Shown here in pieces: positions 1 through 64,000 of a DNA stretch of 64,000 nt (within the stretch, counting starts at the first letter, position 1; each line of letters begins with the position of its first letter). Under the pieces are notes generated by a model. That model did no database searches. It was given only the letters and a program-made list of their open reading frames with translations, and was not told the origin of the DNA. Both the position numbers and the translations under genes were made by a program. This stretch comes from Saururus chinensis. Taxonomy: Eukaryota; Streptophyta; Magnoliopsida; Piperales; Saururaceae. The stretch lies in contig CP141141.1 in the NCBI GenBank assembly GCA_035235625.1, positions 6,252,968 to 6,316,967 of the forward strand, given 5' to 3'.

Positions 1-614
1 TGTGGACTAGCGACTTGGGTCATTGCTGACCTATGGCTCAGGTCACCGTGGGTTAACAGTGACCCCTTCCAAACCGGGAACTGACCCAGTTTGGTAAATT
101 TTTTTATTTAATTATTTTAGTGACACGTTGCTAATAGAGTTTTTCAATTTTTTATTTTTTTAATGCTTTTAATGACGCATTTCTCAAACGTTGCTAATTG
201 TGATAAATTATTTTATATTTATAAATATATTTTTTAAAATAATTAAACACATTAGTGACGCTTACATAAGCGCTACTAATACAAAATTTTAATTTATTTA
301 AAAAAATATTTTTTAAAAAATTTTAAAAAATATATTTTAATAATTTTTTTATTAAACGTCGCTAATACTATATTATTAGCAATGCTTAATAAAAAGCATC
401 ACTAATTGTATACTAATAGCGATGTTTGATATATGTCGCTAATACATACTTTTTGAGATGCTTTTTAGTATGTGTTGCTAATATACAATAGCGATGGCAG
501 TTTTATTGACACATTTAGCCATGGTTTTTATACGTCGCTAATAATTATTAGCGATATTTACAGTATTATTAGCGACGCTTAAATGCGTCGCTAATAGTCA
601 ATTTTGTTGTAGTG
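1..614. mobile_element. CACTA (En/Spm) transposon, one terminal region, cut by window edge
   Basis: The segment ends at 601-614 with ATTTTGTTGTAGTG, the reverse complement of the CACTACAACAAAAT terminus typical of plant CACTA elements. Inside it the motif TTAGCGACGCTT and its inverse AAGCGTCGCTAAT recur many times (about 180-600), as expected of the subterminal transposase-binding repeats of this superfamily. The same motif set recurs at 45514 and 58921. No transposase is visible in this part and the other end lies outside the window. Superfamily assignment rests on the terminus and the subterminal repeats only. Confidence 0.7.
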
Positions 615-1224
615 GGTGTTCTTGTTGTTGGGATTCCTTAGTGTAATAACCTAGATTTTTTTGTGGTTTTTATTTGCTTCTTGGGAAATTTGTTTTTTTT
701 TGTTTTAATCTTCTGTATTACTTTTCTCGATAATTATGTGTTCGGTGTCGTGCGTAGCCTCAGTCGTAGGTGGGAAAGGTTTTGTACATTTTCAAGGGTT
801 TAAACACGTAAGTTAAGGTTTCATAGTTTAAATTAAAAACTCGGTCCTTAAGATGGGGATCTCAGGTAAAAAGGGGTTGTTTTGGTAAAGGTGTGATCTT
901 AAGGGGGAGTCCATCTTGCGGGAGTTCCCGCATGAGGAAAAGAAGTTTAGATGCGTGATGTTGAGGTGCACACGTGAAAAAAAAGAAAAGAAAAAGGGAA
1001 AGGTGGTTTTAAAACGAAATGCAATTGCATTTTTCACCGGCAAGAGAGGCACTCTACCTCTATTTCACTTTAAGCACCACCGCCACCCTTCCCCCTTCGC
1101 TGGAGTCAGGCTGCCCAGTCACTGTGAGACAGGCTGTGCCGCCTTTCGCCATCATCGAACCTCCTCCCCTGCAAAATTTTTCGTCAGCCAAATTGTGGAG
1201 AATCTCATTGTTTTGGGCCGAAAC

Positions 1225-4200
1225 TGTCATGACCCGGCTTTTTAAAAGTATGTTTAAATAGCACGAATGATAAGTAGCGATAAATTTTTTCCTTCAATAC
1301 AAAACAAAATAATTCGATTAAATATCTAGGCCATGATAACTAGAGTTCACAAATACGGATATCAAATCATATGATATTTACACATCTCAAAATTTCAACA
1401 ATAGCTCATCCATCTAAGTACAAGTCTGTCACCCATCTAAAAATAAATAACAAGTTGACTCTCTCGCTAAAGGTACACTAAAGTACTAGAGTGCAGAAAC
1501 ACGAAATCTTCTTCTTGTGCTCGCCTTTCTTGCTCTCACTTGTCATCGCTTGGAGAATCTGCACCCAACCAAACGAAGCAACCGCAACAACAACAATGGA
1601 ATCTCTCCGCCTTTATGAGAAGAGCTTCTAAAGGACAAAATGTTTTATTAATATTTTTTGGATCGGGCCAACATCACCCGATGTTAGTTGCCTACGTACT
1701 CATCAGACAACATCTCTAATATTTCCAACAAGATCGAATCTAGATGTAGTTCTGCCTAGAAACTACTTTATCCTACAAAGCATAGCATCACACATGCAAT
1801 GCTTAGGTATTTTTAACCAACCTACATTTTAGTAAGTCCTTTAATCGTTCCACTTGTCTAATTAACAAGCAATATCAAACAATGTTATTAATTATCTCAC
1901 ATCCCTTGTTCGATGATTAAAAATATTAAATCTGTAACTTAGAGATAACTCGCCCCTCGAGAAACCTCCAAACATAGTACTCCAACCTTGGAGTAGACTG
2001 CTTAATAGCAGCTTGACCCAAATCCCCAAGGCTCTCAATAACCTGCCACGAATCTGGAGAAGAGGATCCCAACTATGCTCATGGACATAGATTGGCGAGA
2101 AGCACAAGCCTTCCATGATGCTCATACAACTCTGCTTTTCATACGTACTAAATAGTCCTGGGAATACCTGCGGGAGACCCGCAGTAAAGACCCTCTGGTC
2201 AATACCCAAACCATCGTGGCGATGAAGAAGCATATTGCAATTTCCACCATCCCAACTCTGGGAGAAAATGTCTTATAAGACATTACTAATATATCCATAG
2301 AAGCCTTAGGCCCTTATGACCATTGACTCCCCCAAATATCTGAAACTTAGACTAGATTATTTCCATCCAGTCAAGTATCTACTCAACTATTTGGGTCCTC
2401 TTCACCTTGTGAATCGGCCCACTAAATAGCTCATCCATTGAGCTATGACTCGAAGAACATCCCAAAATCACCCTCGGTTCATTAACCAAGGTAAGATTCT
2501 ATGTTAGGGCCCCATTCACTCCATAAACTGGTCCTAACCCTAAAGAGGGTATTTTAGTCATTATCTTGATTAGGTGTTCTCCCCACAATCCGATGGCAAC
2601 CCATGTCTCTTGATTAAACTTCATTAATCTTAAGCTACCGATATAAATCAAAGCATCAATAATACAAGTATGCATAAGCATAATCAACATAAATAATATG
2701 CATTCACCAATGCATAAATACAGAATAAAGGCCCATTGCATTCATTTTTAGGCTAGGGCTCAGTGAGTTCAAGCCTAAGAGTGTAAACAATTCTAACGCA
2801 TCCTGCGAGTTACATATAAAACCCTCTAGTCGTTCGATGCACTCAATTGCAGACATTTGTAATTCATCGCCTTAAACCTTAAGAATTAGGGTTATTCCCC
2901 TTGTTTCCCGTGACACTGTGACCTGACAAAGTCTTCGTATCCCTTACTAGTCACACCCCTTCTATTTGAATCCATTTAACATCACTATAGCATACCCTAA
3001 CGCTTGGTAGTTAGGTTATCCGTTTCAACAAAAATAGAACATACTGCCCCATAAGGGCATTAAGGCAATTTTACCACTTGGGGTATGCTATCCTCCCTTA
3101 GGTATTTTGGTCATTTCACTACCCTTTTATTTATTTTAAGTCATAACCCTCTCAAGAGGCTCCACTCTCAAACTGACCCGCGCTTCCATTCACAAGAATG
3201 TGGGCAAATCCACTCAAAGGGGTATTTTTGTCATTTGGTTTAAGGACCAAAATTGAACTCAAGCATGCTACTTGACTTTATGGACTCTGTGTAATTTTCC
3301 TGGCATATTATGGGGTCATGAACCCCTTGAACCGACCCAAGTTTTGACTAAGGTTTACTATAAACCCTAAGGGCAAAAGGGTCAATTAACCTCTCACTGG
3401 GATTTTTCCTCACTAAATGGTTAGGTCTATAATTAAGATACACCTTAAAATCTTAGTGGAAAAATTCCCAATTTTTAAGATCACCCATAGGCCACTAAAC
3501 CAGAGCCCTGAAGTCAGGTAAGGGGTTTTCACACAATAATTTAACTATAAGGGGTAAAAGGGTCATTTTACAGTCCCTGAGATTTTTCCTGGGCCTGAAA
3601 CTTGGTCAGGATACTCCCACACTTCTTAGGGTCTTTTAGTATTTTTCTAGAATATTTTTGACATTTTACCCCCCCCCCCCAAACCGGACCCGGTTCGATT
3701 CCCCTTTCTTTTTCTTTTTCTCTCTCTCTTTTTTTTAATGACCCAGACCGATCTGGGCCAGACCTAGGCCAGTCGGGGCTGGGCCAAACAAACCTGTCTT
3801 CCTCAGTTCCGGCCAGCAGGTGTCCCTGCTGGTGTCCGGCTGCCACCATTGGCCGACGGGCTAGGCCAGTGGGATCACCTCCGGGAGGCAATTCTGTTAG
3901 GCCTAACGCCGTCAGCACATAGTGTTTGTCGACCGTTTTGCAAAGCGGCCAGATCTTTCCGCTGGTGTTTTGCACCCAAGTCATCACCTCGTCCAGCCAT
4001 GGGGCTGCAGTTGTTTGATCCGCCATCCAATGGTGATTCCGAACCTCCTGGTCCAGATGCCAACCCATCACTGGTGATATGGCCCGCAACGCCTCCTCTC
4101 CTCTATGATTTCACAAAGAACTTGGGGTGAGCAGCGCAATGGCAGTCCAACCTTCCAGCGAGGCTCCACCTCCTGTTGGCCAATCAACAGAGAAGACAAA

Positions 4201-4896
4201 GACTCAAGCTTTGCCCCTCAGCTGACTGGGATAATTGAACTAGCCGGTGGCCACATGTTTTCTAGCTGGCTCTTGCTAATTTAATCAGTTCATACATGAC
4301 TCTAAATTAAATTAAAAGGATGTTTAAATGATTCTACCTTATACGCTGGGTTGCTATCGATCCACCGCCTCCAGAGATTTGAGCTCCCTCTTCTCCGACT
4401 CCGCCACCAACCATGATCTTACTTCGGTTGCCAAAAAACTTCCAATGGCTCTGTCTTTTTCATCTCTGACCAACCTCCACCAAAAGCCCTAATTCTATTT
4501 TTTATATGCATGGGATTAGGGCACCTAATCCCATGAGAAATTGGGCTAAAATCTCTTCAATTCAGCAACCCAAATTGGGCCCAAAAATATAATTTTGAAA
4601 TACTAATTGATCGGGCTTGTATAGTGACTTAAACTGACAATTCAGGCGTCTAATTCGGGTAAACGGGCCATGCACAATATGTTCAACTTCGAACGGTCGT
4701 ATCTCCCTCATCCGAACTTCGATTCAAGCGTTCTTGGTGGCGTTTTGAAGCTCATTCTGTCTACTTTCCATCCATATAAGTTTCAACCACTAATTCCAAG
4801 TATTAAATAAGTTATTCCAATGAAAATTTTAAGGGGTCCAACACCCTAAATTCCCATGGTTAACTTCGGGAATTTAGAAAATTTCCGGACGTTACA
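1225..4896 (+). mobile_element. Solo LTR (family 2), copy A, nested in the 642-11213 LTR
   Basis: It starts TGTCATGACCC and ends CCGGACGTTACA, the same termini as the copy at 6510-10155, and is colinear with that copy over its full length of about 3.67 kb (for example AATATCTAGGCCATGATAAC against AATATCCAGGTCATGATAAC). Flanking pentamers are GAAAC and AAAAT, identical at three positions with two transitions, consistent with an old duplication decayed by cytosine deamination. A GC-rich block (about 3660-4300) near the 3' half is shared with copy B. A fossil without coding regions. Confidence 0.75.
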
Positions 4897-6509
4897 AAAA
4901 TGCTGCGGGAGACGACAGGAGCTGCCGGAGCTTGGTTGTCTGGCCGCAATGAACTGCGTGGAGCCACCCTGGGTTAGCAGCCTCCTCCACCTTTCTCCCT
5001 GGTTCTGTGAGTGCATGTAGTGCGCCACCGCAGCACCACCATCGGAAAATCAGCCACCCCCTTGCCACGACAGTACTGCACCGCCTTGGGCCACCGTTGA
5101 GCCGCCGTCCACCTTGATTTTCACTCTGACCAACCATCTCTCATGGATCTGCCCTATTTTTGGCCAAACCACTGCTGGGACAGGCGAAAGTCACCGCCTT
5201 GAGCCATTTTTGGCTAGTTCCAATGCCGTCTCTCCCACCTTGGGTCCTGACTTGCCTCCCCACACACCCTTTCCCCTTCTACAGTATTATTCCGCCCTCC
5301 TTGCTTGTTCATCCATTAGAAAATTTATAGGGAGTGAATTGTACGTGTTGTCCGGTGACCGTTCCACCTTGCCAGCAGCTAGAGACCACCACCACACTCC
5401 TTTCCCCTCTTCTTCTATATGCCTATACCATAACCATAGTGTTGGACTCACATCAGCTCTTCTTTGGGCATGCAGGCACCCCGAATCGCTGGTGGGGGTG
5501 TTGTGAGAGACGTCTAGAACCTCAGGCATTGATTGGAGACCAACTGCTGCAATTTCCACCCCAAAGCCGTCTCTTGTAGTGTAAGGGTGCGTGGGCTGCC
5601 GATTATTCACCAACGCTGCCATCATGGTATGCCTTGACATCAATTTTGGCCTAGGCGACGAGGTAGGAGACTCTGAACCTTATAAATCCCCTTTAGCATG
5701 CTTTTATGATAGAATGCATGCTAGGACTAAGGTGTTAAATACACCATGTTTAGATGGATATTAATGTAGAGGATGTCAAGTACGTAAGTTAATTAAAGTG
5801 GCTGCCTGCATGTATTATAAATTATCTGTGTGTTGGTTAGTTAATTAGTCAGACATTTATGTTATGACTCATTCTTGATTTAGATAGATGAATGAGTAGA
5901 AGGCCCATGTAATGAATTATTTTTCCTACTAAATGCATGGGTGGTTGTTATTCTTATGCAAATAATTATGTTTATACTTTCTAAAGTCTATAAAGCATGT
6001 TGTAAGGTTTATGTGTGGCGTATAGTTCAAAACTACTAGCGGTTATATATGTGACGATGATGCGCATATGTCTGATAAGTGATGATCAGTTTCAGCTGAA
6101 TTTCAGAGAAATGAGATGTAGACTTCAAGGTTTAGTGAATGGCAGACTAGGATTCGGGGCTTAGATATAAGTTTACATCTAGTTAGATGCGCATCATATT
6201 GGTACCTGCATAACATATACATTATAAATTTTAACATAATTGAATTAAGTAGATTGATAATAAGAGTGAGTCCTTAGCTAGTTTGACGGATTGAATTCCG
6301 TATCGGTTGACAATTTACTTATGGTCAGTTGTTCACTTGTAAGGTAAGCGTAGTTCATACCTTTGGGGTGATGTCTTCAAAATATGTGTAAGTTCAAATT
6401 TTTGATGCTCTATTGAGAGCATCGTATGTTTTTCCGCCCAAGAGTGGCATCGTAAGTTTTTCCTCCCAAGAGTGACACCATAAGTTTTCCTGCCTTAATT
6501 GGCACTATT

Positions 6510-9500
6510 TGTCACAACCCGAATTTTTAAAAACATTTTGAAATAGCACGAACAGTAAGTAGCGAGATTTTTTTTCTTTTCATTAAATACAAAACAAACC
6601 ATTCGATTAAATATCCAGGTCATGATAACTGGGGTTCACAAATATGAATATCAAATCATACGATATTATTTAACGTCTGAAAATTCATAAAGACTAGCTC
6701 ATCCATCTAAGTACAAGTCCATCGCCCGTTTGAAAATAAATAATAAGTTGACTCTCACGCTTAAGGTACACTTACGTACCGGAGTTACAGAGATGTGGAA
6801 ACCTCTTGTGCACGCCTGCCTTGGTCTCACTTGTTGTCGCCTGGAGGATCTACAACAAAGCAAACCAAACAACAACCACAACCACAATGGAGCATCTCCA
6901 CCTACAGGAGAAGAGCTTCCAAAGGACAAAAGATTTTATTAATATTTTTTGGATCGGGCCAACATCACCAGATGTTAGTTGCCTACGTACTCATCGAATA
7001 ACATCTCCAATGTTTCCAACAAGATCGGATCCAAATGTAGTTCTGCCTAGAAACTACTCTATCCTACGAAGCATAGCATCTCATTTGCAATGCTTAAATA
7101 TTTTCAACCTACACTTTGGTAAGTCCTTTAACTGTTCCACTTGTCTAATTAACAAGCAATATCAAACAATGTTATTAATTATCTCACCTCCCTTGTTCGA
7201 TAATTAATACTATAAAATCTGAAACTCAGAGATAACTCGCCCCTCGAGAAACCTCCAAACAAAGTACTCCAGCCTTGGAGTGGACTGCTTAACAGCAGCT
7301 TGACCCAAATCCCCAGGGCTCTCAATAGCCTGCCACGAATCTAGGGAAGAGGATCCCAACTGTGCTCATGGACACAGATTGACAAGAAACACAAGCCTTC
7401 CATGATGCTCATATAACTCCGCTTTTCATACGTGCTCTGGTCAATACCCAAACCGTCGTGGCGATGAAGATGCATATTGCAATCTCCACCTTCCCAACGC
7501 TGGGAGAAAATGTCTTATAAGACATTACTAATGTATCAATAGAAGCCTTAGGTCCTTATGACCATTGACTCCCCCCAAACATCTGAAACTCAGACTAGAT
7601 TATTTCCATCCAGTCAAGTAACCACTCAACCTTGTGGGTCCTCTTCACCTTGTGAATCGGCCCACAAAATAGCTCATCCACTGAGCTATGACTCATAGAA
7701 CATCCCATAGCCACCATCGGTTCATTAACCAAGGTAAGATCTATGTCAGGGCCCCGTTCACTCCATGAATTGGTCCCAACCCTAAAGAGGGTATTTTAGT
7801 CATTATCTTTATTAGGTGTTTTCCCCTCAAACCAACAACAACCCATGCCTCTTGATTAATCTTCATTAATCTTAAGTTACTGATATAACTTAAAACATCA
7901 ATATCAAAAGCATGCATCAGCATAAATAATCATGCAATCATACAAATGTATAAATAATCAATGAGGGCCCATTGCATTCATTCGCAAGGCCAGGGCTCAG
8001 AGACTTCAAGCCCGATAAGTAAATTAACATATTCAATGAGTGACGTATATAATGGCCCTAGTGGATTTCTGCGCTGTGTTACGGACATGTGTAATACACT
8101 ACCCTAAACCCTGAGAATTAGGGTTTTCCATTGGTTTCCCATGACACTGTGACCTGTCAAGGTCTTCGTGTCACCTACCGGTCACACCCCTTCCTTTTGA
8201 AGTCATTTATAGGGTACCTTAACTCTTGATTTACTAGGTCATCTGTTTCATCAGAAATAGAACATATTGCCCCTAAGGGCATTAGGGTAATTTTACCACC
8301 TAAGGTATGATACCCTCCCTTGGGTCATTCTAGTCATTTTACTGCTCCTCTATTGATTTAAGTCATTAACCTCTCATAAGGCTCCACTCTCAGACCGACT
8401 CACGCTTCCATTCACACAAATGTGGGCAGGTCCACTCTAAGGGGTATTTCTGTTATTTGGTTTAAGGTCTTAATGACATCCAATTGGTCCAAAATTAGGC
8501 TCAATTGTACTACTTAACTTCATTGACCCTGTGTAATTTTCCTGGCATGTAGCGGGGTTGTGAACCCCATGAACTGACCCAGGTTTTGACTAACAGTTTA
8601 TAATTAACCCTAGGGGCAAAAGGTCAATTATCCACTCACTGGGATTTTTACTCATTTATTGGTTTGGAATATAATCAGTTTACTCATTAAACTCTCGTTG
8701 AGAATTTTCCCAAGTTTTAACCCAATTCATAGGCCCCTGAACAGGAGCCCCGAAATTGGGTAAGTGGTTTTCACATGATGATTTAACTACTAGGGGTAAA
8801 AAGGTTATTTCATAGTCTCTGGGATTTTCCCCCAAGTCAAAACTTGGTTAGAATACTCCCACACTTCTTGGGGTCCTCGAGTATTTTTCTAAAATATTTT
8901 TGACAGTTTTATCCCCTTGAACCGGACCCGGTTCAAAACCCCCTTTCTTTTTTTAAAAAAAACCAACCTGAGCCGGGTCAGCGGTTCGGCCCGAAATCGG
9001 GCCAGATTCGCTAACCCACCTGCGGGTCATCTTCCTCGCAGAGATGCCCGCAGGGTCACGGGCGATGGCTGGACTGAGCATCCGCCGCCGCCAGTTCGGC
9101 TTTTCGGCATGGGCAAAGTCGCCCACGCCAGGTCTGCCGAGGCGGAAACCCAATATCCAGTGCTCCGTCCGGCGGCGCCCAGATTGGATCTGGATCCCTC
9201 AACTTGGCCGCGCCCTCCAGCCGTGTCTTCTGGCCGCTGCCGGCGTAACACCAGCCGCAGGGCCAGGCCGGGATGAATCGCTGTCAAGCGGCGATTCTAT
9301 TGGCTCTGGCCCCGCCGGCGGTTGGTGGCTATTCCCTTTCCGTCCAATGTCCCAAAGGCTCCGCCTTCCCACAAATTACTATCGGCCGTTCTAGCCGCCA
9401 CCTCGGCTGGCTGCAGGGCCGGGATTGGTCGGCCCGTCGTCCAACGGCGATTCTAACCATTTTGGCCCTGAGTCCAGCCGGTGACTGGCCGGTCTCCGCC

Positions 9501-10155
9501 GAGAAAGAAGCAATCGGCGAGCGGAAAGATCACTGATTTAGATAAATTTAGGAACAGTCGCTGCAACGTTAAAACTAATGAAATAAAAATGGCAGAAATC
9601 GTCCTTTCCATTCAGATTTAATGAACTAAAACCTCCGCCAAGTTTGACTTCGAGTCTAATATAAGAATCCTACCTCAATTTGTCGATTTGTCGTTGATCC
9701 ATCGCCACCGGAACATCGCCGGAATTTTGCCAAAAAATTTTATTGGTGGCTCATCCTCCGTCCCAAAAAGCTCCTCTTCTATTAGCCCTAATTTGCCTTT
9801 TATAGGTATAGGATTAGGGCTCCTAATCCCATAAGAAATTAGGCATCAAAAACCCAATTTTGGAACAGTAATTGAACGGGCCCGTATAGTGACTTAAACG
9901 GACAATTCGTACGTTTAATTTGGGTAAACGGGTCCTACACGATATGTTCAACTTCAGACGGTTGTATCTCCCTCATCCGGACTTCGATTTGTGCGTTCTT
10001 GGTGGTGTTTCGAAGCTCTTTCTGTCTACTTTCCATCCATATAACAACCAATTCCAAGTGATGATCAAGTTATTCCAACGAAAAGTTCAAGGTGTCTAGC
10101 ACCCTAATTTGCACGTGTACGACTTTGGGAATTTAGAAAATTCCCGGACGTTACA
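6510..10155 (+). mobile_element. Solo LTR (family 2), copy B, nested in the 642-11213 LTR
   Basis: The element runs from TGTCACAACCC at 6510 to GGACGTTACA at 10155 (3,646 bp) and has an exact 5-bp target duplication CTATT (6505-6509 and 10156-10160). The host sequence on either side reads continuously into the related LTR at 24097-28919, where GGCACTATAAGACC shows an uninterrupted version of the site. That makes this an independent insertion and not the second LTR of copy A. It carries a GC-rich block at about 8960-9530 on the same plan as copy A. No internal region or coding capacity is visible. Confidence 0.85.
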
Positions 10156-11218
10156 CTATTAGGCCTTTGTTGGCCTTGTATGGCCCCAAAGAGTGGGCAT
10201 TTGCATACTCAGGTTAGTAGTATTATAGATCTGCTCTTGTTTGATTCTGTGCCCCATGAGCACCAGTGTACTTTGCCTTCGGAATCTTTCTAGCGTATAG
10301 GTTCCTCCCCAAAGGTCAAGGTGACGCCCTAATGACATTTATTCCTTTCGACATTAGAGCTAGTTAAGGCTTAATTAGCTCTAATTGTCGAGTGTAAGTG
10401 TGAGATGGTAAGTTTAAGACTGTATGAGTAAGTAGTAAGTACGTGAGAATAAGAGTTTGATAGTACGGGATTTGTTATAAGTAAGGTGACAAGAAAATTT
10501 GTAAGTTTAGGAAGTTCAGAGGAATTGTAGTACTTGTGTTGAAGTTATGCGTTTATCTTCTTCTGGTTTATAGTATGGTACTATCCTGTGAAATAGCTTT
10601 TGTGTGAACTTTTAAGGTTCACTGATTTTAATTCTCCTACCGGGTATAAAAATATTCATATTCTTTTTCCTATAATCCTCAGACACTCCATGGACTTCCG
10701 TGGGGCCTAGTTCGAGAGCTGCTTAGTGTTTGAGGATACTCTTTTTGGACTGTAGGTTAATTTCTGACTCTATTATTCTTTGATTATTTTATGCCATGAT
10801 CTATTGTAAATAAATTTTTAAATATATGTATTAAGTTAGGTGAGCGCTCTTACATGTATTATTTTGGACTTGTACATAGACTGTCTTATTATATTTGACT
10901 GTTATGGAACTTGTACCCAACTATGCCTAGGTGAAATCTATTTAAAGCCATGGCCATGGCAACCATGTCTTTTTTGTTTGTTATTCACGATTGGGATGAG
11001 TAGACTACGGGATTGAAATGATTTATTGATGTTATGTATTTCTTTTGAGTTGAAAAGAAAACATTTACGTGGATTTGATTTAGATGAATGAAAATTATAA
11101 AAATGTCTTTCACAGGTTTTATATTTTCATCAATTTTCACCAATTTATAGCCGTTATATTGTAATTTTTTTTTAAATTTGATGAAAAATATTTTGAAAAC
11201 CCCGGGCGTGACACTTAG

Positions 11219-11988
11219 CCCGCTCCTCCTTAGCCCCAAAGGTCAATTTATATTTATCCGCTTGATTCTTCTTCTATAATTGTTGATTGATTACACAATT
11301 GATTATTGCTAATATACATTGTTTATATTATGCATGTTTGGAGTGAAATTTGAAAAAGGCAGCCACTTTCATCACTTGTGCCAACATCAAGGGTCGACAA
11401 GCCTGACCGTTGCTTCCACTGCATCTCCACTCTACACAAGCAAGGCTAAGGAGAGAAAACAAATGGAAAAAGCAGGGTGGAAAAACCATCCATAAACCAG
11501 GTACCTTCCCACTACATTCTACTTTTTTGTCCCTCCCTTTCTTCCTCCTTTGGAGCAGGACTCTTGACATTTGTGCCAGGGGAGGATGAGCCTGTTTCTA
11601 GACTTGTTAGTCATTCTGTATTTTAGATTGATGTATTTCAGATGTTCGATTTCAAAATGCAAACCAAAATCCTATATTTTATATGCTTGATTTTAGAATG
11701 CATGCCAGAATCCTGAGTTTTTAGAATACATGACAAAATACAAGATAGAATTTGTAACATTCAATTTTTATTTAAACACAAGATATAACATATTAATCCC
11801 TCAAATTTTAGTTAAATAAGTGAAAATAAATGATCAATCTATAAAAAAACAAAAATAAAATCCATAGTACATTGATAACTATAATTTATAATGCATAGTT
11901 AAACAACTAAAAATAAAATCCCCAATCTACAATATATAATCTAATTGTAACATAATGCAATTTTAACATCAAACTCATACACCCATCG
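11219..11988. other. Anonymous AT-rich intergenic stretch
   Basis: Sequence between the large solo LTR and the Harbinger relic. Short reading frames at 11328-11570 have no recognisable domain. I see nothing else in it that can be supported. Confidence 0.5.
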
Positions 11989-12475
11989 TCATGTGGATCG
12001 CATCACTCCACATATAGCCAAGCCAACTATTTCATCTCACCAAGCATTTGCGACTACCCTTTGTTCAACTTAAATCTCTAAATCATTATCTGGATCAAAA
12101 TCTTCTTCTCCATCATCTAGAATATTACGTTGTGCTTTCTCTTCATCTTCATTATTGGCTTCAAACAAGTTTTTACAATTTTCCCTATGAAAAAAATTAT
12201 GCAATGCACAATATGCAAAAACCATTTCACTTGAGTATTGTAAGGAAAAAAGGGTGGATGATCTTTAAAAAATTTAAAGTATGACTTCAAACACCCAAAA
12301 ATCCACTCAATGACATTCCTCAAGGACGCATGCCGATGATTGAAAACTTCATGTGAATTGTGTGGCCGATTTCTTGCTTGCGCACTATATTCTTTGAGGT
12401 GATATCGAGTTCCATGATTCTAATTTTTTTCCTATTATGATAGCCGCAATCAACCAAATAGAACTTCCCTATTCA
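11989..12475 (-). pseudogene. PIF/Harbinger transposase relic (C-terminal part of DDE domain)
   Basis: Read on the minus strand, the segment gives fragments in the order of plant PIF/Harbinger transposases: KFYLVDCGYHN (about 12475-12437), then YHLKEYSAQARNRPHNSHE, then LRNVIEWIFGCLKS followed by FFKDHPPFFPYNTQVK (12323-12200), then an acidic tail EDFDPDND and a stop near 11989. The usual family pattern is LRNVIERxFGxLKxRFxILK followed by YxxxTQxxIVxACCxLHNF. The IVHCIIFF stretch replaces the usual ACCALHNF. The fragments lie in more than one frame and the N-terminal catalytic half is missing. It is a decayed plain DNA transposon, transcribed opposite to the host pseudogene that follows. Terminal inverted repeats were not found. 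Confidence 0.7.
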
Positions 12476-12624
12476 ATAAATAATTACAACCATTAAATTG
12501 TGAAGATTGTTTACATTAGAGATTGGACACAAACATCTCCTACTTGCATAATTGCATCTGGATTAGGTCTAGGGGGGAGTGCGTGATTCCATTCAAGGGC
12601 AAAGACAATAAGACCTCGTTATAG

Positions 12625-13472
12625 AGACAACATATGAGGCTTCTAAGACCATATACAATACCACAGCTACTATAAGGGCCATCCAAGCCAACGTAGGGTT
12701 CTATGATGATTCCGGCCGTCTCACCTCAACATCAGATAGACTTGATAAAGAGGCTGCCAATATAGAGAGACAAGCTCGGAAGAACAGGCACTGGTTCACC
12801 AAGGGTTCACCATAACGTAAGCATCACCTTTTTAGACAGCATGAACATAAAATACTTTATTCATTAAAACTAATATTCTGATGCTTGTGGTAGTTTTGCA
12901 ACTACTACTGTCCTCTCTGACCTTGGTTCTTGTTATTGCTTTACTGGGTAAGTATTGGCAAACATTTGTTAATGCTCACTACCATTGTTACTATGATGTA
13001 TCCGAATAGTTCAATTTTCAACCCTAGTTTACGGATTCCTACGACCTCTCTCGAATATTCTATGTGTAAGTTGCATCAGCCCTTTTTTCATATTGATTGA
13101 TGAAGCATCCAAGGGGATGAACAAGAAACTAAATCCAGTAGGCTTTCTCATTTGACAGGCTAATCATGCTTTGCTGGCTTTTACTGCATTATGCTGGATA
13201 GGCTTTGGGTTGTACTTCTATATACAAAAGTAAGATCACAGCCCTCTTTCATATCTTCCCTTCTGTCTTTCATAAACGCGAGGTTTAAAGAATTAAGTAC
13301 GGTGCAGATTTGCTGGAGACACATGCATGACTCTGGTGCAATACCAGCAGAACCCAAGCAACAGCAGCCTAAGCTCGATACTCCCCTGTGATGACCTTTG
13401 CTCCGCCAAACCAGCCTTGCTTGATGCCAGAGCTGGAATGCATGATCTAATAGACCAGCTCAGAAACTACCA
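12625..13472 (+). pseudogene. Relic of a plant multi-pass transmembrane protein gene (AT2G12400/AT2G25270-like family)
   Basis: Four exon-like blocks with GT-AG borders encode pieces of a plant membrane protein family of unknown biochemical role. Block 1 (12625-12812) has TSTSDRLDKEAANIERQARK, the helical segment before the first membrane span. Block 2 (about 12884-12947) is a hydrophobic span, LLSSLTLVLVIALLG. Block 3 (13159-13229) reads LIMLCWL then TALCWIGFGLYFYIQK, a second span. Block 4 (13308-13472) reads FAGDTCMTLVQYQ and then SSLSSILPCDD. The 78-bp intron 13230-13307 joins blocks 3 and 4 in phase. Block 1 reaches an in-frame stop before its donor, and block 3 has a frameshift in a T-run between LIMLCWL and TALCWIG. 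A further exon start (EYNYNLP after TTTCACAG at 13795) matches the family but soon runs out. The family name is from memory of Arabidopsis proteins; homology is likely, exact orthology unproven. Confidence 0.6.
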
Positions 13473-13840
13473 GTAAATCTTTTCTTCGTTTACAATTGTA
13501 ATAGGCAAAGGTTCCATTCAACAATAAGATTCTTGCATATCAACCAAAAAGCAGAGTTCAGTTTATGTGAGCCAATTTCATAGTTAAAAACCCACTTTAT
13601 TTTATTTTAGTCATGTAAAAGACAAGGATGCAGACTTTGTTCTTGTGTATAACACATTGCAATACTTGTTTAAAACAATTAATGACAATGGAAATCTTCA
13701 TATCTCATATATAAGCCCTTTATCCATTATCACATATGTTTTTAATCAACTTTAAGAACTTCTCATATGCCAATAATTTCACAGGAGTATAACTACAACT
13801 TGCCATTTGTATATAATTATCAAATCAAGTTCAAAAATTA

Positions 13841-15535
13841 ATATTAGGATTTATATGATAGTTAGTACTCCACAGAAGCAGGCACACCAAAAAATGATTG
13901 CACCACACCAATTTAATGACAAAGATACAATAGCTTCTACTCGCAAAACTTATCTTACAAAAGCTCCATCCACAATGCTCAAGGAAACAAATGATAAGTT
14001 CAAAGTGTCGAAATTCCAAAAATAAGTTAAATAAATACAACTTGTGTTTAAAAACACAACTCTCTCTAATATTTGGATGGGCAAAAGCTAAAATTTGTAT
14101 CTAGTTACTTTCCATAAATTACAGTACAAGAAGTCTCATAAACTTCATTACAAGAAAATGTTAAAGAATAAGCCAAACCCAAACATCTATATGGAGGGTT
14201 GTTTGTTGAACATACTTTTCCAAAATATTGTGCTCCACTTTCAACTTAGCCTTCATTCTGACAAAAACATAAAAAATACGAGGATCATTAGACACCAAAA
14301 TAGTTGCAGAATCAATAAGTATAAAACATATTAATGTGACCTGTTTCAAACATATACGCTTCAGTATTGCAGGACCATAAGGTGACCCAAGTAAAAAACA
14401 AAACTATAAAAGTAGATAAAAGAAAGTGATATAGAAGTTATGGACATCAGAATGCACCACTAACAAAGACCACAGCGTATCTCCAGCACCTTCAAATATG
14501 TGGAAACATTATGACTTAATTAATGAATGTATACATTCTCCACGTAACTACTAAGAACTGAAAGTCACAAAATTTTAAGGAACACATTGTTATATTTAAT
14601 TTTACACATTCCATGAACAATCTCCAACACTCAGCAGGAAAAAGGAAGAAAGTAGCAGATCACCAATTAAAGTATGTACTGCAACATCCAGCCACATATA
14701 TCAAAATGATAGAAGTTTCCTTGGTCTCCCAAGGATAAAGCCAATATTCTGCTAAAATACCTCTCAAAGCAAGAGGATAAATACAATATTCTGCTAAAAT
14801 GCCTCTCAAATCCCACGGCAGGTGTGGTGAGAGTAAATTACAAAAAATACATATAGTTATAGGTGGCCACATAAGTGTATTGCATGAGTTCTATCTATCC
14901 TCTGAGTACTCTTGTTTTTTTTTCAGTAACATAGCTAATGCATCTGTTGCCCTATTGGACTCCTATATAAGTATGCTTGAATTCAGTCAGGACATAAAAA
15001 CATCATCAACAATAGGGGCAATAGCCTAGGGATATTTGGTACAATCTGGAAATAATGTTAATAGTAGGCAAACAACCCGCCCATACAACCATGTGAGACA
15101 TATACCAAGCTGCTTAACTCTGCCAATAAGCTAGTATAATAACCAACATGCAGAGACAAGAAAATGACCAAAATAAAAGTTGTAAAGCCACAAAGCTCTA
15201 GAAAAAGGAACAAATGATATTGTGATTCGTCATGGCCATAACATATGTACACTCATGGATAGAAAAATAACAAAAGGAACAACTAATATAGTGCCAAATT
15301 GTAGAAAAACAATTAATAAAGTGCCATATATTTAATGATGCAAACAATGAAACAGAAAAATAAATTCTTCCCTCTATATGACAAAAGCCATTAGCGTGAC
15401 AAGAAACAATCCATGTTTGATCAAAGTGCACAACTTTGACGTAGAACTATTTGATATTTCATATGCTATTAAAGAAAAGAGAGTGAATGTTATGTGAGCC
15501 GAAGGGCCAAAGAACTGCTGACATTACATATATGA
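13841..15535. other. Anonymous AT-rich stretch with one short tandem duplication
   Basis: No gene is recognised. A unit of about 43 bp containing AATATTCTGCTAAAAT and CCTCTCAAA occurs twice in tandem at about 14734-14810. Short reading frames are AT-rich and show no domain. It may be downstream intron or flank of the decayed membrane-protein gene, which is inference. Confidence 0.4.
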
Positions 15536-16000
15536 ACTCAAACCTGTGTCATGGCTGCCCTAAACTCGGACCTGTGTTCAGGGGAAGCTCTCGGCTAAAC
15601 CCTGAACTCAGACCTGTGTCGTGGCTGCCAAGCTGTGCTGCTTCCGGTCACTAGGAAGCCATCCGGCCAGCTTTGGTGGACAGCTGGGAAATAGGGAAGG
15701 GGAGACGAGAGATGGGAGGGAAATGGCCACGCCAGAGGGGAGGAAGGAGATGGCTGTGCCGGAGGAGAGGAAGAAGGAAAGATGAGATGGGAGAGACGGA
15801 AGTACCTGGTGGAGAGCGCAGGAACGCCCAAGGAAGAAGATTGCGCCGGCGGAGAAGGAACGTTAGCAGAAAACGAGCGTCTCGGCACTGGTAGTGATGG
15901 AGCGAGATGCCGTAGAGATAGAGATGGCTCTGCGAAGGAGACGAAGCATCATACGTCTTTCGTGCATTTAACATTGTATTCTAAAATCAATAAATTATAA
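15536..16000. other. GC-rich patch with short direct repeats
   Basis: The phrases CTCAAACCTGTGTCATGGCTGC and CTCAGACCTGTGTCGTGGCTGC (differing at two bases; shared core CCTGTGTC, GTGGCTGC) lie at about 15538-15559 and 15607-15628. The following 15640-15900 is purine-rich on the plus strand and gives Pro/Ser-rich frames on the minus strand in several overlapping registers, which is the signature of composition and not of a gene. It could be a 5' leader of a lost minus-strand transcript, but nothing shows this. Confidence 0.35.
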
Positions 16001-16108
16001 TTTAAAATATAAAACGACTAACACCCTGTTAGCCTGGCTAGCAACCCAGGTCTTGTGAGTGTCCCCTGCCTCCCATCCTTGCAACTGAAGCAGCACTAGC
16101 CACAACAA

Positions 16109-16212
16109 GGCTGAATAATGCAGTGAAGAAGAGGGTGTTGTAACCTATGGGGCATGGTTTGATTTGGGCATCCCAGCTCCAAACACCCTCTTATTCACTG
16201 CATTATTCAGCC
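16109..16212. repeat. Near-perfect foldback, 31-bp arms, 42-bp loop
   Basis: The left arm (16109-16139) begins GGCTGAATAATGCAGTGAAG. The right arm (16182-16212) is its reverse complement at 30 of 31 positions and begins AACACCCTCTTATTCACTGC. The 42-bp loop separates them. Arm length and loop size fall in the range of plant microRNA precursors and also of small foldback elements. No target duplication or terminal motif was recognised, so neither reading is settled. Confidence 0.75.
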
Positions 16213-16734
16213 CTTCCTCATTGAATCCCAATTGGACATCCATCTTCATGCACACGCACACGCATTCGTACACGAGCACGAGCAGAGCAATCTTTTCAAG
16301 AAAATTTTGGATATATTATAGGAATCATTTTTTAATGGGAAATTATTTTATTACACTTAATTTGTCTAACAAAAATCTCACACATGGGTTTTGATTAGAG
16401 AGAGAAAAGTGAGCCGCGTATTGTCACGTGAGACCTACTTTTCTTTATCCAATGAAAACTCAGATTTAGGGTTTTATTGGACAAATTTAGTGTACTGTTA
16501 TCAACACTTTTTATTTTAAATATTTCCCTTGTTACTCAATCAAGTAGTCTCCTGCCGAGATTTGCAAGGAAGGCGCTGCTTTGCCATGCTTTTCGGTTTG
16601 GAAGGAGTGTAATCCACAATTCTTGGTGTGCTCATTTCTAGGGATCTTGTTTGTACTACTTGAGCATGTGTGAGGCTCTTGTTTACAACAAGAAAAACAG
16701 TAGTCTCCTGCCAATCTTAGCCTAAAAGTATCTA

Positions 16735-16974
16735 CATGGAGGTATGATCCCCTTTCATTAACTTGCTTCAATTTGATCAGATATATGATATTCTTTCTAA
16801 GTATACTTAGATATATCATATATGAAGAGTGTGTCATTTTTTAATATTTTCCTTGTTACTCAATCTAAGTATATCCCAAAAAGTGTTTGAACACCAATGC
16901 AAAGGGTCCCATGAATCGCAACCTACATTGAGGTATGGTCATCTATCATTAACTTGCTTCAATTTGACCAATTA
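16735..16974. repeat. Short diverged direct repeats
   Basis: A block with AGGTATGRTC, then CATTAACTTGCTTCAATTTG, occurs at about 16741-16778 and again at 16931-16968. A second shared phrase, TTCCTTGTTACTCAATC, occurs at about 16526 and 16848. These look like duplicated anonymous sequence; no gene is visible. Confidence 0.5.
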
Positions 16975-18911
16975 TGTCATGGCCCAGCTCCGCTTGACCC
17001 GAGCTGAACCTGGTCCAAGGGCCAGTCAGCGTGCGCCATGCGGGGGTGACGGAATTTAATGGGTTAGCGAATTAAGTAAGACTTAGCCCCTCTAACGGGC
17101 GATTCAACTAACGAAATAGTGCACCTCACGTCCTTTGAGTAGGAATAATAAGGATAAATAAGAGGATAATAAACTATTATAAATCCTCACACAACCCACA
17201 TAATAATCTTCAGAGCCTACACATGGCTCGAAATCAGATGAGTTTAGACAAGTCTAAGAACAACAAATAAACTTAAGCATAATACATAATTTACCATATA
17301 ATGTTCTCTAAGGTCAACCACAAGAAAATTAGAAAATAAAACATCATTAAAATACCACAAAGGTTAATCCCACGAGTACCCATATCGTCCCTCAAATAAG
17401 GTGTCTTGCATCATAATTAATTCATGTTACCAGTAGATTATGACCATCATAAACTATGAATGCTTACACATGCTAATTTAATTAGGTATAAACCATGTTC
17501 TACATATTTTAACTTATGAATGAACATGACTATGTATATTTAAGCTTAGTTTGATGCCCTACTTATTTTAAAGTTGTATTCCGATGATTTCTTTATATTT
17601 ACTCCATGACTTCAGTAGATTATGACCATAAAGTAGTATGAATGTTTGCACATGTCATATTAATTGCATATGAACTATGTTCCACATGTTTTATCTCAAC
17701 TCTAAACATGACCATTCATGCATATTTTACTTGTGCTTGCATTACCTTATTTGCTATGTATGGATCATGTTTCATGCATAATATGACTATTAGTGTATGT
17801 TTACCTATGCTTGCATACATTCAATATTGCTTACGTATGTATCATGTTACATACATCATGAAAATAATTTGATAAGTCATGATTAATCATGTTTAACCAT
17901 GATTAACCGATTGGTGTTGTAGTTTATTTGGAATAGTCATATCAGATATTAACACCGGCTTTACGTCCCTTGAGGGCAAGTTTTGCTATTCCTTAAGGGC
18001 GCGTTTCCTCCCTAGGTGACACGAGCTGATTTGCTATAATGAGATAAACTATTGTGACATTTTGGACTTAAAAATCTAGGCTGGTATGTCCATGCCCACC
18101 GGCTTACCAGGAGGTAATTTTCAATCAGGATTTACCCAAATTGATCTATTCCTCTTTAGGAATTTAAACTTCCTTCTAGGATTCCCGGGGTGAGCAAGTT
18201 TGCTCCAGTTTTAGTCAGGGTGAGCAAGTTGATTTTTTACCAAGAAACATTCATCGTAGTATTTGCATATGTGGTGTATGGACTCTATGCAATTTTTATA
18301 CTTAGTGTAGAGAACAATGATACTTGAATGCAGGATGAATGCAAATTATATTACTTATTCACTGTAGGTTTTAAGTGGATTATGAGAATTGAAAGAATGC
18401 ACCGGTTGTGTGTATGTGATTGTGAAATATAATTAAGATCATAATGCATAGGTGTTGTTTAATGATATTTGTTGCATGAATGAGATAATTTCCATAGGTT
18501 GGATGTGTTTAAGGTTAATGCGTTCTTGTGATGTTAACGCCATTTTGCAAGAGGTTGATGTCATGATTCTTTAGGATTATGTTGTGGTGTTAAAGTGAGC
18601 TTTATGTTCTATTCAAAGCTACTTAGCTAAGCTCACCCCTTGTTGCATTATTTTTGTCTTGGGGTTATATTCTTGTGTCATGAAGGTGCTCAGGATGAGT
18701 TATTTTATGAGCATGAAAGCGATAAGTAGATTAATATGGAGAGTAGGCTAGCTATGTTGTGATGAGATAGACTAATGTTATGTTTGGTGTTAAAACCTTG
18801 TTACTTTACATGTTTTGTGGATAACCTTTGTTGGTTTAGACATGTAGCATTTTAAGCTTGTGACTACTACGTTATGAGATTATTTGGGTAATGTGTTGCC
18901 TAAGTGAGACT
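16975..18911. mobile_element. Possible LTR-type fossil interrupted by the 18917-23481 LTR
   Basis: The segment opens with TGTCATGGCCC, resembling the start or end motif of the other LTRs in this window, and has no coding region. A matching border GACGTGACA occurs at 23648 on the far side of the nested LTR, which would make a unit of about 2.1 kb, but the flanking pentamers (AATTA and AAAAG) do not match. The assignment is therefore weak. The rest is anonymous AT-rich sequence. Confidence 0.3.
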
Positions 18912-18916
18912 TTAAT

Positions 18917-21900
18917 TGTAATACCCGAGATTTTTCATCACATTTTCGTAAAATTCATGGAATTTTTTTTTTGCAATATAACAGCTATAAATAGGAGGAA
19001 AATGATGAAATCAAAACATGTGAAAGCATTTTATAATTTAAAACACTAAACATCAATTTTCCATCCAAATTTATCCTTATTTGATCAAACATCATACGAC
19101 TAAAGCAAATATCCTTAATCAGGGCTACTCGAAAACAAATGTTCGACTAAATTACCATGATCATGGATTTTTAAATACAAATAACTCTCAGGCATCCCTG
19201 AGTACAAGTCCCATAAACAGTCCACTATCTAATCCAAATTAAAAGTCCAAGATACATACACTTTAAATCTTATCTCACCCAATACATCAGATCGTAGCAT
19301 AAAAATATACTCACATTGAGTCAAGGTTATACTTGAATCAAAGGGGAAACAATCCTTCACAGAAATGAGCATCCATCTCCAGGAGCTCTCCAACACATAC
19401 CTGCAAAAGCCTCCCGAACAACGGGGCTAAAAAAATAGGGTAATGAGTATTTTCATAGTCAGTAGGAAAATACCCAGTAGGGGAATCCTAAACTGTGAAC
19501 TCAATAAGTTAAAAAATACATGTGTTCATGCAACTCAAACATGAAGCATACAACATATAATAATTATATACATAAACATATAATAATGCATAACAAACCA
19601 TGAAACCAAACTTATACAAACACCCTTAATCAGGGTCTTACAAACTTACTCGTACAATCGTATGCTAACTCAATACCTTACACATACTTGTACGACCTTA
19701 CTCGTACAATCTTATACTTATAGTCCTCTCAGAATCATATACTTACAGTCATGCTCAGAAACTTACACTTACATTCTTACTCAAAATCATCATCTTACAG
19801 TCATGCTCATACTCATACTCATACAACTTACACGTACTTAGTATGACCTTACTCGTACAATCATACACTTACTTTCTTACTCAAACATACACTTACAATC
19901 ATACTCATACTATTGATCACTAAAGCTCACTACAACTAATAAGCTCCAGCGTTGAAAAAGAAAAGAATGTCACTGGGGCATCATCACCTTAACCTCTGGG
20001 GAGTGACTATTCCGAAGGCAAGGCACACCTATGCTCATGGGGCATAGGATCAAACAAGTAAGAGTAGATCAATGATACTACTTACTTGAGCGCACAAACA
20101 TACACCCATGCATAAGCGGTCATATAATTGCCCACACATAAGGGGTCTTATAGTGCCATACAATTACCCACCATTATGGGTCTTATAGTGCCAGCGCCAC
20201 TCTTGGGTAGAAATCATATAGTGCCTCTTGGGCGGAATCATAGAATGCCACTCTTGGGCAGAAATCATATAACGTTCTCAATAGAGCATTAAACGTCTGG
20301 GCTTAAAACAACACACAGACCAAATTGAAAACATGTATACAATTGCTTTCAACAGAGCATCAAACGTCTGGTGCTCTATATAACACACAGACAACATCCC
20401 GCAGGATAAACACCATGGCAAGACATGAGAAATGCTTAGCCAACTCATTATCGGCTAGCTCAAATACGGAACTTAATCCATTGAACCCTCAGGTCTCAAA
20501 CTCACAACACTATCATTAGCTTTCTTATAATTCAAGTTTGAATTAAGTAAATTATGTGGTACAATTATGCCACGCAAACTCACAGTGCTTGACTGATCAA
20601 ACCGAGGCTGAGCCCTATCTGAACCCTAGTTCGTCAAGGCAGCAGACTTCACTTAACCCATCCATATCATGACCAACTCACCTTACGTCAAATCCTTATA
20701 TAATCATACAGTCTCCGCCATCCACCTTATGGCCAAAACATCTTACACCTACATCATCAAACTGAGTTCCTCACAGTAGATCCCTATTATCACCCTCTTA
20801 CTTAATACCTCACTTATTATGCTTACTTTTCACTTCAAAATCTGTACGTTATGCTTTTACAATTATGCATGCTCTTACTGTCTAATAAACCTCCATAAGG
20901 CTCCAAGCCTAAGTCCTCTTACTTACTGAGCCCCTGATGTATGCTCCAAACTAGAGCAAACTAATCTGCTCCACTCCTCGCCTGTCAAACTTACATCCGC
21001 TATCTTTAGTCATACGCTTACACATCCAAATCTACATCCAACTTTGTACCAAACCCTTTGTCATCTCTTATCGTTCGTCACCCAAACATCTGCCCACACA
21101 TAGTCCAGATACGTAATTAACTCACAATCGCTAGCCATCACTAGCACATACATATTTTGCATACATAAAACATGCTTACAACTCACATACATATATGTAT
21201 CTCAACGTGGCATAATTCATTATCTTACATCATGCAAATAGACCATGATTTAATATCCAAAACATGGAATCATATAATCCTAGCATGCTGCTACTCATTC
21301 AAAGCATGCTACCATGAAATTATGAGTTCAAAGCTTCCCTACCTTGTAATCATGAAGGTTGTGGTGAGCATACTATGGTGGCGGCATCGGTGGTGGAGTT
21401 GGCAGTCAAAACCATTGTTAAGTTGAGAGAGTTGTTGTCTCGAGGTTTTAGGAAACACCGGAAGCACTCATGGCCAAATGGGGTGTCAAAAGTCAATGCG
21501 GCAAAATCCACGATCCACGGCGGCACACTATGGGCGGCTGGGAGAAAGGTCTTGCCAACGAGTGGCAGGTGTGACCGAAGGTCTAGGTGTACACACTAAA
21601 ATTTGACCAGCGATTGAAAAATACTCAACTAGTCACAAGACATCAAAATTGGCCATGGACAGCACCCAACGACATTGATTCCACGTTTACAAGGGCCGAC
21701 ATAAAGGCGGAGGGTGTGGGGTGACATTCAAGGACAAAGGAGAGGTGGAGGAGCTCTAATGGACAAATCCTGATGATGGCAGAGCCATCAGACGGTCAGG
21801 CAGCGCGAAAGTGGCACCTTAACCCTAACTCGTATTCACAACTACATGCACACGCGGCCAAAGGGAGGGGGAGAGGGCTAGACAGAGGTAGTCCAAGGCT

Positions 21901-23481
21901 CATAAGGGTCTAACAGGGCTAAGGCTCTAGTGGTGACCAATCAAAACGACAACATCGCCGATCACCAACCACAATCGAAACAATAGGTATGGGCATCTGT
22001 ACATCTTGCACGGCAGAGGATAGGGAAAAGGTTCAGGGTCGAGCAAAGGCCGTGAGGCTGTCACTTGCCAAGGTCTATACAGGTGAACTCATCCACCTTC
22101 AGTCAAGATAGGCCCAGAATCTTGCTAGAGGTTGTTCGATACCGACGGCGTAAAATGGGCAAGAGGGTTCAATGGCCAGTAATGTCGATGAGCGGAACTA
22201 GCTAGGGCTACGGCCCACAAGGGGATCACAAGTCTAATGAGGTCGAACTAGCCAAGGGTGTTAACCTAGCCATCTCAAGCTTAAACTGGCAAAAAATGAG
22301 GTGGTCTAAAGGTCATCTTGCATCCAAAGGTACTACGATGCCCCAAAACAGAAAAACGGCCACAAAACATAAAGGGCCGGGGGACACAGGGAGGAGCAAG
22401 GGTTTCCAGCGGCTCTAACTGGCTCTGTTGTGACCCTAGAGGCCAGTTAGAGCCGGGTTTGATGGAAGACAAAGGCAAATGGTGGCAGCAACCCATCGGT
22501 AGCCCAACACAGAGAGGGCACACCGATTTGGGCTAAATGACAAAGGGGAAAAGAGCAGCCCTTTTTAGGGCGGAGAGAAAGGAGGTCGAGTGGGGTGGCT
22601 CCCACCATCGCTAGACTAAAATAGGCCAGATGGGGTCTGGCTGGCCCTAACCAGCCACCACCAGCGCTGGAGGAAGCAAAAACCAGAGGGGCGGTTCTGG
22701 CGAAAACATGGAAGGGGAAGGGTCTGGCCGGAGGGAAGAGGAAGGGCGGAGGCGGAATTGGGCAGGGAGAGGTTGCCCATCACTGTAGCCATGCCAGGGC
22801 GGAGCTGTGGGCGGTTGGCCACCTCTCTCCAGCTAACGGCGGTGGTGGAATCAGAGACCAAAGGGGTGGAAAAAACAGGGGCAAAGGGGAGAGAAGAGGG
22901 CGGGGGAGAGGCTCAGGAGGCCGGGAGGGAAGGCCTCCCACAGTCGCCGGCCTAGGGAAAAGCCACATCCAGTCGGCCAGCCCTTGCCAGCCCATGGCGG
23001 TGGCGGCACAACACCAAACAGAAAAATATACAAGGGAGGGACAAACCAGGGAGGAGCTCACGGGGGCGAATCGGGTTGGGGCGGCGTTGGGGAGGCAACT
23101 TGGCCGTTGCCTGGCCGTCATCAGGCCGAGGTGAGTTGGCAACCTGCCAGCAACTCTCCTCTGGCTTGAACAGATGAGAGAGGGGGGTCGTTCTGTTCCA
23201 GAGTTTTTTGGATCGAGATCAGGCTCGGCCAAGCCCGAGCCCAATCTTTCTATTCTTTGTTTTTCTTTTTTCCCTTATCCTTTTCTGCACTTTCATTCTC
23301 TCTCAATTTTTCACGTTGTAAATGCACGTCCAGGTCTATGGCCTATGACTAAACCCCACACCTGACCACGGGTACAAATGCCAAAGCTAAATACGCCAAA
23401 GCATCATCTTTTATTTCCAAAAATGATCAGAAAATAGCAAAAAAATTATAAGAAATCGTAGGTAAAATCAAGGGCATTACA
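18917..23481 (-). mobile_element. Large solo LTR (family 1), minus orientation
   Basis: The element spans TGTAATACCCGAG at 18917 to GGGCATTACA at 23481 (4,565 bp) and has an exact 5-bp target duplication TTAAT (18912-18916 and 23482-23486). It is the inverted counterpart of the LTR at 24097-28919. Its plus-strand left end is the complement of that element's 3' end, and blocks such as CACCATGGCAAGACATGAGA (about 20411) match the complement of about 27260. A GC-rich block occupies 21440-23250 and differs from the partner. No internal region or protein-coding capacity is visible; it reads as a solo LTR fossil. Confidence 0.85.
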
Positions 23482-23486
23482 TTAAT

Positions 23487-24091
23487 TAATTTATTCATCT
23501 TTCATTATTTGCTTTTCCATAAAGGGTCATGTTTTGTACTTCAATCTAGCCCTCTTGGGTTAGTTTTTCTGCTTCATCACGCCTTGACATATCTCTTTGG
23601 ACTGGCTTTGGGTCAAGGGGGTGGGCCGGGACGGGACGGGACGTGACAAAAAGGTCATATGTAAATGCTACATTGGCTATACATGCACTCTTTGATGCTA
23701 TGTTGGATTGGAATGAAATTCTTTGTGGTGACAATGATGCTAAAATACATCAATTCAACAAATTTCTTGCTTTATTGAAATCTCTTCCTCAGTACAACTT
23801 GGCTAACACAACATACATTTCTAGTGTGATACAAGTCTGTTAGGAATCTTTGGTTGACAATGGAGGATGATGTAGAGTTTAGGGAGACTTGGCTTTGTGG
23901 CTATTGGAATGAACAACATGGAGATTATTTTTATGTTTTTTTCATTTGTTTGTCATGTAATAAATTGTGTGTGATATCTTATATTGTATAACTTCAATTA
24001 TGGTGTGTTCATTGGAATGCAATGTTTGTGTTTGACATCTATTTTTGTGTGGTGACATGTTCTTATAGGAATTGGTGCTTATTTGACATGT
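23487..24091. other. Spacer between the two inverted solo LTRs
   Basis: About 600 bp separates the inverted LTRs. A frame at 23643-23843 (containing HALFDAMLDWNEILCG) has no domain I recognise, and no start or intron structure supports it as a gene. It could be a remnant of a transposon or host exon. Confidence 0.35.
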
Positions 24092-25924
24092 ATTTATGTA
24101 AGGTCCCTGATTTTTCTACGATTTTATGTAATTTTTCTGTTATTTTTTGGGTCATTTTCAACAGGACAATGTGACACTTTGGCATATTTGTATTTGAACA
24201 TTTACTCTGTATTTATATCATAGAGTCGGGTGTAGTACTTAGTCGCAGGCTGTGGGCCTCGCTGCACGCTTACGGCGCGAATTTTGGAGGTATAACAAGT
24301 AACTAGGAGGTTAACGCGTGTTGGGGACGTAAATGTAAAAATAAAAATGAGTGAATAGTAAAATCAGCTTAAAAAGCCGATCCAGTACTTACAGAAGAAA
24401 AACTCGACATCCAGAGAGAAGTGAAAACCCGAGCCTATTTCCTGTCACTCTGTTCTCCCTCCTCCTTCATCTGATTCCATTGATTCTTATCAAGATCCTC
24501 TTTGCCTCACCGCCACGAGTCTGTAGGTACCGGCTATGACCACCACCATGGCCTCTTCGCTTCTCCACGAGGTACCAAACTTTTCTTTGGTTTTTCTCTC
24601 CAAATCCTATTTTTGAGCCATGGGGATTTTGATGTCATTTGCGGCCGCCCTCAACTAGACTTATGTTTGGTTGGCCGCTAGGAACCATAGGCGCTAGCTA
24701 GAGCTGCTGCCATGCTTTCTTCGCTCCGCTGTGAGCTACCGGTACTTTGGTCAGGTTTTGTTCCTATATTTCATTTCACTGTCCGTGGTGTTTTTTAGAT
24801 GCGGTGTGTTTTCAGTCACCAGATGGACTCCGTCCAGCCTACCTCGACCTAGTATTGGTAGGAGGTTGCCATTTCTGACCCCGCTTCACCCCTATTGTCT
24901 TGCTCTGCCTGATTAGATGCTTTGGGTGCATCTTGGGTCGTTGCCATTGGTGATCTGTGGGCCATTTGGCCATTGTGGGCTCTGCCCTGGCTCTGTGATA
25001 GTGAAGGTCAACCCCACTTGGCCCGATTATACCTCTGCTTAGAATGGGCCGCTTGCCTTTGCCATATACCGTGCGAGATGCATAGCTGCCCGCACCACGT
25101 GTATTGGTTGTGGGTGGCGATCGGCGATATTGCCGCTTCGATCAGCCACCACTTCCTGGCCTTAGCTCAGTTGCCCTTTTGTGGGCCTTGGGCCGCTATT
25201 GTCCAACCCATCTCCCCCTAGGGTTGTCCTTTTTGGCCACGTGTGCATGTGGCCACACATGTGCTTTTGGGTTTAGGTGCCATATTTGTGCTGCCTGACC
25301 ATCGGTTGGCTTTGCCACCAAGTAGAGTTGACCACTAGAGCCTCCACCACCTCTCCTCTGTCCTCGAGCATACCCCATGCTGTCCGTTTGTATGTGGGCC
25401 CTTGTTGACATGAAATAGTCATCGTTGGGTGCTATTCATGGCTGCTTTCGACGTCTTGCAGCTGACCAAGTACGTCTTAGCCACCGACTGACCTTCAGTG
25501 AGTACACCCTCGACTTATGGTCACACCGCCACTTATGCTGGCACAACATTTCTCCCAGCCGCCCTAGTGTGCCGTCGTTGATTGCGGATTTTACCGCATT
25601 GATTTCTGACACCCCGTTTGGCCGCGATTGTTTTCGGCACTTCCTAAAATCCTCGGGACAACAGCTCTCTCAGCTAGACAACGGTTTTGGGCACCAACGC
25701 TGCCACCGTCGTGTTCTCGCCATCAAACGTCATGATTATGAGGTAGGTGAGCTTTAAACTGTAATTTCATGATAGCATGCTTTGAATGAGTAACAACATG
25801 CTAGGATTGTGTGATTCAATGCTTTGGATGCTAAATCATGATCCGTTTGCATGATGTAAGAGGATGAATTATGTCATGTTGAAATGCATATGACATGCAT
25901 GTTAGCTGTAAGTATGTTTGAAGT

Positions 25925-26465
25925 ATGTATGTGCTAGTGATGGCTAGCGTGTTTGTAAGCTTCGTATGTGGGATCTGTATGTGTTAGTGATGGCTAGCGT
26001 ATATGTTTGTAAGCTTCGTATGTGCTAGTGATGGCTAGCGTGTATGTTTGTAAGCTTTGTATGTTGATTGAGTATGTGCTAGTGATGGCTAGCGTGTATG
26101 TTTGTAAGCTTTGTGTGTGGATTGAGAATGTGCTAGTGATGGCTAGCATGTTTGTTGGTAAGCTTCGTATATGGATTGAGTATGTGCTGGTGATGACTAG
26201 CGAATATGTTTCTACCTATGTGGATTACGTGTGTGCTAGTGATGGCTAGCAAGGATGTTTCTACAAATATGGTTTATGCATGTACTAGTGATGGCTAGCG
26301 TGTATGTTTGAAGTATGTATGGATTATGTGTGTGCTAGTGATGGCTAGCGTGTATGTTTGAAGTATGTATGGATGTGTATGTATGTGCTAGTGATGGCTA
26401 GCGTGTATGTTTGCAGTATGTATAAATGTGTATGTATGTGCTAGTGATGGCTAGCGAGTAAATTT
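25925..26465 (+). repeat. Minisatellite inside solo LTR, about 11 units of 40-56 bp
   Basis: The core GTGCTAGTGATGGCTAGCG recurs eleven times (starting near 25930, 25983, 26024, 26079, 26134, 26189, 26233, 26284, 26332, 26384 and 26440), separated by variable TATGTTTGTAAGC-type linkers. The homologous place in the inverted LTR (about 21130-21155, complement CGCTAGCCATCACTAGCAC) holds only a single unit. The array therefore expanded after the two copies diverged, or contracted in the other. Confidence 0.85.
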
Positions 26466-27849
26466 GTAAGCTATGTATGTATGAAAGTATGTATATATTA
26501 TACGTATATGTAATAGACATATGTATGATGGTTATTTGCCTATGCTATGGATATGCGTATGTGTATGTGGGCACAGGCATGAGCTATGGACGATAAGAAG
26601 TGGCAAGGTGTTTGGTGAGGATTTGTATGTGTCTGTGGATGTGTAAGCATGTGACAAAAGACAATAGATGTAAGTTTGACAGGCAAGGAGTGGAGCAGAT
26701 TGGTTTGGTTCAGTTTGGAGCATACGCCAGGGGTTCAGTAAGTAAGTGGACTTAGGCTTGAAGACTTATGGAGGTTTATTAGACAGTAAGAGTGTGCATA
26801 ATTGTCCAAGCATAACGTACAGCTTATGAAGTGAAAAGTAAGCATAATAAGTGAGGTATAAGTAAGAGGGTGATAACTGGGTTTGGCTCTAAGGAGCTTA
26901 GTTTAAGGACTTCCGAGTAAGATGTTTTGGCCATAAGGTAGATGGCGGAGTATGTAAGATTGTAAGGAATTGATGTACGATGAGTTGATCATGATATGGA
27001 CGGGTTAAGTGAAGTCTACTGCCCTAACGAACTGGGGTTTCAGAACGGGCTCAACTTTGATTTGATCAGTGGAGCACGGTATGTTTGAGTGCTTGTGTGG
27101 CATAATTGTATCGCATAACTTACTTAATTCAAACTTGAATTATAAGCACAACTAATGATAGCGTTGTGAGTTTGAGACCTGAAGGTTCGACAAATTAAGT
27201 TCCATGTTTGAGTTAGCCAATAATGAGTCGGCTAAGCATTTCTCATGTCTTGCCATGGTGTTTATCCTGCGGGATGTTGTCTGTGTGCTATATAGAGCAC
27301 CAGACGTCTGATGCTCTGTTGAGAGCGACATATGTTTTCGATTTAGTCTATGTGCTGTATAAGCCCAGACGTTGATGCTCTGTTGAGAGCGACGTATGTT
27401 TCAGATTTGGTCTGTGTGTTGTTAAGCCCAGATGTTTGATGCCCTATTGAGAGCGTTGTATGATTTTTGCCCAAGAGTGGCACTGTATGGTTCTGCCCAA
27501 TAGTAGCACTGTATGTTTCTGCCCAAGTGGCATTGTATGACTTTTGCGCAAGAGTGGCACTGGTACTATAAGACCCATTATGGTGGGCAATTCTATGGCA
27601 CTATAAGACCTATTATGGTGGGCAACTGTATGACCCCTTATGTGTAGGTGTTTATATTTGCGTACTCAGGTAAGTAGTATCATGGACCTACTCTTACTTG
27701 TTTGATCCTGTGCCCCATGAGCATTGGTGTGCCTTACCTTCGGAAAAGTCCATGGCGTCTAGTCACTCCCCGGAGGTTAAGGTGATGCCCTTGTGGCATT
27801 CTTTTCCTTTTTGACGTTGGAGCTTATTAGTTATAATGAGCTTCAGTGG

Positions 27850-28210
27850 TTGATAGTATGTGTACAATTATGAGTATGACCACGACTGTAAGAGTATGAG
27901 TATGTGTACGACTATATGAGTATGAGTAAGACCATAAGAGTATGAGTACGACTGTAAGAGTATGAGTATAAGCACGACTGTAAGAGTGCGAGTATGAGCA
28001 CGACTGTATAAGTATGTGATTTTGAGTAAGCATATGATTGTACGAGTAAGGTCGTACGAGTAAGAATGTACGAGTAAGGTCGTACGAGTAAGAATACATG
28101 AGTAAGGTTGTACAAGTAAGATTATACGAGTAAGGTCGTACGAGTAAGGTTGTACAAGTATGTGTATGTTGTATGAGTAAGTGTACAACAGTACGAGTAA
28201 GTTTGTAAGA
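27850..28210 (+). repeat. Short tandem array GTACGAGTAAG-type in solo LTR
   Basis: Units of about 10-15 bp built on GTACGAGTAAG and GTATGAGTA recur through this stretch. The complement (CTTACTCGTAC) is present at about 19640-19915 in the inverted LTR. The reading frames it generates on the minus strand (Tyr/Ser/Thr/Leu repeats) are by-products of the repeat. Confidence 0.75.
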
Positions 28211-28924
28211 CCCTGAATAAAGGTGTTTGTGTAAGTTTGATTCGATGGTTTATTTGACATATTTGTATGCGTATGAGCATGATTATGATATGCCTGTTTG
28301 CTTCATGGTTGAGTTGCATGAACGCATCTATGTATGGATTTACAGAGTTCACTGTTTAGAACTTCCCTACCGGGTATTTTCCTACTAAGTATAAAAATGC
28401 TCATTACCCTACTTTTTAGCCCCGTTGTACGGGAGGTTTTTGCAGGTTTGTGTGGAGAGCTCCTGGAGATGGATGCTCATTTTCGAGGTGGATTGATTCC
28501 CTTTGACTCAGGTATATCCTTGACTCACTGCGAGTTTTCTTTGTGCCATGATTTGTTGTATTCGGTGAGATGAGAAAATAAGTGTTTATATATTCTGGAC
28601 TTTCGTTTGGATTAGACTGTGGACTGTTATGGGACTTGCACTCAAGGATGTCTGGGAGAGATTTGTATTTAAAGTCTATTATCATAGCAATTTATTCGTA
28701 CGGTTTTTTTTTAGTAGTGCCTGAGGATGTTTGGTTTAGCCGTACGATGTTTGATCGAATGAGTAAAAATTTGTATGGAAAACCAAAGTGTTATGTTTTA
28801 AATTATAAACATGTTTTCACAGGTTTCGTATTAGTCATTTTTCCCAATTTATAGTAGTTATATTGTAAAAATTTTCTGTAAATTTTGAGGAAAATGTATG
28901 AAAAATCTCGGGCCTTACAATTTA

Positions 28925-30149
28925 TTGTGAGACCCGTGATTTTCATGAAATATTTTAGCATATAATTAATTGTTAATATGCTTTTAGTTGATTTATTTTT
29001 CATGTTTAAGTCGATTAGCATCAATTTCAAAGTAACGACAAACTTATTTGGTTATGATAGTGCTACTGAGCAATAAACTCATGAAAGTAGCAACAATGAT
29101 AAATTTGAAGCAAAATATTTCAAAATTTTGAGACATGAAAGTTTATGTTAGTAAGCATCAACACTTCCATGATATGTTTGTGAATTTTTGGGCATTAACG
29201 GTAATGATTCGATGTGTCAGCAGTCACATCAATGAGGTGGCAATTCTTCTTCAGTGGACCATTGACACATTGGTGTTTTTGGGTGTATCTTTGTCACGCC
29301 CTCAATTTCACAACTTTTTTTAGCTAAAACATTTATCTCCTTCTTCGATAAAATAATTAAAAACCATGACCCCATCTCCTTCCATATGAAGAATAGAATC
29401 AAATTATTAAACAAAACTTATTAAAATAATGAATTGGGGCATGAGAATGACCACAATTCACAAACCATTATTGTGATAATTATAACTTTAATAATAATCT
29501 ACATAGTTAATAAATTAAAATATTTATAGGATCTACAAGTACATAATTGTTTGTTGATCGTATAAAACTAATGAGATTGAAATGACACACTCTCATGCCT
29601 AATCAAACCTATAAGAATAAAAGCTTCAACAAGCTCGAAGGAGAGTTAAGCTACATCTACGACCTTCTCGTTACCTCTTATCTTGTCCTAGAAACCTATA
29701 CCATTTCAATGACCCAATTTTTTAAGGGGAATTTTTTTCATATATATTTAGATTATCTTACCAGACTAACATAAAATACAACTCATAGTAAAATATTTCA
29801 ATTACATAGAATTACTCAAGAGAATCTGGTTGTTCATTCTCATGACCTTTGTTTAAGATGATTACCATGTCGACAAACTGAAGATGACTAAACACCTGCA
29901 TATTATAAGAAAAGATTAGTAACCTAATATTTGGATTAAATCAACATCATTTGATGTCAACTACCTACGTACCACTTCAAGGTAGAAAATGATTAGATCC
30001 ACACATAGTTTTATGCCTTAGCATGATACTATATGAGATGCATCACTCAATATGTTTATTTACACAATATGAATACCTTATGCAAAAGGCTAATCATACT
30101 TAACAATATAATTATCAATCAGACATGTTCTATGTCATCTCAACCATTG
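28925..30149. other. AT-rich stretch with possible LTR start motifs
   Basis: TGTGAGACCCGTGATTTTC at about 28926 and TGTCACGCCCTCAATTTC at 29293 resemble the opening bases of plant LTRs, but no matching ends or target duplications were found. No coding region is recognised apart from the Harbinger relic that follows. Confidence 0.3.
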
Positions 30150-30520
30150 TTCCTAACCATTTTTACTTGTGTTATGAAAGAATATTTGGAAATGTTGTTA
30201 AAAATCAACCATCCTTCCTTCCAAACTACAAAAGCCCTCTCTATGATGTTTCTTAGCGCAGAGTAAAGTTGGTTAAATTTTTTGATTCTTCCCATAGGCC
30301 CATATTGTCGAAATTTAGGGACATTGTACCTAATCCCTTTATATGGTCAAAGAAAACCTTCTTTATTTGGATACCTTGCATCAATAACATAATATTTGTT
30401 TAGAGGAGGTTTGGGGAATGCAAACCTATTCTTAGTTAAAGCATGTTCAAACGCTTCCGAATCATAAGTTGATCCCTCCCAACCTGCCATTACAGGAAAA
30501 AAGGCTACTAAAGCCCACTA
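30150..30520 (-). pseudogene. Second PIF/Harbinger transposase relic (DDE domain core)
   Basis: On the minus strand the fragments follow family order: FPVMAGWEGSTYDSEAFEHA, then NRFAFPKPPLNKYYVIDARY, then PNKEGFL and PYKGIRYN, then LRNIIERAFVVWKEGW followed by KYSFITQ. These correspond to the plant Harbinger pattern AGWEGSxxDxxVLxxA, GKYYLVDAGYPN, FLxPYRGxRYH and LRNVIERxFGxLKxRW. The Asp in VIDARYP stands where the second catalytic Asp is expected. A stop interrupts the segment between GFL and PYKG. The N-terminal part is not recognisable beyond 30520. It is closer to consensus than the relic at 11989-12475 and may be a different insertion of the same superfamily. Confidence 0.75.
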
Positions 30521-33506
30521 GTTTTTAGGCCTCTTGTTCATCCTACACATATAATGACATACTTTGTTAAAAACAACCAACATTTCATACACTAATTCAG
30601 AGCCCCTCTTTGGATTCAAATGAATGACATTCCTTCTTGGCAATTGAAATACACAAAAAAATCCATGAGATAATCCAGAATAACCTTGTCTTCTTAATTA
30701 GCTTCACTAAGAAGATCCATCTACTATAGTCCATGTTGAATGATCTAAAATCAAATTTGCATATATAAAGTTTTAAAAAAAAACTAAACCAAATAAGTAG
30801 ATTATCAAAAAAATATACATTAAAATTATTAGTTATCACAAACCAATCACAATAAAGAATCATACATAATAACCATCAAAGATAAATGTCACATTCCGAG
30901 ATTTTTAAACTTATTTTTTATAAGTAAAACAACATAAACAAAATTTTTCAAACTTTTTTATCAAATGCTTGACAATATGTCTCGGGGTATTAGCCATTCA
31001 TTTTCAAGTATATACATATTCAAATCTGAATACTACATTGAACAAAGTCGAATCACGCTACAAGCAGATAGGGTCTAGCCTGAGTACATGTCGCAGATAC
31101 ATAATATACAACAACGTAAGTAATTGGCACTCACATGTCTAAAGTCAAATACATACATACTAAAAGTTTAGCTAATAAGTCAGGAGTCCTACATCAATTC
31201 AATACTAACTAGTCTTCCTTTCCAATCATCAAGTTCCCAACCTATGTACTTATCCAGCAAACCTACATCAAAAGGATGCTAAGTAACTGAATATCCCTAT
31301 TAGGATGACTATACAAAAATCATAACAGAAGCAACAAATTCGCAATTTAAGAGCACAATATACCATCATCATCAAAACATATTTGCCATCATGAGATCAT
31401 ATAGATAGAGATTAATAATAGTATAAAAATACAACATTCGCATTAATACATAACCATTTCAAGTGAATCAGATCTTTTAATAATTTTATCTAAGAATAAC
31501 ATAATGGTGTCATAGATCTAGATCTTCATGACTTGCTATGCTCTAAATGGGAGGATGAGGACATGTTGGCAAATGGTAGCGAGGATATTTGAGGCAACAA
31601 TGAGGAAGATACACCTGTCCAACATGATGATGACTTGTTCATGTCTAACGTTTGTGATGTCATTCAAGATCTTATAGGTAATCATTATAGGTTGCTAGGT
31701 GTTGTGCCGTGGAGTCCTTAGATGACAATAGTGTCAAGTGGATATCTTGTCTTGGGATGTGATAGTTTTCTAATGTGGATGATACATTGCTATTTTCTAT
31801 GGACATTTTTTTATGGTAGCCCACTATATTATTCTTGTTTTTGTTTTATTTTTATTTTTATTAATTATGGATGAATAGTTTTAGACAAAAAAATATTGGT
31901 TTAATAATTTAGCCTTGTAATTTAATTGTATGGAATTTATGCTATGGTATAGTCCGTTATCATTAACTATATAAAAATGAGGATATATAAAATAAAGACA
32001 ATAAAAATAGTTATATACAAAAAAAAAATACTAGCCAAGCTGCTGCTCACTAGAGCCCAGATCGTGGTTTAATTTGATAGTAAGGAAGCTACAATATAGT
32101 GACCTGCAGCTCTAGTTAGACATACATAAATAATTGTCAGAACTTTTAGGAACAGAACATGAAGTTATTAAACTTTACTTGAAGGCATTGAGTTTACCTG
32201 GACATGGTCCTTATATCACGGTCTTTAGATGGCCCACATGTCAAGGTATGTTTACAAAAGAACAAATTAGGCATAACCTCCACTGATAAAAAACCAACTG
32301 CTGGAGAATAAAATATGTGGGGCAGCAAACCAGTGGAAGGGCGGGCTTGTAAAAAAATATTAAAATATGCTACAGTAAAAAAACCGACGGGTAAAATATG
32401 TCTTATTATGAAAAAATATGAGTATTTTAGTTTGTTTATAGCCAAAATTATTATGATTTCATAAACTCTTCAATCTACTATTTAAAAAGTAGTTGAACTT
32501 AAAATTTTAAATTCTATTACCAAAAATAATTCAACTTTTAAACCATTTTGCTCTAATTAATTCAACATAATTAACATTTCGCTTTCGTCCCTCTAGCTGT
32601 CGATAGAGTCTTTGTCCCAACACTTATCCACTAGAAAAATAATTTTTATTATTTTTTATATATAATTAAATTATATGACTAGGACACGTGGAAAGAAAAG
32701 TTTTTTAACTTCTTTAACACTGAGCCTAATATAAAGGAGAATATTTTTTACCTAGGGCGCTGAGCGTAAAAAATATTTAAAAATTATAAAATCTTAAAAT
32801 CGATAGCACACACGCTAAGCACACATTAGCGTAAATATAACTCTTAAACGTTTTAGGCTCGGCTCACACTAAAAAAGGGGCATAAAAAACACTTTCAACA
32901 TAAAAAATACATAAAAATCCTTTGTCAGTGAGACCAACTTAAATATTAGTATATATTAACATTAATATCACTAATAATAACATGTGTTTTTATATACACT
33001 CGATTTCAAATATCAACGGTTCGGTTTCTTGGGCGAAGACTCTTCTCGAACTGTTGAATCCAGTTCTCAATCCTGTTGGTCACATGGCTATGGTCATGAA
33101 AGTTGGTTAAGACAAATCCGATCCACTATCATCGTCGTCATCATGGACCGATGATTGGAGAGAATTGGTCACGAAAGTAAGAAACACATATTTGGATCAC
33201 ACGGCTTTTGTTTTTTATTCACTGACGATAACTTTCTCTTCCTATTTTTCGTTCTTACTTGTTCCGAATCTAAAGACTACGATGTTCCCCTGTAGTTGTC
33301 TGATCACGAACTGGATAGAAACTTGTTGATCTTGTGAATATTTTTGTCTTTGATTTGCGGTTGCTTTGTAGCTTAATTGCTTTAAATGATACAGAAGTGC
33401 TAGCTTATCCAAGCCCCTTTTAAACACAGTTTTGAACCAGGCAGCAGTGCATTCATTGCTGGACGGATCCTGCAAGTTTGACTCCTCGCCTTTTGATCGT
33501 TGATAC
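30521..33506. other. AT-rich intergenic region upstream of the peptidase gene
   Basis: At 30889 TGTCACATTCCGAG resembles an LTR start and its sequence runs to about 31480 without a recognisable end. From 31500 to 31780 a frame with acidic stretches is not recognisable. The last 500 bp (33000-33506) precede the start codon of the peptidase gene and should include its promoter and 5' leader. A frame at about 33000-33113 reading VSWAKTLLELLNPVLNPV is open but unrecognised. I could not place a TATA box with confidence. Confidence 0.4.
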
Positions 33507-35620
33507 ATGGGTTCGGAGGGTCTTTTCCAAGTGACTATCCATGTTACAGGATTCAAGAAATTCCATGGAGTTGTAGACAATCCAACTGAGATACTAGTCA
33601 GTAACCTGAAGGAGTTCGTGCTGAAAAAGGGGTTGCCAGAAGGTGTCGTTCTGGGAAACTGCAACGTTCTGGAAGCAGCTGGAGTAGGGGCCCTTGGACC
33701 ACTTTATCAAATTTTTGAATCGGCACTCACTCCCAAATCTTCCAGTTCAGGGCGAATTATTTTGGTAAGTTCAGTATTTGGCTCTTGGAATTGAGTTTCG
33801 GTTGCAAATTTGATATTTGCACTAGAATAGACAGTCAGGGGGTCCCCCTTCAGTTGGCTACTATTTCGTTTCTTCCTTGATTACACAGATAATAGTGCTA
33901 GAAATCCCAGTTCTAAGCTGCAGAGCCTTCAGATTCGTAAAATAGATTCATGGTTTTCAGTTAGTTTGATGATATAAATTGCATACTGCTAAAGGTTTAG
34001 TTATGATATTTTCATAGCTTCTGTAATTCATTTTCAATTCACACCTTTGTAAGGTTTAATCCCTGCAGCTTCATTTTGGAGTTAATACTGGCGCCACAAG
34101 TTTTGAGATTGAGCAACAAGCAATTAATGAAGCTACTTTCCTTTGCCCTGATGAGCTGGGATGGCAGCCTCGGGTATTAACATCATGTCACATATAATTC
34201 AGCTTTATTTCTGAAATACAATTTTTTGGGTCGATTACCTATCTTTTGCTAAAGCAACTTTTTCGAAATCGGAAAAAGAAAAACACAGAGTTATCTATAA
34301 CATATCTAGTTTTGATTGCCAAAAAAATCATCTTTAAATTACTGAACTGTTTCCTTTTGCCTGGCAGAAAATCCCCATAATCCCTTCAGATGGACCCATC
34401 TCACGCCCTCGAGTGGTAACCGCTTTCTTGATCTCTCTACTATTGTAGATTGTTTTGAGAATGACACTTCCTTGGATTCGTTTACGGTTGTGCAATAGTT
34501 TCATTAATCTTAAGTAAAAAAGGCTCCTGGTTCCTTTCACTAAAAGTGAGAGAATGCATAGCCTGACAAGGTTATGCCATCTATAACAACAGATATATCT
34601 CTGATATAATGTGATGTTGCTTCCTAGATGCTAATCAAAGAGTCCTCAAACACAGTTATTCTTTGTCACTAGATTAAAGTTTTTTTAATGCATCAGATGG
34701 CATGTTGTTAACTGTAAAAAGCACAGCATTTGTTGAGGGATGCTACAGACCCTCCTTCCTGGTTCCCTTTATCTTCCCGTCTTAGTCACTTCCATCTAGC
34801 TTTTATGTTTTCTGGGGGCTTAAAGCCTTCCATCTTAATCATAGCATTGATGTTGGCACTGGGACTCAAAACTCTTTTCCTTACCATATAAATTGATTTC
34901 TTCACATCACTTGGTCATCTTGCAACAAGCTTATCAAGGAATATACCCAGATAGGTAAAAGCAGCTAAGCAGTTTAGTTTGTCAGGAACTAAAGGTTTAT
35001 TTGTCGTAGGTTAGGATGTGAGATATGGATTTCCCAAGTTCCTTGTGGTATACCTTTACCCCATCCAAGTGCTTGAGACAGTATTTCATCTTTGAAACTG
35101 AAGATGTGCCCCACTGTACAAAGATTTATTATATTGTCAACATGTAACAATATGGATGATCTTTAAAATTGTTTTATTGTTCCGAATTTTGGTATATGGC
35201 TGCTTTTACAACCTCCAATTGTCTCTGTTTTTTTTTTCTTTTCATTTGTTACCATCCTTCAACTATTCATGCCTTTGCGTTTCATGTATTTGCACTGAGA
35301 TATTGTTATTGTCTACAATGGTTGTACGTTTTAGATGTCTTACTGATCATGATATTTTATTTGTCAAATGAATTTACCAGACTTCTCTCCCTGTCGAAGA
35401 GATTACAAAGGCCATGCTTAAGATGGGATACAACGTCATGCCTTCGGATGATGCAGATCGATTTGTATGCAATTATGTTTATTACCATTCGCTCCAATTT
35501 GCAGAGAAGAATGGAATCAAATCTCTCTTTGTACACGTTCCACTCTTCTTGACAATCGATGAGGATACTCAGATGCAATTTGCTGCTTCACTTTTAGAAG
35601 TACTTGCATCTTTTTATTAG
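33507..35620 (+). CDS. Pyroglutamyl-peptidase I-like protein (peptidase C15), four exons
   Basis: Predicted cytosolic cysteine peptidase that removes N-terminal pyroglutamate from peptides; this role is inferred from the family. Exons are 33507-33764, 34069-34173, 34368-34415 and 35381-35620, all joined in phase 0 across GTAAGT, GTATTA and GTAACC donors and CAG acceptors. They give 86+35+16+79 = 216 residues, the usual length of plant members. The protein opens MGSEGLFQVTIHVTGFKKF, the conserved N-terminus of plant C15 proteins. Catalytic residues expected for C15 are present: Glu101 in FEIEQQAIN, Cys167 in RFVCNYVYYHS and His189 in LFVHVPLF. Residue 163 is Asp (DDADRF), where most relatives I recall have Gly. 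No signal peptide or membrane span. The stop follows ASFY. It is the only intact-looking host gene here and has no neighbour suggesting co-regulation. Confidence 0.92.
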
Positions 35621-36399
35621 CAGTTCAGGAGCATCAGCAAGGTACGAAAAAATGCACTTTCAGTGGAAAAAGCTGGCATTTAATTGTCCAATGCAGTGTC
35701 AAGTGATGAGGCTCATTTGTTGCTATATCACATAAATGGAATGCAAATCGGAGGCCTCCCTATGTACATGTACTACTATGGTTTATGGATGGACGAACTT
35801 TGAGATTCGTGTATGTATTTGTGGATAGACTAAATATGAAATACTTTCTGTGGCCGAAGATAGGATGTTTAACATAGATAAGTCTGTGAGTGATAAGAGA
35901 GGTTGACGCTGTAATGTTTGTCATGCATTTTCCCCTTCTATCAGTAAGTTTGTGAAAGTGCAAGTCTTACATGTTCGTCATGAATTGTCTAGTGACTCGT
36001 CTGTTTGTAATGTCTCGTGTAAAATGTGGACACTCCAAGATGCCTTGCCCTTTACTTAAAAAGAAAGTGGCAATACCTCAAGAAGAAAATTCTCCTCTGT
36101 AAATCTTTTCAAAAAGTTTCAGTTTCTGAAAGATAAATTGGAGTCCCTTACAAAACAGGTGCTGAATTGGTATAATAGAAAAAGATTTAAAAAGTTTCAA
36201 CAATTGAACAATTATTTCTTGGCCATATTCTTGAGGATGAAAACTTAGTCCTAGTATTTTAATCTCATGAGCTGAAAATTAAGTGTGGATTAAATAGGAT
36301 GATTTGCATAGTCAATTGGCCCACAGTGAATCCTTGCCTAACTGACAGTTTGAGCACAATTTCATAGGCTAAATTTAAGAAGTGAGGGTAGGGAAGGAA
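35621..36399. other. 3' flank of the peptidase gene
   Basis: The stretch should contain the 3' untranslated region. A possible untranslated intron donor, AGCAAGGTACG, lies at about 35636. No canonical AATAAA signal stood out. No further gene is seen before the copia fossil. Confidence 0.4.
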
Positions 36400-37295
36400 G
36401 TGTGAAACAGATGGAAGAGTATCTAGACTTGGGAGATTAATCGATGAAGTTAATGAAAGTCAATTCGGAATAAATGATTGATCGCTAGGTGTGAGCAGTC
36501 GATCAATGAAGTTATTGGAAGCCAATTCGGGATAAAATAATCGATTGCTAGGTGTGGCCAATCAATCAATGAATTACTAGAAGTCAAGTATGACACAATG
36601 ATCAATTGCAATGTGCGAGCAATCGATTGATAGTTATTAGAAGTTTCATCCAAAAGAACCAATCAATCATTAGTCCAAATGATTGATTGTTCAGATTACC
36701 ATATGCAAACATAAATAATCAATCACCAGGCATGGGCAATTGATCAGTCCAAGGCCATGAATATGGTTTGCCCTGATTTGGACTTTTTTGATTGGCTACT
36801 CTAGGATTTTCTTCTCCAAATAAATATATATAAAATTGTACGTCCCTTGGGATATTTAAGTATACTTTGAACCCTAGGGGGCTTGGTTAAAGCTTATAAA
36901 AGCTTGAGCTTTTGAGAGTTGAGAGGATTTGATAACTTGAAGGTTGTAATATTCTCCTATGTACTATTCATCTGATAAATTGTAGATTTGTGTGAAGGTT
37001 GGAGGTTAGCACATTCCTAGACCACCTTAAATCTTGTGTTGTTCTCTTGTTACATTTGTTTATCATTGAAGATCCTACATTATTTTTCCCTAACAATTGG
37101 TAACTAAGGAAAGGTTCAACAATGGCAAATGAAGGAAAGTTGAAGATTGAGAAGTTTATTGCCACAAACTTCATGTTTTGGCACATGCAAATTGAAAACT
37201 ATCTCTATTAGAAGGATTTGTAGTAACCTATTGGAGGGTTGAAGATGAATGGCAAATTCGTATAGAAAGGTCTTGGAACTGTGCGCCTTGCTCTT

Positions 37296-39034
37296 TGATG
37301 TAAAATTTTACTATGTACTCGCAAGCGCACAAATTAAAAGTAGAAAAATGTCTAAATGAGGTTGATTTCACGAGGACTCATTCAATTTAACTACATCTAA
37401 AATATTACCTAACTAATTCAAACAAAGAAATAGATTTAATTGACTAAAATGAGTAAAGACGTAGTAAAAAAGAATCTAAAAGAGCACGAAGTCATCGAAT
37501 CCACCCTAAACAAATTAATTCTATCTCTAATTGAATTTATAAGTATCTAATTGATGTATCTCTCATGTTCCTCTCGGACACAATCATAAAAAATTGCACA
37601 TACTCCTCTCTCACATACGCAACTAAGATAGTTAAAACAAGTTAAAAAACTCATCTCTCTCGAGCATAGATTTCAAATAAGAAAATCAACTTCATTCAAA
37701 AAGCACCTCGGAGTGCACCCGCTCCACTCAAACACGAGTATTCCTAAGTTCGATTTCACCTATTAAACAACTTTACCCTCTCTCAAGTGCATAGAATCCA
37801 AAATAATGAAATTTACATTAAACATATGTAACAAAATCTTACATCAACTAAAAACTTTAAAAAAAAAGAAATAGAACCAAATCTGTTTAGGGTTTCATCT
37901 AAGCATTGATAAATAGTTTAGAAAGCCATGAATGTTGGAGAAGAGAACTGATTTGGAGAAGTCACTGATTGCTACAATAATTATGAATAGTGATCATGAA
38001 CAATGTCTTCTTCCTCCCCAAGCCATGCTACAACACCTACATATAGTGAATTTCCTTCTTTCCTCTGGTTTGTTCCTTCCGAATTGGACTCGACTTCTAA
38101 ACTCTCTATTTCTTTTCTCTATTTTTTGGAGGATGGAATTGAATGATTTCCTCTCTAATTCTTGATCCCTCTTCCTCCCTTGGTTTTCCTAACTTTCTGC
38201 ACCATGTTCTTATAACTTCTGGGCGACACTTTTCTTACCTCCTTTAAGCTTCAATTCCGTCCTTGATTAGGTTCTTTCTATGTACTGACTCATTCCTTTT
38301 ATTTCTTCTTTCTTGCTGCTCAAGTCTTTCCTTCTTTAATTCTTCTTTCATTTTCTTTGAATTCTGGTTCTTGTTATTCTATGTTTTTACCAATTTTGCT
38401 CTGTTATGAACTAATCTTCCATTCTGAACTTTTGCTTTAATTTTTTGTGCAAACTAGCTATTGTGATTGGTTTATTCACCATGTGAATCTGCCTTTTATT
38501 TCTTCTAGTGCGTTAGGACTTGAATTGGTAGGAAACTTCTTTTTAATTTTGCACTTTCCCTATTAAAAACTTGTTGGTCAAACTCTGTTTCTGCTTCACA
38601 TTAAGCTGCTGAAATTTATCATGGTTTGCTTGAATTGGATTTGCACTGCTGGTTTGGTCTATTTCTTGACTCTTGCTGCAAATAGTTGGATGTTGGTTGA
38701 TCATTTTTATTACATTGGCTGATCTTTTCTTTTCTTTCCTCTTATTTTTCTGATCATCCCGTTCTCTACTTACTTTGTTTAAGACTCCACCCAGTTGTCC
38801 CTTGTTTCACCAATGTCGTCTGCCAACTTCATTATACAGGGTCTTCCAAATTTAGCAACTTTGATAGAATTTGCATAAAAATTCATCTCTATCGTACCAA
38901 AATAGCTTCTTCACAAATTAAGCTCAACAAAACCCATAGAACACAATTAAACCATATTAAATTGTCACTACTATAAAATCAATCATAAAATGCATAAAAA
39001 TAGGGTATATAAATGTTATATTAAGTGCATATCA
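37296..39034. mobile_element. Probable solo LTR inserted in the copia fossil
   Basis: The insert opens TGATGTAAAATTTTACTATG and ends TTAAGTGCATATCA, the latter a common end of plant LTRs, and separates two parts of one gag-like region. Flanking pentamers CTCTT and CTGTC agree at only three positions. About 1.74 kb without recognisable coding regions. A fossil; family unknown. Confidence 0.5.
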
Positions 39035-39689
39035 CTGTCCCAATGCATGTTGCTTTGAATGTGCCGAATGTAACATCTGCCAATGCTTTGTTTGATGCTT
39101 TAAAACAACTATATGAAATGTCGGCTACCACGAATAAATTTTATTTGGTTAAAAAGTTGATTGAATTGAAGATGGGTGAGGATGAGTCTTTTCCATCTCA
39201 CCTCAACATCTTCAATAATCTCATGAAACAATTGGAGGCAGTAGATATCTCATTTTATGAAGATGTCAAGTATATTGCTCTATTTAATTCCTTACCCAAA
39301 AGTTTGGAGTCATTCGTGATTGCATACAATTGGTCATCAGGCAAGGAAAAGTTGAGTATTAATGAGATTATAGATCTAGTTTTGATGGAGGAAATTCGAA
39401 GGAAGAGCAATGAGCCTACATCATCCAGTTCAGGGCTGAGTACCGAAGATAGAGGTCGGCAAAAATAGAGTGGAACACCTAGTAATAGTCATGGTAAATG
39501 CAGACATGGGAAATTCATATCTCACATTGGAAGGAATATGGTGCATGCTGGAATTGTGGACAAATGGGGCATGTGAAGACTATGTCTTTGGGAAGCAGAA
39601 AGTATCTTTTACCAAAGTAGTCTAGGAGAGAAAATCAGAATGGCTAGTGCTAGTGCATACTGATGTATGGGGACCCTCTTAGGTATCTT

Positions 39690-40975
39690 CTCTGTTAGAA
39701 CATATGATGGCATGTGTATTGTAATTGGATGATGTCAATGATCAAAAGTACTATGTCAAAACTTCATGTACGATATTAGTCTTGAAGTCTTATAAAATTA
39801 GTGTTGTGATCAAGTAAGATTTGAGATTAAAGGACTTGAAAAATAGAAGTAGACACATTTTAAAGGTTAGAGGTTAAAGACTACATTGTGTTAGAAGTTT
39901 AAAGCTATGACACACATACTCACATACACAAATCACTTAGATTTAAATAGAAATAATTATTACAAGTAATTTTAGAAGTTATAGGAAAAAGAGGTAAAAT
40001 CTTGAAAATTATTCACAAGGGATTGATTGCACTTGAACACATTGTTTGTAGAGATCAATCTTTTAGAGACTGATTTTCACATTTTAGTCCGAGGCAAAGA
40101 CTAATTGATCGTCTGATCAAAAGATGAATAAATTGAGATCATTCAAACTAAACTAGTGAATGATTTATTGCCTGGTTAAAACGATCAATTAAAAGTTTTA
40201 GTTACCTTGTTTAAGGTTCCGGAATATAGTCATTTCTAACTTGGGTTCCTTTAACCCTAACCAACTTAAGGCTCTATAAAAGGCTTAGACTTGGATGAAT
40301 TTAAAGAGAGGAAATTCTTTATTTGAGAGAAGAAAAAGAGAGACCTTATCTAAAATTTTCCTTGAATCGCAATATATTTTTAAAAGAAATTCTTATAGGT
40401 GAGAGACATTGAAAAAAGTGACACAACCACTTTTTCACACAAAAGAGCTTGAGGAGCAGTAGCATCTTAATTAAGGAGAATTGAAGAATATTCAAGGTGA
40501 ATCAACAATAAAAAATGAATTTTAATTAAGAGGCTAGAAGAATATGAAGACAGAACATTAGGAAAAAACTTTCAAGGGTCTCAACAGAACTTTAAGGCCA
40601 ACGACAAAGGAAGAGGTTTAACAAAGAAATGAGTTTCGTTTGTGTTGGAGTATCTAGAAGCTAGTGGTTGTTCTTAGACTCTTGTAAAAAGATCTTACTT
40701 AATAGTAGTTCATTGATTCAACCTAGAAAAATGTTGTCATTTTTTTACCCTAGTTTGAGTTTTGCATGTTAAAATTTGGTGTGTGATTGTGTGCATGCTT
40801 GTGGTGATTGATTGATAGATTCATGTTATGGTTTGATTAGTATTTCACAATAGTTTCTGCTATATAAATTCATACGCAATAAAAAGACTATATCTCTTAT
40901 TTCTTGTTTGATTGCAAGTATTAGTTGTAGGAGCAGTGTGTTGATCCGAATTAGGGTTTTGTCGAAAACTAAATT
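39690..40975. mobile_element. LTR-like segment inserted in the copia fossil
   Basis: The segment opens TTAGAACATATGATGGCATG, is AT-rich, contains repeated ATTGATC/GATCAAT motifs and lacks coding regions. It resembles the stretches at about 42430-43280 and 43290-44560 in order of short blocks, for example TCACACACACAAAT-like followed by a GAGAGAAAA tract. It is read as a degraded LTR of a copia-type family. Exact borders are uncertain. Confidence 0.45.
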
Positions 40976-42429
40976 CTCATTTTCTTGGTGATGGTCTTTA
41001 ATTGATGATGTGCCAAGTAATGGGTTTACTTCTTAAAGAACAAATCTGATGTACTTGATATCTTTGTGAAATGGAAGACCCATGTAGAAAATAAAACTGC
41101 ATAGAAATTTAAATGTTTGACATCTAATAATGAGGGAGAGTATTGTGGCAAGGAGTTCAAATCCTTTTGTGATAAGAATAGGATTAAGAGACTCCTGACT
41201 ACATCAAGAAAGCTCGAACAAAATGGTATGACATAGCAGATAATCAGGACTATCTTGAAGTGTGCTAGGAGCATGTGGGTTTATTTGGGTTCGAGTGCAA
41301 TTTTGGGCAGATATAGTCAACAAAGAAGTGTACCTGATCAATAGATCCCCATCTTACTCCTTGGAATGTGAAAATCAAGAAAATGCATAAACAAGTAAGG
41401 AGGTGAAATATGATTACTTAACGAGTGTTTTGATGTCCAACATATGTGCATGTTGAACTAGAAAATAAGGGGAAGGTTAATATCAATTCTTTCAAGTGTT
41501 ACCTCATAGGCTATGAAAGAATATGCATGAACAAGTAAGGAGGTGAAATATGTTTATTTAACTAGTGTTTTGATGTCTAACATATATGCATGTTGAACTA
41601 GAAAATAAGGGGAAGCTTAATGTCAATTCTTCCAAGTGTTACCTTATAGGCTATGAGGGTGATAGCTATGGTTATAGGCTCTAAGATCCTGCATAGAAAA
41701 AGGTGGTGCAAAACATTATTGTTGTTTTTAATAAGATAAGAGTTATATCAAGACAAGCAAGTCCTACAAAAGGAGAAAGGAGATTGCATAAGAATTTGTA
41801 GAACTTAAAGAAATTGATGCAAGTAGTTCAACTTTTTAAGATCACAATGAGGAAACTCAGGTTTTCGATGATGATTCTTCTCAAGATGACACTCATGTTT
41901 TAGATGAAGAGAATTAGGCATTTACCTCCTCTGCTTCTCAAACAGCGCTTCAGACACCTCTTAGATAGACATCTAACAGATAGCGTAAGCAGAAAACATC
42001 ATGGTCTCCTAGCATTAATTATTTGTTGTTAGTACATAACGGTGAGTCTAAAAGTTATGAAGAGGCAATCCAAGTGAGCACTAATCTTGAGTGAGAGCAT
42101 GTCATAGATGATTAGATGGAGTCATTGAACTCAAATGAAACTTGAAAATTAGTTGAGTTGCCTAAGGGAAAGAATGTTAAACATATGAGTATATGTTTTG
42201 TAATTGACTTGATTTCATTAAACAAAACTATGCCCAAAGGGTGTATTTTTTAAGTCTAAGGAATGTGATAAAGATTAATAATGTAATCAAAATTAAATTC
42301 GGAATTGATAGACTTGAGAAAGAGGAGCTAACTATTTCTGATTTTAAAGGTGAAAGACTTAATAAAGTAATAAGCATCAAAGGTAAATTTTACAGACACT
42401 CGTATGCACTAACATTTATATTTATATTA

Positions 42430-44560
42430 GAAAACCTTTAAGATGTATTTTTTAAGAGTTTTGGACAAAAAGGGCAAAAGTTACAATTACTATTCAAAAG
42501 CGATCAATCATCCCTAAGAATAGATTGATCGATGTTGAATGATTTTTGGGATCTTTTAACAGTAGACCTATCAATCATATTTTGTGAGAAAAGATCAATT
42601 GGCTATCTAATTTGTCTATCACAATAACTTGAACGATTTATCATTGGTTTAATAGATTGATCAGTGTTTGACAAACGGATTCCAATAACTTTATTAATAG
42701 ATTATTTGCATAAAGGATTAATCAATTGAGTGTCTGAATTTAAACATAACAAGATATAAATTACCTCGTGGAACAATCGATCAATATGTGACTAGTTGTT
42801 TAGTTCAAGGTAATCTAAAATGAGTTTCTTTCCAAGTAGGAGACTAAAACCTTAGCCAACTTGAGAGACTATTTAAGGGTTCTATTGTGACGAATTGAAG
42901 AAAGGGGAAACAAATTTTATAGAGGAAAAAGTGAGCTTTATACCTAAAGTTCTTCCCTAATTCACCTTGCACAATTGAGAGAAAATTTATGAGAGGTGAT
43001 TGTTTTATTTCATAAACTCTTTATAAAATAAAGTTGAGTGATTGAACACATCACAAAAACAACACAAAGTTGTTTAGGTGGCTGATTCACAAAGAGACTT
43101 TGAAGAGGCTTCAACAACACAATTAAAGATGGTTTTGATTATAAGAGTACTTTGGAGAAGACAAAGATCATACTTAAAGGAAAAAGCATCAAGCAGGATA
43201 CTTGGGAGCCAAAAATTCATCTAGAGAATGGACTTCTACTTTGGGTAAAGGTTGGTAGTATTGAGTATTGTAAGCTCTTATTGTAGGAATATATGAGTTA
43301 TATGTCTAATATATTAGCTTATTTCTTTGTCAAAATTATGTCAAGAAACTATTTGTATGTATTAAAATCTAATTTGAGGTTGTTGTGGCCGAGTCAGATT
43401 TTAAATTAACAAACTTAAAAATATGAGCATACATGTTCTTATTGATCAAGGTATAAGATTGAAGATTGTTGAAGGGTTTTAAAGCTTATTTATGTCACAT
43501 TCACACACAAAATTACTTGGTGAAGTTTCATAAGTAAGTTTAGTGGTTTAAGAAGTATTTAGGGTAAAAAGGGGGGAAAGCTAAAAAGACAGGCAAAACG
43601 ATCTATCACTACAAATACTAAAGAGAAGAACGATTAATTGCCTCGTTAATTCAACCCAGTGTAAAACAAAGTCGAGAGTTATCGATTAATCATTTACAGT
43701 ATCGTGCACATTAAAAACAACATCTAATCGATCACTATTTGAAACAATTAATCGTTTTAAGGACTAGTTACCCTAATTAAGACATTATGATTTTAATTTT
43801 ATTCTTTATTAAGTACAAGTCTTAAACAGACTTAATAAGCTATATAAGGGTTATGAAATCACTAAATTTTATAGAGAAAAACATAAAGGAGAAAAAAGGT
43901 AGAGGGTTTACACCTTTGCTTATTTTTTTTGAAAGAATAATTAAATTGAACTTTGAATTGAAGATCTATGGGGAAGTATAGATGACAATCTACAACTAAA
44001 GTAGCTTATACACATAATTTGAAGAGGAGTTAATATGTCTTGAATGGAAGATTGAAGATTTTTACGAGTCTAAAGTCAAGACAACAAGAGGTATTTGTTG
44101 AGTACTACAAGCAGACAAAGATAAGGCAATGAGTAGAAAATTTCAAATGGTTGGAGAAGACTTAAATGTCAGCAATAACAATCTAAATAAGTGGAGCTTG
44201 TGTTAGATTCTAAACAAGGTTGATGACTTGTTTCTGTCAATTTAAACTCTTGGTTTCTAGTGCATTGATTTAGTTCATTTAGAACTATCATGACTTTTTA
44301 GCCTAGTTGGGCTTTCCATGTGAATTATTGTGTTCATGTGTGAATTGAATAATGGTGATTGCATGTTGATTGATTGATATATCATGAGTGAGATTGAGAG
44401 AATTTTGGTTTTAATTTCACTTAAAAAATTATGCGCAAAAGAGGCCAGAAATCTTAATTATTGTCTGTTGAAAGTAAGAGTTTTAAGAGCAATCTAGTAA
44501 TCCACAAGGATGGATATTAAGCTCTCACTTATTCTATAGTGCATTGATATAGCGACAGGG
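42430..44560. mobile_element. Two degraded LTR-like segments in tandem
   Basis: Stretches 42430-43280 and 43290-44560 share block order with 39690-40975: ATTGATC-rich left part, a short GGCTATATAAGGGTT-like promoter region (about 43835), and a right part with GAAGACT and CTTGTTTCT-like blocks. No coding sequence is present. These are fossils of one LTR family; borders are not resolved. Confidence 0.4.
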
Positions 44561-44939
44561 ACTAGTTGGTAGTGATTTTTTTCCTATTTGGGTTTCCATG
44601 TAAAAATAGGTGTGTTCTTTGTGTAGATCATCGATACTTGTTAGTTTGCATTTGTAGTTGATTTCGCTTGATAGTTTACACTACTCCAGGCCAATATTAC
44701 AGTCATTTGTCTTTCTAAGGTATTTGGGCTAAAGGCACAGTGGTGATCCTCTAAAAGTTGAAGGATATTAAACTCACAATTGGTAGTTTAAGGTTTTTAT
44801 GATCATGTGATATTTTGTGCTCTCAAAATTGTATGCTTTCTTATTAATTTAGTTTATGTTAGAAGTAGTTTTTCTTGTGATAGAACCTCTCTTGTTTGGT
44901 ACTTGTTGGTTTGTAACTTCCTCTTGATTTAATGTGTCT

Positions 44940-45513
44940 AATCTTAATATCAATATAGTTGAGCACAATGATTTTGGTAACCTCATGAATAGACCTCGTT
45001 TGATTAATGGTCAAAATTTTTCATATTGGAAAAATTAGATGAGAGCCTTTGTTCAAGCTCTTGATGATAATACTTGGAAGGCTATGATTAAAGGCTAGAA
45101 TCCCCCTTTAACCAAAGACAAAGATGAGGATTAAATTCATAAACTGGATTGTGATTGGGATGAATCTAATTGAAAGTTAGTAAATTACGGCAATAAAGCC
45201 TTGAATGTTCTTTTAAATGTTGTAAGAAAAAGTCAGCACATATTTATTTCTACTTGTACTTCGTCTAAGTTTGCTTGGGATAGATTGGTTAAATACAATG
45301 AGGGAACAAATGCAGAAAAAATTTCTAGGCTTTAGATGCTTACATGAGAGTTTGCGAATATAATGATGGGTGAGAATGCAACCATAGTTGAATACTATGC
45401 CAAGATCTCAGGAATAGTTAACACTTGTCACTAATTAGGTGAGCCAATTGTTGACCATCTAGTGCTAAGGAAGATACTTAGGTCATTGTCTTCTCAATTC
45501 AAAATCAAGGTAA
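44940..45513 (+). mobile_element. Ty1/copia gag fossil, cut by a CACTA end
   Basis: The region encodes gag-type pieces of copia elements: a start like LMNRPRLINGQNFSYWK, then MRAFVQALDDNTWKAM. It stops at 45513, where CACTACAACAAAAAAG begins. It is a broken remnant, separate in sequence from the copia fossil at 36400-42200. Confidence 0.65.
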
Positions 45514-45995
45514 CACTACAACAAAAAAGACTATTAGCAACGTTTTAAAGTGACACTAATATTCATAAAAGTGTCGCTAATACGTATTTAGTGACGCATA
45601 AAAAGTGGCGCTATAAGCATCGATAAAAGTCTCATCCAAATTGATATCTTATGACGTATATAAGTTATAACTATTATTAGCGACTCTTTTTTGCATCGCA
45701 AATATATACTTGTGACGTTTTCATTTCTGTCGTAAATATCATATTAGTGACGATCAATAAATGTTGCTAATATCTTAATATATAGCTACATTTAATAAAT
45801 GTTGCTAACAATATAGTATTTAGCGACATTTTTTTTGTAAAACATCATTCATACTAAAAAATTCAGTAAACGTATAAAGTGTCACTAATTATATAATATT
45901 AGTGATGCTTTAATAAAGTATTGCTAATAAAAAAATCCTTATTAGCAATGCTTCATTAAAACTTTGCTAAAAACATATAATTTAAAATTTTGAAA
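45514..45995. mobile_element. CACTA transposon, one terminal region, inserted in a copia fossil
   Basis: It starts with CACTACAACAAAAAAGACTA at 45514, followed by many ATTAGCGACGYTT and TGTCGCTAAT-type subterminal repeats to about 45980. The opposite terminus (TTGTAGTG) was not found downstream, so the element is either incomplete or its far end has decayed. The adjoining GC-rich block (46000-46345) may be internal to it. Confidence 0.65.
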
Positions 45996-45999
45996 ATTC

Positions 46000-46345
46000 C
46001 TCAAGTGGGTGGAGGGTAGCGGGATGAGGCGTTTGGCCACCCGGAGCCCCTCCTCCGGTTGGCAGTAGAGTTATGGGGGGAGCAGGAGGGGCGCTAAACT
46101 CCATGGGAGGAGGAGTCCAAGGAGGAGTCCGCTGCCCCACCTCTCCTCCTCCAGCCAGCAGCAGGGGAGAGGTACCGAACTTTGCCACCCTTCCTCCAGT
46201 CGGCATTAGGGGTAGCAAGGGAGGGGTGCCAAACTCCGGCGCTCCTCTCCTCCTCATCCAGTTTGTAGTAGGGGTGATTGGGGTGGTGTAAAGGGTGTGG
46301 GAGAAATTTTGGCTGCAATTCCCCCCCCCCCCCCCCCCCCCCCCC
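46000..46345. other. GC-rich patch ending in a 25-base C run
   Basis: Gly/Pro-rich frames on both strands come from composition and are not credible proteins. The C homopolymer at about 46321-46345 ends abruptly at AAGGACTATTTGAG. The block may be CACTA internal sequence or an independent low-complexity insertion. Confidence 0.5.
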
Positions 46346-46489
46346 AAGGACTATTTGAGACTCTTAAAATAAATTGTTACAAATATATCATTTTATTTGC
46401 AATGTTTATTATAAACATCACAAATAACCATTTTTGTGACATTTATTATATATTATTTAATATATAAATGGCATGTATTATATATTATT

Positions 46490-47690
46490 TAATATATAAT
46501 TACATTATCCATATAACAAGCAAAAAAAAATTATTTTGTCTTGTATGCGTAAGCCGAGCTTTAACAACCTTCAAATCAAGATCTTATAGTGCAAGAGGGC
46601 ATGCAACTTGCCTACCCCCTGAGTTATATGTGATGTCAGATCAAAATCCAATGTCTTACATAGCCGAGGCTCACGCTAATGATAGCCGGGGCTCACGCTA
46701 ATGCATGTGACCCCATCTCACACAAACCAAACTAAAGATATTAATTTAATTTTTTACAAAGATGAAACTTTTACCTTTGGAATTATGATATCATCATCAA
46801 ACATTTGCATTGAAGGCTTAAATTGTGATTTTAATCCAAGCAATTTACATTGGTCTCCAACTCGTGGCCACATTTTCTCATTAACTTGGCTATTAATTAA
46901 CCTTTGACATTCAACTTTCAATTGTGGTAACCAAGCCTCACTTGATGCTCTTAACTAAATTTTCATACAAAGTTCTACATGCTTTTATTAAGCCTTGCCC
47001 ATTTCCAAAGCCAAAGTTCTATTATAGTCATTTAATAGTTAACTTGATTAGAATAATATTTGTGAATATGATGTTCCTCTCTTGTTTGTAGCATTTTCAA
47101 GCATCTACTCCCTTCCCTCATTCATCATTTTTTTGTGACCTTGGACTCTAATCGTTAAATTGAGACTGTTTTGTCTTATCAATAGCCTCAACTTGCTCAC
47201 ATACTTCCATAAGAATCATCTTACTCCCCATATAATAATATATTCAATCTATGTATTATATTTATCTTATACATTGCAAATGATAAGTGTATTTGTGAAG
47301 TATATGGTTATGCGTCACAAATAACATTATTTGCGATGTATAACCATATACGTCGTAAATAATTATAAATTTTATTATTATATTTTATTTAATATATTTT
47401 ATGTGAATCAACTAATATATTATTTAATATATAAATATAATATATAATTACAAAAAAATAAATTGAATTCTTTAATCTCATTTGTGTGAGCCCGGGCTTT
47501 GAGAGCTGTCAGATTTCAATCTAACGGTGCAAGGGGGCATGCAACATGCCTACCCTATGAGTTATGTGTGTTGTCTAATCAAAATATGGCGGCCTACATA
47601 ACTTGGACTTATGCTGATGGACGGAAACAAATTCTCACACAAATAGGACTGAATATATTGATTTAAATTTTTTGAAATTTGATGGCCCAC
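46490..47690. repeat. Diverged direct repeat pair, about 280 bp each, in an unidentified mobile element
   Basis: The blocks at about 46490-46775 and 47430-47680 share TTTAATATATAAT..., then GTGCAAGRGGGCATGCAAC, then CCTACCCYNTGAGTTAT and a Cys/Ser-poor AT-rich tail. Between them (46780-47240) the minus strand shows a decayed frame (LTTIES, then CQRLINSQVNEKMWPRV-like) that I do not recognise. Around 46380-46460 and 47260-47370 the motifs TTTGCAATG and ATTTGCGATGTATAACC with TACGTCGTAAAT recall subterminal repeats of DNA transposons. The whole is probably a decayed DNA element; family unresolved. Confidence 0.45.
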
Positions 47691-47699
47691 AAAGCGAGG

Positions 47700-49130
47700 G
47701 TGTGAGCCCAATCTCACACATACGGGACTACATTTTTAGATCCATTTTATCTGTACATTGTTCTTCTACAACATGCACCTACATACATAATTACAGCTCA
47801 ATTAAATTCATGTATCATTACTGGCTACTTTTCAATTCAAAAATGCCACAACGTTAGTTATTACCTTTTCCCCCGCTGGCTTATTCAAAGAAATTGGCTC
47901 CATACCATCTACCATGTCAGCTCCTTGATGTTTATGGAAAATCTATCAACTCTACTTTCAATCTTTCTAATGGCAAATAGAATATCCGGCAAACTATTTT
48001 TAAAACCCTCATCCCCCACCTTATTTTCCCCTTTCCTATCCTCCTCCCTATAGGAAACGTCAACATGTGGTTTGTAAACCACAAGGAGACTCCCCATCCA
48101 CTTTGTATTTATCCAAAATCTCCTCTGCCTCTTCCTCTATAGAATCCTCCACCCCTACCTCTCCCGAAAGATGTGGTGAGATTCGTCGTTGATGAAAAGG
48201 TCACTCTCTCACCACTCAGGACTTCAAATTTGCAGCTTCACGAATTTGCAGCTTCACGAATTGGTTCCATGAAATCTACATCCTTTGTGTCCACCTTTAT
48301 ACCCTTGAGCACATTCACATACACATAAATACATATTGCAATGTTAATGTACCATACGTGCTAAGAGCATAGTTTAATGTATACTAAAAAAAGTTAGTAT
48401 ATACCTTCCCACTAAAAATTACCTCTTGAATCTAATCAAATTTGGGTTTTTTATGAGATGCCCACCAGCATATAAGAGGAATCATGGTCCTCATCTAACT
48501 TGTATGTGTCCCCCAACAATTAAATCTTCTCCATTGCCTATACCTGAAACATAAAAGTCTTCATCAATTAAGTACTAATATAATTTAACAAATAAAACAA
48601 ATAAGTAAAAGTTCTCTTCACTGCATGAATGAAATCATACACTTTGTAGCATTACTTTTTTTCCAACCTGACTAACATGAGGGGGTAAAATCACTCACAA
48701 ATAAGAGTTAGAAATATCTAATTTTTTTATTTTTAAAAATCTCACTTAGCATTTATGTCCCCATAAATAAGCATCACCATGATTACTTAGTTCTTCATTG
48801 CATATTTGGTATAAAAAACTGGGAGTATGAAAAGAACAATATTTTAAAATAAGAATTTATGTAGGCTTGCTTACATTTAAGAATTTCCCCCCTACATCAA
48901 GAGCAAGAAGGTGGTTATTTGCTCAACTATAGACTTGCTTTGCTTCTCAGCCATTATTCTCCTCTTATCTATTTGTTTGTAACTTCTATATAGGCTTAAT
49001 AGGGGAAGTAAAATACATACTTATGTTAAGTTGAAGAAAAGGAGTTTGTATATGAAAAGATTTCACACGAAATCAAAAGTGGACATATATTGAGTGCTAA
49101 TCAAAAATAGTAAAACTGCAATCAAAGTGC
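47700..49130. other. Anonymous stretch
   Basis: A minus-strand frame at 47909-48097 (YREEDRKGENKVGDEGF) is unrecognised and not supported by start context or neighbours. A 19-base duplicate (GAATTTGCAGCTTCACGAAT-like) lies at about 48225-48260. Nothing else is identifiable. Confidence 0.35.
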
Positions 49131-49135
49131 AATTT

Positions 49136-49489
49136 CCCTTTAGGTTGCGCAAAACATCTCAAGATGCTTTAAGGGACCTACGTTATTTATTTTCAACATG
49201 AATTTAATGGCCAATTTAGAATTTTTTATTTGATCTATGTTGATTATCTTTTGCATTACATGGTATGAAAAATCTCAAACCCATTACCGTTTTAAACAGA
49301 ATCAACAAAATCGAAAAACAAACTCAAATAAAAAATTCTAAATTGGCCGTCAAGTTCATGTTGAAAATAATCAACGTAGGTCCCTTAAAACACATTGACA
49401 TGTTTCACACAACCTAAAGGGAAAATCTCAAACCCATTACCGTTTTAAACAGAATCAACAAAATCGAAAAACAAACTCAAATAAAAAAT
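49136..49489. repeat. Foldback (98-bp arms) plus exact 68-bp direct duplication
   Basis: The left arm, 49136-49233 (starting CCCTTTAGGTTGCGCAAAAC), pairs with the right arm, 49324-49421 (ending ACACAACCTAAAGGG), around a 90-bp spacer at good but imperfect identity. The spacer's 3' part and the first bases of the right arm (49269-49336, starting AAAATCTCAAACCCATTACC) are repeated exactly over 68 bp just outside the right arm (49422-49489). The arms look like terminal inverted repeats of a small DNA element; the exact duplicate looks recent. Confidence 0.75.
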
Positions 49490-51176
49490 ATAGCTCCCTT
49501 CTATATAGGCTTGACTAGCAACATGAAACAGCAAAATTTAGTTTAAGTTTTAAAAATATGTATCAGGCACATACAATCTAAAGCACACGCTTCTCAGTAC
49601 TCACGTGGCAATTTGAAGGTTGAAGGGGACGAAGCGAGAAGCCGATACTATCTTGAAGGTTGAAGCTTTCATTGACAAAGGGGAAAGAAGAGGGGTGTGG
49701 GGAGATTATAGCATTTGAGGGTATTAATATTAATTTTAGTCACACGCTTCTCAGTACTCACTCACGTGGGTAAGTTTAATTTGATAAATACAAAAAACTT
49801 ACTCACATTTTGGTTATATTACCAAATTTGGTCATTCCCACTATCCAAGTTTACTCCCACTTAACACGCGCGAGTCATCAAATCCTCAGGATGCACATTA
49901 AGAGTACCACTTACGTTAACAATTATCATCATATGCCCCGTCGATTCTTATGATCGACAGCCCACAGTGCATGTTAGCAAAAGTGAGAGTACCGCTTAAG
50001 AAGTTAAGATCGAGTAACTCCCAAAGGGTATACTGCACCTTCACATCCTATGGTTTAGGGCCACGCACTGTTGCGAACAAAGATTCCTCCAGGTAGCATT
50101 TTCAAACATATTTTTCTTGTTTTGAGAATCTCTCTTCCCTGCCTCACCTCATACTTTCTGGCACCCTTTTTTGGGGCACATACAATCTAATGCACACCTA
50201 CAAACTCAGAATGTGGCACGAAAGCCAGACGCAGACGACGTGAGGGCCTATTCATCACCCACTGTCCAATAACCATTGGCCAAGTCGGTGATTGTCATTT
50301 TTGTTCAATGGTCTTCCGAGAGACAACAAAAAGTGACTTTTTTTAGGCGCCTGACTTAGCTGTGTTCGAAATGAAAAGGAAGGCTGAAGAAGGATCTACG
50401 AGTCCAAACTTTTCAACTATGGTTCTCACTCAGTGGCTCATTGTCAATGAATGTCAAGATTCAACAAATAATAAGCTTCGAGTGGTAGCTAGTACTCGCG
50501 TAAACCGAGGGAAAAGTTGGGAGTGAATCACATAAGCGTTGATAATTTATTGTTCAAGATAGCATATCTTCAAAAATAGTAAAACTAAATGAAATGTTTC
50601 AATCTAAAAAGAGTACTACAACCAATTCCAATAACATTAAACATATTTCGATGTGCCCAACTGCAATGAATGAGTTTAAGATCAGCCCCCCGTTCTAGGT
50701 AGGCGCATGTCATAAAAGACTAATAAGAGGGTCATTGCATGTGGGCATCTTCCCAACAATATTGGCGATGGTAATGAATGAAGGACATGTTGAGCACTCA
50801 AGCAGAAAGTTTCAGCATACAACGTAATTTGAATCTCAGAAAAAAGGATCCATACTTGAGATCACTGCATGGCTGCAAAAGCAATGCCAATGCATGGTAT
50901 CGGAAATCGGAAGCATTGCTTATGTAGTAAAACCCAACAATTTGCTTACTCTACTGGTTTTTATTGAGCATAACCAAAAAGGTTATAATGTACAGTAAGA
51001 TTCCAACAATGACTACTGGTTGTTATTGAGCATCAATATTAGCTGGAAAGAAGACGAGCACGTAAATAACATCCATTCATGAGAGAGAGTGGGGAAGAAT
51101 GCAAATAAAATTGCATCTGTTATTTATATAGACTGAACTCAGGAGGATTGAAAATGAAGCAGGTCAAACTACATGA
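49490..51176. other. Anonymous stretch with short duplications
   Basis: CACACGCTTCTCAGTACTCA occurs at 49584 and 49741, and GCACATACAATCTAA at about 49567 and 50178. No gene, RNA gene or complete mobile element is recognised. Confidence 0.4.
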
Positions 51177-51179
51177 CCC

Positions 51180-52990
51180 TCCCTTGAATTCTTATAGGCC
51201 ATCATCATTCTTGATATCTTGTAAAGCATCATATCAGAGACCCACATCTCTATCTGTCACTGCTACAAATGTGTCTCTATGGACACATCTACGTAGATAA
51301 GTATACAACAAATCATCATAAGCGGACCAAATGAAGAGATTTGGACGCAAGCATGAGCACTGATTCTTGGATTCTCCACTGCACTACATGAAATACAGCT
51401 GTACCCAATGATTACCATGAAGAATAACCAGTACAAAAAAAGGCAAGTAAGTCCTTGAATGCTCCCACCGTATCTCCGTGAGGATTTTATTTCTGGTTAT
51501 TATGATTTCTGTTTGCTTCTCCTAAGCACCATGTTGTAAAAGATCCATGGCCATCATCTCCCTCTTCCAGAATGAAGAGAGAGGCCCAGAAGATATGTAT
51601 TACAGTGACTACTTTTCCCATAATTCCATTCGTCAGCAGAAAAAAAAAAGAATGGTGATTCATGAAAGGTACTCACCTGGATGCTTGTTCAGAACCATTT
51701 TAAGGTTCCTGAAAGGTGTAAGCATGAAACACAGTTGGAATGAAAACTATTTCATATGACCCTGGAGTAGATGAGGACACAAAATGTAAACCAATAAAAT
51801 GGTGTAAAACATACCTAACAAAAAAAAAATGATGGATGTAAAAGATAATAATATATACAGGAGATCAACAAGAGCAATAAGAATGGTTAAATAACACAAA
51901 TCTGGAGTTTTTTTTTTTCTGCTGACACAGAACAGGAGAATGCTATAAGAGAAAGCATAAAAATCTATAGGTCAACAGTAAGAGTGGCAAGATAATATTA
52001 CAAGAAATAAGGAAAAACATAGACCATAGATGAGAACAACAGAAAAAATAGAGGGCAAAAAAATTTCAAAAGGAAAACCAATTAAGGAAGTAAATAATAC
52101 AAAAAAGTAGAAATACAAAGGAAACACAAAAAGGCAATGAGAATAGTAGAATGCAATCAGAGATTATAGTTGAAGTATTTTTTTACCTTAGAGATCAAGC
52201 CTCCTGGTAAAAAGGCAGTGGATGGATTATCACATGGGTTTTACAAAGAGAAGCCAACAGAAATCAGTTGGCAGGATGCCCACCTCCATTTCTGAATTCA
52301 AAACCAGACGAGCTGCATCCGGAGGTGGACAGAATGCCAATAATATCTGTAAGGAACCCTTTGATAAACACACATGAAACATCAAAAAATCAAGTGAAAT
52401 ACTAACTCCTCCCACTCTCCATGCCGAAAACCACATGTTGCAAGCAGAAGCCAAAGAGATGTTTTATAGAAGAAGGCCAACACCAACAGATAGGGATTAG
52501 GGAATAACAAAGGGAAGAGATTAACGAGGGAGCGGGTGTGCTTTCTCTCCTGCATTAAATTACGGTAGGAATCATGATAACCTAGTTAATGATGCAGACC
52601 ATTAATCTTCCTTGACTTCCTCTCCTTCGCACAACCCCCCTCGTTTCTGACGCAGACATCCTTTCTCTCACCACTGCCGTCTCTTCTCCATGGAGGAAAA
52701 GGCACAAAAAAGGGCAGATCAGATTCAAGGAAGCTTCACCCACCTTTCCCAATCGGAAACCCAGACGAAAACTCAATTTTGTTGCCGAAAACGAGAGAGA
52801 GAGAGAGACTGGGACTGGGACTGGGACTGGGAGTGGGAGAGCTCGATTATTTCCTTAGCAAAAGTTAATGGAGAATACACCCAAGGTGTAGAAAAGCTGA
52901 AGCAAAACTGTAACGGGGAAAAGGATTGGGAGAAAGTGAGGTGGAGAGGCACGAACATAATTCCTTCGGTTTGTCGCCTGAGTTGTCAAT
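51180..52990 (-). ncRNA. Candidate spliced minus-strand transcription unit, non-coding or decayed gene
   Basis: Read on the minus strand, the region begins with a CT-rich leader (52810-52780) of the kind seen in plant 5' untranslated regions. It also contains a small exon-like block 51677-51708 with a strong acceptor (TTTCAG) and donor (GTGAGT), and a block ending CTCTAAG before GTAAAA near 52191. The right-hand part (51180-51450) has no open frame, as in a 3' untranslated region. Frames are short: 52230-52454 encodes 74 residues (FCPPPDAARLVLNSEMEVG) that I do not recognise. It could be a lncRNA, a decayed host gene or chance. Support is weak. Confidence 0.25.
52799..52837 (+). repeat. Simple repeats (GA)n and (GGGACT)n
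   Basis: A GAGAGAGA tract is followed by four near copies of GGGACT. They generate the DWDWDWEWE string in the plus-strand frame there, which is not credible as a protein. Confidence 0.7.
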
Positions 52991-53389
52991 AACGACGGCT
53001 TTCACAACAGAGTCTTAAAGTCTAAGTAAATTCCCACCAATTTCCACCTGGCTGTGCTTTGCGGCATTTAGAGTTTGCAAGCTGGCAGCTCAAGTAAATC
53101 CATGTCTCCTTACAAAGGCGTTGGAAAACCGCGCCATTTATGTGAGGAAAAGAGTCATAAAACCACGTTCTCACTGACCTACCTGGGCACTGGAGCTACT
53201 AAATGGTCACTTCTTGGTTCCCCCAGAATCCACAGTGACCTGTCAACCTTCCTTAATTCACAGGCTACAACTTATCCTTCAAAAGAGAACCTACCACCAA
53301 TAAACTCGGTAGAAGACAAAAGGGTTAGCACAATAAATAAAAATAATATTTTTTTTAGTTTTATATTAATAATAATATTTTTAAAATAG

Positions 53390-53928
53390 TAAAACTTAAT
53401 TAAATAAAAAAATACTTATAATACGTTATTTTTAGTACTTAATTATTTAAGTTTAAAAAAATAAAACTATTAATATGAAATAAGTTTTTTTTTAAAATAT
53501 AATTATTAATGTAAAACTAAAGAAGTATTGAATTAATTTACTCAATTAAATTTTGGTTGGATATTACATGTGGTCTTAAATTGAACTTTATGGAAAATTT
53601 ACATATTTGATCTAACTAAAACTCATTTGAAAATTTTTATTGAGTAAATTTATTAGATATATATTACTATCTTTACAAAAAAAAAATTACAAAATTAAAA
53701 ATTTTAAAATTTATTTCTTCTGATATCTTCCTATTTGTTTCTCTTCCTCAAACACAACTTAGATGCTTGTTTCATAAATCTACAAAGAGGAGTATTAATC
53801 CATCATCTTTGTCTAGGTATAGATCCATGTTAAGGAATATTTTTAAATTGATTGTGGCACTCTCGTCGCCCATATATGCCTTGTGCGAGGGGCGGCCCAA
53901 GTCGGTGCATCAAACTTTTAATGTCAGT
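53390..53928. other. AT-rich stretch; right part may be decayed ITS1
   Basis: From 53390 to 53760 the sequence is very AT-rich without features. From about 53767 to 53928 it lies directly upstream of the 5.8S match and so should be ITS1 by position. I could not confirm this, because ITS1 is variable and no 18S 3' end (GGTGAACCTGCGGAAGGATC) is visible upstream. Confidence 0.35.
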
Positions 53929-54070
53929 ATGATTTTTGTTAACAAATATCTAGGCTCTTGCATCGATAAAGGACATAATGAAATGTGATATTTTGTGTGA
54001 ATTGAATAATCTCACAAATCTTTGAGTCTTTAAACACAAGTTATGCTCAACATCTGCTTGGGGGTCAAAC
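53929..54070 (+). pseudogene. Decayed 5.8S rRNA gene copy
   Basis: The segment is colinear with plant 5.8S rRNA: TATCTAGGCTCTTGCATCGA stands for TATCTCGGCTCTCGCATCGA, followed by AAATGTGATA, GTGTGAATTG, GAGTCTTTAAACACAAGTTA and CATCTGCTTGGG. Most differences are C-to-T or G-to-A, as in methylated sequence decaying by deamination. About 20 nucleotides corresponding to GAAGCCATTAGGC and neighbours are missing between TTATGCTC and AACATCTG. It cannot give a functional 5.8S rRNA. It is followed without a break by ITS2 and 25S relics, so a unit of nuclear rDNA was dispersed here. Confidence 0.88.
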
Positions 54071-54322
54071 ATCACATTGCTCCCCCTCCCCAACCCAAAC
54101 AAGAGAAATTGGACTCGCAAACAAATATTGGTCGTCCATAGACCTTAAGCTTGCAATTGGTTGAAAGCTTTGACCCTAATTGGTTGCATGCTGCTCAACA
54201 AAAGGTAGTTGTCAATCCCACTTTTGAGGCCACAATTGTTAGGATGTTGTGTTGTTTATTGCCCACATCAATTGGTGAGGACCCAAATCAATTGACCTTC
54301 CACGATGGAGGCAGGGATCATT
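54071..54322 (+). pseudogene. Decayed ITS2 of a dispersed rDNA unit
   Basis: About 250 bp, the length of a plant ITS2, lies between the 5.8S and 25S relics. It starts with CACATTGCTCCCCCTCCCC, corresponding to the usual CGCATCGTTGCCCCCCC opening, and ends just before CCAACCCCAAGTT. The middle is not conserved enough in plants to identify independently, so the call depends on position. Confidence 0.75.
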
Positions 54323-54537
54323 CCAACCCCAAGTTAAGTGGGATCACCTATTGAGTTTAAGCATATAATTAAGCAGAAAAGAAACTTAGAAGGATTCTCC
54401 TAATAAATGTGTGTAAATCGGGAACAACTCAGCTTGAAAATCGTGCAACTTTGTTGTTTGAATTGTAGTATGTAGAAGCGTCCTTAAAGACGAACCGGGC
54501 CCAAGTCACATAGAACAGGGCACCAGAGAGGGTGTTA
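54323..54537 (+). pseudogene. Decayed 25S rRNA gene, 5' end (first part)
   Basis: The first ~215 nucleotides of plant 25S rRNA are recognisable: TGAGTTTAAGCATAT, then AAGAAACTTAGAAGGATTC, CAGCTTGAAAATCG, GAATTGTAGTATG, AGAAGCGTCCTTA, ACCGGGCCCAAGTC and CCAGAGAGGGTG. Changes are mainly C-to-T and G-to-A. The match stops near 54535, where an AT-rich repeat begins, and resumes at about 59669. Confidence 0.88.
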
Positions 54538-54567
54538 TGGATGACAATATTGATTACTATGGATACG

Positions 54568-57500
54568 CAGTGGCGGATCCAGGATTTTTAATCATGGTGG
54601 TCAAAAGCTAATTAAAATTTAATTTTTTTTTACAGCAACTATACATAGTTTACCCTTTGATGAAAGATGTATTTAAGAATTAATACCACATTTTCCTTAA
54701 AAAAACTGGTCAACACAAAATATATCAAAATATCATTCACTTAGTGTTCTTTAATTTATGATTTAAATAAAATCTAAAAATAAATTCAAGGAGTGGAACC
54801 AAATTAAATATAGATAATAAATTCATAAATAAAAACAAACACAAGATGAACCTGTAGGTGTTCTATGACAAGAAGATGAAGCTCTTTACTAGCATTAAGT
54901 TCTCTCCTTCCTGTATAAATTAATAAATATAAATTATACCAACTAATAGAAGACACAATAAAATAAAATATAAATAATAAATAAACAACTTGAAAATATA
55001 GTATACCTTTGGAATGACAATTTCCCTCGACGAGTCCTCATATTTTGGAAGTGTTTGATGATCTTTTCATTATCGATTTGGTTGAAAACATCATTCTCAA
55101 TGTATGTTATCAAACAATCATTCATCCACTCATCTCCCATCCGGTTGCGAAGTTTATTTTTCACAATATTCATCATAGAAAAAGCTCTCTCAACAGTAGC
55201 AGTGGCAACTGGAAGGGTTAATGCTAACTTTATGAGCAAATAAACCAAAGGAAATGATAAGTTCTTTCTCTTCTCCACCATTTTCTTAGCTAGATCAGTA
55301 ATCCCATTTAAATTTGAGAACTCATTGTTGTTCCGCATGTGCATAATATAAACATCAAGTTGATCCTCAAGGGTTAAAATATCAATTGGAGAGAATTCAT
55401 GGGGATAAAATTTAGCAAGACAAAGTAATTTCTCCTTATCATAGGCTGAGAAAGAATCCTTTGGATCTAGACATGCCATACAAAGAAGCAACTCAGTATT
55501 TTTTTCAGTGAAATGAGTGTTAAGCTCTTGTAATTGCATATCAATGATAGTATAGAATAAACCAACACGATAGTGATGTAGATTTGTAATTTACTCTCCA
55601 CGTCGTGACCGTCCAAGTGCTATATAGTTATCATCCATGCAAGGAACATCAATATCATGCTTATTACAAAATACAGAAACTTCAGTCATGATAGAATCTC
55701 ATCCATAATCTCTTAGCTCCTGTAAAGATATCTTAGATGTTTCAACCAAATCCATTGCATTCACAATATCTTGTTCTTTTCGTTGTAATGATTTTGATAG
55801 ATCATTTGTGAAGCCCAAAATCTTTTTCATCACATGTAAATTAAAAACAAATTCAAAAGATTGCATGAAACCTAGTAGAGAATTTGCTTTGGCTCTTTGT
55901 TCCCTGTCTATGCTATCTTTCTTAACAATCTCAAGAACTCGAATAATAGCTGAAAACATGAGAATGAAGCTACATAATGTACCATAATGTGAACCCCAAC
56001 GAGTATCACATGACCTCTTCAAACTAGTTTCTTGATTAAGGCCTTGCCCAGTTGATAATTCACCCCTCTCAATTGCTTCAAAAACATCATTAACTTGTTC
56101 ATCTCGAAGCATATCTTTGCGCTTACATGATGCTCCAACTATATTCATTATAGCAGAGAGCAAATCAAAGAAATCACTTATGGGCATAAGATTTTTTGAA
56201 ATAGCAACAAGTGTTAATTGGAGACGATGAGCAAAACAATGAATATAATATGCACACTCATTTTCAATCAAAATAAGTGCTTTCAACCCATTAAATTGAC
56301 CTTGCATATTACTAGCACCATCATAACCTTGTCCACGTAATCTTGTTATACTTAATCCATATTTGGAAAGTAATTCTTCAACCCCCTTTTTAAGAGCCAA
56401 GGCTGTAGTTTCTTTAACATGTACAAAACCTATAATTCGCTCAATCACACAGCCTCTCCTATCCACATAATGTATAACAACAACCATTTGCTCTTTAATA
56501 GATATATCACGAGCTTCATCAACTAAAATAAAAAAAAACATCCCCAAGATCTTTGATGATAGCTAATATAGTCTCCATTGCACATGAGTGTACAATATCC
56601 TTTTGGATACTTGGTGCTGTCAACTTGTCATTTTGAGGGGCATTTTTTAAGATAACATGACCAAAATCTTCATTGTTCTCACCAAGAAATTTTAAAAGTT
56701 CAAGGAAATTCCCTTGATTAGAAGAATCTTCTGATTCATCATGACCACGGAAAGCTAATCCTTGATTTAAAAGAAATCGGGTACACTTAACTGATGCCTC
56801 CAAACGAGCTTTATATTCAATGTCTCGTTGTTCTTCATGCCTATAAAAAGCTGTTTGAATGTGTTGCTCTTGATTTAATAAATTACAAGCCATCTTATAA
56901 GCTTTATTGTGTGAGCTGTCCACTCCTCCTACATAAGCACCGATTTTTTCATACCTCTTCCAATTTCTAAATCCCTTTACTACAAAAGCATCATTACCCC
57001 CCCATTGTTCTCCAAAAAGATAACAATATAAACAAAATATTGCATCTTTATGTATACTATATTCTAACCAACTGGGATATTTATCAAACCATTGAGGAAG
57101 AAATCGTCGTAGCACACCTAAAAAATTAGTTTTGGGGAAAGTGTGACTACGAGGTTGGCAAGGACCCTTTTGCAAATAATACCTTCTTTCCATGTCTTGG
57201 TCATTGGGATGAAATTTTGAAATTGGTGTGTGTAACCCTGGATCTGCTTTGAGTTCATCCAAATTGACCCTTACCGCTTGGCTTTGGCTCTTCGTAAGTT
57301 GAACTTTATCACCAGTAGAGGTTGATGGAGTAGAATCAAATAACTCAGATTTTCTTTTAAGATATTTGTCCATCGCTATCAAAACAAAATAACAAAGGTC
57401 AATTAATTATTTAAGGCATATATATATATAATATATCAAACACTATATAACTATATAGGTGGGGTTCATCATATGTCAAAGAGTGATTAATTATTGTTAT

Positions 57501-58433
57501 TTAATATTAGAAAAGTTTCTCCAAACACATCATACTAAGAAATGTCAAAGTACATAACACCATTGACCTAATTTTCTTAACCCATGTGAAACGTTTTTTA
57601 ATATTTTAATTATGTAAGAACTACCCCACATTCCAAATCAATATAAACAATGATATACTATGAGTCTATGAGGTTGGTCTTCAAATCAATATATACAATG
57701 AGTCAATAACATACTATGAGGTTGGTCATTGGGTATGAAATTCTTAAATTTCAAAACACCTAAAGAGATTTTAGCATGTAAATATAAATAAAAAATAAAC
57801 TTCTTATGGGTTTTAAGAGATAAAAAATAGAAAAAAATACCTTAATAAAGCATGAAATGGAAGATGATGAACTGAATTGCTTGGGGGCTTTATTGCTTAA
57901 GAAGAGAGATTTGTTTATGGGCTTGGCTAGTAGGAAGGCTAAAGAAGAGAGTAAAAGAATATTTTCAGATGTCCGCCATTGTTGATTGTTTCATACTGGT
58001 GGCTTTGATTTGTTTAATTTTTTAGGTTGTTCGCTGGTTATTTTTTTAGGCGGAAAAGATGAGGCTTTTTATGGAATTTTTTGTTCACCGGCTTTAGTTA
58101 TAGATCCCGGATTTGATTTTACCACCTTTCCCTTATTTGACTTTTCTGCTGCCCTTTACACAATTCGGGATTGGGGTAATTTATTCTGCTACTTTTGGTA
58201 TGGAGTGTTTAGAGTGGGCCATAGTCATAAAGGTTTAGCATGGTGGTGCTAGTTTTTGGTATGGTCCGTACGGAGAGTTTAGATTGGGCCCATGGTCATA
58301 AAAATATAGCATAGTGGTCAATACTTGTAGCTGTGGGTCCATCCATTAAATAATCTATAGGGGTTTATAAAAAAAAATCCAAATTTTAGGGTGGTCAATT
58401 GACCACCTAGCTTTCAACGTGGATCCGCCACTG
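54568..58433 (-). mobile_element. hAT DNA transposon with intact ends and 8-bp target duplication
   Basis: The 3,866-bp element has perfect 13-bp terminal inverted repeats (CAGTGGCGGATCC at 54568-54580 and GGATCCGCCACTG at 58421-58433) and an exact 8-bp target duplication TGGATACG (54560-54567 and 58434-58441), the hAT hallmark. The sequence GGTGGTCAA just inside both ends extends the similarity. The homologous repeat at about 62335-62360 lacks the insertion and keeps one copy of the site. The transposase frame on the minus strand is interrupted only three times, so the insertion is young relative to the rDNA and LTR fossils around it. Confidence 0.93.
54943..57382 (-). pseudogene. hAT transposase (TTF-type zinc finger, DUF4371, hAT dimerisation), three lesions
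   Basis: Transposase of the enclosing hAT element, of the type annotated as zinc finger MYM-type protein 1-like. N-terminal part (57382-56519): MDKYLKRKSELF, then the TTF-type finger around PSWLEYSIHKDAIFCLYCYL. Middle (56547-55699): RNase H-like core with LVDEARDIS (first catalytic Asp), GYDGASNMQG (second Asp) and CFAHRLQL. C-terminal part (55539-54943): LPVATATVERAFSMMNIVKN, with the catalytic Glu in VERAFS and the hAT dimerisation domain. A frameshift lies in the A9 run at 56530-56538. A TGA at 55699-55701 stands where Trp is usual, and there is a TAA at 55591-55593. A donor at 55006 (CCAAAG/GTATAC) and an acceptor at 54911 suggest a short last exon; a 5' leader intron (57842 to about 57376) is also plausible. 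It cannot make full-length protein as read. Confidence 0.92.
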
Positions 58434-58920
58434 TGGATACGGGTATGCATCGATGATATGCTTGGTATGCACCGAAATGGTCGTAAACCTTTTGATACAC
58501 AAAAAAAATATATTATAAATAATAATATATTATTATAATACTTCTTTTAGAGCATTATAGAACCATTAAAGGTTATATCAATTGATACAAGTACTCTAAA
58601 ATTAGTTCATTTTATAACTATACACTATTACTCCATTCGTCCTGTACAAACTATTATTCCCTCTATTCCATATTAAGTGCTCTGAAATTAATTTATTTTG
58701 AAACCAAATAAGAAAGTTAATATGAGTCACATAAATATTATGGAGAAACTTATATGTTATATGTTTAAGTAAATGCATAATTTTATAGCATTATATTTAG
58801 AAAAATAATTATGTGAATTGTATAGACCCACCTGTATTGATCATATATAATTTTTTTAAAAATATTTTTAATATAATAAAAACATTATCATCTTTAAAAC
58901 TTCGAAGAGGTTGAGTTTGA

Positions 58921-59420
58921 CACTACAACAAAATGTAGTATTAGTTACGCATTTATTAGCGATGCTTTATTATAAGCGTTGCTGATAGTGCCTCTATTTG
59001 CAATGCTTTATACAATTGTCCCTAATAGTGCCCCTATTTGCGATGCTTTATACAACCGACGCTAATAGTGCCCCTATTTGCAACGCTTTATACAACCGAC
59101 ACTAATAGTGCCCCTATTTGCGACGTTTTATACAACCGTCACTAAAAGATATATATTTGAAATAAAAAAGAAAAAATATATGACTATTAGCGACGTTTTT
59201 TCTCAAGTGTCGCTAATAGCTTTCGTAATAGCGACGCTTATAGGAAAGCGTCGCTAATAATCTTTCTATTAGTGACGCTTACAAAAGCATCACTAATAGT
59301 TATGAATTTAAAATAATAAAAAATAAAAAATTTAAACTATTAACGACGCTTTTACATAAGTGTTGCAAATACCATTTCTAATAGTGTTGTTTGTTGACAT
59401 GCGTCGCTAATAACTTTATT
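58921..59420. mobile_element. CACTA transposon end inserted in the AT-rich repeat
   Basis: It starts CACTACAACAAAATGTAG at 58921 and carries many copies of TTAGCGACGCTT / AAGCGTCGCTAAT and TTTGCGATGCTTTATACAAC to about 59420. The following AT-rich tract (to about 59560) resembles the interior side of the CACTA end at 1-614. The matching far terminus was not seen. The inverted repeat copy near 61660 (TTCAAACCCAACCTCTTC) shows the site without insertion. Confidence 0.65.
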
Positions 59421-59668
59421 AATTAAATTTATTTAAAAAATAAATATTAAAAAATTATAATAAACTTCCTAAATATAATATATTTATTTAATACTTATTA
59501 TTTATATATACAATAAATAAATATTATATTTTTAATAAAAAACTAGCATTAATAATAGTTTAAATAAAAAATATTGGAGTATTGATACATATAGGTTGTA
59601 TTAATATAATAGGGCTGATATGTATCCAAAATTTGTATGTGGGGCATACCACCCCCTATACCATATAG

Positions 59669-59775
59669 GTGTTGAAAGACTGATAGTGAACACGTACCGC
59701 AAGAGAAAGATGAAAAAAGACTTTAAAAAGAGTCCAAGAGTACTTGAACACATTGTGAGGGAAATTGAGGCTTGT
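59669..59775 (+). pseudogene. Decayed 25S rRNA gene, second part
   Basis: 25S sequence resumes here: AAAGACTGATAGTGAACACG stands for GAGACCGATAGCGAACAAG, followed by GTACCGCAAGAGAAAGATGA, GACTTTAAAAAGAG, AGAGTACTTGAA and GAGGGAAATTGAGG. It corresponds to roughly residues 320-420 of plant 25S. About 100 nucleotides between this and the first part (ending 54537) are absent, lost at or after the intervening insertion. The frame MYPKFVCGAYHP... that crosses it is an artefact. Confidence 0.85.
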
Positions 59776-61479
59776 TTAGTAGGTAATTTAGGGTTTATAG
59801 AAAGCATTTTCTCCTCAACTCTGCTTAGGAGGAGGGAGGAAGATAATCTTTCCCTGATGTAATATTTTATACTCAGGGAGAATCCCTTTCCCTTCTATGG
59901 TGTCTCCCAAATAAGCCTGACGTTGAAGCTAATGGAAGGTTAGGAACTGGTTGTACATGGTTTGAAGGAGGAGTTGTAATACCTTGTGTTACAAAAATCA
60001 TTAAGATGCGGATTTGTAGGAAGTGGTGTTGCATTTGATTGGCTTGACGCTTCTATGAGAGTTGGGCTTTGAGCAATGACTGATGTGGGAGCCAAATTTA
60101 TAGATTTGGCGAGATTAGAATATGATGATCATAATGAGGATTAAATTCATCGGGACCTGTCTTGCATTCCCAATTTGTAGGAGATAAATTTGTGTGAGGA
60201 AAATGTATCCTTGGCTATGTTCCACAACCAGGGTCGATGACCAGCAAGGTGTCAACTCATAACTAATGGCAAAATATTTGTTTACAGATATATAAATAAC
60301 TATGTTTAAAATATTAAGAAATATAATAATGTAATTTAGTTACCACTATCCAATAGTTTAAAATTTTATAATTTCTTTTCCTACTAGTTTGAAATCATAA
60401 CTAATTTTGTAAGATCCTCAGGCTAGCGTGGCTTCTCTTTTGAAATCTTGGTATAACTCCACTTGTCACACTTTATACAATGATATATCTTATAACTTAA
60501 AGGTTAGGGTGTTAAAGCAAGCTCGAAAATTCAATTCAACTCAACTCGTATTCGAGTTCAAACTCAAAGTTAGTCAAACGAAACACAAACATATATGTGC
60601 TCAGCTTGGTGCTTGAGAAAAGCTTTACTCATATTATGTATATTATTTTTTTAAATATATACATACATATATTACACACCATATATAGATTTCACGTCTC
60701 CCAAGTTTCAACTTCTTCCATCAAATATATCATTTTTACTTTTTTTTTATGTGCAACTACATCATGTTTCTTGTTAGAAAAAATAAATAATGTCTCATGA
60801 GAACTATAACTATTTTTATAAAACTTTGCTCCCTTTGTCTAGTATTTATAGCCTAAATTAAAAAATTAGAATCAACTAAAACTAATATATTTGGTTTTTT
60901 AACCTTAACACATTAGACCACTTTATATTTATGTTCGTATCAATAATTTTTCTCTAAATACCTCTAGGCTAAGGTAAAGCAACTTGACTTGACCTGAGTT
61001 GTAATCAAACTCAATTTGAGCTCAACTCGAACTCAAAATTAAAGTTTCAAGCTCAAGCTGACCTGAATAGTCTAAAAGCTCGATAGTACTCAACTCGTTA
61101 CACTCATACTTAAAAGTGATAATAAGAATTTGATAGAGAGATAAAAATAATATCCTCAGTAGTGGGAGTTTAATGTAATATTTTAAAATAAAAAATAGTA
61201 TAATAAAAGAATAAGAAGTAAAATGTTAATTAAAAAGACATAAGTTGAAGACATAAGGTATTAAGAACTTATTTACATATGTTAAGAAGCAATTAATAAG
61301 AAGAATTTTGCATAGCACATTTAGTGGAAACTTATTACCAAATGGACATTTCATGTTGGAACAAAAAATGCGAAAGGTAATTTTGGAATAAAGAAAAGTA
61401 GAAGGAAAATTGGTGCCTGAGAAAGTTCTAATCACATGAGTTGTGACCATGGAAAGTCATATCGACTGAGATCAATATG
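59776..61479. other. Anonymous stretch; contains a CTCGA-rich repeat
   Basis: From 59776 to 60300 the sequence is moderately GC-balanced without recognisable protein or rRNA identity. At about 60508-60570 and 60978-61110 phrases such as AACTCAACTCGTATTCGAG and GAGCTCAACTCGAACTC occur, a style common in small plant transposons, but borders were not found. No gene is recognised. Confidence 0.4.
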
Positions 61480-61697
61480 ATACAGGCGGTGGTACACCCC
61501 CTATAGGAAAAGTTGATACATATCAGCAATATTTTATAGATAAAACCAATACATATAGATACTAAATTAATTTATAATTTAATTTATTTTATAAAAAATA
61601 ATTTTTTACTAAATTTTTTTTTAAAATTTTTTCCCTAAAAATAAAAACATAATTCAAACCCAACCTCTTCAAAGGTTTAAAGCTGACAATATATTTG

Positions 61698-61792
<95 letters not shown>

Positions 61793-62390
61793 GAGAACAA
61801 TATAGGTGAGTCCATACAATTTACATATTTTTTAAGTCTACAATTACAAATTTACTTACACATTAGCTTAGGGGCTTCTTCATAATATTCTTGTGACTCA
61901 TATTAAGTATCTTATTTGGTTCTAGAATAAATTAATTTTAGAGCATTTAATATGGGGCAAAAGGAGTAATAGTTTGTATGGGTACTATGGTCTATGGATT
62001 CTACCTTTTGAGTATTGTAATGTTTGTAGTTGTTGCGTTGACATTATAATATTTTAAATTTATAAGACATTGATGATATAATATTTTATTATGTAATTAA
62101 TAACTATTTGTTACTTACAAATTAAGTTTTACTATTATACATATTGTGCTTTAAACTGATTTATATTTTTTATAGTGTTATGACTTATTGATTGTAGCTC
62201 TATATTCAATTATATCTTTTTATTTATTATTATACTCTAAAAGAAGTATTATAATGATATATTATTAGTTACAACTTTTGTTCATATGTATCAAAGGGTT
62301 TGCGCATATTTCAGCACGTACAAAATATATCATCGGTGCATACCCATATCTATGGCCATTGATAGTGTTATCCGTATTGATACGACCTTT
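61480..62390. mobile_element. Second copy of the AT-rich inverted-repeat element, opposite orientation
   Basis: Its reverse complement matches the element at 54536-59668 block by block across about 0.8 kb, without the hAT or CACTA insertions. It includes CGGTGCATACCCATATCTAT (empty hAT site, about 62335) and TTCAAACCCAACCTCTTC (empty CACTA site, about 61656). It carries an expanded TA tract at 61699-61788 not seen in the partner. No coding region. With its partner it makes an inverted pair about 7.8 kb across. Confidence 0.7.
61699..61788. repeat. (TA)n microsatellite, about 45 units
   Basis: An uninterrupted run of TA dinucleotides lies inside the AT-rich repeat copy. The homologous place in the other copy (about 58840-58880) is AT-rich but not a pure TA run. 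Confidence 0.95.
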
Positions 62391-64000
62391 TATAATTGTG
62401 AAACCCGTAGTATAAAAGCAACGGCTACAAGTGACTCGTTGCAAACATACATGGCATTTATCGTAGCTGTACTAGCCCTCCTTAACCTACCCTCTTTTTT
62501 ATCCTATTTATTACCCTACTAGCCTTTTAACGTATAACTAATGATGCTATCTGCTCATATTTGCATCACATTCAACAAAAATCAGACTCGACCCTATTTG
62601 GTTTTTTTAATATTTTAAAATACCCCACCCTCAATTTCACTGTGATCTATTCTATGCAATTTATGTTTTTTTGTATGTTCTTAACAAGTATTATATTTGT
62701 GCTTTATCTATCTTTTCTTCCACTATTGTAAGTTTGTTTTATAATTTCCACTATCATAAGCTTTAACTATAAAATTTACCTATTATATTATTTAAAATTA
62801 ATATTTGTATAACTTTATCATGAAAAAAAGTTAATATGCATCGGGTTGTATATTAAAAATATGCATCGGACACATTGTGTCATTCAACAGCCCACATCAG
62901 ATGGGTTGGGCGGGTAATTAAAACCCACCTGCCCTCGAGTTTTATAGGTCGTGTGATGTGTCTAGCTCATTCGCCTCAACATGGGCAGAATGCATACTAA
63001 TGTGATTTTTTATTATATTATTAATATATTAATTAGGTTGAATTGGTGGGTTGAATCAACTTGATCAACTCTAACTAATAGATGAGATAAATTATTCAGT
63101 GGTCTCAATGTTCTAGGCCAATAGCTCTCGAGCTCGTGCTTGGTAGATGATTTGGGAATCTTAAACTGACATGTTTATTTTTTTCATACTAGTCAAATTG
63201 CATGTGCAAAATTTATGTGCTGAGGAATGCACAATGTTCACTACTACATTAATTACCATTATTGTCTCTTATTATATATGAAAATTTCAGAAAAAGTTGA
63301 AATTGACTCTTAAAATCCTGTAAAATATATCCTTATTGTTTATCACCATTAATTATGAATCTATTAAGATTCCTGATTACTTAAAATATCAGTTCAATTA
63401 AACATTATTAGTCTCCAAGTTGAGTTGGACTCTTAACATTCCATTAAATATCTTCATAGTTTTTCACCATTTATTATGAATCTATTAAAATTCACTATTA
63501 CTTCAAAAACTAATAAAGTTAAATAACATTATTCGGATTTAATCTCTAACAAGATGTTGAGTTGAATCTTAATAAGAAATTATTATTATGTCTCCCAATA
63601 TGGAAATCTCATAAAATGTACAGGACGTTTAGTTGAAGAAGTTAACCTTATCTAGGGGTGTTGTGGTTGCTAGGGGAGGACCTTAGGTCTCCCATTTCTT
63701 TTTTGTTGATGATACTTTATTATTTAGCAAGGCTAATGCGAGTGGTTGTGAGAAAATCTTGGCCATCCTCCAAACTTTTGAAAGAGCTCCGGGCCAGCAT
63801 ATAAATATATAGATTTGAGTCTTTATGTACCTCAATAATCCCTTCAGTACCCCAATAACCCCATAAATGCCCTCATAAAATTATGTGTAAAATGGGGTAT
63901 TAAAGGGATTAGTGGGGTACATATAGACTCATTCAAATATATATTGATAAGTTTTCTGTTTTCTAGAGAAGAAACGCAAGAGTTGAGTACAATGAGCTAA
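62391..64000. other. Anonymous AT-rich stretch with a diverged tandem repeat
   Basis: A unit of about 120 bp containing TATGAATCTATTAARATTC and TTTTCACCATTWATTATGAA-like phrases occurs at about 63296-63415 and 63416-63535, with a partial third. No gene or complete mobile element is recognised to the window end. Confidence 0.45.

Follow-up and report, generated by a model that had tools for sequence, protein, structure and literature searches.

The window, i.e., the whole 64-kb stretch of DNA that was analysed, contains a colinear fragment of 45S ribosomal DNA (rDNA), all on one strand, which comprises the 3′ part of ITS1, 5.8S, ITS2 and two parts of 25S (Table 1). The 5.8S is matched by Rfam model RF00002 (model 1-154 at 53931-54067) with 63.9 bits versus a cut-off of 42, and the first part of 25S by RF02543 (model 1-236 at 54324-54560, in a short stretch) with 89 bits versus a cut-off of 50. 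For the second part of 25S the RF02543 score (model 295-455 at 59640-59800) is 50.8 bits, barely above the same cut-off, and 52 bits when 59640-59960 is given to the model. The LSU was found in short stretches only, being absent from the Rfam scan of the whole window and from a 9-kb scan up to E 1. Comparison with L002, another rDNA relic in the same genome, gave 328 bits for 53817-54534 and 78.3 bits for 59648-59764; among 100 dinucleotide shuffles of 53800-60000 the highest score was 32.6 bits. Relative to L002, the 5.8S has lost 19 nt. In angiosperm 25S numbering, part 1 ends at about nt 215 and part 2 begins at about nt 332, and about 116 nt of 25S are absent at the site of the AT-rich element that separates them.

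Table 1. Features of the rDNA relic and its insertions (positions in the window)
Feature	Position	Strand	Basis and remarks
ITS1, 3′ part	53811..53930	+	Aligns with three further relics from this genome; blastn match from 53817; left boundary ±~10 nt
5.8S rRNA pseudogene	53931..54067	+	Rfam RF00002; 19-nt internal deletion
ITS2 remnant	54068..54323	+	Alignment with L001, L002, L017 and part of L003
25S pseudogene, part 1	54324..54536	+	RF02543
AT-rich element, copy A, including two inserts	54537..59675	+	65-77% identity (blastn pieces) to inverted copy B; ends ± few to ~10 nt
8-bp target-site duplication TGGATACG of hAT, left copy	54560..54567	.	Unoccupied counterpart in copy B
hAT transposon	54568..58433	-	Perfect 14-nt inverted termini CAGTGGCGGATCCA; transposase domains
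8-bp target-site duplication TGGATACG of hAT, right copy	58434..58441	.	
CACTA-type transposon end	58921..59430	+	CACTACAACAAAA exact at 58921; subterminal tandem repeats; right limit approximate, by eye
25S pseudogene, part 2	~59676..59764	+	RF02543 and blastn
AT-rich element, copy B	~61475..62376	-	Inverted repeats I1, I2, I3, I9, I11 and alignment; left end approximate

The initial annotation had placed 5.8S, ITS2 and two parts of 25S in order outside any array, and the Rfam matches to 5.8S and LSU bear out this order. The relic starts earlier than the 53929 given there, i.e., within ITS1 at about 53811-53817, and of the two upstream features for which a search had been suggested, ITS1 was found and 18S was not. 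Rfam gave no SSU match in 52600-61600, and none in 53690-53835 up to E 10. A 45-nt match to an inverted piece of 18S at 53783-53825 (E 0.037) was rejected; local alignment of 53690-53816, which overlaps this match only partly, with the 18S portion of L002 gave scores of 11 on the plus strand and 13 on the minus strand, versus an average of 14.5 for 500 shuffles. Only one 5.8S is present in the 64 kb (Rfam) and at E 1e-3 L002 matches no other part of the window, which places the relic outside a tandem array. The colinear 5.8S and LSU homology, the ITS spacers, the loss of conserved residues and the lack of an array are those of a 45S rDNA pseudogene: a real, readable, dead fragment without a product and most likely without function. 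Its boundaries are diffuse, and neither an A-tail nor a target-site duplication was seen by eye at its ends. A MIR394 gene (Rfam) lies about 1.5 kb from the relic.

The 25S is interrupted by the AT-rich element, and within that element a hAT transposon and a CACTA-type end lie side by side. The hAT has short inverted termini, an 8-bp target-site duplication and the transposase domains DUF4371 (PF14291, in two frames) and Dimer_Tnp_hAT (PF05699). On inspection by eye, the transposase frame is disrupted by one frameshift and by two in-frame stops. With up to three mismatches allowed, no opposite CACTA terminus was present in 58921-62000; therefore only a CACTA-type end is claimed. Rfam candidates within the repeats of this end (Fusobacteriales-1, mir-249 and MIR530, at 59190-59366) were below their own cut-offs and were rejected. 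No target-site duplication of the AT-rich element itself was seen by eye at copy A. The inverted copy B of the element has neither the hAT nor the CACTA insert, and the empty sites of both can be read there. The order of the insertions is fixed by these unoccupied sites: the element interrupted the 25S, and the two transposons entered the element. Thus, a nest of insertions, as first described, does exist, with the qualification that the hAT and the CACTA-type end lie beside each other and are not nested in each other. The relic had also been proposed as a clock: it orders events but gives no reliable date.

Decay of the relic is dominated by C>T and G>A changes, as had been noticed from the sequence alone. 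Counted against an ancestor inferred from other relics, themselves decaying, and not against an intact unit of this genome, 175 substitutions were found at 664 sites: 58 C>T and 60 G>A (118 together), 23 reverse transitions and 34 transversions. By context, the C>T and G>A changes affected 40/88 CG, 21/44 CHG and 39/184 CHH sites, so that the rate in CG and CHG is about twice that in CHH (Fisher p 6e-5 for CG and 9e-4 for CHG), an outcome in favour of the initial annotation, which had suggested this comparison by context. The spectrum is consistent with deamination of cytosine methylated in the plant manner. The 5.8S is nearly invariant in living genes; here, 31/129 of its sites are changed, together with 36/108 in ITS1, 81/244 in ITS2, 32/191 in the first part of 25S and 15/76 in the second. 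Possibly, the 25S differs less than ITS1 and ITS2 because its ancestor requires agreement between L002 and L017. An earlier count for the second part of 25S (16/57 G/C sites) was discarded, as the 120 columns used for it extend into a non-aligning tail.

The window relic is the most decayed among the five relics compared. When each of the other four was left out in turn and tested, the excess of C>T and G>A changes over the reverse changes was weak in L002 (51/350 vs 35/317) and L003 (34/159 vs 19/137), and there was none in L001 (46/282 vs 41/245) or L017 (17/237 vs 28/201). CG was raised in all four of these relics, whereas CHG was not raised in L003 (2/14 vs 14/85 for CHH) or L017 (0/15 vs 7/136).

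The description of the relic as single-copy goes too far genome-wide: there are at least five further independent loci with rDNA relics. One more candidate (L005/L009, C3) was removed from the count: its best family is bacterial LSU, so that it is organelle-like, and its 5.8S score of 35.2 bits is below the cut-off. Among the 39 scored of 9091 candidates there was no intact rDNA unit, the best 5.8S having 113 bits. Of six independent loci, three have scrambled rDNA joints: in L006, 18S nt 24-81 is inverted against the 3′ end of 18S; in L017, a piece like the start of ITS2 is placed before the 3′ end of 5.8S (by eye); and in L022, 25S nt 70-187 is followed by nt 3-65. The window relic has neither a scrambled joint nor an insertion junction that can be read. 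A cluster of relics lies 7 Mb off on the same contig; four C2 copies, at 13.35-13.56 Mb, have flanks in common (96-97% alike).

The scrambled joints, together with the retained spacers, favour DNA-level joining at breaks over clean retroposition. How the window relic entered is extrapolated from the other loci, because its own junctions are unreadable and it has no scrambled joint. ITS1 and ITS2 are also present in pre-rRNA, and retained spacers are thus compatible with reverse transcription. Several routes of dispersal had been listed at the outset; DNA-level joining is favoured here, and the relic is a nuclear 45S rDNA pseudogene that probably arose by end joining. A broken, linear or circular fragment of rDNA would have been joined into a chromosomal break, would thereby have escaped concerted evolution, and would then have been methylated as repeat DNA and have lost its cytosines through deamination. 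As a more tentative extension, which we consider rather doubtful, rDNA fragments may slowly rain into the chromosomes of this plant from small rDNA circles. Opening a circle of 25S nt 1-187 at about nt 65-70 would yield the order of pieces seen in L022, and scrambled joints are present in two more loci. If so, the window relic would be an old product of this route, and the set of relics its record.

Perhaps the relic was not inserted as a fragment but is all that survives of an rDNA array that once stood here, the rest of which was deleted. rDNA sites are known to move, and the cluster 7 Mb off agrees with such a history; the single 5.8S, the lack of more matches to L002, a left flank without 18S and the nearby MIR394 gene make it unlikely. 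Likewise unlikely is that pre-rRNA (the end of ITS1, 5.8S, ITS2 and the start of 25S) was reverse-transcribed and inserted by LINE machinery. Pre-rRNA could yield such a fragment, the joint of L022 is near the mature 5′ end of 25S, and L006 and L008 have 18S break points within about 4 nt of each other, but the diffuse ends of the relic have no visible A-tail or target-site duplication, and the inverted piece of 18S and the permuted order at other loci require extra template switches.

Capture of the rDNA by a transposon, which then carried it here, is improbable. It could draw on L007, in which positions 1-1720 match a repeat of the window (24094-25787) at 79%, about 1.7 kb left of the 18S start of L007 (~3394), and on the common flanks of the four C2 copies. 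However, these copies span no more than 211 kb, and local duplication is enough to account for them; among the pairs of independent relics compared, a subset of all pairs, there was no common edge element beyond the rDNA; and the recognised transposons of the window are inside the rDNA rather than around it. Chance resemblance or misassembly, to which the weak LSU score of the second part of 25S would point, is hardly credible: chance is refuted by the shuffle control, and the order and strand of the parts agree. End joining of an rDNA fragment is the explanation preferred here.

Concerted evolution homogenises living rDNA units, so that their earlier variants disappear. Relics that lie outside arrays preserve old variants and then decay freely. 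Since the methylation context makes the decay legible here, and the unoccupied sites reveal the insertion order, the succession of relic, element and transposons can be established with no need for a calibrated clock. ITS barcoding and short-read rDNA counts may also be confused by dispersed relics.

Decay by a directed mutation process is also found in fungi, in which RIP produces C>T changes. The RIP-mutated rRNA pseudogenes of filamentous ascomycetes (PMC5555474) are likewise decayed rDNA copies, whereas the relic has the CG and CHG context of plant methylation. Human 45S rDNA pseudogenes (Robicheau et al. 2017), which according to one citing passage are mostly in proximal regions, are likewise derived from rDNA; the present case differs in being from a plant, in decaying at CHG as well as CG, in having a transposon nest with a readable order, and in lying about 1.5 kb from a gene. 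In Cycas revoluta there are, in the account given in PMC10462631, almost five thousand 45S rDNA pseudogene copies, about half of all rDNA copies (Wang et al. 2016); these are also plant pseudogenes, whereas here single partial units lie outside arrays. The same source mentions an eroded rDNA array of grasses that was colonised by transposons after horizontal transfer (Mahelka et al. 2017; PMC10462631). That array was likewise invaded by transposons but is foreign in origin, whereas the relic, a partial unit, can be aligned with others in its own genome. Among the best-ranked 8 to 20 titles from each set of 35 to 279 matching papers there was no plant rDNA relic with a transposon nest, which is no proof of absence. 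Relics of this general kind are already known, and the value of this one is in its insertion order and its methylation-dependent decay.

The MIR394 precursor in the window points to plant DNA. The window relic is a decayed fragment of 45S rDNA that runs from the 3′ part of ITS1 through 5.8S and ITS2 into two parts of the 25S (54324-54536 and about 59676-59764). Its three Rfam matches (5.8S and two of LSU) are collinear, lie on the plus strand and pass the curated cut-offs, the second LSU match just barely; LSU was found with short stretches only, longer scans of the window sequence listing none. In DNA comparison with L002, a relic elsewhere in the genome, 53817-54534 scored 328 bits and 59648-59764 scored 78.3 bits; the best of 100 dinucleotide shuffles reached 32.6 bits. 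Neither Rfam SSU scans nor local alignment compared with shuffles detected 18S in the relic or its left flank.

Features of the window and places of rDNA relics (L numbers are extracted loci)
Feature	Position	Strand	Basis or remark
ITS1	left start about 53811-53817	+	alignment with other relics
5.8S	53931-54067	+	Rfam
LSU (eukaryotic), first 236 model positions	54324-54560	+	Rfam, short stretch
LSU, model positions 295-455	59640-59800	+	Rfam, short stretch
AT-rich element, copy A	between 25S parts 1 and 2		resemblance to copy B
AT-rich element, copy B	about 61475-62376	inverted relative to A	blastn pieces, 65-77% identity
hAT transposon	54568-58433		exact 14-nt inverted termini; 8-bp duplication TGGATACG; DUF4371 and Dimer_Tnp_hAT domains
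CACTA-type end	start 58921		single terminus
MIR394 precursor (RF00688, 75.7 bits)	52254-52353	-	relic starts about 1.5 kb upstream
Direct repeat, 2.5 kb, 80%	1225-3713 and 6510-8952
Inverted repeat, 2.5 kb, 75%	18914-21196 and 26473-28922
Tandem pair, 140-bp copies, 92% alike	41377-41656
Copia-type gag fragment	39025-39465	+	PF14223
Relic place 1	C2:6252968-6316967		the window
Relic place 2	C5:40.475 Mb		L001/L006
Relic place 3	C8:32.099 Mb		L003/L008
Relic place 4	C10:0.215 Mb		L002/L007
Relic place 5	C2:13.346-13.557 Mb		four copies: L017, L019-L021
Relic place 6	C8:13.901 Mb		L022

Copy B of the AT-rich element is uninterrupted at the positions where copy A carries the hAT transposon (frame broken, by eye, by one shift and two stops) and the CACTA-type end (no partner terminus up to 62000). 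Therefore, both entered copy A later, and the sequence of insertion is rDNA, followed by the AT-rich element and last by hAT and CACTA, in either order. Where copy A sits, the 25S lacks about 116 nt; the AT-rich element shows no target-site duplication, so its arrival together with this deletion is inferred.

Searches of the genome (516 Mb, 11 contigs) revealed at least nine relic copies at at least six independent places. The four copies of the C2 cluster (Rfam LSU 292-313 bits) have in common a 1.1-kb left flank, and L017 and L019 are additionally alike over 2.1 kb on the right, both at about 96-97% identity; because of these flanks the cluster is counted as one relic multiplied locally. L018 contains this left flank too (84%), there with no rDNA beside it. 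The LSU score of L022 (31.7 bits) is under the Rfam cut-off, and two blastn pieces of it are 82-83% identical to a 25S reference. An organelle-like locus on C3 (L005/L009) was left out of the count. Because no 5.8S exceeded 113 bits among 39 scored of 9091 candidates, living rDNA arrays seem to be absent from these contigs.

For each site, the base shared by most of L001, L002, L003 and L017, and by at least two of them, served as the ancestral state. Over 664 sites, from ITS1 through 25S part 1, the window relic is 73.6% identical to this ancestor, and C>T (58) and G>A (60) account for 118 of its 175 differences, i.e., 118/367 G/C sites, against 23/297 A/T sites for the reverse transitions, with 34 transversions. 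The equal numbers of C>T and G>A suggest double-stranded DNA damage rather than strand-biased editing. Changes were more frequent in CG (40/88; Fisher p = 6e-5) and CHG (21/44; p = 9e-4) than in CHH (39/184). An earlier count over 631 sites, in which an angiosperm reference replaced L017, agrees (C>T/G>A 111/353; CG 32/76, CHG 17/35, CHH 46/198). Against methylation-type decay, it must be weighed that in left-out tests L002 and L003 had a weak excess over reverse changes and L001 and L017 had none; that CG exceeded CHH in all four, and CHG in just two (L002, 7/30 vs 22/195; L001, 6/22 vs 15/165); that the spacers of the window relic diverge more than its 25S parts; and that the ancestor can be biased, its voters being relics themselves.

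Scrambled rDNA was found in three of six loci. In L006 (4912-5064), 18S nt 24-81 are inverted and joined to the final 98 nt of 18S; in L017, a short piece resembling the start of ITS2 precedes the 5.8S 3′ end (by eye); and in L022 (4079-4261), 25S nt 70-187 are followed by nt 3-65, a circular permutation with its joint close to the mature 25S 5′ end, as an opened circle would give. The 18S break points of L006 and L008 are about 4 nt apart or less; that of L008 adjoins a long TA repeat. Because spacers are retained and joints are scrambled, we favour the joining of broken DNA as the origin of the relics, which for the window relic would follow by analogy with the other loci.

The window relic belongs with the reported rDNA pseudogenes of human (Robicheau et al. 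2017), Cycas (Wang et al. 2016, cited in PMC10462631) and fungi (PMC5555474), to which it adds a combined CG and CHG signal and a nest of insertions with a readable order.
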